Shown: positions 1 through 64,000 of the stretch, piece after piece
How positions within the stretch are numbered: the stretch's first letter is position 1
Layout: each line of letters starts with the position of its first letter
Assembly (NCBI GenBank): GCA_022829145.1
Contig: CM040762.1
Location: 23,554,436 to 23,618,435, forward strand
Origin: Albula goreensis
Lineage: Eukaryota > Chordata > Actinopteri > Albuliformes > Albulidae
Length of the DNA: 64,000 nucleotides
Direction: 5' to 3'
The notes under the pieces: generated by a model
Seen by the model: only the letters and a program-made list of their open reading frames with translations
Databases searched by the model: none
Told to the model about the DNA's origin: nothing
Made by a program: the position numbers and the translations under genes

Positions 1-123
1 CATTGGTGCGTAAAGAACTCCCAGCATCCCTCCTCTGTTGATCTGTCATCTTCACTGTCCATCCTGTGCCAGCAGCAGCTGCATGCTCCGCTAATCTACC
101 TCCGCTCCCCCCCCTCACTGCAG

Positions 124-258
124 CTCCGACCAGCGAGCCCACCCGCCTCGCCGTGGATGATGTCACAGACAGCACCTGCTCCCTGAAGTGGCTTCCCCCA
201 GATAGAATAGGAGCAGGGGGTATCGATGGCTACATCATCGAGTACTGCGTAGAGGGAG
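124..258 (+). CDS. mybpc2: mybpc2 coding exon: first half of C7 FnIII domain
   Basis: First of nine coding exons of a myosin-binding protein C gene, a thick-filament protein of the sarcomere C-zone that binds myosin and titin. The gene enters from the left, so domains C0-C6 lie outside. The acceptor cag ends at 123. The exon starts in phase 1 (g|ct) and ends at 258 before gtaagg, again in phase 1. It encodes a fibronectin III start ([13 protein letters not shown], then a GGIDGY.IEYC strand) typical of MyBP-C C7. Together the nine exons give about 414 residues and all phases match, so the gene appears intact here. The paralogue call, mybpc2 rather than mybpc1 or mybpc3, is inference: the residues are compatible with fast or slow type, and the neighbour lrrc4b favours MYBPC2, as on human 19q13.33. 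A fish a/b duplicate cannot be distinguished. Confidence 0.88.
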
Positions 259-289
259 GTAAGGGACGTGTGGGTGGAACTGAAATGTC

Positions 290-376
290 TAAACCTAACC
301 AAAACCCAAACCCTTTCCTTAACCCTAACCCTAACACTAACCCTTACTCTAACCCTTACCCTAATCCTTACCCTTT
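290..376 (+). repeat. degenerate telomere-like (CCCTAA)n tract in intron
   Basis: A run of imperfect ccctaa-type units (aaccctaaccctaac and variants such as acccttaccct) lies 32 bases into the intron after the first visible mybpc2 exon. It resembles a short interstitial telomeric or satellite tract. It also produces a spurious open frame reading through the donor site. Confidence 0.75.
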
Positions 377-454
377 CCTTTTTTAAGAATACATTTATAT
401 AAGTTTACAATTCAACACAATACTACCTGAGACAGTTCAGACAGTGACACCAGC

Positions 455-506
455 ATTATATTATATTATATTATATTATATTATATTATATTATATTATA
501 TTATAA
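455..506. repeat. (TTATA)n pentanucleotide microsatellite
   Basis: About ten tandem copies of the pentamer ttata in the same mybpc2 intron. Pure simple repeat, likely polymorphic in length. Confidence 0.9.
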
Positions 507-735
507 ATTAATAGATATGTTCTCATGCAAATCCACCAAATCCAAAATCTTTTAGAGGGTAGAGAATCACAGTTAGGAGAATCTTGTGTATTTATATCAC
601 AGAATAACAGCCAGCATTTCTTCTTTCTTTGCCCTCTGCCTCTTGTCTCCTCGTTACTTTCTCATCTCTCTCCAGCCTGCTGGTCCCCTGTGCTCCATCG
701 CTCACTTTTTCTGCTCTCTCTCTTTCCTGTCTTAG

Positions 736-903
736 GCACAGACTGGATCCCTGCCAACACGGATCCCGTTGAGAAGAACCATTACACAGTCAGGGGACTG
801 CCCACGGGGGAGAAACTGTGCTTCAGAGTCGTGGCTGTTAACATCGCGGGCCGCAGCCCCCCTGCCATAATGAGCCAGGCTGTCACCATCCGTGAGATCA
901 TGG
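736..903 (+). CDS. mybpc2: mybpc2 coding exon: second half of C7 FnIII domain
   Basis: The acceptor cttag ends at 735. The first two bases complete a Gly codon with base 258, and the frame then reads TDWIPANTDPVEK, YTVRGLPTG and RVVAVNIAGRSPPA, the F and G strands of an FnIII domain with the usual NIAG turn. The exon ends at 903 before gtgagc in phase 1. The apparent open frame that continues to 1346 is intronic minisatellite and not coding. Confidence 0.9.
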
Positions 904-906
904 GTG

Positions 907-1312
907 AGCTGACCCCATCTGCCCCTCCCAGTGCCACCATCGGCCCCTCCCACCCATCTGCCCCTCCCAGTGCCACCATCGGCCCCTCCCACCCATCTGC
1001 CCCTCCCCCCTCGGCCCCAGTGCCCCACCAGCCCCTCCCACCCCATCTGCCCCTCCCAGTACCACCATCAGCCCCTCCTACTCCATTTGCCCCTCCCAAT
1101 GCCTCCATCAGCCCCTCCCACCCATCGGCCCCTCCCAGTACCACCATCAGCCCCTCCCACCCATCTGCCCCTCCCAATGCTCCACCATCGGCCCCTCCCA
1201 CCCATCTATCCCTCCCAGCTCCTCCCCCATCTGCCCCTCCCACCCCTATGCCCCTCCCACCTCCACCATCGGCCCCTCCTACCCTATCTGCCCCTCCCAG
1301 CTCCACCATCAC
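907..1312 (+). repeat. C-rich minisatellite, ~39 bp unit
   Basis: Tandem units of the type cccctcccacccatctgccc plus a ccagtgccaccatcgg half, about ten imperfect copies. The array begins almost at the splice donor after exon 736-903. Both strands are open over several hundred bases, giving low-complexity Pro/Ser or Gly-rich frames that should not be annotated as protein. Confidence 0.9.
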
Positions 1313-2744
1313 GTATCTATTTTGTGGAATCGTACCGTTTACATAGAAAGTTCAGCTGGATTTTTCTTTTAATGCACTGGCTTCCAGATCAAAGCTCCTA
1401 GCCGAGCTGATTTCTAATCTAAGGAAACTGTAACATGTTCTAGGGCAGTAAACCTAAATCAAAGCAGTATGTGCTTTGCTGAGATTTGGGTCGGGGTTTA
1501 CAAAGCCTCTCAGAATCACTCGTATGGATTGCGTTAAAAGCGTTCCAATAACTCAGAACTAAGCATACTCCCAGCTAAAATTAGGACTTGAGAGCTATTT
1601 ATCCACTGCTCTACACCTGCTATTTCCAGGGAGTACAATAATAACATTGATTTATGACAAGAGAAGGGCTGCAAAGCAGCAAATATGTATTTTTGATGCA
1701 TTTTTGAGGAAGTATGATATGTCCCCAATGGGTTCAGGGATATGCTAAGGAATATAATTATTACTTTCATCCAATATGTTTATGCCTACATAAAAATATG
1801 TAGAGGGCAGCCTTTGGGCTTCATAAATAGATATTCATACGGAATATATTTATTACAAATTATAGTGAAATGGCCATGGTATTTGATGTATAAATCATTT
1901 ATATGAAATGGCCAAGGTATTTGATGTGTAAATGTGTAAATTCTTTATACATGTATGGAAATATTTTATTCACTTTGGTAAGATATAGATGCAGTGAAAA
2001 TGCACCATGCACCATTTAACTCTTCATTTTGGTTTTTGTGCAATTTATAACTTATGTTCTCTACAAAAATTCTCTCTCAAACTCTGCTGTAGTAGGTAGG
2101 CTACTTTTTTAAGCTTGCTTATATAAAATTTGTTATCGATTCATCAGAATATAACCTTTAGTATAGCCCATATAGTCTTGTAGCCTATAAAACAATTCTA
2201 TGTCTAATTTGTACTGGACTATATTTGATCTAATCAGATTGATAGCTGATTTAACCAATGTACAGGTGAAGTAAAGTAGATTTGAGGGGAAGTCAATGAA
2301 AACTGCCTGATGGTGAGGTGGAAAATTGAAATAGCTAATGATCATACGTGTTATTATATCCCCATCATGACCCTTCACAAATAAAATATCTTACCAGCCT
2401 TCACAATTTTCTTTCACCAAACCAATATTTTCATATGCATTGGGTCTAGCAAACAGTTAAGAGTCGAACCATTTCAGGTAAACCAGGAGGATCAGAATCC
2501 AGAGGAGGGCAGAATCCTAATAAATTAAATGCTGTGGCAAAATATAGCTTTTGTACATGTAGGAAATAAGACCTTGAGACAGGACTTTCTGGGGATGAAA
2601 TAAGTTACAATGTGTTATATTAGAAAAGGATATGAGGTTAATTACCTGTTGATGAGCATTAAAGGCAATAAAGTTGGAAAAAAAAAGAAAAGGATATGAG
2701 AGCATGGGCTTGGGAGTACTGATTATAAATCAAAGGAGGTTATT
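1313..2744. other. AT-rich intron sequence, no gene seen
   Basis: Remainder of the long mybpc2 intron between C7 and C8. It holds a short direct duplication (a block starting gaaatggcca, at about 1868 and 1907) but no coding signal on either strand. Confidence 0.6.
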
Positions 2745-3040
2745 TTGAAGATATACTCATACAATTTTTTAGACCACACTTGGAATACTGTGTATAGTTC
2801 TTGGCCCCACTGTGCACGAAAGATATTCTTCAAAAATACAGGGAAACGAAACTGGTTTGGAATGAAGCTTAATAGCTACATGGAAATAATCAAGAAATGT
2901 AACATTTTCAGGTTAAAACGAGGAAATGAGACTTAGGGATGTTTAACTGTGGATTTACAATTACAAAAAGGTTCAATGACGTCAGCTACACAATAATTTC
3001 AGGTTAAATTCTGTCTCCTGAACTGGAGGAATGGACTTGA
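2745..3040 (+). mobile_element. decayed LINE (CR1/L2/Rex-like) reverse transcriptase C-terminal fragment
   Basis: The stretch beginning tagaccacacttggaatact corresponds to the conserved 'RPHLEYxVQ' segment at the end of CR1/L2/Rex-type LINE reverse transcriptases. It is followed by LKRGNE-like and FNDVSY-like blocks in the order expected for that region. It is heavily diverged, lacks a usable frame and sits in a mybpc2 intron. The family assignment rests on motif memory only. Confidence 0.45.
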
Positions 3041-3214
3041 TGTAAACTGTAGGTAAATGGGCTGGTACAGGTAGTTATGAGGGCCTTCCTTCTCTGAGAC
3101 ATGTTGTAAAAAACTTGCCCTGGGGTTATTTTTGAAGTATTTATCTGTGAACTTTTTAAAGAGTTTCTCCTCTTTTCATCTCTCCGTCTATCTCTCCGTC
3201 TATCTCTATCATAG

Positions 3215-3303
3215 AGCATCCTAAGATCCGCCTTCCCCGTCAACTGAGAACCAAGTACATCAAGAAAGTTGGTGAGAAGGTCAACCTGGTCATTCCCTTC
3301 CAG
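3215..3303 (+). CDS. mybpc2: mybpc2 coding exon: start of C8 Ig domain
   Basis: The acceptor atag ends at 3214. The bases ag complete a Glu codon with base 903, then the frame reads [20 protein letters not shown] and VNLVIPFQ, the first strands of an I-set Ig domain in MyBP-C C8. The donor is at 3304 (gtgtgt) and the exon ends in phase 0. Confidence 0.92.
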
Positions 3304-3452
3304 GTGTGTTGGCTGTATGGGGCCTCCCGTCTGCCCTGCGCAGACTCGACTCGCGTCCTGACATCCTTCATGTTCGTTTCAGTCCAGCATCTGCTTGTGA
3401 CGTCGCTTTTCCAAGTCACTGAGCGCAACGTTTCTCTCTTCCCGCCCGACAG

Positions 3453-3648
3453 GGGAAACCTCGCCCCATCGTTAACTGGTACAAAGACGGAGAGCCGCTC
3501 GATGAGAAGAAAGTACCAGTGCGCACCAGCGACTTTGACACCATTCTCTTCATCCGTTCAGCTGAGAGAGATCATTCTGGCACATACACGCTGTCTGTGA
3601 AGATCGAGAACATGGAGGACAAGGCCAACATCGAGATCCAGATCGTGG
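3453..3648 (+). CDS. mybpc2: mybpc2 coding exon: rest of C8 Ig domain
   Basis: The acceptor cgacag ends at 3452. The frame reads [16 protein letters not shown], then [18 protein letters not shown] with the Ig D-x-G-x-Y motif, and ends NIEIQIV. The donor gttagt is at 3649 and the phase is 1. The Trp of the C strand and the Tyr of the F strand are both present, as expected of an I-set domain. Confidence 0.92.
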
Positions 3649-4050
3649 GTTAGTATCTCCGTCGTCAACGTCCTGCCTCTCTTGTCAGCCCCAGCCAATG
3701 GCAAAGCAGCATGTACTGCTGAATAGTAAATGTTTTAATTCGTTAGCTCATCTAAACATGTCAAAATATTGTTTTATCAGAAGGATGCTTTGTAATTTCT
3801 GAAGATTACGAAAACATGGTAAATGTTTGGTGATGCTGCATTCACATGGGTGGCAACTGAAAGACAAAACAGCACGCTACAATCTTATTTGCAGTTAGTG
3901 GACTCTGCTAGGTGATGCACTTCAAATAACATAAACAATATAATTTATTCATTTAAAATGATTTGCATTCAGCAATTTTAATTATTGGTTATGATGATAA
4001 AAAAGAGCAAAAGAGCTTATTACAAAACAATGGAATCAAATAAAAGTATA

Positions 4051-4353
4051 GGTATGTGTCACTTCATGTCCATGATACGTTCTGTGAAATAGGATGTTAT
4101 GTGATTTGGCCGTTGTGTGAACACCATATTATCAAAGCTATATGGGATACTGTAGTGTACCTGTATTGTAAATAACCAAGATACTGTACACATACAGTAC
4201 TGTGTTTCAGCTAATGTATGTGGCAAGGTAATATATGGGTTAAATAGGTTACGTCCACTAAATCCCATTCTCCGATCAGTATTTCTGAACTGAATTATAA
4301 CCTTATGGGGCCATGGATGTATATGTAGTCAGATGTTATGCAGCGCATACCTG
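4051..4353. mobile_element. Tigger/pogo-type MITE fragment in mybpc2 intron
   Basis: The left end (atgtgtcacttcatg, gatacgttctg, gatttggccgttgtgtgaac) and the right end (aaccttatgggg, gttatgcagcgcat, ctg) match, from memory, the two ends of a short Tigger-type DNA element abundant in mammals. The interior is only a few hundred bases, so it is non-autonomous. The flanking TA target site is partly mutated. It sits in the intron between the C8 and C9 exons. Confidence 0.6.
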
Positions 4354-5286
4354 CATAAATATTTCCGTTACCCCCATGTTTTCTCGAAAAATCAACATCC
4401 AGTTTAGCTGCACCATGATGGCAAATGGCAGTTTATAAAAATGGCTTGATGACATTTCAGAGGCATGTCACGGCAGAGGGAACATTCTCAATGCAACTTG
4501 CTGTCATACTATCAGTGAAAACAATTCGATTTATCTTCTGTCTCACACACCCATGCGAACATAGCCTGGGACAGGAAAATGAGGAAGGAAACAGCATCTT
4601 GTCTGTTTGCCAGCGATGTTTCGCCAGGTGGTTTGATAATCTCCGTACTGTGTCAATCACTGCGGGACATGAATTCACACCACTTCAAAGTTCCCCGCAT
4701 TTGAGAGGTGGTGTAGAAAACGCAAGCTGCTGAATTTGCTCACAATGAGCTGAGTGGAAATAAATTCCTTCCTACTTTGCCAAAGTATTGGAGTCACACA
4801 CCAGTAAGCGAGCTCTGATTTGAAAAGCAGGAATCGGTCGCACACAGAGTGTGCAGTTCAGGCTGTCTGCCTTGCAGACTGTACGACTGCTGGAGACGCA
4901 AACGCTTTGGCAGTCCTGCCTGCGATTACGTAAAGTATCCTCCAGGATTAATCTAATGGACAAAATCAGGCGTGCTGATGGACTGGAGTGGTTTAGCATA
5001 GTGCACACTCAGCACATTGTTACACATTCGCTGTTTCCGGATGTGAATGGGCACACTTAGGTGTAATTTATGAACTATGATATCCAGATGAGCTGAGTCA
5101 CTGCATTGTGCCCTTTCAACTCAGTTCAGTTTATTTTAATTGCATTTTTTTATTCATCTCAAAGTGGCGACATTAAAACAAATAACAACAAGAAGAGACC
5201 AAACTGGACTGGACAGGGCTGCTTAAAGCTGAGCGCAGAGGAAATTGCATTTACTAGCAAATGGCATTGCTGTGTCTCTCCTCCAG
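4354..5286. other. mybpc2 intron, no feature resolved
   Basis: Intron between C8 and C9. Short open frames exist on both strands (4425-4733 for example) but none resembles a known protein and none has splice context. The polypyrimidine tract and acceptor for the C9 exon lie at the right end. Confidence 0.5.
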
Positions 5287-5426
5287 AGAAGCCAGGCCCC
5301 CCCGTGGCCGTGCACGTTACTGATGTGTGGGGCTTCAACGCCGCTCTGGAATGGAAGCCCCCTAAAGACAACGGCAATGCCGAAATCACCGGCTACACCA
5401 TACAGAAAGCAGACAAGAAGACTAAT
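5287..5426 (+). CDS. mybpc2: mybpc2 coding exon: first half of C9 FnIII domain
   Basis: The acceptor ctccag ends at 5286. The frame begins [16 protein letters not shown] and continues [20 protein letters not shown], the classic FnIII A-C strands with the Trp and the Pro-Pro-x-Asp-Gly loop. The donor gtgagt is at 5427, phase 0. A long CA repeat follows in the intron. Confidence 0.93.
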
Positions 5427-5475
5427 GTGAGTTTAGAGGTGGACAGTGCTACATATCAGAGCAATACATGCATGC

Positions 5476-5478
5476 ACA

Positions 5479-5514
<36 letters not shown>

Positions 5515-5519
5515 CGCGC

Positions 5520-5612
<93 letters not shown>
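5476..5612. repeat. (AC)n dinucleotide microsatellite
   Basis: About 65 nearly uninterrupted CA units, with a few cg/tg breaks, in the 345-base intron between the two C9 exons. They begin only about 50 bases after the splice donor. Highly likely to be length-polymorphic. Confidence 0.97.
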
Positions 5613-5614
<2 letters not shown>

Positions 5615-5771
5615 CAAATGTCCAGGAGTTACTTCTCAAGAGTAATCGAAGAGAACTTCTCAGGAGTAATCTAAGAGCAGATCTCAGGAGGAATGTTACA
5701 GACAGCTAATGTGAGTATAATTAGTCTGTCCAAAGCAGAACTCACACTATGTGTGGTTTGTCTCCGTACAG

Positions 5772-5931
5772 GAGTGGTTCACAGTGTATGAGCACAACAG
5801 GCGTCCGAGCTGCACCGTGTCCGATCTGGTCATGGGCAACGAATACATGTTCCGCATCTTCAGTGAGAACATTTGTGGGCACAGTGACGAGGTGGGAATC
5901 AGTAAGAACACTGCCGTCATCACCAAGACAG
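5772..5931 (+). CDS. mybpc2: mybpc2 coding exon: second half of C9 FnIII domain
   Basis: The acceptor tacag ends at 5771. The frame reads EWFTVYEHNRRPSCTVSDL, then GNEYMFRIFSENICG and ends NTAVITKT, with the FnIII Tyr-x-Phe-Arg and Asn-x-x-Gly motifs. The donor gtaccc is at 5932 and the phase is 1. Confidence 0.93.
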
Positions 5932-6018
5932 GTACCCGTTTCACAACAGGGCTGTGTAACTGGCATGCTCACCGTGGTCGGCATGCAGCACTATTTACAC
6001 TCCACTGTGGTTTCGCAG

Positions 6019-6155
6019 GTCTGGTGAAGAAAACGTCTCCGTACAAGGAGAAAGACATGAACCATTCGCCTAAGTTCACTCAGCCACTCATGGACAGGAC
6101 TGTCATTGCTGGCTACACCACTGCCATTAGCTGCTCTGTGCGTGGCTACCCCAAG
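6019..6155 (+). CDS. mybpc2: mybpc2 coding exon: C9-C10 linker and start of C10 Ig domain
   Basis: The acceptor cgcag ends at 6018. The frame reads GLVKKTSPYKEKDMNHSPKF, then TAISCSVRGYPK, including the B-strand Cys of the Ig fold. The donor gtgggt is at 6156, phase 0. C10 is the main myosin-rod binding domain in this family. Confidence 0.93.
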
Positions 6156-6385
6156 GTGGGTCTTTGTGTGTGTGTCTGTGTATTCTGTGCTTTGTTTGTG
6201 TCTGTAGGTCCGTGTGTATCCGTGTGTGTGTGTAAGGGGGTTTCCTAATGGCTCTAAGGTTTATTTCGTGATGGAGCGCTGCTATTGGTCCCTATTGGTA
6301 AGACTGTCAACATCAAGCTAGTCATTGTGGTGCTACTCCTGCATGACACCCTCAACGTCAGTCCTGTATCTCCTCCGTCTCCCAG

Positions 6386-6572
6386 CCCAAGATCATCTGG
6401 ATGAAGAATAAGATGATAATTGGGGAAGACCCCAAGTTCCTCATGCAGAACAATCAAGGGGTGCTGACCCTCAACATCCGCAAGCCCGGCCTCTTTGATG
6501 GAGGTAAATACAGCTGCAAGGCCATCAATGACCTGGGCGAAGACGAGGTGGAGTGCAAACTGGAGGTCAGAG
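6386..6572 (+). CDS. mybpc2: mybpc2 coding exon: rest of C10 Ig domain
   Basis: The acceptor cccag ends at 6385. The frame reads [36 protein letters not shown] and [15 protein letters not shown]. The Ig Trp, the D-G-G-x-Y-x-C motif and the final G strand are complete. The donor gtacga is at 6573 and the phase is 1. Confidence 0.93.
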
Positions 6573-7049
6573 GTACGAACAGAACCCAAACGCAGAGATC
6601 CCCACCCTCAAAGCTACATACAAGGCCTCTAAGATACATTTCAGCGGTCTAAATGAAAACATTTCAGTCTTACTTGTTTCCGAACGCTATTACTGTGATA
6701 TGACACACATTATCATTCAAGTGGGAATTATAAACTGGAAGTCAGTGATAAGTCTGATACACAAAGTAGCTGGCTCGCTCATCAGGGTCACACTGCACAC
6801 ACAGTTGGGTCAAACCGGACAGCCACGCACAGCTGGGTCACGCCAGAAAGCAGCGATCATAGTTGGGTCGCGCTGGAGAGCCGCACACAGCTGGGTCACA
6901 CCACACGCACAGCTGTGGTGGGTCGTGGAATTTTTTCTCTTCCGGCTGCGACAGAGAGCGGGCTGGAGGCCGTGCTGAATAAGCGCAATGGAGTCCGCTC
7001 CGTCTGTCTCCTCTAAAAACACGCCCATCTCTTTCTCTCTCTTCACCAG
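6573..7049. other. last mybpc2 intron with short tandem cacagctgggtc units
   Basis: The last intron carries a small degenerate array at about 6790-6925 built on units like cacagctgggtcac (five or so copies). The ORFs in this region are not coding. Confidence 0.6.
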
Positions 7050-7084
7050 TTCACCAGCCAGACAAAGTAGAAGAGAAGAAGTGA
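7050..7084 (+). CDS. mybpc2: mybpc2 terminal coding exon (tail and stop)
   Basis: The polypyrimidine tract ctctttctctctcttcaccag ends at 7049. The exon adds the tail VHQPDKVEEKK and a tga stop at 7082-7084. A second AG eight bases further on would give a different short tail. I prefer 7050 because it directly follows the pyrimidine tract and gives a short charged tail after C10. The 3' UTR follows. Confidence 0.75.
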
Positions 7085-7177
7085 AGCGAGGAGAAGCAGC
7101 ACAGGAATGAGGAAAAAAGAAAAAAAAAAACAAGAACATAAATTTGGTTCAAGTGTGTCTTGCTAGAAGTGTATTAG

Positions 7178-7183
7178 AATAAA
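7178..7183 (+). promoter_or_regulatory. AATAAA polyadenylation signal of mybpc2
   Basis: aataaa lies 94 bases after the stop codon, followed by a T-rich stretch (gtctgtctttctgcatttgtc) within about 20-40 bases. This is the first canonical signal after the gene. Confidence 0.7.
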
Positions 7184-7906
7184 ATGTATTTGAAGTCTGT
7201 CTTTCTGCATTTGTCTTTTCACTCATTGCATATAATTACCTCACTTTCCTATGGGAGAAACATAATGGGCACATCTTAGCATCCTTTGAATGTCTAAGAC
7301 AATAACAGGAATTTGAATATGAATATGCTATACCAGTTCAGCACAGTGAAGACTGCAGTCACTTACATTCGTAAGATGTACAATTATAAAATTCTCAGTG
7401 TATATAACTTTCAAAGATCGATAATCAGAGCATGTTAAATCTATGACAGTTATATGCACAACTTTTTTCCCATTTCATCTTTGTTCTTTTTTCCTTCTGA
7501 AAAAATTGAAACAGAAAATTCATGGAGACTTAACGGTATGACAGAGAGTGATAGGATTGGCTGGCTTTGAGAGCACACAGTATTTTTTTATGGAGAAATC
7601 AATGTAAGTTTCTGTAAATAAATCTGTATATGTTTGCGTTCATGAGGAAAGTCATGTGATCCCATAGCAATGGGTGGATAAATGCACTTGCAGTGAATAC
7701 ACATAACATCTGGCAGAACAGTTATGTATTTAGAGGAGCGCTCCAGTAATTTGTATAGACGTAAATGCGAATTAAGCCTTATGTTAACTATGTATAGTGT
7801 GAGATAGGTGGCGGGAGGAGCAAACTTCTCTGCTCCTCCCATTGGACTGCTGTCAGCCTCCCTGTTCCCTCCCCCAGCCTGGAGAGCCAACAGGAGCAGC
7901 GACAGC
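7184..7906. other. intergenic, nothing recognised
   Basis: AT-rich sequence without coding or repeat structure that I can identify, up to a GC-richer patch at 7800-7900. Confidence 0.5.
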
Positions 7907-8134
7907 AGGGGCCTTGTGAAGAGGTAGCCTTACCTGAGGGGGATCTATGAACAGGCAGGCTTAAAATGGAGGGGATTCGTGAACAGGTAGGCTTACCTGA
8001 AGGGCCTTGTGAATAGACAGGCTTACCTGAGGGGGATGTGTGAGCAGACAGGCTTACCTGAGGGGCCTTGTGAATAGACAGGCTTATCTGAGGGGGATGT
8101 GTGAGCAGACAGGCTTACCTGAGGGGAATTTGGA
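7907..8134 (+). repeat. minisatellite, ~31/62 bp unit
   Basis: Alternating units of the form gacaggcttacctgaggg joined by ccttgtgaata or gatgtgtgagca, about seven half-units. The higher-order period is about 62 bases over the last four. Confidence 0.85.
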
Positions 8135-9659
8135 TCATCCCAGGTGTCAGTCATTGCCTTCAACAGACTAAATATTTAAAGCACAGCCGATCAGCCTGTA
8201 GGGGGCTGCTTTTTGCTTCTTTGTGGTTTTTGGTTACTTGGCTGTGGTAGTTTCATTTAAATCTATCTCAATCTTTACTTCTGTAGTATTCTCCTTAGAA
8301 TCCGGGTGGGGCTACTGATGGAGCCATCTGCCTGGTTTTGGTAATATATTTTTCCTGGTGTTGCTTGTCTTTTCTTCTCTTACCTCCCAGCAGAGTGGTC
8401 AAGCTTGCCACTGCACCACAATAATTGTTGTTTCAGAAATTTTCAAAAGCACAACCTGAAAATATCCATTTGCACATGCTTTAAAAATAAATCCAGGGAA
8501 ACTGTAGAGTAAGAGTAGGATTTGGACATTCACTTTTGAGTGACAGTCATGTCACCTAAAGTATTCATAAGTGGCTTTCGTATGAGCTGCAACAGTGAAG
8601 TGGTTCGGAGCACATCAGAAACAATGAAACAAAAGCAAACTAAAAATGGAACAACTACACGACACATGTCGACCATAACCCACCCTAGCCATCTCCCCAG
8701 ATCTAACAGAGGTAGATTGTGTGTGAAGAATTATCTGCTACCAGAATGGTTTGTGCAGAATATTTACCACTCAATGTAGTACAGCTACCAAACGATCTCT
8801 TTAATGTCTTTTGTCAAGTTTTCTGTGCTTTCTGTGCAAATAACAACACAATGCAATCTATGTGTTTTTTTTTCAGATTATAAACAAGCTATTGATACTG
8901 GTGCAATATGAAAGGTCAGTCTGATTGTAGCCTACGATGCAACTGTCCCCGAATTTGGTTATTCCAGCCAATTATCCATGATCATTGAGAACTGGTTCTG
9001 TGATATTGTGGCTGTGTATCCTTCATGTATCCATGCCTTTTCTGTGCAACACTCATTTTTGAAGAGAGTCTTTTGCATTTTACAAGTAGGGCAAAGGATT
9101 GAGAGATTCTTCTCTTCATGTCAACACATTCTGTTATAAACGCAAGTTAGTTTTGTCACTAGTGCTGATACTGCTGACTGAATTCGATCTGCTGGTGACC
9201 ATTATGCCAGGACACTATCAGTGCACAGATAGTGACAGATGACAGGTGCAAAGGGGTGTGAGGTTTAAGGTGATAGTTTTTTTTTTTTCCTGGACACAGT
9301 TGGGTGCATATAACATTAATCAATTGCTTTATGTATGTAGTTGCTCAACAAAACATAATTTTCAAACAGTCCAATGACCGGCAGTAAATTTGAAAATTTA
9401 AATGTAAAAGTCTTCTGCAAATCTAAATTGATTAAAAGAGTGGTATCAAAGTATCTGTGTTGTTTATCTGATTGTTTAATAACAGTTAATCTATTTAGAA
9501 TGAAACAATTTTTGACCTTTGTGACCAAAGGCACTGTTCCCCTGTAAACATTGACAAATTCTGCTGCGTCAGAGATTGGCACACATGCACTTACCATCTG
9601 TTCAACCCCATAGAGAATCTGCTCTTACGTTGCTTAAGGAACTTGCCTATTTGAGCTGA
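8135..9659. other. AT-rich intergenic, no gene seen
   Basis: Short open frames on both strands (such as 8540-8779 and 9316-9597) have no recognisable domain. Nothing else supported. Confidence 0.5.
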
Positions 9660-11620
9660 AATTGCTGAAAAGACATAAGACAACAGTCTTACCTCCAAAA
9701 GTGGAAAAAAAAAAATGGGTTGACAGAAAAATATTTGATTTTTTTTTTTCAATTTAAATTGTGGTCAATTATCTAAATGAGACATAATTTAAAATAATAA
9801 AATCAAATATTTTTCTGCCAACCCATTTTTCCGCTTTTGGTGGTAAGGCTGAAGTCTTGTCTTTTCAGGAGAATATATACATCTCATTTACTCCCTTTCT
9901 AATCATTTCTGACAATTTATTCTCATGTGGGTGCATAAGACAGTTAATTTAGTATGATTTAAAGTAAAAAAAATAAAATATTTTTCTCACTTATGGAGGT
10001 GAGGCGAAAGTCTTACGTCTTTTCACAATTTTCAGGAGAACATATATACAGGAAGTCCTCCGGTTACGACGGTCTCGAGTTATGTCATTTTGTGGTTACG
10101 ACTCACTCCCACAAATTACTTAAAAAAAAAAAAAAAACATAGTTTCAACTTAAGCGGTTTGGCACGTCAAGACAACCACAGGAATAAAGGTAAGGAATTG
10201 ATATCTTTTTTTATACGACTATTTCATTTAATTACTGTTGTTTATATGTCCTTCATGAATTGTGTGTACAGTGTGAGTCACATAAGGTGTTAATTTAGGT
10301 ATAATTTAGGTATGAATTCCTACTTATGTTGAAAATCGGCTTACGAAACATTGTGGGAACGGCACTCGTTCATAAGTCGATGACACCCTGTACCTCTTTT
10401 AAACCCTTTCCAATCATTTCTGGCAACTTCTTCTCATGTGGGTGCATGAAACAGTAAATTTACGATGATTTAAAATAAAAAAATCTAATATTTTTCTGTG
10501 AACCCATTTTCCTCACTTTTGGAGGAAAGGCTCTAATATCTTTTCAGGAAAACTTTGGCACCCATGGGCAGATAGTACAGTTCATTTACTATGATTTAGA
10601 GTAAAAAAATCAAATATTTTGCTGTCAATCCATTTTTCTCACTTTTGGAAGTAAGGCTACATATCTTATATATAGTCTTATGTCTTTTCATGATTTTCAG
10701 GAGAACGTATACATCTCATTTACTCCCTTTCTAATCATTTCTGACAACTTTGGCACCCATGGGCACATAGTACAGTTCATTTACTACGATTTAAAGTTAA
10801 AAAATCAAATATTTTTCTGTCAACCATTTTTCTCACTTTTTGAAGTAAGACTATATTCTTGTGTCTTTTCACGTTTTTCAGGAGAACACATACATCTCAT
10901 TTACTACCTTTCTAATTATTTCTGACAGCTTTGGCAGCCATGGGAAGATAGTACAGTTCATTTACTACGAAATAGAGTAAAAAAATCAAATATTTTGCTG
11001 TCAACCCATTTTTCTGACTTTTGAAGGTAAAGCTATAGTCTTATGTCTTTTCAACTTTGGCACCCATGGGCAGATAGTACAGTTCATTTACTACGATTTA
11101 GAGTAAAAAAATCACATATTTTGCTGTCAACCCATTTTTCTGACTTTTGAAGGTAAAGCTATAGTCTTATGTCTTTTCACGATTTTCAGGAGAACATATA
11201 CATCTCATTTACTCCCTTTCTAATCATTTCTGACAACTTCATCACCCATGGGCAGACAGTCCAGTTCATTTACTATGATTTAGAGTAAAACAATCAAATA
11301 TTTTTCTGTTAACCCATTTTTCTCACTTTTGGAGGTAAGGCTTTAGTCTTATGTCTTTTCACAATTTTCAGGAGAACATATACATCTCATTTACTCCCTT
11401 TCTAATAATTTCTGACAACTTTGGCACCCATGGGAAGATAGTACAGTTCATTTACTACGATATAGAGTAAAAAAATCAAATATTTTGTGATCAACCAATT
11501 TTTCTCACTTTTGGAAGTAAGGCTATCGTCTTATGTCTTTTCACGATTTTTAGGAGAACATATACATCTCATTTACTCTCTTTCTAATCATTTATGACTA
11601 TCTCTTGTGGGTGGACAACA
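9660..11620. repeat. ~180 bp tandem satellite-like array with inverted first unit
   Basis: About nine direct copies of a 150-185 bp unit. Each contains tcttttcacgattttcagg, a gagaacatatacatctc block, tttactccctttctaatc, a cacccatgggcagatag or ttctcatgtgggtgcat variant, and a final aacccatttttctcactttt block. A copy of the last part lies in inverted orientation at about 9663-9760, forming a long inverted repeat with 9793-9873. Some copies are internally deleted. One copy is split by a MITE (10049-10390). No open frame of interest is present. Confidence 0.88.
10049..10390. mobile_element. 342 bp Tigger/pogo-type MITE inserted in the tandem array
   Basis: The element starts caggaagtcctccggttacg and ends cataagtcgatgacaccctg. 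It has CAG...CTG ends and is flanked by TA on both sides, as in pogo/Tigger elements. The array copy reads continuously across the insertion (acatata before, tacctcttttaaaccctttc after), so the empty site is visible from neighbouring copies. There is no transposase, so it moved in trans. Confidence 0.85.
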
Positions 11621-13667
11621 GAGCCCATTCACTGCGATTGAAATCAGAAGCCTGTTGTTTTCATGCTCTCAAACCTCCCAGTCTGCAGTTCCTCCCCAAT
11701 TTCTATATTGTTTCCTATTGTTTGATCCTGTGGTGGTCACACTGCCATGCCCAAAGGAAGTTTGGAGATTGTATGAGTGTTTGGTGGCAAAAGCCAAGAT
11801 GTTTAGTCTTCATCATGCTGCAACGGTATTTTATTTTGAGCATATAAATTGGTCCTGGAGTCTTAGCTGCAAAAGTTTTGATGCACTTGAAAAACTGAAA
11901 GTCAAACTTATGTGGAATTTTTCAAGGGAGAAAAGGTGCTTGTTTAATTGTTGGTGTTCCTCAAGAGCAGTAAAAAGATCTAAAAGATCAAAGAGAGATA
12001 AGAATTCCCAAAGAGTTTCATTGCTGTGCCTCTGAATAGTTGTATACGAAAGGTTCAATCTCTTGAACAAGGTGCGTTACTGGCTGATGAATTTGTGCTT
12101 AGACACCAGTTCGTGTTTTCTGGAAAAAGCTTTTTGCCATGGACAGAAGTGTTGAAAATTCATTTTCACTTTCAAGGTCAAAGGCCATCTAAAACTGACA
12201 GACAAGTTAGAAAAATGCAAAACCTGCTTCAGTGTTCTTGGACCTAATTCAAACCAAAAAAAAAAAAAACTCAATGATCATGGGGGGAGGGGGTTAGAAT
12301 CAAAGGGAGAAAATTGGCATGCCTTTTTCTGAATGATCATCTGGTTGCCTTCCGCACCACACCCATTGTTTCCGAGAATGCCTGAAACAGGAAGTGAATT
12401 CAACGCTAGATGTATGTGTGAGCGAGTGTGGCACTGTATGAGGTATGATACCTCTGTCACTTCCTGGGAGGAAGAGGAAGGAGGAGACTCTGTAGAGTAA
12501 CCAATGATATGTCACAATGTCCAATTGTTTCCTTGCTACCCAATCAGGGACAGGAGCCTGCATTTTATTTCAGGTTTTTATACAAGCTTGTACCCACACT
12601 ACACCATTTTGTAGTTGATCTGCCTTGCTTTTACCCTCTATGTTTCATCCTGTCGTCACATGGTATTTTTGCTTTGTTTCTAAATTGCTCTTAACCTAAA
12701 CTTGGGAAATATGAGTCGTACTTCACAAGAAGGAAATACCCCTGCACAAGTGTTTGGGAACTGTGGGTCAGAAAAAAGGGCCACCTTCTTTCTGACCGAC
12801 AGCACAGGTTAGAAAAACCTATGCCTGTTGTTTTTTTTTTTGGAATATTGCACCTATTGCACCTCATATTGTTCCCTTCTGCTGAGATCACAGCCTCTTG
12901 TGATTGTATGTCAAAAAGTGTATTCTCCATTTGTGTCCAACAGTTTGTGCAGCTTCAATCTAATCCGCCTGAAGAGAAGTGTGTGAAAACAGATACTGCT
13001 GCTGCAGAATTATAGATATTCAAAACTGAATTGCCCTCGTCTGATGACTTCACTGTTGCTTCCATTATTTTACATGTTGTAGAACTAGTTTGAGGTTCCA
13101 TGGGACCACAGTGTCAGAATTGTCCCAGGGGATGATTAGACTCGAGGTTAAGTGTCTGTCAATCCCGAGCTGGTTGCCTCCTCTGCACTGGTACAAGTTT
13201 TCAGCTTCTGCAGCTCCACTAGCAGTGAGATGTCGGGTGCCTGACGCCCACTCAATCATAATTTACTGAAGATAATTTCCGACAAATCAGAAGCTATGAC
13301 CCTGTGACTATGCCCATATTAAAGTAGACCCTACACTCCTGGCAAGAAATGTCATTAACCTATAGGTGCACGGTGAATTTATCATTCATTTCAAAATTGA
13401 TTTATGTGTACACAAGCACATGCCAAACTCATCTATCTTAAGGCTACAGCACATGTTAATGTACGGTATAATGCTGGTTTGATACAAACAAAATCTGACA
13501 GCAAATAAACCAAAATATGTACAGTCAATATTTGAATGAGACTGGGATACAGATTAATATGTATGCAGCTACATGTTCAACAAGATATGTAAATGGCTCT
13601 GGCATATTGATCTTAACAATCATACTCAATATTTTTTAAAACAGTGAGACACTGCTTATATAAACAG
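11621..13667. other. unresolved sequence; one long weak open frame
   Basis: Right of the array lies a plus-strand open stretch at 11607-12035 and another at 12026-12247, ending near a poly-A run at 12257-12269. I do not recognise the predicted residues. They could be a decayed transposon or retrocopy. From 12270 to 13667 nothing is supported. Confidence 0.3.
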
Positions 13668-13711
13668 TCATATAACACTGTTTATAATGTCATATAAACA
13701 GTGTTATATGA
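13668..13711. repeat. 20 bp-arm palindrome at the retrotransposon insertion point
   Basis: The left arm tcatataacactgtttat and right arm ataaacagtgttatatga are inverted copies separated by a few bases. The outer edge of the right arm is exactly where the LTR element inserted. It could form a hairpin or cruciform. Confidence 0.85.
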
Positions 13712-14213
13712 TGTAGTGGCTAAAATGTTCCTTTCTTGTTCCTATGTTCTTTAGCCACTGTTGGAGCAACTGGTTGATTACACTGGTTATGACGCGTGTG
13801 TCTAAACGAAATTTCCAAATACATTTGCCGGGGAAACAATGATTTATTGGAGAACGTAAAAATAAACACTAATAAACGAAAGATAATTACATTCTACATT
13901 TACAGGTTTTCCTGTCCTTTAAGTAAACTCCTATAGAATTATGCACGCACAAATAAAGCGCACACAAATTCTCACAGTTCATATGAACACCCTAACACGG
14001 TCATACGTTCACACGCTCACACGCTCACACGGTCAAAACTTTTGTGCGCTCAAACCAGCAGTCATCTGAGGTCTGGGCAGCACACACCTTTATACCCTCT
14101 ATTCACCTATAGGGGCGCATGATTAACAACAGAAAATAATATAATATAAATATAACCATATTCTTCACTACAAATTAAACAGAAATACAATAATATATAA
14201 TATGGCTCCTACA
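13712..14213 (-). repeat. 3' LTR of the BEL/Pao element
   Basis: 502 bases, TG...CA ends. Read on the minus strand it is preceded by the purine-rich tract aggggccgg (about 14216-14224), a plausible polypurine tract. A short array of 8-base units (acgctcac) near the middle has one copy fewer than in the other LTR. Confidence 0.95.
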
Positions 14214-14380
14214 CACCGGCCCCTAATTGTATATGTATGAAAACATAACAATTATCATTTTTTTTTACAAGGAGCCTGTCGCAATATCCAATGTACAAAA
14301 ATGCATAACTCGTACAGATTTACAACACTAATAAATATTTCAAACTCTTTGGGGCCAGAGGTTACTAGCACTTAGCCCCT

Positions 14381-14660
14381 GTTGGGACCTGGTCTTTACC
14401 ACCAGTCCTAGGAGGTCATTCTTCTGCCTCCAGCAGCAGACAGATCTTTCCAGGATGCTTGTCCGGGTCTTAAGCCTCTCATACTTCGTACTAGTCCTTG
14501 TGAATCAGGCTTGAGTTCCAGTAATCTTCAAAGTACCCAAGAGCCACAAGGGGTTGTCGGGTCCACGACCATCATAATGTTTCCAATCTGGAATCCTTTT
14601 CTGACTACAGACCATGTCTGCCTATCCTACAGCAGGGGCAAATACTCCTGGATCCATTCC
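14381..14660 (-). pseudogene. BEL/Pao pol C-terminal domain remnant (DUF5641-like)
   Basis: Minus-strand residues include EYLPLL, RQTW, VVDPTTPCGSW, GLVRSMRLKTRT and CLLLEAE. These are the hallmark blocks at the extreme C-terminus of BEL/Pao Pol, after integrase. The remnant starts immediately after the captured host segment, which places one junction near 14650-14665. Treated as a fossil; not functional alone. Confidence 0.8.
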
Positions 14661-15735
14661 TACTCTTCCTCGCCCTCTTCTTTTGACTGGGCACTGTCAC
14701 TGTCCAGATCGTTCAGGCGTCTCTATTTACGCTTGCGTGCAGCAGACTGTAACCGGGGCGACTGCCCATTCTCCTTACCCTCCTCCTTCTTGACCTTCCA
14801 AAAGTCCAGCTTTTTGGTTCATTCTTTTCCTCTATTACTTTTTTCTTCCTGTACTTCCACCTGAGAAGGAGGGATGTTTTCATCACTCTTTCCTTTGTAC
14901 CACCTGTTCTTTCTTCAGAGCAGCATATAGTTTCACACAGCTGTCTGTGCTGGTGAGATGGGCAGAACCATTCTCCATCCGTGATAGTCATGAAAAGGGG
15001 GCAAAAGCAGGCAATGTAGTAGCCACCGTCACAGGAGTCGCACAGCTGTATTAGTTCAGGATGGTTGGGTAGGCCACAATGTTTGTAGGGGTCTTCATTA
15101 GGAGGAAGCCCACCTGAGAAGGAGGAGGTTTATGAGTCAATTCTGTTCCTGTTTCTGTTCCTATTCCTCCTCTTCCTATCCTTCTCCACCTTGTAATCTT
15201 CATCACTGTCACCATCATCAATCTCTTCGTCATTGCTGTCTTTCTTCTCCTGTCTGGCTAATAATGATGCTTGCTTCTTCTCCATTTTCATGTCCTGAAT
15301 TTCAGTCAGCTTGGCACTTGGCCAGCAAATTCTGGGGAATATCCTCAGAGATCTGCCTTCAGACTCAGAATCTGGTTTCCTCTCCTTTTTCTGAATCTCT
15401 GTCTTCTTTGGATGGACTGGAGGTGGGAGCTTCAGTTGGACATTCTCATCCCTCTTAGCTGCTCCTTTCTTTTGATGGCCTGCTTTGTCCTCCACTTTGG
15501 TGAGGGCAGAGCTTTCCAAATCTACCACCTTCCACTCATGGTTGCTTCCTTTAAGAAGAGACGCCAAAAGTGCAAAAGATTTCTCTGCCTTTTCAGATGG
15601 TAGGTGTGTGTTTGTCTCTTCAAAGCAGCAGCAGTGTCTTCACTGACAGCAGCGCTTCCTTTCTCCATTTCTGTGCTCATCATTGGTTGGTCAGAGACTG
15701 TGGGTGTTACAGGCTCAGTTTTTGTTATCTCTTTC
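14661..15735 (-). pseudogene. captured RSF1 cDNA segment inside the retrotransposon
   Basis: About 1.07 kb of minus-strand sequence in place of RT, RNase H and integrase. At about 14940-15099 it encodes a PHD zinc finger (CGLPNHPELI, then CDSCDGGYY, then DGEWFCP). Upstream (about 15275-15360) lies a block with GRSLR, PRI, SAKLTEIQDMK, comparable to the GRTLRRSPRISRPTAKVAEI region of vertebrate RSF1 as I remember it. Downstream (about 14692-14720) lies RRLNDLDSDS, also found in RSF1 after the PHD finger. Order and spacing match RSF1, with no introns and internal shortening between blocks, so it looks like a retro-transcribed mRNA piece. RSF1 is the histone-binding subunit of the RSF chromatin remodeler with SMARCA5. 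The copy is broken and sits in a retroelement, so a chromatin function is not implied. Confidence 0.83.
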
Positions 15736-16159
15736 TGAAATAGTTTGTTCCTTTTGAATTTCCTTTTCAGGCTTAAGAGACGCGGTTTCACAATATGGTA
15801 CTTAATAGGCATGACGGTACAATCCTTCCTGAAGGGTACAGTTCGACTATGTAGTCCATCGTGTGGCTTGATTGACTCCTCTGCTATCTTTACAAACCTT
15901 TTGTGCTCCAATGACATTTCAGGCTTGTCCTCCGATGACATCCCATTGAAGTCATGATTATGTTTGATCAACAGCTCCTCTGAGTTTGGAATGGAGATTC
16001 TATTTACAGTGATTGTATGACACCTACTCTTGTTGGCGACGTTATTACCTCTGAGAGGACCATTAACAACCCACCCCAATAGGGTTCTTACAGCATATGG
16101 CCCGTCTCCTCGACTGTTGATTATTTCCCAAGGTTCTATGATCTTGGTAGCATTGGTCC
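15736..16159 (-). pseudogene. BEL/Pao protease-to-RT linker and RT start remnant
   Basis: Minus-strand residues include PYAVRTLLGWVVNGPL, the conserved block between protease and reverse transcriptase in BEL/Pao Pol. Further on come FVKIAEES, HYxxPF-like residues and RLLSLKRKFKRN, which marks the RT N-terminus. The pol similarity stops near 15735, where the captured segment starts. Confidence 0.75.
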
Positions 16160-16852
16160 CTATAACAACTCCACATTAGCCTTTATTTGTGGAATCTGCA
16201 CTTCACTCAGATAAGGCCACCTGGTCAGGTCTTCCTTTGTGGGGATGTTTTCTGTGCTCACAGGCATGGTCTTCTGTGTGTACACCTCTGGCAACTCTAT
16301 GAAATTGTCACTGTCTAATCCAGAGATCTTCAAACCTGTAATGACATGTGAATGCACAGATTTCTCTTGATTCATGGTGCGCAGAAGGATGTTAGTTTTT
16401 CTTCCTGAGACATTCAACTGCTTCATCAGGCGCTCTGTGCAGAACGTGGCTGAGCTGCCTGGGTCCAAGAAGGCGTATGTCTGCATGTATTTGTTGCTTT
16501 TGCAGCTTTTAATCTTTACCGGAACAATAGACAACACACAATCTGTGTTACCGGCCCCAATATGCCCACATGCACTGAGAGACACCAGTGCACTGCTCAC
16601 AGGTGGGTCTACTGGCTGTTCTGCTGTTGTTTCTCTGATTTTATCTTTGTGTTTTATGTGAAGCACACTAGGGTGGGATAGGTTACACACACTGCATGTG
16701 AGACGCCTTTTGCAATCTTTGCTCATGTGACCTCTTGTCAGACAACCAAAGCAGATTCCTTTCTCCTTTAGAAAGTTGATCTTCTCCTGTGTGCTTGTTT
16801 CCTTAATTGTGGACATAACACCAATATATGACCACCTTTGCAGAACAGACAT
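16160..16852 (-). pseudogene. BEL/Pao zinc knuckle and aspartic protease region
   Basis: The frame shows a Cys-rich knuckle (CFGCLTRGHMSKDCK followed by CSVCNLSHPSVLH) and then a retropepsin-type segment with AFLDPGSSATF and TMNQEKSVHSH, as in DUF1758 proteases of BEL/Pao elements. It ends toward a WPYLSEVQIP block. Part of the fossil element. Confidence 0.82.
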
Positions 16853-17859
16853 CCTATTTGCAAACTTTCATCTTTCGGGGCTTGTGGTGGTGTGGTTTCT
16901 GTCATATTAACTACAGACACTCCTGTAGCAAAACTACTTCCTGTTTTGGGTCTTGATATTAGTTTAGTGGGAATTGATTTGACCTTGGGTTTAATGTTGC
17001 TGGTATCTGAATTTTGTATGTCACCATACACAGGGTCTGAAGTTATCCTAACCTGCTTCTCAATAAACTGCACCAAATCAATGAACCTGGCCCTCTGTCT
17101 GCTCTTTTCTTGTAGCTCACAAGCAACTGACCTCCACTTCTCCCTGAGCTTATATGGGAGCTTCAGAACAATACTTTTTAAGTTGGAGGTTAGGTCCAGT
17201 TCGTCCATATACTGCATGTCTTCCATAGAGTTGCAGCATCCTCTTAGAAACAGTGCATAAGCCTGTAAACCTTTGGGATCCTCAGGTTTGATGGTAGGCC
17301 ATGCGAGAGCTTTTTGCATGAAGGAAACAGAGATTTTGTACTCGTTACCATAATGCTCACATAACAAGTTCTTTGCCTTCTCATAACCTCTGTCTGGAGC
17401 CATGTGTAGGCAACTTCTGACAAGATCACGAGCTTGACCTCTGGTGTACTGCTCCAGATAATACAGCCTGTCCTTGGCTGCCTCTGTGTTTTGCTCAATC
17501 ACATGTTCAAAAGATTTGAGAAATGACTGGAACTGTAGAATGTCTCCATCGAAGGCAGTAATTTCTCTTGGTGGCAAGGTGGAAAGAGCCTGTTGTCTGA
17601 CCATCATGGTGCTAATTTCATTTTGTCTCTCCAGAACTGCAATGAGACTGTCTTGATCTGTTCTACTCTGTGCAGGGGGTCCTGCACCCTGGGTCTGTGC
17701 TGCCCTGGGAGCTCCTTTGGAATGGGCCTGCACAGAAGGCCCCTGGGCCCGTCGGCCTGGGCTATGACTCTGCGTCACATCCCACTCTCTGAGATCTTCA
17801 TGAGCTGAATGTTGAACAGGAAGTGGGATTTCTGTTTTGGGAACACACTTTGTATCCAT
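16838..17859 (-). pseudogene. BEL/Pao Gag central region (DUF1759-like)
   Basis: Residues such as ITAFDGDILQFQSFLKSFE, RLYYLEQYTRGQARDLV, AKNLLCEHYGNEY and VLKLPYKLREKWR are typical of the DUF1759 Gag domain of BEL/Pao elements. It is followed by a first CxxCKGGHxxxxC-like knuckle. It overlaps the previous and next Gag/protease stretches in other frames. Confidence 0.85.
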
Positions 17860-18734
17860 GTGTCTGGTGTGCTTTCTTGTTCCTTCACCTGATGGAAATC
17901 CAGGTCTGAGGTTTTGTATCGGACTGCCAAGTCCTCAAAGTACTCATTCATGGGATCCATTGATGTTGGGTTTACATCCTGCGCACCTTTCAGAATGTTG
18001 ATTTTGGCTGTTGTGGCTGCTATTTCAGTTTGGAGTTCCAGAGTTTCTCTCCTTTTCCTTAGTTCATCCTTCTGTTTGTTAAGCAGCTCTTCCTTGTCCT
18101 CTAGAGCATGCTTTTCCTTCAAAGCAGCAGCCTTTGTAAGCAAAGCGGCCTTTTCTGCCTCTGCCTGGATGCGGGCAGACGATGTGGACGATCCACTTGA
18201 GTGTGTGCTTCTCCTGCTTGACCTGCCAGACCTGTGGCTTGAAACTGAAGAAACATTGTCATTGAGTGCAAAGTCATCACTGGGATATGGGTTGGGTTTC
18301 TCTGCTGCAGTCAGCCATTTAGACACAGAGGAGAGGAAGGCATGGATACAGTCAAGCTTGGGCCTATACCATGTTAACTCATCATGTCTACGGTCATCCT
18401 CAGTCAACAGTTGTTGATAAGAAATGTTCAATGTTTTGAATTCATCAAGCATCCCATTGTATTTCACCATGTTCTCTTTCACTTCCTCCACATTCACATT
18501 ATCAGCCATAAGCTCGTTAACAATGTTCATGCGTCGGGTAAGATGGGACATTTTTCCTGTTCTAGAAGCACGCATTTGTGCTGTTTTCTCTACCAGTTCC
18601 CTTCCTGATAAACCCTGTTGCAGCATGTTTGTATTCGAATCCGAATCAGAAGCATCCATTCCACTCGACAAATTAACTGTACTTATATTTCTTTTCCAGT
18701 AGAAACAGTTCAAATGAATGCAGTTCAAATCCAA
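17775..18734 (-). pseudogene. BEL/Pao Gag N-terminal region (coiled coil)
   Basis: About 320 codons beginning near the 5' LTR. A helical N-terminal part (ELVEKTAQMRASRTGKMSHL) is followed by a Ser-rich spacer and a strongly charged Ala/Glu/Lys coiled coil (ARIQAEAEKAALLTKAAALK onward). This is the usual N-terminal arrangement of BEL/Pao Gag. The leader between it and the 5' LTR (about 18735-19096) has no obvious primer-binding site that I could assign. Confidence 0.75.
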
Positions 18735-19096
18735 TAACGATTCAGTTTCAATTTCAATGCTATTGATGCGTTGATGTAATAATTGCGTTTATTCCCGAAT
18801 CATTCACTGCCCATTCCTTTGTTCAATAGATATGGCGGGAATTTATTCCCAGAAATGAATTCCAGCAGTATATTCCACAAAGTTTAAAAAGTATAAACAG
18901 CCAGCCAATCACTTTTATTCCAGTTAGCTTTTATATCGGTCAGCTCACAGGGTATTACATACCACCGCCGATTTCGTCCTTTAATTCTCCGCTTTTTTCC
19001 CGAGCATCCTTTGTTGTGCTGTGAATAACACGCGCTCTTCAAACAATCCAAATACGGTCCATTGCTTCAGGTAATCCACAGAAAAGTTTTGACTTT

Positions 19097-19606
19097 TGTA
19101 GTGGCTAAAATGTTCCTTTCTTGTTCCTATGTTCTTTAGCCACTGTTGGAGCAACTGGTTGATTACACTGGTTATGACGCGTGTGTCTAAACGAAATTTC
19201 CAAATACATTTGCCGGGGAAACAATGATTTATTGGAGAACGTAAAAATAAACACTAATAAACGAAAGATAATTACATTCTACATTTACAGGTTTTCCTGT
19301 CCTTTAAGTAAACTCCTATAGAATTATGCACGCACAAATAAAGCGCACACAAATTCTCACAGTTCATATGAACACCCTAACACGGTCATACGTTCACACG
19401 CTCACACGCTCACACGCTCACACGGTCAAAACTTTTGTGCGCTCAAACCAGCAGTCATCTGAGGTCTGGGCAGCACACACCTTTATACCCTCTATTCACC
19501 TATAGGGGCGCATGATTAACAACAGAAAATAATATAATATAAATATAACCATATTCTTCACTACAAATTAAACAGAAATACAATAATATATAATATGGCT
19601 CCTACA
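19097..19606 (-). repeat. 5' LTR of the BEL/Pao element
   Basis: 510 bases, same TG...CA ends as the partner LTR, with one extra 8-base unit. Carries the promoter of the element by family rule; no TATA box is confidently assigned. Confidence 0.95.
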
Positions 19607-20034
19607 TATGATATTTATATTGTATAAAATATTATTCTTCCAACAAACTTTTAAACTGTAGCTCCTTCTGCAGTTTACACTTTATTTTAATACTTTAAAA
19701 AATTATAAAAGAATTTTAAAAAATAATAATGTAGGAGGCTCTTTCAAGCTGAATTGAAATTGATAAAATTTCATGTTCTAATTAGGCATATTTAGAACTT
19801 CAAAAAGACAAAAAAATATAAACAGTTTTGTACAGTACAGCAACGTCGTCGTTTCATAGTTGGCACCCTTTCACTCGTTCATAAAACATATATAGTGATT
19901 TGGAAGTCCCACTATTGCAGACGTATGTTTCCAGTTAGCTCATTTGTCATTCTGACAGAATGACAGAATCAGTGTATGAGAGAAGCAGGATCACAGTGTT
20001 TATATGAACCGGCAGTGCCGGAGGAGGAACTAAC

Positions 20035-20190
20035 ACCTTATACTGAGGTAAAAGTACGAGTACCCTGACAGAGAATCTCTTCAGTAAAACTGAAAGTATC
20101 ACACTGACACTTCTACTTAAGCAGAGGTATAGAAGTCCTTGCTCTTAAATGTACTTGAAGTATCCGAATGAAAGGCATCCCATAATATCC
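20035..20190. repeat. probable decayed fish interspersed repeat (aagtaaaagta type)
   Basis: Motifs such as gaggtaaaagtacgagtacc, ttctacttaagcagaggtat and acttgaagtatc resemble a common fish non-autonomous DNA repeat rich in acttaagtaaaagta. It is diverged and its ends are not visible. Confidence 0.4.
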
Positions 20191-20693
20191 AGTGTGTTGA
20201 TGGAGCTGAGCCTCGCAGCCAGGTCTGGATCATTCAAAGGCTTTAAGGGGCATGGGATATGTTTATGAAATGGTTTTGCTTTACTGCCCTCTGAAAACGT
20301 TGAGGAATCAATTTAGTAAAATGTTGTGCTTTCTCATTTATTTACATTACTTTCAATCAATTACACCTAATTAGTTTGTCACAATTTCTTTTTTTCATTT
20401 GGCTGTTATACTGCAGCCACTTCCTTACTTTTCTCCCTTGTAGAGCAACTGTGAACAACAGTCCATTATAAAGTTGCATCACTTCCAGACTACTTCTTTG
20501 AAATTCAAATTTTTCAAAGTGTTTGATGACAGCAAGTCCTCTTTTGAATACGTTATTTTTATCACCCGGAGTCTGGACTGTTTGTGTTTGGCGTTGTCCT
20601 CAAAATGCTCCATTTGGTAAGAGCACCGACAGAGAACGTCTTTTTGTCACTGCAGTCACAATAAACGATTTTAGCAGGTTTGGTTTTTTCTAT

Positions 20694-20948
20694 TTACTGT
20701 TCCTTACCAACTACCAAAAGATATTTGCAATCATATGCTAACAAGTTGTGGTCCACTTGGTTTGGAGCCATGTGTAAGCAGAGTGGACCAACTGGTAAAA
20801 GTACAGCATGTATCAGCTTCACATTGGCCAAGAAGTTGCAAACGGATTCCACAACCTTGACAAACTCAAACTGTGAAAACGTAATGACGTACAGGGTATC
20901 ACTTCTCTGTAGCATGTCTTTCTGGTGTACCAATGCTACAACCTGCAT
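20694..20948 (-). CDS. unidentified 84-codon open frame, possible terminal exon or retro-fragment
   Basis: Minus-strand frame preceded by a plausible acceptor (cctaccag at about 20955-20962). It includes VVALVHQKDMLQRSDTLYVI and ends LLVVGKEQ with a stop. Composition looks protein-like, with a mix of hydrophobic and charged residues and a regular strand pattern, but I cannot name the family and see no partner exon nearby. It may be a decayed gene fragment or chance. Confidence 0.22.
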   Translation of the reverse strand: MQVVALVHQKDMLQRSDTLYVITFSQFEFVKVVESVCNFLANVKLIHAVLLPVGPLCLHMAPNQVDHNLLAYDCKYLLVVGKEQ

Positions 20949-21138
20949 CTTAGCCTGGTAGGTTATTTATCAAGATGCGACTAAACCGTGTAGCAAACCC
21001 ACTCTTTCCCATTGCTGCCCATGTCCTCCTTCATCCTGTACAGACTGATCATGTTCTAGAATTTTCTACTCTGTACCACAGGATTCCTGTGGATCCTGTG
21101 GGACTACCAATGTAATGTCACCTAATTGGCACTGCGGA

Positions 21139-21745
21139 TGCCACCCTGTGCATGCCAGCCCTGTGCACTGTGGACGCTAGCCCTGTGCACTGTGGATACT
21201 AGCCTTTTGCACTGCAGATGCTGGCCCTGTGCACTGCGGACGCTAGCCCTGTGCACTGCAGATGCTGGCCCTGTGCACTGCGGACACTAGCCCTGTGCAC
21301 TGCGGACACTAGCCCTGTGCACTGTGGACACTAGCCCTGTGCACTGCAGATGCTCGCCATGTGCACTGCGGACACTAGCCCTGTGCACTGCAGATGCTAG
21401 CCATGTGCACTGTGGGGCACCAGCCCTGTGCACTGCAGATGCTAGCCATGTGCACTGTGGGGCACCAGCCCTGTGCACTGCAGATGCTAGCCCTGTGCAC
21501 TGCGGACACTAGCCCTGTGCACTGCAGATGCTAGCCCTGTGCAATGTGGGGCACTAGCCCTGTGCACTGTGGGAACTAGCCTTTTGCACTTAGGATGTTC
21601 GCCCTGTGCACTACGCAAGCTAGCCTTCTGCCCTGTGGATGCTGGCCTTGTACACTGTGGATGTTAGCCCTGTGCATTGCAGACGCTAGTCCTGCGCACT
21701 GCGGATGCCAGCCCTGTGCACTGTGGACGATAGCCCTGTGCAACA
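21139..21745 (+). repeat. minisatellite, ~22 bp unit (gccctgtgcactgyggacrcta)
   Basis: About 27 imperfect copies of a 22 bp unit centred on gccctgtgcactg, with alternating cagatg / cggaca / tgggg variants giving a partly higher-order pattern. Both strands are open; no real protein. Confidence 0.93.
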
Positions 21746-23054
21746 GTTGGAGGGCGGGAGAGATATTAGCAAGAGAACTGCCATTCGGCGGTGATGAAGA
21801 ATCACAGGAGTCATCTCTCATTTGGATCCTTCTCAGTTGAGCACATTGCTAAATATGGAGAGAAGAGCGTGGGCAGCACATCCTAATTGCCTTCCACTAT
21901 GGGAGGGATTGATTCAGCTGATGGGTGAGATAGTCAGGCTGCAGTAACCACAGGGGTACTGCAGGCCAAGTATTTGTCTCTGACTGTTAATCCCCCATTT
22001 GTCTCACATTGACCAACTTACATTTATTTTTGTTTTGGTGGGTAAAGAGGAGAAATAGTTGAATGAAAAATGATGGTTCTGAGGCCATCAGGCCCAGGGG
22101 AAAGTCCTGCCAACACTGTAAAGGCTATGATAAGTAAGCAAGGTTTATATCTAATAGATCACTGAGGCCAGCCCTACGACAACGCCAGTAATATGTTGGA
22201 GAGGTACATCAGACTTCAGGTTCATTCAAACAAAATCATTTGATCCACGACATAACTTGTGCAGTAAACTCACTTAATTGGGTCGGTCTGTGTAATACAG
22301 AATGCAGTGGTGGTCATTTTTTTGACATTCTTCAGTCTTTATATTCCTTTCACACAGCAACTACTCATTGGTGGAACATAGCGCAGACATTGAGGAGGGC
22401 ACGACACTGAAATATCTGTCATGTCTTTCCATGAAGACACAACAATAGCACGTTGTAATAGCAATGGACAAATAAGAGAAGTGCTGGAAAATTTCTCCAC
22501 TCATTTAGGTGAAAAATGCAAGCAGGTGGTACCACTTTGCTGAAAACTAGAATTCATGGCCCAGTTCTGGGACCCACACGTACTCACAGCAACAATGATT
22601 TAGGGTGGGAAGCAGGTCAGCCCGCACCCCTGTGCCAGGCCTCCTCTGCATCCCAAAAGCTGATGAGCTGCTGGTCACTGCGTCGAGCCTCCCGCCGGTG
22701 GACACCGCCGTCTGCCTCCTGGCCTCGAGCCGACCGGAGGGATTCTGGTCAACCGGGGAGAGAGGACACGGCACGGATCGCCAACACTGACAGGCCTGGA
22801 CAGAATTATTGCAGGGCACGCTCACACACGCACAGTTCACGCTCTCGAGGGGATGTCCCTTACTGAACTGCCGCGCTTCCAGCCCAGCCTGGAGCTCCAC
22901 CGCTCCGCTGCTCCCTCGGAGAGGTCGTGGTGATCCCCATGGTTTCTGCAGCTCTCCGCCTGCATTCACACTCATGCCGCTCGCACCTGAAAGAGCCCTC
23001 CCTGGTACCTCCCAAAAATAATGCTGAATGTTAGGACTTAGTGTGAGTACAAAG
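21746..23054. other. intergenic; GC-rich patch at 22580-22990
   Basis: The GC-rich patch is open on both strands (172 codons minus, 116 plus) but shows no domain, codon bias or splice signals that I can defend. The rest is anonymous. Confidence 0.4.
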
Positions 23055-23430
23055 CAGGGCTGCAACTAACAGCTATTTTCATTATCGATTAATCTGCAGA
23101 TTATTTTCTCGATTAATTGATTAATCGGGTGATGTATAAAATATCAGAAAACTGTGGAAAATGCCCATTACAGTTTCCTAGAGCACAAGGTGACATCATT
23201 AAATGTCTTGTTTTGTCTGACCAACTGTCCAAAACCCCAAAATATTCAATTTTCTATAATGTAAGACAGTGCAAAGCAGCAAATTCTCACATTTGAGAAC
23301 ATAGAACCATACGATTTTTGGCATTTTTGCTTCAAAGATGACTTAAACGATAGATCGATTATCAGAATAGCTGGCGATTACTTTTCTTTCACTCAGCTAA
23401 TTAATTAATCGACTAATCATCACAGCTCTA
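23055..23430. mobile_element. hAT-type MITE with 8 bp target duplication
   Basis: Starts cagggctgcaactaac and ends atcacagctcta, imperfect terminal inverted repeats. It has subterminal ttatcgattaatctgc and attaatcgactaatc blocks typical of a non-autonomous hAT family common in teleosts. It is flanked by gtacaaag (23047-23054) and gcacaaag (23431-23438), an 8 bp duplication with one mismatch. Inner sequence carries no transposase. Confidence 0.82.
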
Positions 23431-23438
23431 GCACAAAG

Positions 23439-26400
23439 CTCATAAACAGGCTCATTCACCCTGCTCCTCTTACCGTTTTGATTTTGAACACAACCTCGCA
23501 GATGGAATCGTTCAAAACGGGCAGGATAAACCCCGCAAAACTGCTGAAGGTGCTACCTAAACACGGCCTACAGTTCACTTCTCAGCAAGCGTTTGTGGCT
23601 CTGTGAATGTTCCCGACTTTGCATGCGACAAGCTGCCGAAGGGAAAGATCGTTCTCGCAGATGGCGAGGATTAAAACGAGCTCAGGATACCACAGATGCG
23701 CCAGATCCTCAACATGGCCGTTACATCTGATCTGGTCAGATACGTGGAATTTGATGCGATATCTGACCTAATTTGGAACAAGGAAAACAAGAAAGACTTG
23801 AATGACCTCAAAGTTAGACACAATAAATAGTATGTTGCTATCTGTATAGCCTGTTGCAATACATTTCTTTATCACAGCTTTTACTGTTGACTAGAAGTGG
23901 TTGTCATAAGAGAACAACAAGCTTGCAATGGTGAAAATAAATTTGCATATATAAATTAGCAGATCTGGGGCCATTATGTCTCCCGTTTTATAAATTATGA
24001 CCAGTAAAATGTAGCTAATTAGGGGCCCAACGAACTATTTGTGCCTAGAGGCCTAAAGTTTGATTATTCAAGCCTGCCTACAGTAAAGCATGAAGGACAG
24101 TACCTTGTAACCAGTGACTGAATTTTAGATTTTGTTTTAGTCATAAATATAGAGTCAACTGTCTATTTAAAATGAGGTATTTTAATTTAGCATATAAATA
24201 AAATCCCGCCGACAGAAGCTCATATAACCTGGATTGAGGAAGGCGAGGGGGGGTTCACCTTCAGTACGTCCCCAGAGAGGGGGGAGGGACAGACCATGCA
24301 GTGGATTCTGTGAGGTTGTTGGCGTAATTCACCTCTCGGTCTTTCGAGGTGTAAGCTTGCCTGTTCTACACTTATCGAGGAGTCCATGTTTCAGGCACCT
24401 AAGGATTTAGACTTGCACAAAAAAATTAGAGGTTAGAGGTTAGCTCATATATCATGAAAATTAAACTTACAGACTAGTATCTAACTTGTTTGTGATCTCC
24501 TCACGTTAAAATTGATAAACAGCTTCTGTATGGAGTTATAGCCAATCAGACATTAGGTCCCGAGGCTGGCCACAATGTGAAGCTGGGACCCGAGACTGTG
24601 ACGGAATGAAACTACGATAATCCGTAAACTTATACTTTTAGTTTATGTGTCCGAGACCAATCAAACTCTAGCCTTGTGTATGTGCGTGAACTATCACTTT
24701 AGATTAAATACATATCATGTGGTGGCTTGTAATTAATTGATTGCAACAGATTGTTATGTAATGGGCCAATAGCAACTTAATATCGAAAATATAGCAAATT
24801 CAAACCCATCTTCAATATTTCAGGGTAATATTTAAGACCAATGAGAACAGAATTATGCACTGTGGATTTAGAGACCTCGCTGTTTTCACATTGAGAAACC
24901 ACACCCATAATAACTTAGTAACTGCACAGCTGCAGCAACAAAAATATGTATTTCAGTTCTAGAATTCTGAGGTCAGTTTGTATTAAACTCCATTTAAATG
25001 ATGGAAGGCAGTTTAACCCATCTAACCCCCTCCCCCTGCCCCCTTTTGAGGTCATAGCTGAGCACATAAATAAATGATAGTGGTGTAACACTGGCTGCTA
25101 ATTATGTCCCAGACTAGCCCATACCTTCACAAGCAGGCCCCCCTGTACCACAGGCTCGTTAGCATAACACACTTGAGACTTATTAACACACCCATCAATG
25201 CTGCCCTAATTAATTCTCCCCGCATCGTTACCGAGCAAACAAATTAACTCCAATTCACACACCCTCAAAATAAACACAATCTCCGTAGAATATTATGCAT
25301 CAGTTTTCTGCACAAATTAAACCTTAACTGGCACATTCCAGTTTGAGCCAGTCTCTGTTACAGCAGAGAAACGCACTGCTGAAATATATTACACTTTGAC
25401 TGTCAGCAAAACCCCTCTGTGACAGCCCATTAAAGTGGGTTTGAGACAGAATGTGCAGAAGAGGTGGATACGCTGGTTAACAATAGGCATCATTTTCTCG
25501 TTTAATATGCACACTGCTAACTGAGTGATTGACTACAGAAAGCATGCATTTACTTGCAGCTGGAGACGAAGTGAAAAAGTGTGCATGTAGATTTTTTAAA
25601 AACCAGTGTATCACGTGGGCGTACGTCACTCAAGTCTCGGATTTTTAGGTGCATTAACACTGCGGAGTGAAACTGCAGATGCAAGAAACGAGGGGATGGA
25701 GAAAGAGTGTGAACAGTCAGACCAGAGTGCAGTACTCAAGCCTCCCCACCAGGGGCAGCAGATGCTTCACCATATTAGCGGCACAGAGCAGACCGCTCAC
25801 AAACTCAATCACTGATGTAATGGGATTCATGATGATCTTGTTAATTATGGCTCTTTGTTTTAATGTTCGCTGTAATTTAATCTCTTGTTTAATTTTCGTC
25901 TGCGAAACACTCTGAGAATACAAGATGTCAGAGACAGATATGGAAAACCAGGCTTGAATCTGTGGCATGATCTTGTTTCAGCAACGTAAATCCTATCCAC
26001 ACATGATGTGATTCAGTACAATTAATTTTCAGGCAACGCTGAATGCTTTTGGGAGGAGTATATTTTGGTGTGGTAACTAGCATATCAGTGCAGATATTTG
26101 ATCTTGGGCTTGGAGTCCATGCCTCACTGTTTGGGTGAGGTGAATCCCCACTGGACCACTAGAAGAGAAGTACAGACGAAAGGGAAGTAGACATGAAGGT
26201 GGAGGTGGGGAGGGGGAGGGATGCCGGAAGCAGTGAGCGTCATGGGAGATAAGGTACATGGCAATTTAATAGCTGCGCAGAAAACCGGATAGGACAGATA
26301 TAGGTATTTGAGTGAGGGGTTGCCTTAAAATAGTTCTTCCAAACTTTTGTTTTAACAAATTCCGATAGATTTAAAGGCACAGTTTGTTCCTCCCTGCCAC

Positions 26401-27700
26401 AGCTCACCAGTACCCACTGTTATCAGCATCCATACCTGTACTGTTTGTGAAAGCCCTACATTTTAACTTGTACCTGCTCCACTGCTACTTTTTACTTCTT
26501 CACTTCCTTCTAATATTTCTTCTACCACAACTACTTCTTATTCTACTTTTAATAATAATATTTTATTGAAAATGACTTATACTGCCAATTTATATGACCT
26601 ACTATACCCCATAACTATTTATTTTAGTTCCATCACTCCTCCACTACTGTTGCCATGACTACAACTATGCTGAATGCCAGTCTTCAATACTACGACTACT
26701 ACTTTTTCAACCAATACTACTGCTTATACAGCTACAACTACTGTGTTAGCTTCTACTAATGGTTATGCTTTCAGCGCTTTAAAAGTATATGGTTGGTGCC
26801 CTAGATATGTATATGCTCTCAATTTTATACATGCTCAAAAATGGAATGATCTGAACTTAAATTCTTCACCAGAAGTGTCGTTCTATCTAATAAATAAATG
26901 AACATATAAATGGATGATAGCTGGTGTGTTACAGCTGGTGAAATGTCATGCAGAAGTCTTCAGCTGCGAAGCAACTGTTAGACGATCTTTCATAACGTCA
27001 CATTTAAAGTTGACTGAAATCCACAAGAGAACCACTTCAGCACTGATATTTACGAGGAAGATTAAGTGGATGTTTTTCAGAGAAGGGCTTCCACACTTCC
27101 GCCAGGCTACACAAAACTATTTAACTGTAGGTAACGCTTTACAAACAAATTAATAAGGAATGATCAGAATATTGTGTTTCTATGGAAGGGTAGTCATGCA
27201 GGTCCACACATATATCCAGATGTTCCACTTTCAATGTTATTTTTGAATTATTAAAGATACTCAATACATTACCAATGCAACAATTTAATGAGCAGTGTGC
27301 ATCTTATCCCCTAGTTAAAAGCATTTAATAATTCAGCTATCCCCTCCCTGTCAACCTCAGCTAATACTTGTACACACAAAATCCCTGGTACACATTTCTG
27401 CTCTCACCTAGGTGGCTGCTACGCATTTGATTCCAGGCCGAGCTGTGATTCTCTCATTATCATCACATATTGATATCTTTATCACATCAGAGTAAATACG
27501 AAGCTTTGTCCTACTCTCTTTAACACGGTCTGCCACGGTTTTAGTGCTTCTCCGAGTTAAAACATTGCACTCTGTCGCAAGAGCCACTGTTCTCCTTCTG
27601 AGTCGTATTTCCCTTTGTGAGAAACACAGAAAACCCTATCGAGGCAGAACAGATATTTCTGCTGAAGCAGCGTTTTTTGACGGCTTTAACTCGGGAATGC
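23439..27700. other. intergenic with candidate conserved non-coding patches
   Basis: No coding gene recognised. Two stretches have the look of developmental non-coding elements: 25100-25270 (repeated taattaa and ttagcata motifs) and 25800-25920 (gggattcatgatgatcttg, then attaatt and aatttaatctc blocks). A C/T-rich plus-strand run at 26480-26750 has many tact/ctac triplets, a decayed simple repeat. Short ORFs are unsupported. Confidence 0.4.
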
Positions 27701-27892
27701 TTTAACTTTTGTCATTTTCCAATACAGCAAAATGTGTAAAGATTGTTGACCCCAGGCATAACAGCTCACTGCTCACATCCACAGACACGCAGCCAGGGGC
27801 CTGCGCAGTGCGGAGCGCTGAGGTCCTGACTGCTTCCTTCGCAAACAGACGCAACATCTGCCCGCTGCCCCATGTGGGCCCGCCTCGGAGGT

Positions 27893-28025
27893 GAGCAGAT
27901 TCACGATGATGTTCTTTGACCGCTCCTGCAGAGTGATCTTGGTGTTGTGCGTACACCCGGCGTCTTTGATGTAATTCCTGTCTTTCTTGACGTCACCCCA
28001 GCCCACTGGTGACCCATAGACCTTA
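27893..28025 (-). CDS. possible coding exon, family not recognised
   Basis: On the minus strand an acceptor-like cacag is followed by about 47 codons of varied composition (KVYGSPVGWGDVKKDRNYI, then THNTKITLQERSKNIIV) that do not look like the flanking minisatellite. No clear donor follows, and I cannot assign a family. The larger frame that runs into the minisatellite is an artefact. Confidence 0.25.
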
Positions 28026-28029
28026 TCGT

Positions 28030-29210
28030 GGGGCTCCTGTGTGTGGGGGTCCTGTGTGTGTGTGTGTATGTGTGTATGTGTTTCCTGTGTGCTGGGCTGT
28101 GGGGAGGTTCCTGTGTATTTGGGGTTCCTGTGTGTGCAGGGTTCCTGTGTGCAGGCTGTGGAGGTTTTGTGTGTGTGGGGTTCCTGTGTGTGTGTGCAGG
28201 GTTCCTGTGTGCAGACTGTGGAGGTTTTGTGTGTGGGGGTTCCTGTGTGTTTGGGGTTCCTGTGTGTGCAGGGTTCCTGTGTGCAGGCTCTGGAGGTTTT
28301 GTGTGTGTGGGGAGGTTCCTGTGTGTTTGGGGTTCCTGTGTGTGCAGGGTTCCTGTGTGCAGGCTGTGGAGGTTTTGTGTGTGTGGGGTTCCTGTGCGTG
28401 CAGGGTTCCTGTGTGCAGGCTGTGGAGGTTTTGTGTGTGTGGGGTTCCTGTGTGTGTGCAGGGTTCCTGTGTGCAGACTGTGGAGGTTTTGTGTGTGTGG
28501 GGGTTCCTGTGTGTGCAGGGTTCCTGTTTGCAGGCTGTGGAGGTTTTGTGTGTGTGGGGTTCCTGTGCGTGCAGGGTTCCTGTGTGCAGACTGTGGAGGT
28601 TTTGTGTGTGGGGGTTCCTGTGTGTGCAGGGTTCCTGTTTGCAGGCTGTGGAGGTTTTGTGTGTGTGGGGTTCCTGTGTGTGGAGGTTCCTGTGTGTGCA
28701 GGGTTCCTGTGTGCAGGCTGTGGAGGTTTTGTGTGTGTGGGTTCCTGTGTGTGGAGGTTCCTGTGTGCAGAGGTTCCTGTGTGCAGGCTGTGGAGGTTTT
28801 GTGTGTGTGGGGTTCCTGTGTGTGGAGGTTCCTGTGTGTGCAGGGTTCCTGTGTGCAGGCTGTGGAGGTTCCTGTGTGCAGGCTGTGGAGGTTTTGTGTG
28901 TGTGGGGTTCCTGTGTGTGGAGGTTCCTGTGTGTGCAGGGTTCCTGTGTGCAGGCTGTGGAGGTTTTGTGTGTGTGGGGTTCCTGTGTGTGTGGGGGGTT
29001 CCAGTGTGTGCAGGGTTCCTGTGTGGGTCCTGTGTGTGTGGTGTTCCTGTGTGCAGGCTGTGGAGGTTTGTGTGTGGAGGTTCCTGTGTGTGCAGGGTTC
29101 CTGTGTGCTGGGCTGTGGGGTTCCTGTGTGCAGGCTGTGGAGGTTCTTTATGTGTGGGGTTCCTGTGTGTGTGTGTGCGGTTCCTGTGTGCAGGCTGTGG
29201 GTGTCTTGTG
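28030..29210 (+). repeat. 1.2 kb GT-rich minisatellite, ~57 bp unit
   Basis: About 20 copies of a compound unit: gttcctgtgtgcaggctgtg, gaggttttgtgtgtgtgggg and a ttcctgtgtgtgcagg linker, with deletions and a ggaggttcctgtg variant. All three plus frames and two minus frames are open for about 400-480 codons because the unit lacks stops. These are not genes. Confidence 0.96.
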
Positions 29211-31430
29211 TCATGGGTTCCCAAAGATCAACAATGAGACCCCATCTGTTTAAGCTTCACCCTGTTAGTTAGTGGGCCCATACATAAGCTCCGTGAGCCA
29301 GGCTGCCCTGGTTTCCACTCTCACTCTGGGACTCTGGGAGACTTGGCCTCTGGGAGACGAGCCTCTTATCCAGCCAGTCCCACAAGCCTGTTTGCCCTTG
29401 TTCATTTGGCCCATTCATACTATACTGGCTGCTTTGCCACCAGCTGGACAGACATGTGTAGTGCTGGGCAACACTGGATTACTGTCCCACTTCCTGTCCC
29501 ATGTCCCATGTGCTTTTTTCCTGATCTACTGCCAGTGAGTACCATCGCCGCAGCCACTGGTTTAAAAGCTGTAATGTTATTTGCAGCTGGACGTGTTGAT
29601 TGAATAATGTAAGGCTATTGTCATGGTGACTCAGGAGTATTAGCCAGTATTATCATTCAAACAGCCATATTCTTTTCACACTTAATTTATTTAAGTCTAT
29701 TTGCCCTTGGTGCAAATAATTGCGATAGCGTCACAAATCTAGCACATCTGTGAATAAAACAGTTTTATCCTGCAAATACTTAAGTGTCACCTTGGAGCAG
29801 GAACTATTGTGGAATTAGCTGCAATATAGACTTTTAATAAGGCGGTGAATCAATGAATAGAATTCATGTTTTCCATGGATTTTCACGTCGTACCATGTTT
29901 CATCGAGCCGCGCAGATCTGTGTTTTGGGAGTGCTGTTTTTACTGTGTTTGTCAACATGCCAAAAAAGGGAATTTATTGGCTTGGTTGCCTGGTAACTTA
30001 TGTTCATCTTATGTACTACAATGATTATAAACGGAAGGCATGTTTCTACATAAATGGCAATGGTGAGACTACCTCGCTTTGCAGAGGAATTGCCTTTGTC
30101 CCTCACATCTGTATGCTAAAATAATCTTGCATAACCACACTCTAATTCACATTAACCCTTACTAAATGGTGCGTTCGTTTTTAAAATGCCTCATGCGGAA
30201 CGCAAACTAGGCTGAAGGAGAATTTTCGATTTTGACCTCCGCGCACTCACCGTGGTCACTCTCACCTTCAGCTCCTCGGTCCAAAGTGCTTGATCGGCAG
30301 TGCCGCAGCTGTCCCTCCCACGGTGACATCATTATTGCCTACTTGCAGCTTGTCAGCCGTGCTGACAGCAGGTGACAATATCAATAATGGCAGTGACAGC
30401 ATACGCTGGCCAGCGCAGCACAACCACCCCCCTCCCCCCACCTCACCTTGCCTTGGCATCCCAGGGACAGAGAGGGGGTATGTGGCCAATCCAACAGCAT
30501 GGTAACAAGGGAGCAGATGTGGAAACGAGGTGGGTCATGGCAACCGGGTATACTGGTGTCCTGCGTGCCGTTGGGACACTCAACCCAAAACATTTCATTA
30601 AATGCTGGCTCCAGAAACAGTTCAGACTCTGCGGTGCATGCAGAATCATACTGGAAGAATTAAAATTCATAAGTCAGAAACATGGATTGCTCCTTCAACG
30701 TGCATGACTAATGATCAACAATGTAATGCCCTTTTGTACATATTAAATACTTGTAAATATCTTGTGTATCATTATTTTTTGAAACATTTGCTGCTTTTTG
30801 TCCACCTAATTAAAAGATGTATAAATATATAAATAATCGAAAATGAAATCATTGCTGTTCTATTAATGGAAAATATGTTGGCGAAAACACCACTGCTGTG
30901 TAGTAAACCCACCCAAGCAAATCAACATGGAAAGGGGATGAGGAAATAAAAAAAAACAGAAAGAAATGAACCAGCAAGCCATGGACATACTGTACAGCAC
31001 CAAACAAGCACAGGGGAGCCTGAGAGAGAGGGAACATCAGCAACAGAGGAACGGAGAGAATTATAATTATACTGGTAATTATACATTATTTCACAGAATG
31101 GAAATAGAAAGGGCAGGAGCAGTAGGGAAAATCAGTCTCGTATAATTACAGTGCAGACACCTTGTGGGACTCGGGGAAGAAGGAAACAGTTAGAACACAT
31201 GCGGCACATTCTGACATCGCGCGGGCACACTCAGATGCATGCCTTCTGCGCAGAGACACCATCACACTGCTCCTCCGTATGACTCCACTGAACGCCCATT
31301 ATTTTGCCTGTGGATGCCACAGACTTAACACAATTATTGACCATTTTTAAACTCGTACCAAATAAGGTTTATGACAGTAAAGGTAAGAGCCAATACCTGC
31401 ATGTTATATGTAACCCAATAGACAACTGAA
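29211..31430. other. intergenic; candidate regulatory patch 30300-30410
   Basis: No gene recognised. At 30319-30410 the sequence has paired tgtcag / ctgacag and caggtgaca motifs around attattgcc and caataatggc, an almost mirror arrangement that suggests a regulatory element. An RFX-like X-box lies at 29985-29997. Confidence 0.4.
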
Positions 31431-31835
31431 TCTGAAGCGCTGTGTAACCATGGCAGAGTGTACCTGCAGCATGGTGTACCTGCAGATTTACCTTAAACAG
31501 AGTGTGCCTGAAAGTTAACCTGCAGCATGCTGGACCTGTAGCACGGTGTACCTGCAGATAAACATGCAGTATGGTGATTTACCTTAAGCAGTGTGTGCCT
31601 GGAAGTTTGCCTGCAGCAGTGTACCTGAAGATTTCTTTGCAGCACAGTGTACCTGCAGATTAACCTGTGCCTGGACGTTTACCTACAGCATGGTGTACCT
31701 GTAGCACAGTGTACCTGCAGGTTTACCTGTAGCACAGTGTAACTGCAAATTTACCTGCAGCACGGTATACCTGCAGTTTTACCTGCTGCAGGGTGTAATT
31801 ACAGGTTTACCTACTGCATAGTGCACCTGCAACCT
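31431..31835 (+). repeat. degenerate minisatellite (tgtacctgcag type)
   Basis: Irregular tandem units built on gtgtacctgcagatttacct and tgcagcatggtgtacctg, about 12-15 diverged copies, ending at the C-rich tract at 31840-31855. Confidence 0.82.
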
Positions 31836-32894
31836 GATACCCCCCCACCCCCCCTCCTCACTATCATCCCCTCAAATGAGCTCTCCTCCTTGTGATTCTC
31901 TTTTTCCATGTGATTACCTCCAGCCCCACTTAGCTTTGGTTCCTCAGTACAATAAAGCCTCAAGCATGATATATGGCTGTAGGCTGCTGGGCTGGCATCT
32001 CATAGCCCAAGTATCTCACATTGTATTTACTGTGTTGCAGTTGTCAGATACATTTGCTACGTACTCTAGCAGATCTAATTAAATCAATTAGCACTTAATC
32101 AAAAGAGGCTGTGTGTTATACCAGCAGCTTGTAGCATGGTCTTTTAACTATGAGAAAATCGGTTTCATTTTGTGTACATGGGTAATTTGTTAATAATTAA
32201 TGAGAGTGGTATAAACAGCACTGGCATCGATTGTGCCAGTGGGCTACAGGGAGCTATGTTCAAATGTTTCCCCCACTGTGCTGAACACCTGTAGAGTGAG
32301 CCGCCTTCACCATATCCCTACAACAGATAGAAACTGATACAGGCAGAGCACATTAGCTGGTCTGAGGTGACATGAATTCTATGTTTTGTCATACTTGTCA
32401 TACTTGCTTTTCTGATTCATCTTCATTCTCCCTACACTCCCACCATGTTTTTTTTTTTCTTGTCTCAGCTGCAGGTCCACCTGCGCAGGCATGAGGGCGC
32501 TGTTTGTCAGCGTTTGTCTCCTGGACCTGCCGTATTTAGGCCATAATGTTGAATAACTTGCTCACTGGGACAGTCAGGATCCCGTATTCCAGACAGATAG
32601 CAGCGATATGACGCTGCTGAGTCTGAAAAAGTCCGAACAAAACAGGAAGGAAAGAAGAGCAAACGTGAGGTTTTTTTTTTTTTTTGAGCAGAGATCAAGT
32701 GATGGTACTACGATCCAGGCTTCTCACACAACAACAAACAGTGTTAGCGCGAAAAGGGGGTTGTTTCACACGCACACGCACGCTGACTGGCTGGATGCTA
32801 CAGTACACTAATGCTGCACTGATAGAGAGGGAGGGAGGGAGGAGAGGGGATGAATGCAGCACTTTTTGAAAGAGCGTTTGGCTCAGTTCAAATA

Positions 32895-32927
32895 GTTGCC
32901 ATGGTTTCAAGACGTTTCCATGGAAAC
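32895..32927. promoter_or_regulatory. paired RFX X-box motifs
   Basis: gttgccatggtttc (32895-32908) and the perfect palindrome gtttccatggaaac (32914-32927) both fit the RFX X-box pattern GTNRCC(N2)GGYNAC closely and are only five bases apart. Confidence 0.6.
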
Positions 32928-33124
32928 GCAAGCTGCCAATAAAGTAAATTTGAACGGATTGTATGCGGGGAGACGGACGGGGGAGCCAGAGAGGAGAGGG
33001 GGCTCTCAGAGAAACATCAACCAAGTGAACATTAACACTGCACCAAGGGGGGTGGACACACTTATTTGGGGTAGAACAGAGGGAGAAACATACCATGGAA
33101 AGGGAGGGGAGAGAGAGGGAGAGG

Positions 33125-33160
<36 letters not shown>

Positions 33161-33182
33161 GGCTGGCTATTTTAGGCTGCAG

Positions 33183-33196
33183 GTTGTCATGGAAAC
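33183..33196. promoter_or_regulatory. RFX X-box motif
   Basis: gttgtcatggaaac, one or two changes from the RFX consensus GTTGCCATGGYAAC, within 300 bases of the paired motifs at 32895-32927. Confidence 0.5.
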
Positions 33197-33511
33197 AGCA
33201 GCCTCTCTTCCGAATGCAGATGTAGAAAACACATGGAGAGATAAACAGACAGAGGGACACTGATGGAAACACGTCCAGGCTGAATTACATACATGTCGTG
33301 TCTGAGTCTTTACAGTTATCACATGGTACCTTCCAGAGTCCGTCAGCCCGCATATTAATGGGAACGCAAATACTTCAATATATAACAAAATTATTGGGGT
33401 GAATAAGCCGTAATGTCCGTTTAATTGGTCAGTGAGTCTCTGTTTACCCCATTACCATCCACCCCCCTCTCTCTCTCTCTCTGAAGGACAGAGGTATTCC
33501 CACATTTCTAA

Positions 33512-33525
33512 GTTGTCATGGTAAC
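33512..33525. promoter_or_regulatory. RFX X-box motif
   Basis: gttgtcatggtaac, a near-consensus X-box with both half-sites. Confidence 0.6.
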
Positions 33526-34235
33526 GCTGCAGCAAGAAAGAGAGGCTGCAAGTGAAAGGGGGAGGGGAAAGGGGGTAAGAGATGAGTGAACCATGCTAAT
33601 GCTACTTCACTGATCATTGATTGTATATTTATTCCGTCTCTCTCTGTGTTCTCCGTTTACACTCTCATTTACACTTTCATTTTTATCAGAATTTTTGTTA
33701 TGACCCGTGAAACACAAGTCTTACTTAAATACAGGCAAGCATAATTAAAAACAGTACATTTTCATGCGAGAGTTTAACAATTATTCTCATTTCCATGATT
33801 TGCTATCACTGAATAAGGCTAACTATAATGCCCAGTAAAATACTGGACTCTTCTGTAAAGTCCTCCCTCTGACAAACATCAGGGAAAAAAAACGTTCATC
33901 TTTGTTTGGATTTCTCTGGCCTCTTCTCCAGTGCTGCCGCTGGCTGGGTCAGTTTATGCTAAAGGTTTGACATTAAAGTCTGACATCTGCAAAAGGTGTG
34001 TATGAATGTCTGGATAGAAAAAAAACAGGTACTTAGCTGTGACTTAGAGGTGTGAGGAATTTTAACCAATTTTTAAACTCAACTGCAGCATGATATCTGA
34101 AGGAGACAACACTATAGGATGTAAAACATACCATTCATGCTACACTCTTATAGGTCACCATGATGACAACATACTTATTTACAATAATAAATGATAAAAA
34201 CTGTTTTAAACAGAGGAGTGGGTGCAGGTTAAAAT

Positions 34236-34520
34236 GTAAGGGTAAAGGAGTGGGTGAGCAGGTTAAACTCACTCAGCATCAGCCAGTGTCAGCAGGGTAA
34301 AGGAGTGGGTGAGCAGGTTAAACTCATTCAGCATCAGCAGGGTAAAGGAGTGGGTGAGCAGGTTAAACTCACTCAGCATCAGCAGGGTAAAGGAGTGGGT
34401 GAGCAGGTTAAACTCACTCAGCATCAGCAGGGTAGAGGAGTGGGTGAGCAGGTTAAACTCACTCAGCATCAGTTAAACTCACTCAGCATCAGCAGGGTAA
34501 AGGAGTGGGTGAGCAGGTTA
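34236..34520 (+). repeat. minisatellite, 45 bp unit
   Basis: Six copies of a 45 bp unit (ggtaaaggagtgggtgagc plus aggttaaactcactcagc plus atcagca). The central copies are nearly identical, which suggests recent expansion. Confidence 0.95.
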
Positions 34521-34659
34521 TTCTCTGATGGGAGGGCAATAAAACCAGAAGCTTTTAGACTGAATCCCACATGTTGCACTGCTGCTCAGAGGAGGTAAAT
34601 AACCTACATTATCTCTGCAAAGCCTGAGCTATATACAAGTATATTGAGGAAAATGTAAT

Positions 34660-34855
34660 GTGGTTATGCCGTGTGCTTGCCAAAAATAAACACACTCCAC
34701 AAACAATACAAGTAATAAGAAAAACACAAATAAGACCACTCAGCATCTGCTCATCAAGGCTGATGCCTGAATATGTTGCAAAAGCATTTAATGAGAAACA
34801 TGTAAGTAATAAGAAAAACACAAATAAGAGTTTCCTGCAAAAGCATTTAATATGA
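34660..34855 (+). repeat. short direct duplication
   Basis: The block agtaataagaaaaacacaaa with taaga occurs at about 34709 and 34803. A second shared block (gcaaaagcatttaat) occurs at about 34778 and 34837. Confidence 0.7.
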
Positions 34856-34879
34856 ACCCAAACCTTCCTCCTTATTGAA

Positions 34880-35435
34880 GACCACTCTGTAAACACTGTG
34901 GCACATGTAACCAATCACAACAGACCGCTCTGTGAGCACCATGGCACATATAACCAATCACAGCAGACTGTTCTGTAAGCACTGAGGCACATATAACCAA
35001 TCACAGCAGACTGCTCTGTAAGCACTGTGGCACATGTAACCAATCACAGCAGAATGCTCTGTAAGCACTGTGGCACATGTAACCAATCACAGCAGACTGC
35101 TCTGTAAGCGCTGTGACACATGTAACCAATCACAGCAGACTGCTCTGTAAGCACTGTGGCACATATAAGAAATCACAGCAGACTGCTCTGTAAGCGCTGT
35201 GACACAGATGTAACACTATGGCACATATAACCAATCACAACAGACTGCTCTGTAAGCACATATAACCAATCACAGCAGATGAGCAGCACATATAACCAAT
35301 CACAGCAGACTGCTCTGTGAGCACTGTGGCACATATAACCAATCACAACAGACTGCTCTGTAAGCACTGTTGCACATATAACCAATCACAGCAGACTGCT
35401 CTGTGAGCACTGTGGCACATATAACCAGTCACACG
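34880..35435 (+). repeat. minisatellite, ~43 bp unit containing CCAAT
   Basis: About 13 copies of a unit of the form gcacatataaccaatcacag plus cagactgctctgtaagcact plus gtg. Each unit holds an accaatca CCAAT-box-like core. A few copies are shortened. Confidence 0.95.
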
Positions 35436-38400
35436 AGACTTAACGTTAAAGAGTGTTTGCACTTTCAAAAGGAAAGGGACTGCAAAGCAGGAGATGCATG
35501 CTGATAGAGACCACACTATTATAGGGGATCCTAAATATGTAAAGGAGATTAAATCCAGTATTCTCCATTTAATTTTGTTCAACGCTGATCTAACGAAAAT
35601 GTGACAGTCCTAACCTCACATGGCATGTGTCATTAGCAACCTTGCGGGCCTGGGTGAAGTTTGTCCCTACTGCCACACTGTCCCTCTGCCCCCCACCACC
35701 TTGGGATTTCTGCCAACGCTGAGAATTTATGACACGTTTGTTTGTGACTGCAAGTAAGTGTGCTTTCCTGTTTTGTGTGGATAAGAGCATTTTCATGGTT
35801 TGCATGGGTACCTGTGTGTAAGTAATTTGGGCAAAAAAGTAGTATGGTTGTCTGTTTTTAGCTGCGACCAGCAGCTCTATAGCTTGTCGGTCGATCTGCA
35901 AAAATTTCCCCACCCTTTGGCAGCCGCAGTTTTCGCCCTGTAGGCTGAAATTTGCCATGGAGGTCAAGTGTGTGTGTGTGTGTGTGTGTGAAGGAGTGTG
36001 TCTCTGTTCATGCCCATTGGCTAAAAGGGGGCGTGGCAGTGGGAGTGGCCTGGTCGCAGCTATTACAAATTCGCACTTGTTTGTTGATGTCCTTAGTGTC
36101 CACTAAGGTTTGTTTTGTGTTTGCGTGCATGGGTTAGTTACGCGCTTGTGTGGTCGGGTTAAACGAATGTTGTGTCAGTGTGGTTTGGTTAGTTTTGTGT
36201 TGTTGAGGGTGGGTTAGTTTTGTGTTGGTCTGGGTCTCTTGTGTTGTCATTTCTCTCTCTCACTCTCTTGACCCCTATTTTTCAATCAATAACTCATCTC
36301 TTAATGCCGATTTCCCTCTTCCCCCACAGGCAAACAAACGTCCTTCTCTGGGACAAACGGGGGGGGGGCGGTAGTACACACACATACACACACACATTCA
36401 CACATACACACACACCGGCTAGTTTTTGAACAGGCATAATGATCGAACCCCCCATCGCCACTGTATCTGCAAGGATCCTGTCGTACCACTGCAGCCCGGA
36501 GGGTCCGGCGGAACTGACACAGGCCTCCTCACATCTGATCTGGGGACTGACACAAAAAGATCATCTGCTACAGTGGCCGACTCATCCCAAGATGGACAGA
36601 GCAACAGTGCACCGTAAGTATTCCAGTTCCAAGCAACAGTGCGGGCTGACCTTTTCACTAGGATAAAAAATAAACCAATTTTTTTTCTTTTTGTCATTCT
36701 CTGACCCCTTCTTCTCTCAACACCATCTGTCTTCCCTCCACCAGCATCACATCCTACACTACAGCCGTCCGTTCCTGTGTTTCTTGGCCACATTTTTCAT
36801 GAGGACCACTTGCTGTTGATACCGATTTAAAGAACACATATTAAAACTGTTCTGGGTAGATCTGGGCACGGACGATATTCAGCACAGTGTTTAAATCGCT
36901 GGCGTTTGTGCCAGATGGTAGGTGGTTTGAATCCCAGGTATTTCACCTCAGTTAAAGGAATCACAGCTGTGTTGGGCTCTGTAAGATACCCCACGTAGCG
37001 CTGCCCGCTGACAAAATGCCCATTGCCCAGACGAAAGAACAGAATCTCTATTATTCAAACATTCACTTACCATTTATGTGACACTGATCTCATTGAACAC
37101 ACAACTACGCACGCACACCTACGCAAACACATGTAAATGTGTTAAAAAACAATTTGGTGGGTCATTAATAATGAGATTAAGGTGAGCCATGTGTACTCAC
37201 GTGCTAACGTGACCCTCACTCTGGTTGGGTGTAGAGTTTCACCCGGAGCCAAATGCAGGCCCAGTGGTGACCAACGCGCCCTGGAGATGCTGGAGTCGGA
37301 GGCAGAGGTCAACTCTGAGGTCACGACATCTCAAACTGCCCTGCAGGCTGTCCGTCTGCTGAGACTGAATCTCTCATACACTGACCGACATCGTGATAAC
37401 ATAAAATGCTAATGCTCTGCCATAGCCCTCCAAACAAACCCATGCTATCATACCCACTCACTCATACAGTTAAATGACCCGACAGAGTTACAACCATTTT
37501 GTATAAACAACAATATCATTTTTATTCCAGAAATTGCTCAGTATGGCACAATATCATTGAATTGCTGTTAAGAAAACGGTTTTTGGCACAGACCTTCATT
37601 AGAACATAACTGAACTCAAACCCCCAGCCTTGCCACTCTTCCATGGCAAGACCACACCGATGGTTATAGACACAATCCAAATCACAACGATTCTGAACAT
37701 TTTTGTTTCAGTGGGATGTCTTAAATGGCCAAACAAAAGGAACAGATGGAGGTCATGTTTAATTTAACAGCGGACAGGAGTGCCAGTTGTATTTTTCCTG
37801 AGAGAAGGAAGAGGAAAGGGTGAACTTGGGACTGAGAGAGGACAGGACTGGGAGAGGGATTCAAGATTTCCCTTCTTCTCCTTCTTTAAAGCCTCACTTG
37901 ACTGTTCCTGACTTTCGTCAGCTGTATATCATAACGATCGAAGCCCAGAAATTGGCATATCAGTGAGAGTATGATTATTTTGGCAACAAGAGCTGGCTTT
38001 CTGACTTCCTCTTAAAACCATTTCTCCCTCAATGTCATGTACGTTCGTATACATTACAGACCTAACATAGTTAACCCGTTCATATTGTTTCGGAGCAATA
38101 TTACTCAGCTAGGACCCAACTAGTTCCCTCAACCCCAGAAATCATCACACTATACTCTCCAAGTTATTGGTATTTCTTCAAGTAAAATGAGGAACTGGCT
38201 TGAGTGACCCTCTGAGAGTTAAGAATGGGGGCGCCATCAAAGCATGAAGCTCAAGTGACCTCTCTCCTCAGATAAAGAATAATGTCTTTTACTTTATCTA
38301 CATCTGAGGAGCGGAGAGTGAGGGAAGAGGAATGAGTGGAGAAATGAAGCGTGCCGCTTGACTTGGAGGAGCTTGAAAGAGCAGGGGAGTGAAGTCATCG

Positions 38401-38509
38401 TCCCTTTGAGCGCAGAATGACATATAACCGCGGTAACGCTCTCCCTCTGTCACATTTCTTCACGGAGGGGAGAGAGGAGAAATGAGATTTCTGTCTCCTC
38501 CCTTCCTTC
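35436..38509. other. intergenic, no gene recognised
   Basis: Contains a (GT)n run at 35969-35990, a G/CA-rich run at 36358-36415 and short open frames such as 36439-36666 (followed by a good gtaagt at 36615) and 37182-37412. None resembles a known protein. A CA-rich stretch lies near 37100. Confidence 0.4.
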
Positions 38510-38955
38510 CTCTCAGCCTCTTTCTCTCTCCTCTCTCCTCACTGCTTCCTGGACTGTAATCACCAGGGTCATTCTCTCTCATCACTGCTTCCTGTACGGA
38601 AACCACCAGGGTCATTCTCTCTCATCACTGCTTCCTGTACGGAAACCACCAGGGTCATTCTCTCTCATCACTGCTTCCCTGTAGCCACCAGGGTCATTCT
38701 CTCTCATCACTGAAACCACCAGGGTCATTCTCTCTCCTCACTGCTTCTCTGTCACTGCTTCCGGAAACCACCAGGGTCATTCTCTCTCATCACTGCTTCC
38801 TGTACGGAAACCACCAGGGTCATTCTCTCTCATCACTGCTTCCTGTACGGAAACCACCAGGGTCATTCTCTCTCCTCACTGCTTCCTGTACGGAAACCAC
38901 CAGGGTCATTCTCTCTCCTCACTGCTTCCTGTACGGGTACCCACCAGGGTCATGT
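38510..38955 (+). repeat. minisatellite, ~43 bp unit
   Basis: About ten copies of a unit gtcattctctctcatcactg plus cttcctgtacggaaaccacc plus aggg, some lacking the middle part. Confidence 0.94.
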
Positions 38956-40153
38956 TATGTGCTCTCCTCACGCACAGCAAGCTCGCCTGAGCTTCCTGTT
39001 CCTGTTGGATCGGCAGGCCATATCCTCAGAGCTGAATGGCCTGAGAGCCTTCTGTCTCAGTGCACATGCTACACTGCTGGGTGAGTAATGGGTAAACTCA
39101 TTCATATCGCAATGATGATGATGATAACAATGATGTAGGCAGCATGGCAACAGAGACAACAAAATAAATGTTTTAAGAGGCAGACAGAGGAAGACCGAGG
39201 TTAAACAAACACAGGGTAGGTCCAGTGATTCACTGATCATTAAAAACAGGGAAAACCCAATGACTTCTAAAGCCAGAAAAGCTGAAAGAAAAACCAAAAT
39301 GAGTCATGACCTTCCTAGACTTGTATTTCTATTGATGAGTGTGTGATGCTACTCCAATTCTCCCTGTAAAAGTGCGGCACCACAACGTGCGCTTTAATAA
39401 TTAATTAATTTCAGTACTCCAGATGAAATAATGGCACTATCTGCTTAAATACCAAAGGCAGCTAGTTGTTTCAGTGGGGCTGTGCCTCCAGTCACAAAAA
39501 TCTTTATCTGATAAAAACTAGTCCGCCACACCTTAAAGTTTTAGCTCGGTAGTCCACTTGTGGTCAGGCCTTCTCAAAGTTCCTGTTCGTCACAACTCTT
39601 TTTGTGCATAATCCTGAAATACTTTGAGATGCAGACATTCATTAGTACACAGTATTCATAAATACAGTGATTCTTTGTAATCCCATACCCTGTTCTCTTG
39701 ACTTCACTGTTGCTTTGCTGGGTAATCAGATGGTGGACAGACAACTCCTTTCATAAACGCTATCAATAATTGCATTAATTCAATTCATTAGTCATTAATT
39801 TAATGCTTGCAAATGAAAACTCCCATTTGTGTGTCTGTATCATATGTATATTAATGACTTGATGAAAACTTAGCACACATGACAAAATTTCAGTACAACG
39901 GCTACATTTCAGTAATGGCTACATATGATTTGAGCCCTGATTTTTGACCATCAGGTACAAGATCTCAAGTGAGCGTGTACGCCATCTCAGCTGAGTACCG
40001 GACCAGCAAGTTGCTGTAGGAGGAGGTCATCTGACCTCATGTCTATGGGTGGAGAGTAACATCGGGATACAGCATGGGAACAACAGCGTTGCGCATATCA
40101 AGCCATCTGTTTGTGGCACGCCACCTGCGACTCAGCAGACATTTTTGGGAATA
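38956..40153. other. intergenic, nothing recognised
   Basis: No coding signal or repeat that I can name, apart from AT-rich tracts. Confidence 0.45.
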
Positions 40154-40626
40154 CAGGTTGAGTATCCCTTATCCGAAATGCGTGGGACCAGAAGTGTTTA
40201 AGGTTTTGGAATTTTTTAGATTTCGGAATATTTGCAAATACAGCCATTCCCTAGCATCTGAGTTCCGTTCTGACCGACCGGTTGTATCTCGAAATGGATG
40301 GAAGTCGGACAACTGTTAGCATGGCATGTAGAAGTACACATGTAGTATGTAGAAGATGTAGCCACACAATGACAGGATATCATCTGACAGTCTTTATCGT
40401 ATGCACGCAGCCATTGGCACTGGCAAATGTACCGCCAAGCATAATTTTCATATTTACATATATCTTTCTTTATTGTTAAAATTTATATGATATTTTTTTC
40501 AGTAATATGTATGGATGACCGCATAGGTCAAGTGTGGAATTTTCCACTTGTGGCGTCATGTCAGCGCTCAAATAGTTTTGGTTTTTGGAGCATTTTCGGA
40601 TTTTCAGATTATGGATTCTCAACCTG
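40154..40626. mobile_element. MER2-like Tigger/pogo element
   Basis: 473 bases flanked by TA on each side. The left end caggttgagtatcccttatc, then gaaatgcgtgggaccagaag, then gatttcggaatatttgca is nearly the mammalian MER2 left end as I remember it. The right end has tggcgtcatgtcagcgctca, ggagcattttcggattt and ctcaacctg, the matching terminal inverted repeat. The middle (about 40245-40500) is unlike MER2 and begins with a second Tigger-like block (gttccgttctgaccgaccgg), so the interior may be a replacement or nested element. No transposase. Confidence 0.82.
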
Positions 40627-40699
40627 TACTGCAACATAAAGCCTGCAGATGGAATTGACATTTACACAGCCATTTGTGTCCTGTGAGCCAAAGCAATTG

Positions 40700-41106
40700 G
40701 CCTTTGTCACCAGGTGGCCTGTCTCACTCAGTGCTGCAGACAGAGTGTTCAAGTTCCCTGTCTGTCTGAGTCCTGTAGACAGAGTGTTCAGGTTCCCTGT
40801 CTCACTCAGTTCTGCACACAGGTACCCTGTCTCTCTCAGTCCTGTGTTTAGGTTCCCTGTCTCTCACTCAGCCCTGCATCACAGAGTGTTCAGTACACTG
40901 TCTCACTCATTCTCACAGAGTGTTCAGCCCTGCATACAGAGTGTTCAGGTGCACCGTCTCACTCAGCCCTGCAGACAGAGTGTTCAGGTGCACTGTCTCA
41001 CTCATTCCTGCAGACAGAGTGTTCAGGTGCCCTATCTCACTCAGCCCTGCATACAGAGTGTTCAGGTGCACTGTCTCACTGAAGGCTGCAGACGGAGTGT
41101 TCAGGC
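40700..41106 (+). repeat. minisatellite, ~39 bp unit
   Basis: About ten copies of tctcactcagccctgcagac plus agagtgttcaggtgcactg, the left half more diverged and the right half nearly uniform. Confidence 0.93.
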
Positions 41107-42800
41107 GGTTTGGCACTGCACTGCCTGACAGACAGGAATACCCACGTCCTTTCCTCAAGCAAACAGGCAACAAATAGTCAAAATAAAAAAGAATTGCAAC
41201 ACAGTGGGGCTACAAAAGATGTAGAGCAAAAAACAGGAGTGAAAAAACATTTGCATCCTACAGATTATGTGGACATTTTCCCAGCATATATTCCCCGGTG
41301 AGACTGCGTGAGTGCATCTCACCTGCAGTGCAGCAGCAGCTAAAATCTGTTAAAATCAGCTTCGGCAGGCCCTTTTAATCTGCACATCACACCAATGAAC
41401 CAAAGCAGCCATACCGAGAGCTGGCTCTTCCAGAGTGTTTTCATTCACATTTCTGGTTTGCTTTCACAAGAATGCTGGTTAGCAACAAAACACAAGTCAT
41501 TTAGATTCACATTCATTGCTGTAATTTACTATCAAACTAATTTTTCATGTCACATGTCTGTTTACTATTGACACGGCACACATCAATACTCCTCAGGGCC
41601 TTATTGGTATTTTCACAAAAGGAATCTTGTAAAAATGTTGTTGTTTATGTCTATATATAGTCTGTGACACGTGTGATTCTCCTTTTCCAGAAGGTTCTGA
41701 GAGACAGAAAATTCACTAAGGACAGGAGGGAAATCTTGAACACAGGACTGCTGCATAAGTCAACCAGCAGGTGTCCCTTCTGCTAGAGGGGCGTCCGTCT
41801 GCTTCACATGTCACATGAGAGGTTACAGTATAGACAGAACTGTGTTAACCCCGCCCCCAGGTGTCCTAAGCCAATCACAGTCCCTCCCCCACCACCACCC
41901 CAATATCTCCTGGCTTCCTTGGGACTCTGCATGGGGTAGATGTGACATTTGGCTTTGCCTCTGAGAGGAGAGACAGTAGGTCACAGCATAAGCTGCTAAA
42001 TCCAAAATGTGGATCCCTCATGTTGGTACACACTATTTGCTCTGCACTAGCAGCACGGCACCGAAATGTGCCACTGAACCGCACAGCTGTCGGATCCCAT
42101 AGTTTAAAGAACATATCACCTAATTCTACAACTGGACGAAACTTTCCCATTTTAGAACCATCACTTGTCGGGAGAACTGTTGCGTGTGCACTCTACCAGT
42201 CAGCCGGAACGTTCCCGAGACTACGAAGGTGTCATGGCACACAGCGCTCCCGGGGCAGAGACGTGACATTTGGGGGTCATGGGATTCACGACAGCGCGCA
42301 GGCAAATTACGCTCCACCTCTTCACAACGCCCCATATATCTTATAAGGTTCCCAAACTTTCTCAAAGTAGCTAACTCAGATTTGCAGACAATAGCCCTGA
42401 GAAAAAGCTTGCCCCACCGAACGTCTCCGCAGTATCCATCCCAACATCTTGATGACAAAATAACAAAAATCATGTTCTTATGTAACATGAAATCAGGGAA
42501 ACGGTGACTCCTGTAATAATAAGTCCTTGAAATTATGATTATGATAATACTGAGAGAGGCAGTTGAGTAAAATGTCATCTGTCAGTAACAAAGAAACCCC
42601 TAGCTGCCCAGAAACCCCAGTGCATTCTGGGTTAGTGTTCTGCATCATTGACATTCTGCATTCTTGTTGTGGCTCAACCCCTCCTGATTATTCAGTGCAG
42701 TTATGCGGGAAGATGCTAGAAGACGCTAGAAGGAGCATTGGAACACTATGTCCCAAAACTAATGACACTTAAACTTGTGTGTGTATGTAATGCTATAGCT
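41107..42800. other. intergenic, unresolved
   Basis: A stretch at 41930-42350 is open on both strands for 90-150 codons (42126-42578 minus, 41942-42346 plus). I do not recognise it. It could be a decayed repeat. Confidence 0.35.
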
Positions 42801-42985
42801 GATGCTTGATCCAAAGCAACTTACAGGTGATTATGCTAACCAAGGGCCAGTCCCCCCTGGGGTTGAGGGCCTTGCTCAGGGGACAGCCATGGTGTCCTTG
42901 CTGTGGCCAGACAGGGGCTTGAACCGCCAACCTCAGGCGTCCCGGTCTTGCATCTTAGCCACTAGGCTACAGGCTGCTCATAGAC
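42801..42985. mobile_element. fish SINE-like interspersed repeat
   Basis: The series atccaaagcaacttacag, ggttgagggccttgctcagg, ggggcttgaaccgccaacct and ttagccactaggctac is a pattern common in fish interspersed repeats, with a B-box-like gcttgaaccgcc. Ends and family name are not certain. Confidence 0.6.
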
Positions 42986-45722
42986 AGTGTGTGTGATTTG
43001 ACTATTATATTCCATTTATATGATGAGAACTATGTCAGCTGCAGTGGTTTCCACAGAAACATCACTCCCGCCACAGCATGTTAGCTCAGGCTGTTCCTAG
43101 CACCGCTCACATGTACTGGCACTGCATAACATGGCGGCCCTGTGAGGTGTAAGAGGTTTTCTGTCTGTGATCTGGAATGTGCCCGGTGTTCCCTTATAAA
43201 AAAATGGTGATATGGTGTAGTGACTCTGAGGTGGGCCCATACATTCAAAAGAGCCCCAAAAAGAACCAGGGTGAGACCAGGGCAAGCGACAGCAAGACAT
43301 CTGTTATACACCTCTATTTTCAGCAAAGACGGTTCACAGCCAAAATTTAGACTTCGACTTGGAGTACCACAACCATTTTGTGTGCCAAGTGTTTAATTTT
43401 GAAATAACTTCTGCTAACAGAACAATATTCATAATAATAACCATAATAATATTAGCTAATAATAACAATAACAATATTACAAGTAAAATAATAACACTTG
43501 ATTTAAGATTTAAAAAAGGGAAAATAACAAAGCAAAACTAGATAAAAACAAAAAATAACACTCATCATTATAGCTTTTTTTTTCCAATGAAAAAATTCTA
43601 TAACATTTTCTATACTTTTCATGTATTTGTTCTTTATCATTAAAAAAATCTCAGTCAATACCATTTGAAGTCAGTCTTTCCCTTTCACTACATGGAATAG
43701 CTTACCTTTTGAAGTTTATCATGGTCTTGACTTATATATATATATTTTTTTCCCCATTTCATTCCATTTGCTCACAACTTCATGACGAGCAAATCTCATT
43801 ACAATCCACTGTAATCCACAAGTCCTTGCCGATTTCATTTTTCATTTATCATTCATTTGCACAGAAAAAAAAAGGGCCTTGACTGGCTGAGTTTTGTAGG
43901 GAGCATGGGCAAAACCGCTCTGTTTTCTAACCTGCAGATGGTGGGGTTTTTCGCTGATAAGGGTCTCCGTTTTCCTTCTTCCTTCAGCAGCTCTCGGTTT
44001 CTCTTTTTTTGTACAATTGTTGCTATTCTTATGGTTGCTGCATATTTGTCTTGTTTCATTTTGTCTGTGAAGACTGATATATATCATTATTAATCCATGA
44101 TATATCCGATATCACAGTTTGTGTATATGTATCGGGTATATACCAGGACAGATACACAACCTGAGATATGAAATATATCATAGCTTTAATTAGAAAACCA
44201 AAACGTCTTTTTGACACGTGTCCCTCTGACACATTAGCACATGATTTATCATTATTGAGAATAATAATAATAATAATAATAAAGTATCATAATCAAAAAA
44301 CTTTACTGCATAAAAATTATGTTGACTGTAAAATTAAACTCAAAATACAAACTGGAACTTGGCATGTAACTAATTGGAATGGACCATTAATATTTATATA
44401 AACAGACAAACAGAACTAGTATTCATACTAATTTACATAATAGCAAGTGCCTTATTTGTATGAATTTTGTTATGGGAAACTTTGATGTGGCGCGGTGTAA
44501 ACTCAGTATCACTGCCATGTGTGTATGCTCATTATAGTGCATTCCAATTTGATATAGAATATGTTTATTATATATAACTTATTATTATTAGTATTATTAT
44601 TATTATTAGTATTATCATCATCATCATCATAATTATCATCATCATCTTTGTTTTCATCCTATACGATCTATGGATGTTTATTCAATAAGCCGTCACAACA
44701 ATTATAGCAAAAAAAAAAACAAAAAACAAAAAAAAAAAACACCTGCTCTGTTTGTTTGCAAGTGAGAGGAGGAAAACGTGTTATGTTTTATAAAATTACC
44801 AAAATCAGAGCCCAAACTGATACCATACATAAATGTGTCCATCATTTCTTCCGCTTCTTTACTTCTCCACTGTATCACCCCATTGTCTTATCTCCAGGAT
44901 CTCCCAATATCAAGAACTCAAAAAAATATTAGCAACAACATTTTAATAATTATAGCAATTATAAGAGCTGAATCAGCAGCTTGAATATTGTTCAACGTCT
45001 TTCAGTCAGGTTGTTAAAGATTCTCCATAATTTATTTCTTCAAATGAAAATATATTTATATATTATGCATTTTCACTGTTTTTTTTGTATTTGCCATTGT
45101 CTATTGTCACTTATTTCCTTTTGTGGTATCTTTTCTTCATCTCCTTCACAGGGGCTGCTGGGTGAATTTGAGGGACAGAGTGGACGTTTGACACATGTTT
45201 ATCCTTTCAAAGTCTGTAAAAAAAAACCCTCTTCCTGGTGCAACACATCACTGCAGATTCTCTGCAAATTCTGCTGTCCCTTGGATTGCACTGACTGAGT
45301 ATGAACCAATTGCACTGTATGTGTGTGTGTCTCATATATATATACATATACATATGTATATATATATATATCACATTTGCTTTACTTTGGTACAGCTTCA
45401 GGCTGTAGTGGTGTCAACAATTACACACTTAAGTGCAATACCTGTTTGTTCATATAGCCATGTGACTACATTAACCTCTAGCTAAGCAGATAGTCAGTGT
45501 ACTGATTTGCTCTATCAGCCTGTATGTACTTGATTTAATGTCCCTCGCAGCGCAGAGACAGTCATAGCCCTATCCATTCCTCTCTTTCTCCATGCATATC
45601 AAGGCCTGGCCCGTCCTTAAATATATATTTATGCTGTTCTGATTTCTCCCCCCAGTTCCTCAGATCAGAAGCTGCCTCAGGGGTCGTCAGAACCATGGCC
45701 ACCTGTTTTCTCAGGTGTCCCC
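42986..45722. other. AT-rich intergenic / lrrc4b 3' side with microsatellites
   Basis: Contains (ATA)n at 44259-44283, (ATT)n/(ATC)n at 44580-44646, an A-rich run at 44708-44740 and (TA)n at 45337-45371. The lrrc4b 3' UTR should lie in the right part, but I see no confident polyadenylation signal close to the stop. Confidence 0.5.
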
Positions 45723-47728
45723 TCATATTTGAGTCTCTTGGACATTTTCCTTCGAGCCACTTTTGAACAGGAGAGGTTCGATTTGAGGGTTCTGGCTCTT
45801 ACCCATAAGACCCTTGAGAGATCCGTGTATCCCCAAAGGCGGGAGGGGCAGAGGTGACATTGAGCTGGGGTTGGGGCTGGTGCCGCTTCCAGACGTGTTC
45901 TGAAAACTGGACGAGGAAATGGGAACTGGGGTGCAGGAAATAGGGTTAGACTGGGATGGCTGGGAAAGGGGGGAGGGATTGTTATTGTTGTTGAGAACTC
46001 CACCCCCTACCCCTGTCCCATGGCCCATGCCAATCATATTGTTGTTGAAATGGTGTGTCTTGTAGTAATGGTTCAGATGATCGGCTCTGGCCAGATTGGG
46101 AAGGTTGACGATTTCGGGGTGGTGCAATCGTAAGCTCTGCCCTCCCCCGCTGCCTACCCCACCTCCAGAGTGAATGGTGGACCCCCCCGAAATCCCGCTC
46201 CCGCGTCCGGCGGCCCCCCCGGCTCCGATCTCGTCCTCCACGTTGATGATCTCGATGGCCCGGGCGGGCCCGTGGTGCTTGTGCAGCTGGTGCTGCTTCC
46301 GCAGCTTGTAAAAGACCACCAGCATCACCGCGGCCATGAACGTGATGGCCACGAAACAGCCGATGATGATTTTGGTGGTCTTCATCACGTCGTCCAGGCC
46401 ATTTACGTCAATAATGCCCGTAATGGGTACCGTCACTGCAGGGTCTGGGGATCTGGTGGCTCGGGGGGACGACCAAGATGAAACAGAAGATGACGTGGTG
46501 GCTAAAGTTGTTCCCACACCCCAAATATCTCCTGGGGGGGTAGGACCCAGAGAATGGATTATAGATGCATTTATTTCTGGACGCGGTTGATTACTTTCCC
46601 CAGGCTCTACGGTTTCCACAGTAACGGTGGTAAAGTAGGTGTAGTTGATGTTGACGTCAGCCGCCGTGACGTTGAGCACAGCCGTTGCCGTGGTGTTGCC
46701 GGCCGAGTTGGTCACCATGCAGGTGTATTGCCCCGTGTCCCGGAGGGTGACGTTGGTGAAGTTTAGGGTCCCGTCGTGCAGGACGGAGATCCTCACCCTG
46801 TAGGACCCGTGGGTCATGAGGGTGCCGTTTGGGGTTATCCAGTTGACCGAGGTCATCGACGTCCCCGTCCTGCACTTCAGTTCAGCCGCCATTCCCTCGG
46901 TGACATTCAGGTCGGTCGGGGGCTCCACGATCACGGGGGCGTAGCAGGTGAAGTGACTCTGGTCCAGTTCGCCGATGTACCGGCCCTTCAGCACAGGCGG
47001 GGCGTGGCAGCGGGCGCAGCAGGTGGTGTTGCTGGGCACCGTTTCCTTCAGCCACCAGCTCAGCCATAGTACGTCACAGTTACACACCCACGGGTTATGG
47101 TTGAGATGCACTCTCTCCAGCTTCTGCAGAGGCGTGAAGAGGTCATGTGGGAGGGAGTGCAGGGAATTATGGGAAAGGTTCAATTCCTCCAAGGCCTTGA
47201 GGTCATCAAAGGCATTGCGCTCGATGACCGACACCTGCGAGTGCATGAGCCAAAGCTTGCGGAGCGACACCAGGCCCTGGAAGAGCCCGGCCGGATGATC
47301 TTCAGCTGGTTTCCAGAAAGTTCCAGCTCTTCCAGACGCACCAGGGCCGTGAGGTTGGGGATGTCCTTCAGCCCACACATGCCCAGGTTCAGGTAGCGCA
47401 GGTTGATGAGCCCAACAAAGGCCGCATCGGATATGTAGTCCAGCTTCTTAAGCTCGCCCAGGTCGAGGCGGCGCAGCGACGGCACGCGGTGGAAGGCGTA
47501 CCCGGGCAGGGTCTCGATGGGGTTGTTGCGCAGCCAAAGCTCGCGAAGCTTGCTGAGATATTCAAAGGCCTGGGAGGGAACCAGCGTGAGCCGGTTGTCG
47601 AACAGCTCCAGGGTGTTGAGGTTCTGCAGGCCATTAAACGCGCCCACTTCGATCTGTCGGATGTGGTTCTTGGAGAGCTGTAGGATTTCCAGGTGTCTCA
47701 GCTGTTTGAAAGTGTCGGACTTGATCAC
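45723..47728 (-). CDS. lrrc4b: lrrc4b main coding exon (LRRs, LRRCT, Ig, TM, PDZ ligand), with a one-base frameshift
   Basis: Netrin-G ligand 3, a postsynaptic adhesion protein that binds LAR-family receptor phosphatases and PSD-95. On the minus strand the acceptor tgccag precedes 47728 and the frame opens [20 protein letters not shown]. It then shows about eight LRRs, an LRRCT cap ([18 protein letters not shown]), one Ig C2 domain (AAELKCRTG, then [15 protein letters not shown]), a Thr/Ser stalk, a membrane segment ([20 protein letters not shown]) and a Gly/Asn/Ser-rich cytoplasmic tail ending KENVQETQI with a tga at 45723-45725. LRRC4B is favoured over LRRC4 and LRRC4C by the Gly-rich tail and [14 protein letters not shown] end. 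The frame slips by one base inside the sixth or so LRR near 47279-47286 (gggctcttccagg where one more base is expected), either an assembly error or a real lesion. Full length with the first exon would be about 750 residues. Confidence 0.93.
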
Positions 47729-50077
47729 CTGGCACAGACACAGTGTGAAGTTACGATAATTCCACATCAACTCTTACACACATCATCATAGATTCGTACC
47801 CTGATGACTTCATTTTTATGTTTCGCTACTTTCCGACCAGTTTTTGACTGTCACCGACAACCAGAACTGAACAGCAATTTGCTTGCCTTTTTGTCTTGCA
47901 ACATAGAGGGAAAAATCAAGGAATTTCCACCAACACTCAAATCATGTTACATGATACGAAATGTTGTTTTCACAGTAAGTTTCAGATGCTCACCCGAAGG
48001 ATAAAAATAGATAGAGCTAAAAATATTTGATGAACACCAGGCTAAAAGTATCAATTAATTATCTCGAGCACAAAAGAAGATGTTGGATGTACTCTTCCAA
48101 CTGCACCCTTCCTTTCTAGCAACAGCAAAGCTAATTATTCAGCACCCCTGGGACAAACACAGTCGGGTTTGATGTGGGTTGAAGGGAAGCATCATCGCGC
48201 TGTGTGTGCAAAGGCCCGTTAGACTGATTGAATGCGTTTCTATGGGGATTATAATTATGGGCTATTGAGTGCATTCTCAGGGTCACATTGAATTGGTTTT
48301 GAATAACCTACCACTCTGCATAAACCCCCTTTTTTCTGCTGCCACTGTCTTAACTTACTCTAGGGCCCCACAGACAGGACAAGAACGGACCAAGGGAATG
48401 GGGATTATCCTCCATTTCACCTACGGCATTTAAAACACCTGTTCGTATACGTAACATGTTTACGGCCCAAACATGAGACGACCATTTTGCTGAAGATAAG
48501 GCTCCTATCTATCAATCCCTGTCAGTCATATATTACATTCTTTTGATTTGATTTATTTGCCCTTTTTACGTCTGACTAAATTCAAGTACAAAAATGTTGG
48601 TCAACCATGTTTATATCATTCATATGTTGGCTCTTCAGAAGCTAGAAAGCTTGACAGGGTAGCATAAAACAGCAGCTGCATTAGTGAGGTGAATACCCTC
48701 TGTCTATTCTACTGAAGGGACCTGAAGCAAGAAAAGTTACACTACATGCTTGAACGTTTGACACCATGGTATATTATGGAGGCTGTTTTGCTCTTTTTCC
48801 AGCCATTACTTTATATAGGGACACCATATAGTATAGAAGTGGCCTCTTGTTTTAACAAAAAATGTAATAGAAATACAGATGGTGCCAAACTTACCATGTT
48901 GCTACGTTCTGATAGTGGATAAGTGGAAAATATCGTAAGTCGAAAATGCATTTAATACACCTAACCTACCAAACATCATAGCCTAGCCTAGCCTAGCGTA
49001 AACGTGCTTAGAACACTTACATTAGCCTACAGTTGGGCGAAATCCTTACCACAAAGCCTATTTTATAATAAGGCGTTGAATACCTCAGGTTGCCCTATAT
49101 AAGGGTTCCTGCTGAACGCTTTAAATATAGTGCTATCGCACCATCGTAAAGTCGAAAAATCGAGACTCAGGGACCGTCTGCAGTACTGTGGAAGAAGAGA
49201 GCTACTTCCTGGTTCTTTCTGTAGACTCACAGATATGCCCCACTTGGCCTCCCTATTGTAAGATGGGTCTTTGAGTGGGGGTGGGGGGGGGGGTACCCTC
49301 AGGAGGCTACTTTCGGGGTGTGCTCAGTAAATCAATGCGCTCAGTAAATCTGCCTTGAGGCGCGAGCCATTTTTATATTTTTTAATCATTAGAAGAGCTC
49401 CAGGATACAACAGAAGTCAGAATCAAAATTCTCATACTTTGAAGGAAGTGAAAGCGTTAGCGTTAATCTTTATCTTTCTAATGAGATACCTTTCAGCGGA
49501 CCATTAAATATGCATGGAGAGCTTTGGTCAGATGGTTGGGAGAACTACAGAGATCTGCAAAGGGAAAAGCAGAACCGAAAAAAGACGAAATGTTTTCTGT
49601 TCCACTAACCTTATACTGTAAAGATGACTTTGAGGTGACATAAATTACCTGGGCACAGGGTCAGCAGTGACAACAGATTAGTAGGCTTTCTTATTGGCTG
49701 GGAGCGTCGTGCACATTTTCATTCTATCATACACACATAAGCCTCTCTTAAATCCAGCCAGTCTACATTCGCTCTGAAATTATGCAACACTTCAGTTCAG
49801 AAGTTCAGCTTTCACTGAAATTAAGAGAGACTGTTGTGTAAAAAAGTCGAGAAGACATAATGTTTGCCTGAGATAAACACTCACATGCAAGTTCAAAGCA
49901 CGCCATGTGTCTCTTAAGAGTTTTGAAATGTGCCAAGCAGCTTTGGACCACATGAGCTGGACAGAGCACACGTATCTACCAACACACACACAGTGTGGGA
50001 CAATACACATTTGTGTAGAGACTGATTTTTCAGTCAGTATTAATGCACACAATACACATCTTTCACGAAAAACGTAC
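47729..50077 (-). other. lrrc4b intron
   Basis: Intron between the signal-peptide/LRRNT exon and the main exon. The minus-strand donor is gtacgt at 50077 and the acceptor AG is at 47729-47730. It holds a Tigger fragment (48913-49180) and a G-rich run near 49275. No other gene. Confidence 0.8.
48913..49180. mobile_element. Tigger element 3' fragment in lrrc4b intron
   Basis: Contains atcgtaagtcgaaaatgcat, then taatacacctaacctaccaa, agaacacttacattagccta, cagttgggc, aagcctattttataataa and finally caccatcgtaaagtcgaaaa with gggaccgtctg at the end. In this order they match the 3' portion of mammalian Tigger (Tigger1/2) consensus from memory, with an internal gap. The outer TA is changed to ca. No transposase part remains. 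Confidence 0.75.
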
Positions 50078-50323
50078 CTGTATTGAATTTTCCTGAAGGT
50101 TGAGGTATCGAGTGTTGACGGATATTTGTTCAGGCACCTCCTCCAAGTTCCGCCTTGTACAAATCACTCGGCTGGCCTGATTCGAACAGCTGCAAAGGGC
50201 GGGACAGGAAGAGGCGGCTCCAGCCAATTCTGGCCCAGGAAGGAGGAGCCGCAACAGCAGCTGGGCCAATAGAAGGAGAAGGGGGGAGGGGCTGGGAAGG
50301 CCGGTCACCGTGGCAATGTGCAT
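50078..50323 (-). CDS. lrrc4b: lrrc4b first coding exon (signal peptide and LRRNT)
   Basis: The ATG at 50323 starts 82 codons. A Leu-rich signal peptide ([19 protein letters not shown]) is followed by an LRRNT cap with [16 protein letters not shown] and the first LRR ([13 protein letters not shown]). The exon ends at 50078 before gtacgt, phase 0, and joins VIKSDTF of the next exon in frame, as expected for LRRC4 family proteins. Upstream non-coding exons are not identified. Confidence 0.92.
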
Positions 50324-52629
50324 GGCAACTGGGTCATGACCCTCCCTGTTTCCAAGTATGTAGAGTTGAATCCAGACAGAGAGATCTAGCTTTCACTGTC
50401 TCTCCAACATTATCTTATTGAAACCATCAGTTGAAAGGTATCCCTGTATCTTCTACTACGTTTACTTCTTCACTTGCTTCTGTTTATTTGAGTTTATATA
50501 TGTACATATCAAGATATCGCTTCTGTTGTCTTATCCCTTTTTTCCTCTGGATCTTGTGTTCTGTGCTTCTGAAGAAAACACGTGTTACTGTAAAAAAAAG
50601 AAAGAAAAGAGAGCAACCAATTAGCAGAGTACATGGGAAATGTGTACTTTAATTTTAGAGTATACATCATTTACAAAGTACATGCATCACATTTACGGGG
50701 AGTTCTGGCTGGGGTGACATGGTAGCTCAGTAGTTACCACTGTGGCCTCATGGGAAGATGGACTCAGGTTCGAATACCACAATGGCCAAGTCTTTTCTGT
50801 GTGGAGTTCGTATGAGTGGGGTTACTCCCGGTTCTCCATTTTCCTCCCACAGGTCAAAGGTACACAGTATGCCTTGACTGTGACATATTACTTTGTACTG
50901 TACCTGGTGCAGAGCAGTAAACAAAAAGCCAAATACTCATTCAAATTCATTTTGAATGACACTACATACCCTGTAAAAATAGCCAGGTGCTATTTTTGAT
51001 GCCCGATCTTTCTCTTTCTTATGTTCTCAAAATATGTACAATTAGTTTGCTTAATGACTTGTTATGACTAAATCCAGTAAATAAATTGCCATTAATGGCT
51101 CAAAATGGTTTAAAATATTCAAAATAGTAATTAGGAAGCACGTTTCTGTTGGATGACTCCGGGTGCTATATTCAAGTGTTGTGCATTCACCCAGATGCAA
51201 TGTGTTGCATTGTGCCCACCGAATTTCAGTATGACTGCAAACTGCAGCACATTCTGATTTTTGATTGGTTCACACAACAATATGACAGCCAAGGAAAAAA
51301 AAGTTCTTCATTCCTACTTCGTTATTTATAATGGGCTGACGAGAGAGAAGGATATTGACCAATTCAGATATATTATCAATAAATATGATAAAAAACTGAC
51401 ATCTTGACCCATTTGACAATAGCGCATTAACAGAGACGCCGCAAGAAGAGACAGGGAAGGAGAGATTAGTCCATTGATAGATGACTGTACAGCTGCACAG
51501 AGAGAAAAAATTATCAACACTAATAAATGAATACTGAACAGCTGCAGAGGGAGAGAAAGAGAAAGAGAGGGAGGAAGAAAAAGAGGGAGACAGAGAGGTA
51601 AAGACAGAGACATTAATATTAATCATCACTCCCAGAGAGTGAAGGAGGGAGGGAGAAAACTCAATACAGAGAAATGAATATAAAGCAGAGAGAGATGAAG
51701 GGAGGGGAACGACAATACGAAGAGATGAATATAAAGCAGAGCGATTCGGGGATGGGGGGACGACTCAATACAGAGGAATGAATATTTAAAGCAAGAAGAG
51801 ATGGAGGGAGAGAGAGAGAGAGAGAAAGAGCCAAAATGAGGAAACAAAAGAATGGAAAACCTTGGAAGATTATCACTTTTAGAGGCTGCATTAGTCATTT
51901 AAGCGTACGCCCAGCGCAGAGAAACTCAACAAACACAGAGTACACCGCAAGGAGCAACTGCATCAAGTCGACATACTGTAAATGCATGCATAGATGTATG
52001 CTACCCTAATGGCGGCTCATACCATCGAAACATTCCTAATTTCTCCAGCAGGAAGTAGAATCACATCCTGCAGGACGGGACTACACTCCAGAACAGGCGT
52101 ACACTTTTCAGTACCCTGGTGAATTCTGATTTTGAGTACCACGCAGAGGGGCAGACTTGACTCTGCTCCCGATATTCTAAAATCAGGACACACTCTAATT
52201 ACAAGGCAAGTGAACCAGAACCAAAATGTCCATGTTAGCTTTTTCTCTACACTGCTACATACGATATATCTTGTCTGCTGTCAGTGATTGAGTGTCACTG
52301 CTGCACTATACCTGATTGCTCGGCTAACTGGAGGTATTCTCTATAACTTATAATGGCCGGTCAGAACTGAAGGCCTGTCTCATTGCTGTAACTTCCTCCA
52401 AAACCTGAGGACGGCGAGACGGCACCCATCCTCTCTAATATGAAGTTAGCTAACTATTCTTATCACTCTGCAAGATGCCAGCTAAATACAGTACTTGAAT
52501 TTAACCAATCACTGTGCTCTGCTGCATACAGTGCTTGAATTCAACCAATCACTGTGTGTGCTGATTGTGGATCTGCTCAGTATGAGGTTCATCATGCCTC
52601 TCTCTTTCATCAGTCCTGCCAGCTAAGCC
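50324..52629. other. upstream of lrrc4b: possible promoter side, no gene recognised
   Basis: Holds a SINE (50711-50870), GA-rich tracts at 51540-51660 and 51800-51830, and diverged tandem blocks (atgaatataaagcagag) at 51670-51800. Any 5' UTR exon of lrrc4b would lie here or further right, but I cannot place it. Confidence 0.4.
50711..50870 (+). mobile_element. tRNA-derived SINE
   Basis: The A-box-like tggtagctcagtagttacc and B-box ggttcgaata give a tRNA-type RNA polymerase III promoter. The body has ttctgtgtggagttcg and ttttcctcccacaggtcaaa, the widespread fish SINE body. The tail is not resolved. Confidence 0.75.
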
Positions 52630-52639
52630 ACTGCAATGA

Positions 52640-53030
52640 CAACACCGGAGGACTGCACAGCCTGGATGATGTCACAGTCAGTCAAAATGATGTAACAGGC
52701 AGCTACGCTGCCATAATGATGTCATCGACAGCCTGAATGATGCCATAAACAGCTGCACAGCCTGAATGATATCACAGACAATCTGAATGACACCACAAAC
52801 AGCTGCACAGCCTGAATGATGTCACAGACAGCTTCACAGACTGAATGATGTCACAGACAGCCTGAATGACACCACCAACAGCTGCACATCCTGAATGATG
52901 TCACAGACAGCTTCACAGACTGAATGATGTCACAGACAGCCTGAATGACACCACAAACAGCTGCACAGCCTGAATGATGTCACAGACAGCTTCACAGCCT
53001 GAATGATGTCACAGACAGCGAGAAAGTTCC
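52640..53030 (+). repeat. minisatellite with CRE-like cores
   Basis: Tandem units of about 25-40 bases with cctgaatgatgtcacagaca and caccacaaacagctgcacag alternating. About nine copies carry tgatgtca, one base from the ATF/CREB site TGACGTCA. Confidence 0.9.
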
Positions 53031-56000
53031 CAACCAACCAAGTGAACCGCTAGTTAGCAATGAGGTGGGAGTTAATCTGCTCCTTTAGTTCATGTTTTAC
53101 TATTATATTAGCCAAAACAGGTGAGAGCTTTGGATTTCCACTTCAGGATTTCCATAGTAACTTTCATTGATTTGCTATGAGACCTCCCACTAACCACCTT
53201 CTTCAGTGTCTCACTTCCAAAAATGTTAAGATTCAATATATTTGTTCTCTGTGAATGGACATGGAGCTTTCTCAGGAGTTGTTTAATCTAACTCCATCAC
53301 ACAGCGGCATTTTATTAAGCCAAACGTCTGCATTTAAATATTCAAAATGACTAAATGAAAGTTACAATGTGCCATTACTCCAAAACAAACATAGCTTAGA
53401 TGAGGACCAAGTATGCATTAATAGATAAAAAAGTAATTTGCTTCTAAGAAGCGGTGAAAGAAGTACTTCAGACTACTCAGGTGTTTAGTTTGGGTGCCAT
53501 CAATTATCAAAATCTTCAGACACTAAATCATTTTTCTCCAAAGTAATGTTTGCAGGAACGCTTACTATATTGGTTTCTGGCTACAGAATCGATTTCGGAG
53601 CAATCTAAAATGGTGAGTGTCCATATTTACTTTTCTTTGACCAGCTGTAAATTCCGCTTTGAGTTAGTTCACCTTTTAGGTCTGTTTCACACTAGGAGTA
53701 GCGTTAGTCCGTATCTGTGTGACCGGCTTATATACAGCATGTCTACCTTACTTCCAGCTGTTCATGCACATCCTAATTACATTTTAAACATACAATAATA
53801 TGGGTGCTGTCATGGTAATTTAAAAGGATGCTGACCTAATGAATTAAATAATTAAGGATGATTAATCCTAAATCAGCTGTCCTGCTTTGGCAGGCGATTT
53901 TAACCCTTAGTGATCCAGATAACAAACAAACGAAATCACATTTTCACTTGCGATGAACCATGAACACTTTACAGCTCAGAATTAGTTTTCGCCATCTTTT
54001 GCGGTCAATATTATGAATATATGCACTGGCTGTCTGAAATGAGGTATAAAGTGAAGTCCTGCAACGACAGTAGTCAAAGGAGGTCCTGACGCCAACGTCA
54101 CGTATTACCTTATATTTAAGCTCTGCGATCCGCCTCCGATTTTATGGTCTCTTAATCTATTTAACCTTTCTGAAGCTTAATGGTCGTAAAAGCAGTGTTT
54201 GCTTTACATCAGTCAGCATCCCTCCACAGAGCCGCAGTCCGAAGTCTCTCAAAACAGGTACAAGTACAGAAACAAAACACAAGCACAGAAACAAACGTCT
54301 TTGTCGAAGTTCTAGCACTAACCCACCATGGAGCTGTCAAGCTTAAAAGAAAAATCACCGGCGACTTATTGACTTGCCTGCTAAGTTTTTATTTACACCA
54401 TCTTTATGTCTAGATTCGAGGCAATGCATGAGAATTGTAATGAGACGTTAAAAATGGAACAATGCTTACCGGGATCAAGAAATCCCGATATTTTTAACAG
54501 GACAATGTGACTGTACTTGTGTGTAAAGGAGCTATTAACGACAACTTGCCACCCCCAAAGAATTCAGTCGGCCGCCTGCACTAGGCCAATAGTTTGACTT
54601 GAATCGTCAATGGAATTTGATTACATTTGATCAGATATGCATTGCTCAAGTTGGTTACATAAATAAACAGAATAAGCAACAGTATTTTTATGCCTCAAAG
54701 AGACACATTACTGTTATCAATGGGAACCACTACGGGTTCACGGTACAGACTGAATCACGGGTCTCGTGCTCGATTTGGATATGACCATACGAAGGCATAT
54801 GGCGTTCCGGAAATCTGTTTATCAGTCTGTACGGTGGCAGTATCATCACAGAATATGGGAACATCTTGTGGAAAAAAAAAATGTTTGCATCATAGGATAC
54901 AAACTGTTGTGTAAAATGTCTCCATGCGTGGCGGTTGGGAACAGGCAGCGTGGGTCCAAAGGTCGCTCCGGCGCGCTCCCATCCATTACATCACAAACGC
55001 ACCCATGCCGCACTGCTGCCGGTCCAGATGTAGGAGAAAGACTAAAACATGACTCATCTGACTGTTTCTTTCTGACACTGCTTAGATTCCCAAAGCCTGG
55101 TGCTCATTACTCCAGATAAAACACTGTTGCATGATGGCTGTGTTTACGAGGGTTTTCTAAATCGCTGGCCTACCACAGATATCAACTTTGTGAAATTCAT
55201 ATGGATTTTTGTTGATGCTGGGTCGAAGAGGTGTAGATTCATTACTGTGTTAATTTCTGCGGTCAAGGTTTTGTGGTTTTTAACAGCTATGCAGTTAAGG
55301 ATTCGTCTATTCTTCTCAGTGAGCTTTGATCCGCAACAACTGTTCTTCACTCTCCTTGCTGTTTTTTTTTTTTATTATTTGGCATATGGCGGAATGGTTT
55401 TAACAATACTCATCCTCAAATTAAATGTTTTGCCATTTCGGTGACTTACACACCTGCAATTCAGGTATTAACTTTTTGACCAAAACCAATGTTGTGTATC
55501 TCATGTTGCTTTAGAAACTAAAATCTTGACTTTAGAAAAAAACATTACACCCACACATGCATGCACACACAAACACACGAACACATGCATATTTTTCAGA
55601 CTACATCAGTTATGGCCCCCTCATATTAACACCATGTATGTACAGTACGTGACTATTACATTTGTGTATTTAGATGACTGCAACGAACAGAGCAAGACGC
55701 AGCAAACCAATAAAAAAACATGCAAACCTGTTCTCCTTTGGGCTTCATGTTTTACTGTACATTGACAAATATTACTTTTCTCTTGGCAGAAAAAAACACC
55801 AACATTTGTAGTCACAAACCATAGAAGATTATATAATATAACATCAACGTAACATGTGCAAAATATTGTGTTGGTTATATGAGTGTTGGTTTCCAGTCTG
55901 GAACATCAAATGTGCTCTAAGATCGCTCTCAGACAAATTTTATATGATGCTAACACTGTGATCACACTTGACCTCACTGTTTATTCATTTGACTGAGCTA

Positions 56001-56080
56001 ATGGAAACGCCTCAAGACTGAGTCCTTTCTTAGACACTAATGATTCAAATCCCAGCACAGAGATATGATTGTAAAATGTG
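53031..56080. other. intergenic, no gene recognised
   Basis: Several short plus-strand open frames (54180-54413, 54766-55119, 55100-55444) have no recognisable domain or splice context. Nothing else supported. Confidence 0.45.
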
Positions 56081-56236
56081 AGTGTAAAATGCCAGTGTAA
56101 AATGCTAGTGTACACTGCTAGTGTAAAATGCTAGTGTAAAATGCCAGTGTAAAATGCTAGTGTACACTGCTAGTGTAAAATGCCAGTGTAAAATTCTAGT
56201 GTACACTGCTAGTGTAAAATGCTAAAGTGTAAAATG
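56081..56236 (+). repeat. minisatellite, 13 bp unit (agtgtaaaatgcy)
   Basis: About twelve copies of a 13 bp unit with agtgtaaaatgcc / agtgtaaaatgct / agtgtacactgct variants arranged in a partly regular higher-order pattern. Confidence 0.92.
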
Positions 56237-57344
56237 CCTGCTGTCTGTCCAGTATATGTGAAATGCTTGATTGCCATTCACAGGAACATATCAGCAACAT
56301 TAAGCATTGACTACAACATTAATCATCTTATCTGGCTCTTGAAAATGTAACATGTACAGTTAAACACAAGCTCAATTAAGTATGAAGGTATATTCTAATT
56401 TCTGACTAAACATTTTATTGAGAATTAACTGTATTTTATTTTGTATTTAACTATATTTAAACAGTATGAGACTCTTCTTACAGCCAAAGCAGCTTGCAAA
56501 AGTGGATTATGGTTGGCTTATTTCTTGATAGTACTATGAATGCTTCCTATCTGTGTTCCTTCATCACCCCTGTGAAATATACATGAGTATATTATTATCA
56601 AAAACCCAGATATTTTCTATTTAAGTCAAATGTGAAACGAGGTGCATGTTGATCAGGTAGCTGAACTGTAATACAGTCGGCCCACCTTATCCGCAGGTAT
56701 ATGGTTCCAGGAACCCCACGGATGCTCAGGACACAAGTAATTTCACCCTATACGTGTTCATAACTTCAATCCCCACTTATATGTACTACTAAGAACTGCT
56801 AAAAGCCACGTAAATCATACCGACTACAGTATCCTTGCAAGGGAATTTCAGATTTCCTTTTCGAGAATGTTCCTGATTTTTTAAAAATATTCGTGAGTCC
56901 TCTCTCAAATGCCAGTGTCTGCAAACTGAGCCCATAGGTCGAGATCTTTCAAAGGAAAGCGGGAGAATATCAACCTCACAGCGATGTCTTGGTACGCTAA
57001 CAGCCCGGCTTCTAGAAACTCCAAGCACACAAAACGTTATACTTCAAAATGCTTACATAATGCAACACATTTGGTATACACTGTTGTCAGTATTTACCCT
57101 TTTGAACACTTTGCCGAACCTGTTCACCTCTAAGGGTCCCCCTGCCCCAGAGCACAGGGACGGTGGTCCAGCCACATTTTCCAGTCAACCTGTAAATATT
57201 GTTTTGACCCAAGTATCTGATAAGAGATTAACCCGCAACACTGTCACACATTAACCCTTTCTCTGCTCCCTGTCTGTCTCTCTGGAAAATCCAGTCTTCA
57301 TCCATTTGTCCTTCTCTGTCTCAGTTCAGATCTTTGCAGGTGGT
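56237..57344. other. intergenic with Tigger end
   Basis: No gene recognised apart from the Tigger-like terminus at 56674. Confidence 0.45.
56674..56830. mobile_element. Tigger-type terminal fragment
   Basis: cagtcggcccaccttatccg, then ggttccaggaaccccacgga and tgctcaggacac after a TA dinucleotide (56672-56673) resembles Tigger ends that read cagtcggccctccgtatccg in mammals. The opposite end is not identified, so the limits are approximate. Confidence 0.5.
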
Positions 57345-57358
57345 TGCTATGGTTACCT
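57345..57358. promoter_or_regulatory. RFX X-box-like motif
   Basis: gttgctatggttac, an X-box with both half-sites, followed by a CT-rich run. Confidence 0.4.
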
Positions 57359-57374
57359 TTTCACCAAACTCTCT

Positions 57375-57607
57375 CTGACTATCTCTCTCTCTCTCTCCCT
57401 ATGCAGCTGTATCCCTCTAAATTTTCCATCCCCTTATCTCTCTCTTTCATTGACACACACACACACACAAAGACACAAACGTGCTCACACACACATACAC
57501 GCACATACACATGGTCACGGAAAAATTCCCAGAAGCATGTGCACACACGTGTGCATGGTTGTGTCCACACACACATGCATGTGCACACACACACACACAC
57601 ACACACA
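57375..57607. repeat. CT and CA simple repeats
   Basis: (CT)n at 57379-57400 followed by three (CA)n blocks (57453-57470, 57487-57510, 57584-57607) with interruptions. Open frames here are low complexity. Confidence 0.9.
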
Positions 57608-57737
57608 GTGACAAAACCAAACCCATCCCAGCTGGCCCGGTGAGTTACGGCCGGGAGAGACAGACATGGGCAGCCAATCAGATCCCAGCCTTCGGTCTAT
57701 GCTCCCAGTAGGGCCTGGTCTCCACTTCCGGATGTGC

Positions 57738-57866
57738 CAACTAATCGGGCACTTTCCGTCCCACTGATAAACCAATCAGGCACTCTCTGTCCCACTGATA
57801 AACCAATCAGGCACTTTATGTCCCACTGGTCAGCCAATCAGGAACTTTCTGTCCCATTGAGATTCC
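57738..57866 (+). repeat. minisatellite, ~31 bp unit containing CCAAT
   Basis: Four copies of a unit of the form actgataaaccaatcaggca plus ctttctgtccc. Each holds accaatcag, an inverted-CCAAT-like core. Confidence 0.92.
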
Positions 57867-59489
57867 TGCTTGAGAAAAGGCCCCTGAACAAATATAAGAA
57901 TGACACAACCTCAGGTTTTGGAGGAATGGGTAGACCTGGACTGAAGAGTAAAGCTTGACGGTTTTTTTGATACGGATACCAATATAGATTTGGGAGGGGA
58001 AATTTCCACAGACGACTGATATAGCCACCGCTAAAGTGAACTTTTGATGGTCTCAGGTTACAGCATAACTGTGTCACAGCGAATGATTTTGACAGGGTCA
58101 TCTGGCCCTGAATTCATTCTATCAGAAGCATTTGTTTATAAAGTGTGGCACAAATGTTGTTGTTTTTAAGTATCCGTTACTAAATGCTGATGAAATGAAA
58201 AAAGACACGTTAACAGTTACACAATTTGAAATGCTAGTCACAATAATTTGCATTTACCCTCCACTGTACCCTACAGAACAAGATGAAAGAATTTTTGTTT
58301 AATGTAGAGTACTGAACATAGAAAGTGAGTATTTCATAAGGTTCACACACCTTTTTACATGGGATGTTTCTTCTAATAGTTTTTTTTATAGCTGATGTTT
58401 TGGCATATAATATACAGAACAAAACAGGGAAGTTAAATGGCATGACTAACTGAAAATAAGATTATTTTCACTATTTACAGGAAAAAAGAATATACCAGAT
58501 TACTTATGCCAGGTCAACGCATACTTCACATAAATTTACATGTTCTTTATTTAATGGGCTCCACTGTAAAGCACTATGCACATAGTTAATATGTAGGCCT
58601 GAAGCCTTCTTCAGCTTCTCTTAGTGAGGGAAAAGGCACAAACATGAAGCTGGATAAACGCGGTGCCTCACAGTCCTGAGGCTGTTCTATGCGACCCGCC
58701 AAATGAATGAACAGTGATGTCACGTATGATCACGCTGTTCGCACTGTAATCGCTGTGACTAATAGCTTACCAACTTCTTTGTGTGTAGCCTCGCTAATGC
58801 CTGATTTATGCTAAATCTCTGGGGTGCAGAGCTTTATGTTATTGAAATGCCATGTGTAGGATTGGAGCAATCCAGCTATACATGTAAATAAATGATGATA
58901 TTCAACATTTTTGGTTCATAATCCGGATGCAAGAAATGAGGAGAGTTGAACCCCTGAAAAATTCAGATGTTTGACATATCCTTCGATGCTAGGATTATGG
59001 GTGCATTGATGAAGTTCAGCATAAAATATCGTACAAAATAAACAGCCAACAAAATGAGCTATTTTTTATGCTCAAACACATGGAAAAACCATGTTCTTTT
59101 AATCCGAGACAACTGTCTGGGAAAAAAGTTGTTTTTTAAAGCATAATTCTATTTGATCTCAAAAAATAAGAGTTTTAATTGCAAGTCTCTCCTTGCTACA
59201 GCTACCACTGGCAGGTATAATGGAGCCAAGTCTTTTTCTATAATGATTAATAAGATTGAAGAACCCATTGGGAAGAATCTTTGGACCATTAATCTGTGAG
59301 GAACTTTCAAGATCTTTGATGTCCTTAGGTCTACACTTATGTACCATTCTCTACAATTCAGACCACAAGATTTTTTTTGGGCTTCAGTCTGAGGACTGAG
59401 ATTGTCATTGCAAAAAAAGTGATTTAATATTCTTGCTTAAGTGTTTGGGAAGGTCTACCTGTTGCCATGGATGTTGACAAGAGCCCCAG
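57867..59489. other. AT-rich intergenic, no gene seen
   Basis: No coding or repeat feature recognised. Confidence 0.5.
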
Positions 59490-59935
59490 GACCAGCCCCA
59501 AGTGCAGTTCTCCAGCTGAGGGTCTACCCCCTGAGTGGATGCCCTTATCCCCCCTGCGTCTGCCCCCAGACACTCTTAAGTGGAGGCCCTTACCCCTCTG
59601 TGTATCTTACCCCCCTGTGCCTGCACCCAGGGTCTCTTACCCTTCTGTGTTTGTCCCCAGAGTGGAGGCCCTTACCCCCTTGTGTCTGCCCCCAGAGTCT
59701 CTTAACCCCTGTGTCTACCCCAGAGACTCTTAACCCCCTGTGCCTGCCCCCAGAGTCTCTTACCCCTCTGTGTCTAACCCCAGAGTCTCTTAACCCCTGT
59801 GTCTGCCCCCAGAGTCTCTTAACCCCCCTGTGTCTGACCCCAGAGACTCTTAACCCCTGTGTCTGCCCCCAGAGTCTTTTACCCCCTGTGTCTACCCCCA
59901 GAGTCTTTTACCCCCTGTGTCTGCCTCATTGAGGC
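59490..59935 (+). repeat. minisatellite, ~35 bp unit (cccagagtctcttacccc type)
   Basis: About twelve imperfect copies of cccctgtgtctgcccccaga plus gtctcttaacc. It gives an open Pro/Cys/Leu-rich frame of 163 codons that is not a gene. Confidence 0.93.
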
Positions 59936-60859
59936 TGAGAAAGACATGCAGTCAGCTGTGGGTCCCCCACTTGCACCCCAAAAAGGCACGTTTACCAAGG
60001 AAGATCCTTGATGGCCTTCCTCAAAGTGTCATTAAGTTTGTAATTTAAACTTACTGCCCAAGGTATCACATATTCTATCAAATAAATCTAGTAAACAGAA
60101 ACATCTTCATGCTACATCTCGTGATATTTTGTTGTGCCTAATTTGTTGTAAAAGATGTCATAGTTTTAGTAGCTGAAACATAGTAATTCCTACTAACTTA
60201 TAATACTAATTGTGCCTTGCAACTAGGATAGTTTATATTGGACATTTTTGAAGAGAATTGTTAGAAGTATACTATTGTATTACAGGTGTACTGTTTTATA
60301 TTAGCTACATGAATAAAATGGAAAATAGTCTCCCACAAATTAAAAAAAAAAAATGCCACACACTACTTTCCAATACAATTAAGCATTTGTCCTAACATTC
60401 AGGTATTTCACAAGACATTTCAAGGATCGCATTGTATAACACACAAATCATAAGTAGTCCCAGACTTGCTCATTAAAAAAATACATGAAGCAGACTTATT
60501 GAGGACAACAAACCCACTCATTTACATACACAACTGGGAAGACAACGCTTCTCAGTGAGAAACAACACAGAGAATTTTGCTCTTAAAATGTAGCCTTTCT
60601 ACCATCACCCAGGAAAAGATATTTCAATTTGTATTAAGCATAGAATTACTCAAGTTTGTTGTTTATCAAATCAAATGTGATTCCAGTGATAAAACCTCTC
60701 TTCCTTGATTACAGAACTTGTTCAAAATAATCTGTATTAACAGTAATGCAGCACAATCAATGCAGCTTGCCTAAAGGGTGAACATTACACTGTTAAATTA
60801 GCAGCTTAGGCCTGTTCTGACGCTGCACTTACACTGCTGCTTAGGGGCAGCATCGCTGT
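59936..60859. other. AT-rich intergenic, no gene seen
   Basis: Nothing recognised on either strand. Confidence 0.5.
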
Positions 60860-61585
60860 GTGACACTGTCCTATCTGTGTGACACTGTGCTCTCTGTGCG
60901 ACTCTGTCTTGTCTGCAGGACGCACTCTGTCTGTGTGACACTGTACTATCTGTGTGACACTGTCCTGTCTGTGTGACACTGTACAATCTGTGTGACACAG
61001 TTCTGTCTGTGTGACACTGTCCTGCCTGCAGGACGCACTCTGTCAGTGTGACACTGTACAATCTGTGTGACACAGTTCTGTCTGTGTGACACTGTCCTGT
61101 CTGTGTGACACTGTGCTCTCTGTGCGACACTGTCCTGCCTGCAGGACGCACTCTGTCAGTGTGACACTGTCCTGTCTGTGTGACACTGTGCTCTCTGTGC
61201 GACACTGTCCTGCCTGCAGGACGCACTCTGTCAGTGTGACACTGTACTATCTGTGTGACACTGTCCTGTCTGTGTGACACAGTTCCGTCTGTGTGACACT
61301 GTCCTGTCTGCATGTCCCTGTCCTGTCTGTGTGACTCACTCTGTCTGTCTGACATTGTCCTGTCTGTGTGACTTACCCTCTCTGTGTGACACTGTCCTGT
61401 CTGCGTGACTCACCCTGTCTGCTTGACACTGTCTTGTCTGTGTGACTCACCCTCTCTGTGTAACAGTCCTGTTGGAGTTACTTGCCCCCTCTGTGTGACA
61501 CTGTCCTGTCTGTGTAACTCACCCTGTCTGTGTGACACTGTCCTGTCTGTGTGACTCACCCTGTCTGTGTGACACTGTCCTGAAA
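60860..61585 (+). repeat. minisatellite, ~19 bp unit (ctgtctgtgtgacactgtc)
   Basis: About 38 copies of a 19 bp unit with higher-order blocks marked by gcctgcaggacgcactctgt. The right part changes to gtgtgactcaccctgtc units. The 185-codon minus frame is an artefact. Confidence 0.95.
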
Positions 61586-63477
61586 TACAGGCAGCTCCTG
61601 ACATGCATGCGCTGGGAATGAGCATGGTGATAGTGAAAACAGAATCTGTAACGTTCCATTTCATTTACTGAAGCCAATGTTAGTCTAGATAGATAGAATG
61701 AAACTAGATAGATAGATAGATAGATCTGGAAAAACAAATGTAAAGCAGTTTAAACTTAATTAATGAGGCACTGGGCCATTTTGTGCTTCAGCTAGAATGT
61801 GCAACTGTTTCAAAATGGGTACTCATGACTAAAGTTTTATCCTGGCCATTGAAGGTGAAACCAATACCCACTTGTGCGTGCAAACGTCTTCCAGCTATTT
61901 ACAAAACCATGTAGAACATTTTGAACACTGTGTGTAATTTTGAGAGCTTTTTCTGTCTAAACTTCCATCAGTATTTCTTCCAGAACACTCTGTCATTGCA
62001 CCTTCACCTTGCCGAGCCAAAGCACAGAAGAGGGGGACGTTTTTTGGTCCATTGTGAGAATTGACAAGCTGGCTGAAGGCCATTCGGTCCTGGCCAGGCC
62101 GTTTTTACCAGCTCTAACAGACAGAGACAGACTCTTATTGGCTAACAAAATAGCAATTTTGATCAAAATGGTGTCGTGGATGGACCGGGGTAATTTGACT
62201 CGAGCTTTGTCAAGACGACACATCGTTATACAGCAGACCAGCCTCCATCGCACATGAGCACACCTGTTGACCTACGAATCCTTAACCAGTCCAACCACAT
62301 ACGTCTATCCATCTGGCCTCTCTGTGGGTTTCTACATCTTCCCAACGTTTATCCTCGCCACCTTTTTTTTTTTTTTTTTGCTCCTTGCCTGTCCCTCTTA
62401 TGCACTGTGAAATGGAAGCGAACGCTCTGATGCCCAGTTGCCATAGTGACCGGTTCACTCACCATCTTGCATTTCCCCGGCTCTTCGGCAGGGGCTCCTA
62501 CCATCCAGAGGCCTGTCTCGTGGTGCCCGTTTCTGGGCAGCTCCATCACTCCACACTGAGGATATGGGGCCTGGTGCATCTCCCGCGCATGCTAGACAGG
62601 AGATGGAGCTGCACGATCAACAGAAGAAAGACCCTCGAATCAGCAAGCATCACCAAGTCCTCAAAAACACTTACACCCTTTAGCACGGCTGCCTTCGCCA
62701 TAATCACTTTTAAGATTTTCTTGTCACAATTATTTATTGTCACGATGATGCACAATATTTTTATGCTAAGAGAAGAGGCTCGGGGGCGGGATGTGGGAGA
62801 CCGAATGGCCACATACTTCCCTGACCTCGGCGCTAATTAGTGCTAAATGTCACTCTCTCCTCCAGAATGAAAAGCCAGTCTGGGGTGTCAGATAGATACG
62901 GTTCCCCATTTATTTACAGGGGGATTAAAAGTCAAGCTCCAGCATGTCATTAAGAATTAAGAGGTGCTGTATCAGAGTATGGAAAGAGCAACTTGTCAGC
63001 CTGAACCGGTTCTTGAGCTAGTGAACCTCAAAGAAACCCCGATGCAGCCGAATCCCAATAAGAATGAATCAGGACTCTCTCAACATAAAATGTTTTACAT
63101 TATGATTTATTTACTTATATATTTCCAGGATAAGAACCCTTGAGATATACCTGGGGTCCTGACAAAAAATATGGATACAACACAATATGCAACAAATAAC
63201 TGACATGGTTAGTTACAATTAGACTAATTATAAAAGGAGAAAAACAAACACACACTCATGCACCATGCACACACCACGAAATATAGACACCCATACCCGT
63301 GTTATAACAACAGTAAATAGTGACAGTTAACAGGAGCAGTCTGTAGTGAGGTGAGTAATAAGAGCATTTTTAAATGAGCCTAACTACTGCAGAGATTTCA
63401 GAGAAGTTGGAAGATTGTTGCAGTCTCTAGGAGCCTAATAATTAAATGCTTTTTTTTTTTTTTCCTATTTCCAGAAA
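61586..63477. other. intergenic with candidate conserved non-coding patches
   Basis: Includes a (TAGA)n run at 61693-61725 and a T run at 62364-62380. Two patches look like regulatory elements: 62040-62240 and 62670-62870 (gacctcggcgctaattagtg and ttgtcacaattatttattgt motifs). An X-box-like gttgccatagtgac lies at 62437-62450. No gene. Confidence 0.4.
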
Positions 63478-64000
63478 ATACACTCAACAATGCACAACAA
63501 ACTCACATTATCACATGCTCTACACTCAACAATGCACAACAAACCCACACTATACAACAAACCTACACTGTCACGCACAACACACTCAGCAATGTGCAAC
63601 AAACCCACACTATCACATACTCTACACTCAGCAATGCACAGCAAACCCACACTGTACAACAAACCCACACTATCACATACTCTACACTCAGCAATGCACT
63701 ACAAACCCACACTAACACATACTCTACACTCTGCAATGCACAACAAACCCACATTAACACATACTCTACACTCAACAATGCACAACAAACCCACACTATC
63801 ACATACAACACACTCAGCAATGCACAACAAACCCACACTATCACATACAACACACTCAGCAATGCACAACAAACCCACATTATTACATACAACACACTCA
63901 GCAATGCACAACAAACCCACACTATACAACAAACCCACACTATCATAAACAACACACTCAGCAATGCACAACAAACCCACACTATACAACAAACCCACAC
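63478..64000 (+). repeat. minisatellite, ~42 bp unit, runs off the window
   Basis: About a dozen copies of acactcagcaatgcacaaca plus aacccacactatcacataca with an inserted variant actatacaacaaacccac. The array continues past the right edge. Open frames on both strands are artefacts. Confidence 0.95.

What the first reader, a model, noticed from the sequence alone, without database searches (positions are those of the whole stretch)
14661..15735. RSF1 chromatin-remodeler mRNA captured inside a BEL/Pao retrotransposon
Between the RT start and the C-terminal pol domain of a BEL/Pao element lies about 1.07 kb of non-retroelement sequence. It has a PHD finger (CGLPNHPELI and CDSCDGGYY) plus flanking blocks (PRI...SAKLTEIQ and RRLNDLDSDS) in the order found in vertebrate RSF1, without introns. 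Seen directly: the motifs, their order and the two pol junctions. From knowledge: RSF1 carries these blocks, and LTR elements can capture cellular mRNA by template switching (as maize Bs1 and oncogenic retroviruses do). Inference: a BEL/Pao element transduced spliced rsf1 mRNA and lost its own pol core in the process. I know of no described BEL/Pao element with an RSF1 cargo.
Basis: partly seen in the sequence, partly recalled or inferred. Interest (0 to 1): 0.92.

Follow-up and report, generated by a model that had tools for sequence, protein, structure and literature searches.

The report
Jumping gene carrying stolen host gene
A retrotransposon in a bonefish-like genome swapped its copying enzymes for a piece of the fish's own RSF1 messenger RNA and still spread to at least a dozen places, apparently with the help of intact relatives, which makes it an unusually clear natural record of how a mobile element can pick up a host gene.

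Summary
Window 13712-19606 (minus strand) is one BEL/Pao insertion: 502 of 502 aligned LTR bases identical, 5-bp target duplication. Its RT core and integrase are replaced at 14661-15735 by 1,075 bp of spliced rsf1 mRNA. The genome's intron-bearing rsf1 gene (contig C2) matches it exon by exon, about 89% identical, four introns removed exactly. Each join sits on 7-8 nt shared by pol and rsf1 (one mismatch), as expected of reverse-transcriptase template switching. It is not a one-off: at least 16 full cargo units in 12 insertions share these joins, with one shortened copy and four relics; a protein of Albula glossodonta shows the same fusion. Four of eight testable single insertions have LTR pairs without a substitution. 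One pol-intact relative (C17) was examined; its LTRs are almost the window's. Sequence next to the cargo is about 14% diverged from it, while LTRs and 3' end are nearly identical, so an old cassette seems to have been recombined into young backbones. The cargo evolves neutrally and no full unit keeps all PHD zinc ligands: a passenger in a helper-dependent lineage. Similar captures are known in endogenous retroviruses and maize Bs1.

The parts
13707..13711 (.). target site duplication TATGA, left copy
   Evidence: TATGA directly outside both LTRs; 5-bp match
13712..14213 (-). 3' LTR (element sense), 502 bp, TG...CA
   Evidence: 502 of 502 aligned bases identical to the other LTR, one 8-bp unit missing
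14214..14660 (-). remnant of the C-terminal pol domain (DUF5641 region, by comparison with the C17 relative) and 3' end of the internal part; its last 246 aligned bases do not differ from the C17 copy
14661..15735 (-). captured rsf1 mRNA segment (cargo), same sense as the element
15480..15735 (-). cargo: rsf1 exon 5, first part (72% identical to the C2 gene; ends at a 528-nt internal deletion)
15223..15479 (-). cargo: rsf1 exon 5, second part (ends at a 171-nt deletion across the exon 5/6 join)
15244..15357 (-). cargo: region equivalent to the H2AK119ub-binding UAB domain of RSF1, altered (RRSPRICRP to RIFPRICWP)
15130..15132 (-). in-frame TAA (host GAA) just before the PHD; shared by 12 of 16 full cargo units
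15052..15222 (-). cargo: rsf1 exon 6 (3' part), joined exactly to exon 7
   Evidence: the intron position also shows in short predicted proteins P0121-P0124 that run into it
14947..15051 (-). cargo: rsf1 exon 7, joined exactly to exon 8
14953..15087 (-). cargo: PHD finger, three of eight zinc ligands lost in this copy
   Evidence: ligand pattern C4HC3 recalled
14661..14946 (-). cargo: parts of rsf1 exons 8, 9, 10 and 12; exon 11 deleted
15736..16175 (-). start of RT, ending ...KRNKLFQ, read in frame into the cargo
16160..16867 (-). aspartic protease region (Asp_protease_2, just below cut-off) and weak zinc knuckle
16768..17934 (-). gag, DUF1759 part
17775..18788 (-). gag, N-terminal part; three 1-bp deletions relative to an open copy break gag-protease in this copy
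19097..19606 (-). 5' LTR (element sense), 510 bp
19607..19611 (.). target site duplication TATGA, right copy

Best explanation
A BEL/Pao element packaged spliced rsf1 mRNA. During reverse transcription the enzyme switched from pol RNA to rsf1 mRNA and back at 7-8 nt stretches that the two RNAs share, so that about 2.9 kb of pol (RT core, integrase and what lies between) was replaced by an rsf1 fragment, which at once or later shrank by internal deletions. The defective lineage keeps LTRs, leader, gag and protease and is moved by RT and integrase from pol-intact relatives. Recombination during co-packaging has exchanged its backbone with theirs, so an old cargo cassette now sits in young elements. 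The cargo is a passenger without protein function today. Shown: host origin, splicing, shared junctions, spread, one pol-intact relative, mosaic divergence. Inferred: template switching as the mechanism, helper dependence, direction of the exchange, lack of function.
For: Four exact exon joins (6/7, 7/8, 8/9, 9/10) without introns against the rsf1 gene on C2, with GT donors and AG acceptors at those introns. All 16 full units share the 528-nt and 171-nt deletions and one of about 155-175 nt over exons 10-12, so one capture. Shared AGAA(A/G)GAG at the 5' switch and GGAAGAG at the 3' switch between cargo-less pol copies and host rsf1. 16 units in 12 insertions; 5-bp target duplication in 8 of 8 single insertions with two complete LTRs, the shortened-cargo copy C4:0.25 included, and around 4 of 4 two-unit arrays (array flanks compared by eye). 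LTR pairs without substitutions in 4 of those 8. Pol-intact copy on C17: LTRs 508 of 510 to the window 5' LTR, gag 99%, an open 1421-codon frame through pol. Mosaic: in 14 of 14 units compared (of 16), 14.2-15.4% divergence from C17 in the 300 bp before the cargo and 9.0-15.2% in the 200 bp after, against 0.4-6.3% in LTRs (window contrast p about 3e-36). Gag-protease-RT-start under purifying selection (N153:S117, dN/dS 0.45-0.53), cargo near neutral (N82:S28, 0.96-1.14), difference p=0.001.
Against: No transcript, packaging or mobilisation data. The tree of the RT-side 1 kb does not place the two old cargo copies (C25, C7:35.49) clearly with the others; the deepest fork is open, so the single origin rests on shared joins and deletions, not on that tree. 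After the shared GGAAGAG the cargo has a few bases (TAGGA) that the cargo-less copies examined do not show. Before the shared stop the cargo has no new stops and N34:S16 (0.67-0.80), which differs significantly neither from neutrality nor from gag. The cargo holds 23-nt and 12-nt insertions that the C2 gene lacks and its first 256 bases are only 72% identical to it, so the exact donor allele is not seen. Only one relative was checked for pol domains; the C8:40.79 copy is cargo-less with the same spacing, but its pol was not read.
Confidence: 0.87

Rival explanations
1. The cargo is kept because a Gag-protease-RSF1 fusion protein is useful to the element, for instance by tethering particles or integration to nucleosomes through the RSF1 reader region.
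For: The capture is in frame with pol. One copy (C7:41.03, LTR pair without substitutions) has 1018 open codons upstream running into 257 codons of RSF1; another keeps 248 and four keep 202 in-frame RSF1 codons, of 16. The cargo spans the UAB-equivalent region and the PHD. No new in-frame stop before the shared stop, where about 2 were expected.
Against: Cargo polymorphism is near neutral overall. Zinc ligand Cys8 is lost in 16 of 16 full units and none has all eight ligands; an Arg of the UAB-type region is changed to Trp in 16 of 16. 12 of 16 units carry a stop before the PHD, and in ten of 16 the frame that enters from pol ends after only 9 to 143 codons.
Confidence: 0.07
2. The cargo acts as RNA: small RNAs from it silence or modulate host rsf1, as W-linked PxyMasc retrocopies do in Plutella xylostella.
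For: About 89% identity to rsf1 exons and many copies. Precedent seen in passages (PMC9674220).
Against: The cargo is in sense orientation to the element, whereas the moth copies lie in inverse orientation to the gene's transcript; no small-RNA data here.
Confidence: 0.04
3. A LINE-made processed rsf1 pseudogene landed inside a BEL element and pol was then lost by deletion.
For: Intronless cargo.
Against: Both cargo ends lie inside the coding sequence, no poly(A) at the join, and the two ends join pol at microhomology with the intervening pol missing. Five-bp duplications flank the LTRs.
Confidence: 0.02
4. Assembly chimera or chance similarity.
For: Many 1-bp indels in the copies lie in homopolymers (30 of 126 in runs of four or more against 4.8% of bases), so base-level frames are partly unreliable.
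Against: Same joins in 16 full units on 10 contigs and the same fusion in a protein from another record.
Confidence: 0.005

Closest known systems
LTR-mediated retrocopies in metazoans (Tan et al. 2016: not held; seen only as cited in passages of PMC5408686 and PMC9674220)
   Same: Intronless host mRNA joined inside an LTR element at short microsimilarities
   Different: Here the chimera is an LTR-flanked, multi-copy, recently moving lineage with both switch points, the donor gene and a pol-intact relative visible
Crocodilian ERVs with captured KIT-ligand and nectin3 mRNA (PMC4299795, passages)
   Same: Vertebrate germline retroelement lineages with a host mRNA, multi-copy
   Different: Retroviruses; nectin3 came at the expense of env and KIT-ligand without loss of a domain; purifying selection is reported on their cargo ORFs. 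Here BEL/Pao, pol core replaced, cargo near neutral
Maize Bs1 (PMC13317346, passages)
   Same: LTR retrotransposon with fragments of host genes
   Different: Bs1 is a plant element with pieces of three genes. Here a vertebrate BEL/Pao with one gene and many copies
Acutely transforming retroviruses with helper viruses (recalled)
   Same: Replication genes replaced by host mRNA, mobilised in trans by a relative, joins by template switching
   Different: No envelope gene seen and no oncogene; germline retrotransposition only, inferred
Pxyfem in Plutella xylostella (PMC9674220, passages)
   Same: Template-switch retrocopy linked to LTR element sequence, 11 copies
   Different: Fragmented elements whose LTRs were not found, inverse orientation, silencing role described there

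Membership tests
BEL/Pao LTR retrotransposon | LTRs with TG...CA ends and short target duplication | tested here: met
BEL/Pao LTR retrotransposon | gag with DUF1759 and aspartic protease | tested here: met
   (DUF1759 1e-8, above cut-off; protease 3e-4, just below cut-off)
BEL/Pao LTR retrotransposon | Pao-type pol: RT, peptidase A17 region, integrase, DUF5641 | tested here: not met
   Absent from the window copy because replaced, except the RT start and most of DUF5641; all present in the C17 relative, 93% identical in the RT-side 1 kb. The copy is a defective derivative of the family, not a full member
LTR-mediated retrocopy | introns of the donor gene exactly absent | tested here: met
   four exact exon joins
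LTR-mediated retrocopy | microsimilarity at both switch points | tested here: met
   AGAA(A/G)GAG (one mismatch) and GGAAGAG
LTR-mediated retrocopy | chimera integrated as an LTR element with target duplication | tested here: met
Helper-dependent non-autonomous LTR element | lacks RT core and integrase but inserted recently | tested here: met
   cargo in place of the pol core in 16 of 16 full units; LTR pairs without substitution in 4 of 8 testable single insertions
Helper-dependent non-autonomous LTR element | moved in trans by a pol-intact relative | not testable with these tools
   a relative with near-identical LTRs exists; mobilisation itself not tested
LINE-type processed pseudogene | 3' poly(A) and target duplication at the cargo ends | tested here: not met

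The most novel reading that the evidence does not exclude
The in-frame Gag-protease-RSF1 fusion was selected for a time: a BEL/Pao lineage gave up its own enzymes, became helper-dependent, and used a stolen nucleosome-reading region for chromatin targeting, with the cassette handed from backbone to backbone by recombination.
Probability: 0.07. Interest if true: 0.88.

Novelty: new variant of a known kind. Interest (0 to 1): 0.66.

Why it matters
Host-gene capture by LTR elements is often seen as single decayed chimeras (recalled). Here donor gene, a pol-intact relative, both switch points, progressive deletions and about a dozen insertions are in one assembly, so the steps from capture to a spreading helper-dependent lineage can be dated and tested. 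The mosaic suggests a simple way in which a defective cargo element avoids dying: its cassette is recombined into fresh backbones. My searches found no BEL/Pao element with an RSF1 cargo in print: 'BEL Pao' with 'RSF1', 0 papers; none of the 12 listed of 5,558 papers holds RSF1; some searches were seen as listings (10, 14 and 70 capped) and showed related captures only. The library is partial.

Tried and rejected
Chance or assembly artefact, nested processed pseudogene and a functional PHD were considered and set aside for the reasons in the rivals. The second rsf1 gene (C11:33.49) was tested as donor and rejected: its four matching stretches are 76-87% identical to the cargo, against 83-93% for the C2 gene outside the first exon-5 part, which is 72%. 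Viral contigs gave no match to the patterns from the RT-side 145 aa. An alignment of cargo to host with wrongly set exon 8 and 9 borders was discarded and redone. Exon 5 start in my exon table is only where the protein match begins, not a verified acceptor. Capture in absolute years was not attempted: no calibrated rate. Two of the 16 full units (C19:4.593 and C7:41.47) were not in the mosaic comparison.

Full report
What is there. The window holds one LTR element on the minus strand. Its LTRs lie at 13712-14213 and 19097-19606, begin TG and end CA, and are identical at 502 of 502 aligned bases apart from one missing 8-bp unit; TATGA stands directly outside both. In element order it carries gag (DUF1759), a protease region, the first part of RT, 1,075 bp of RSF1-like sequence, and the end of pol, in which the DUF5641 region is recognisable by comparison with a pol-intact relative. 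Weak points: the protease hit and the PHD hit are below Pfam's cut-offs, and in this copy gag-protease is broken by three 1-bp deletions relative to an open copy.

RSF1 origin. A search with the segment gave 185 proteins at E<=0.001 among 3663 candidates, of which 120 were listed; most of these bear the name remodeling and spacing factor 1, from fishes and other vertebrates. The top hit, P0001, is a hypothetical protein of the bonefish Albula glossodonta. It is itself the chimera: gag 99% identical over 110 aa to the window's, protease pieces, RSF1 at 90% over 191 columns, 27 aa of the window's 3' pol end, and a Vps26 domain that probably belongs to a neighbouring gene. A second search limited to shorter proteins gave four hits, none of them a further chimera.

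Spliced mRNA. The genome of the window (931.9 Mb, 208 contigs) has an rsf1 gene with introns on contig C2. The cargo follows it from exon 5 to exon 12. The joins of exons 6/7, 7/8, 8/9 and 9/10 are exact, without introns. The intron inside the PHD is also visible in four short predicted proteins of unnamed source that leave the RSF1 sequence right after NHPEL (P0121-P0124). Identity to the host over aligned bases is 0.889-0.903 in the 16 full units. A second rsf1 gene on C11 matches less well, 76-87% in four stretches, so the C2 type is the likely donor.

Junctions. At the 5' switch cargo-less relatives read TTTCAGAAGGAGTACA, the host reads GAAAAGAAAGAGATAACA, the cargo TTTCAGAAAGAGATAACA. At the 3' switch the host reads GAGGAAGAGTTTCG, the relatives CTGGAAGAGATGG, the cargo GAGGAAGAGTAGGAATGG. 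So 8 nucleotides with one mismatch lie at the first switch and 7 at the second; the bases TAGGA after the second are in neither. Inside the cargo, the alignments on either side of the 528-, 171- and about 159-nt deletions overlap by 2, 6 and 10 nt. This is what reverse-transcriptase template switching tends to leave (PMC5408686, PMC9674220, passages). The capture is in frame with pol. Both switches lie inside exons.

A family, not one chimera. The segment matches 16 places over its full length at 90-100%. Four pairs lie about 5.1-5.4 kb apart as LTR-internal-LTR-internal-LTR arrays, so there are 12 insertions, on 10 contigs. The RT-side join is at the same base in 16 of 16 units; the other join in 14 of 16, one unit having three unaligned bases there and one having lost 26 bases across it. 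One further insertion has a shortened cargo (C4:0.25 Mb), and four relics carry rearranged or truncated cargo (C25, C7:35.49, C19:3.2, C2:49.67). The relic on C7:35.49 keeps exon 11 sequence that the 16 lack, and C25 keeps parts of exons 9 to 12 including exon 11, so the cargo shrank over time. Counts are lower bounds, as the search says. Five-bp target duplications were found in 8 of 8 single insertions with two complete LTRs (C4:0.25 among them), and in 4 of 4 arrays on their outer flanks when I compared the printed flanks by eye; one single insertion (C7:41.47) has truncated LTRs and could not be tested. LTR pairs have no substitution in 4 of the 8 (window, C2, C11, C7:41.03); the most diverged, C16, has K2P 0.045.

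Relatives without cargo. The flanks of the cargo also occur without it, for instance on C17 and C8:40.79, where about 2.95 kb lie between them. Only C17 was examined for pol: an open frame of 1421 codons and, searched in five pieces, RT, Pao peptidase A17, integrase and DUF5641; the RT and integrase-core hits are below Pfam's cut-offs, peptidase A17, the integrase zinc-binding domain and DUF5641 above. Its LTRs differ from each other by one gap and from the window's 5' LTR by 2 bases; ATAAT stands on both sides. Its gag is 99% identical to the window's, its protease-RT flank 93%. In a tree of that flank the three cargo-less copies group together (97/98), the two old cargo copies C25 and C7:35.49 are not placed clearly.

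Mosaic. Compared with C17, 14 of 14 cargo units examined (of 16) differ by 14.2-15.4% in the 300 bp before the cargo and by 9.0-15.2% in the 200 bp after it. Further away the difference falls to 3.9-7.0% and 2.0-5.2% on the RT-protease side, 0-5.8% in the rest of the 3' end and 0.4-6.3% in the LTRs. The cargo-less copies C17 and C8:40.79 differ from each other by 1.3% in the same 300 bp. For the window: 72 of 497 flank differences against 4 of 1257 in LTRs and 3' end, p about 3e-36. The simplest reading is that an old cassette (cargo plus its pol flanks) has been recombined into young backbones; exchange in the other direction is possible.

Selection. Among 16 copies, with transition weights of 2 and 4 assumed, gag-protease-RT-start changes are N153:S117 (dN/dS 0.45-0.53, p 3e-10 and 4e-7). 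Cargo changes are N82:S28 (0.96-1.14, p 0.83 and 0.60), before the shared stop N34:S16 (0.67-0.80) and after it N48:S12 (1.37-1.62). Cargo and gag differ at p=0.001, but the part before the stop differs significantly from neither gag nor the part after it. Host against cargo dN/dS is 0.39-0.58, compatible with constraint on the host side only. Twelve of 16 units share a TAA before the PHD; 15 of 16 share a TAG further on. The PHD ligand Cys8 (ligand pattern recalled) is lost in 16 of 16, by change to His in 13 and by deletion in 3. Of 16 copies, one keeps 1018 codons open upstream and 257 into RSF1, one 248, four 202, the other ten 9 to 143. Part of the single-base frameshifts may be assembly error: 30 of 126 lie in homopolymers of four or more against 4.8% of bases, and 98 of 126 sit in array units.

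Conclusion and place among known things. This is a host-mRNA transduction by an LTR element, the same kind as maize Bs1 and the crocodilian ERVs with KIT-ligand or nectin3 (passages), and the LTR-mediated retrocopies described by Tan et al. (not held; seen only as cited). It differs in being BEL/Pao, in having lost the pol core rather than env, in having spread to a dozen places, and in showing the backbone exchange. The paper on BEL/Pao in metazoan genomes mentions capture only for env in the passages I saw. Function of the cargo is unlikely but not excluded for the past; the UAB domain (RSF1 770-807, taken as human numbering, passages of PMC10389277; placed through a rodent RSF1) corresponds to 15244-15357.

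Noticed in passing
C21:1.22-1.23, C19:4.58-4.59, C15:10.81, C22:26.08 Mb (L009/L010, L012/L013, L015/L016, L022/L023): Four of 12 full-cargo insertions are two-unit arrays LTR-internal-LTR-internal-LTR with a single 5-bp target duplication around the whole array; either LTR recombination after insertion or co-integration. The share seems high.
   Followed up: partly
L009, L013, L016, L022: The downstream units of the arrays carry 73 of the 126 single-base indels counted without more substitutions than other copies, which looks like poor polishing of repeats in the assembly.
   Followed up: partly
L024 (C25:4.36 Mb): An old cargo copy holds RSF1 pieces twice in scrambled order, as if two cargo RNAs had recombined.
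   Followed up: partly
L037 (C11:33.49 Mb): A second rsf1 gene with introns, apparently a paralogue.
   Followed up: partly
window 5100-6248 +: Exon-like stretches, one with an fn3 domain; by recall they resemble myosin-binding protein C.
   Followed up: partly
window 45726-47773 -: Two overlapping ORFs with leucine-rich repeats and an immunoglobulin domain; by recall like LRRC4/netrin-G ligand.
   Followed up: partly
window 9787-11598, 21084-21742, 28028-29211, 34885-35440, 60856-61582: Numerous minisatellite arrays, some with long chance ORFs.
   Followed up: no
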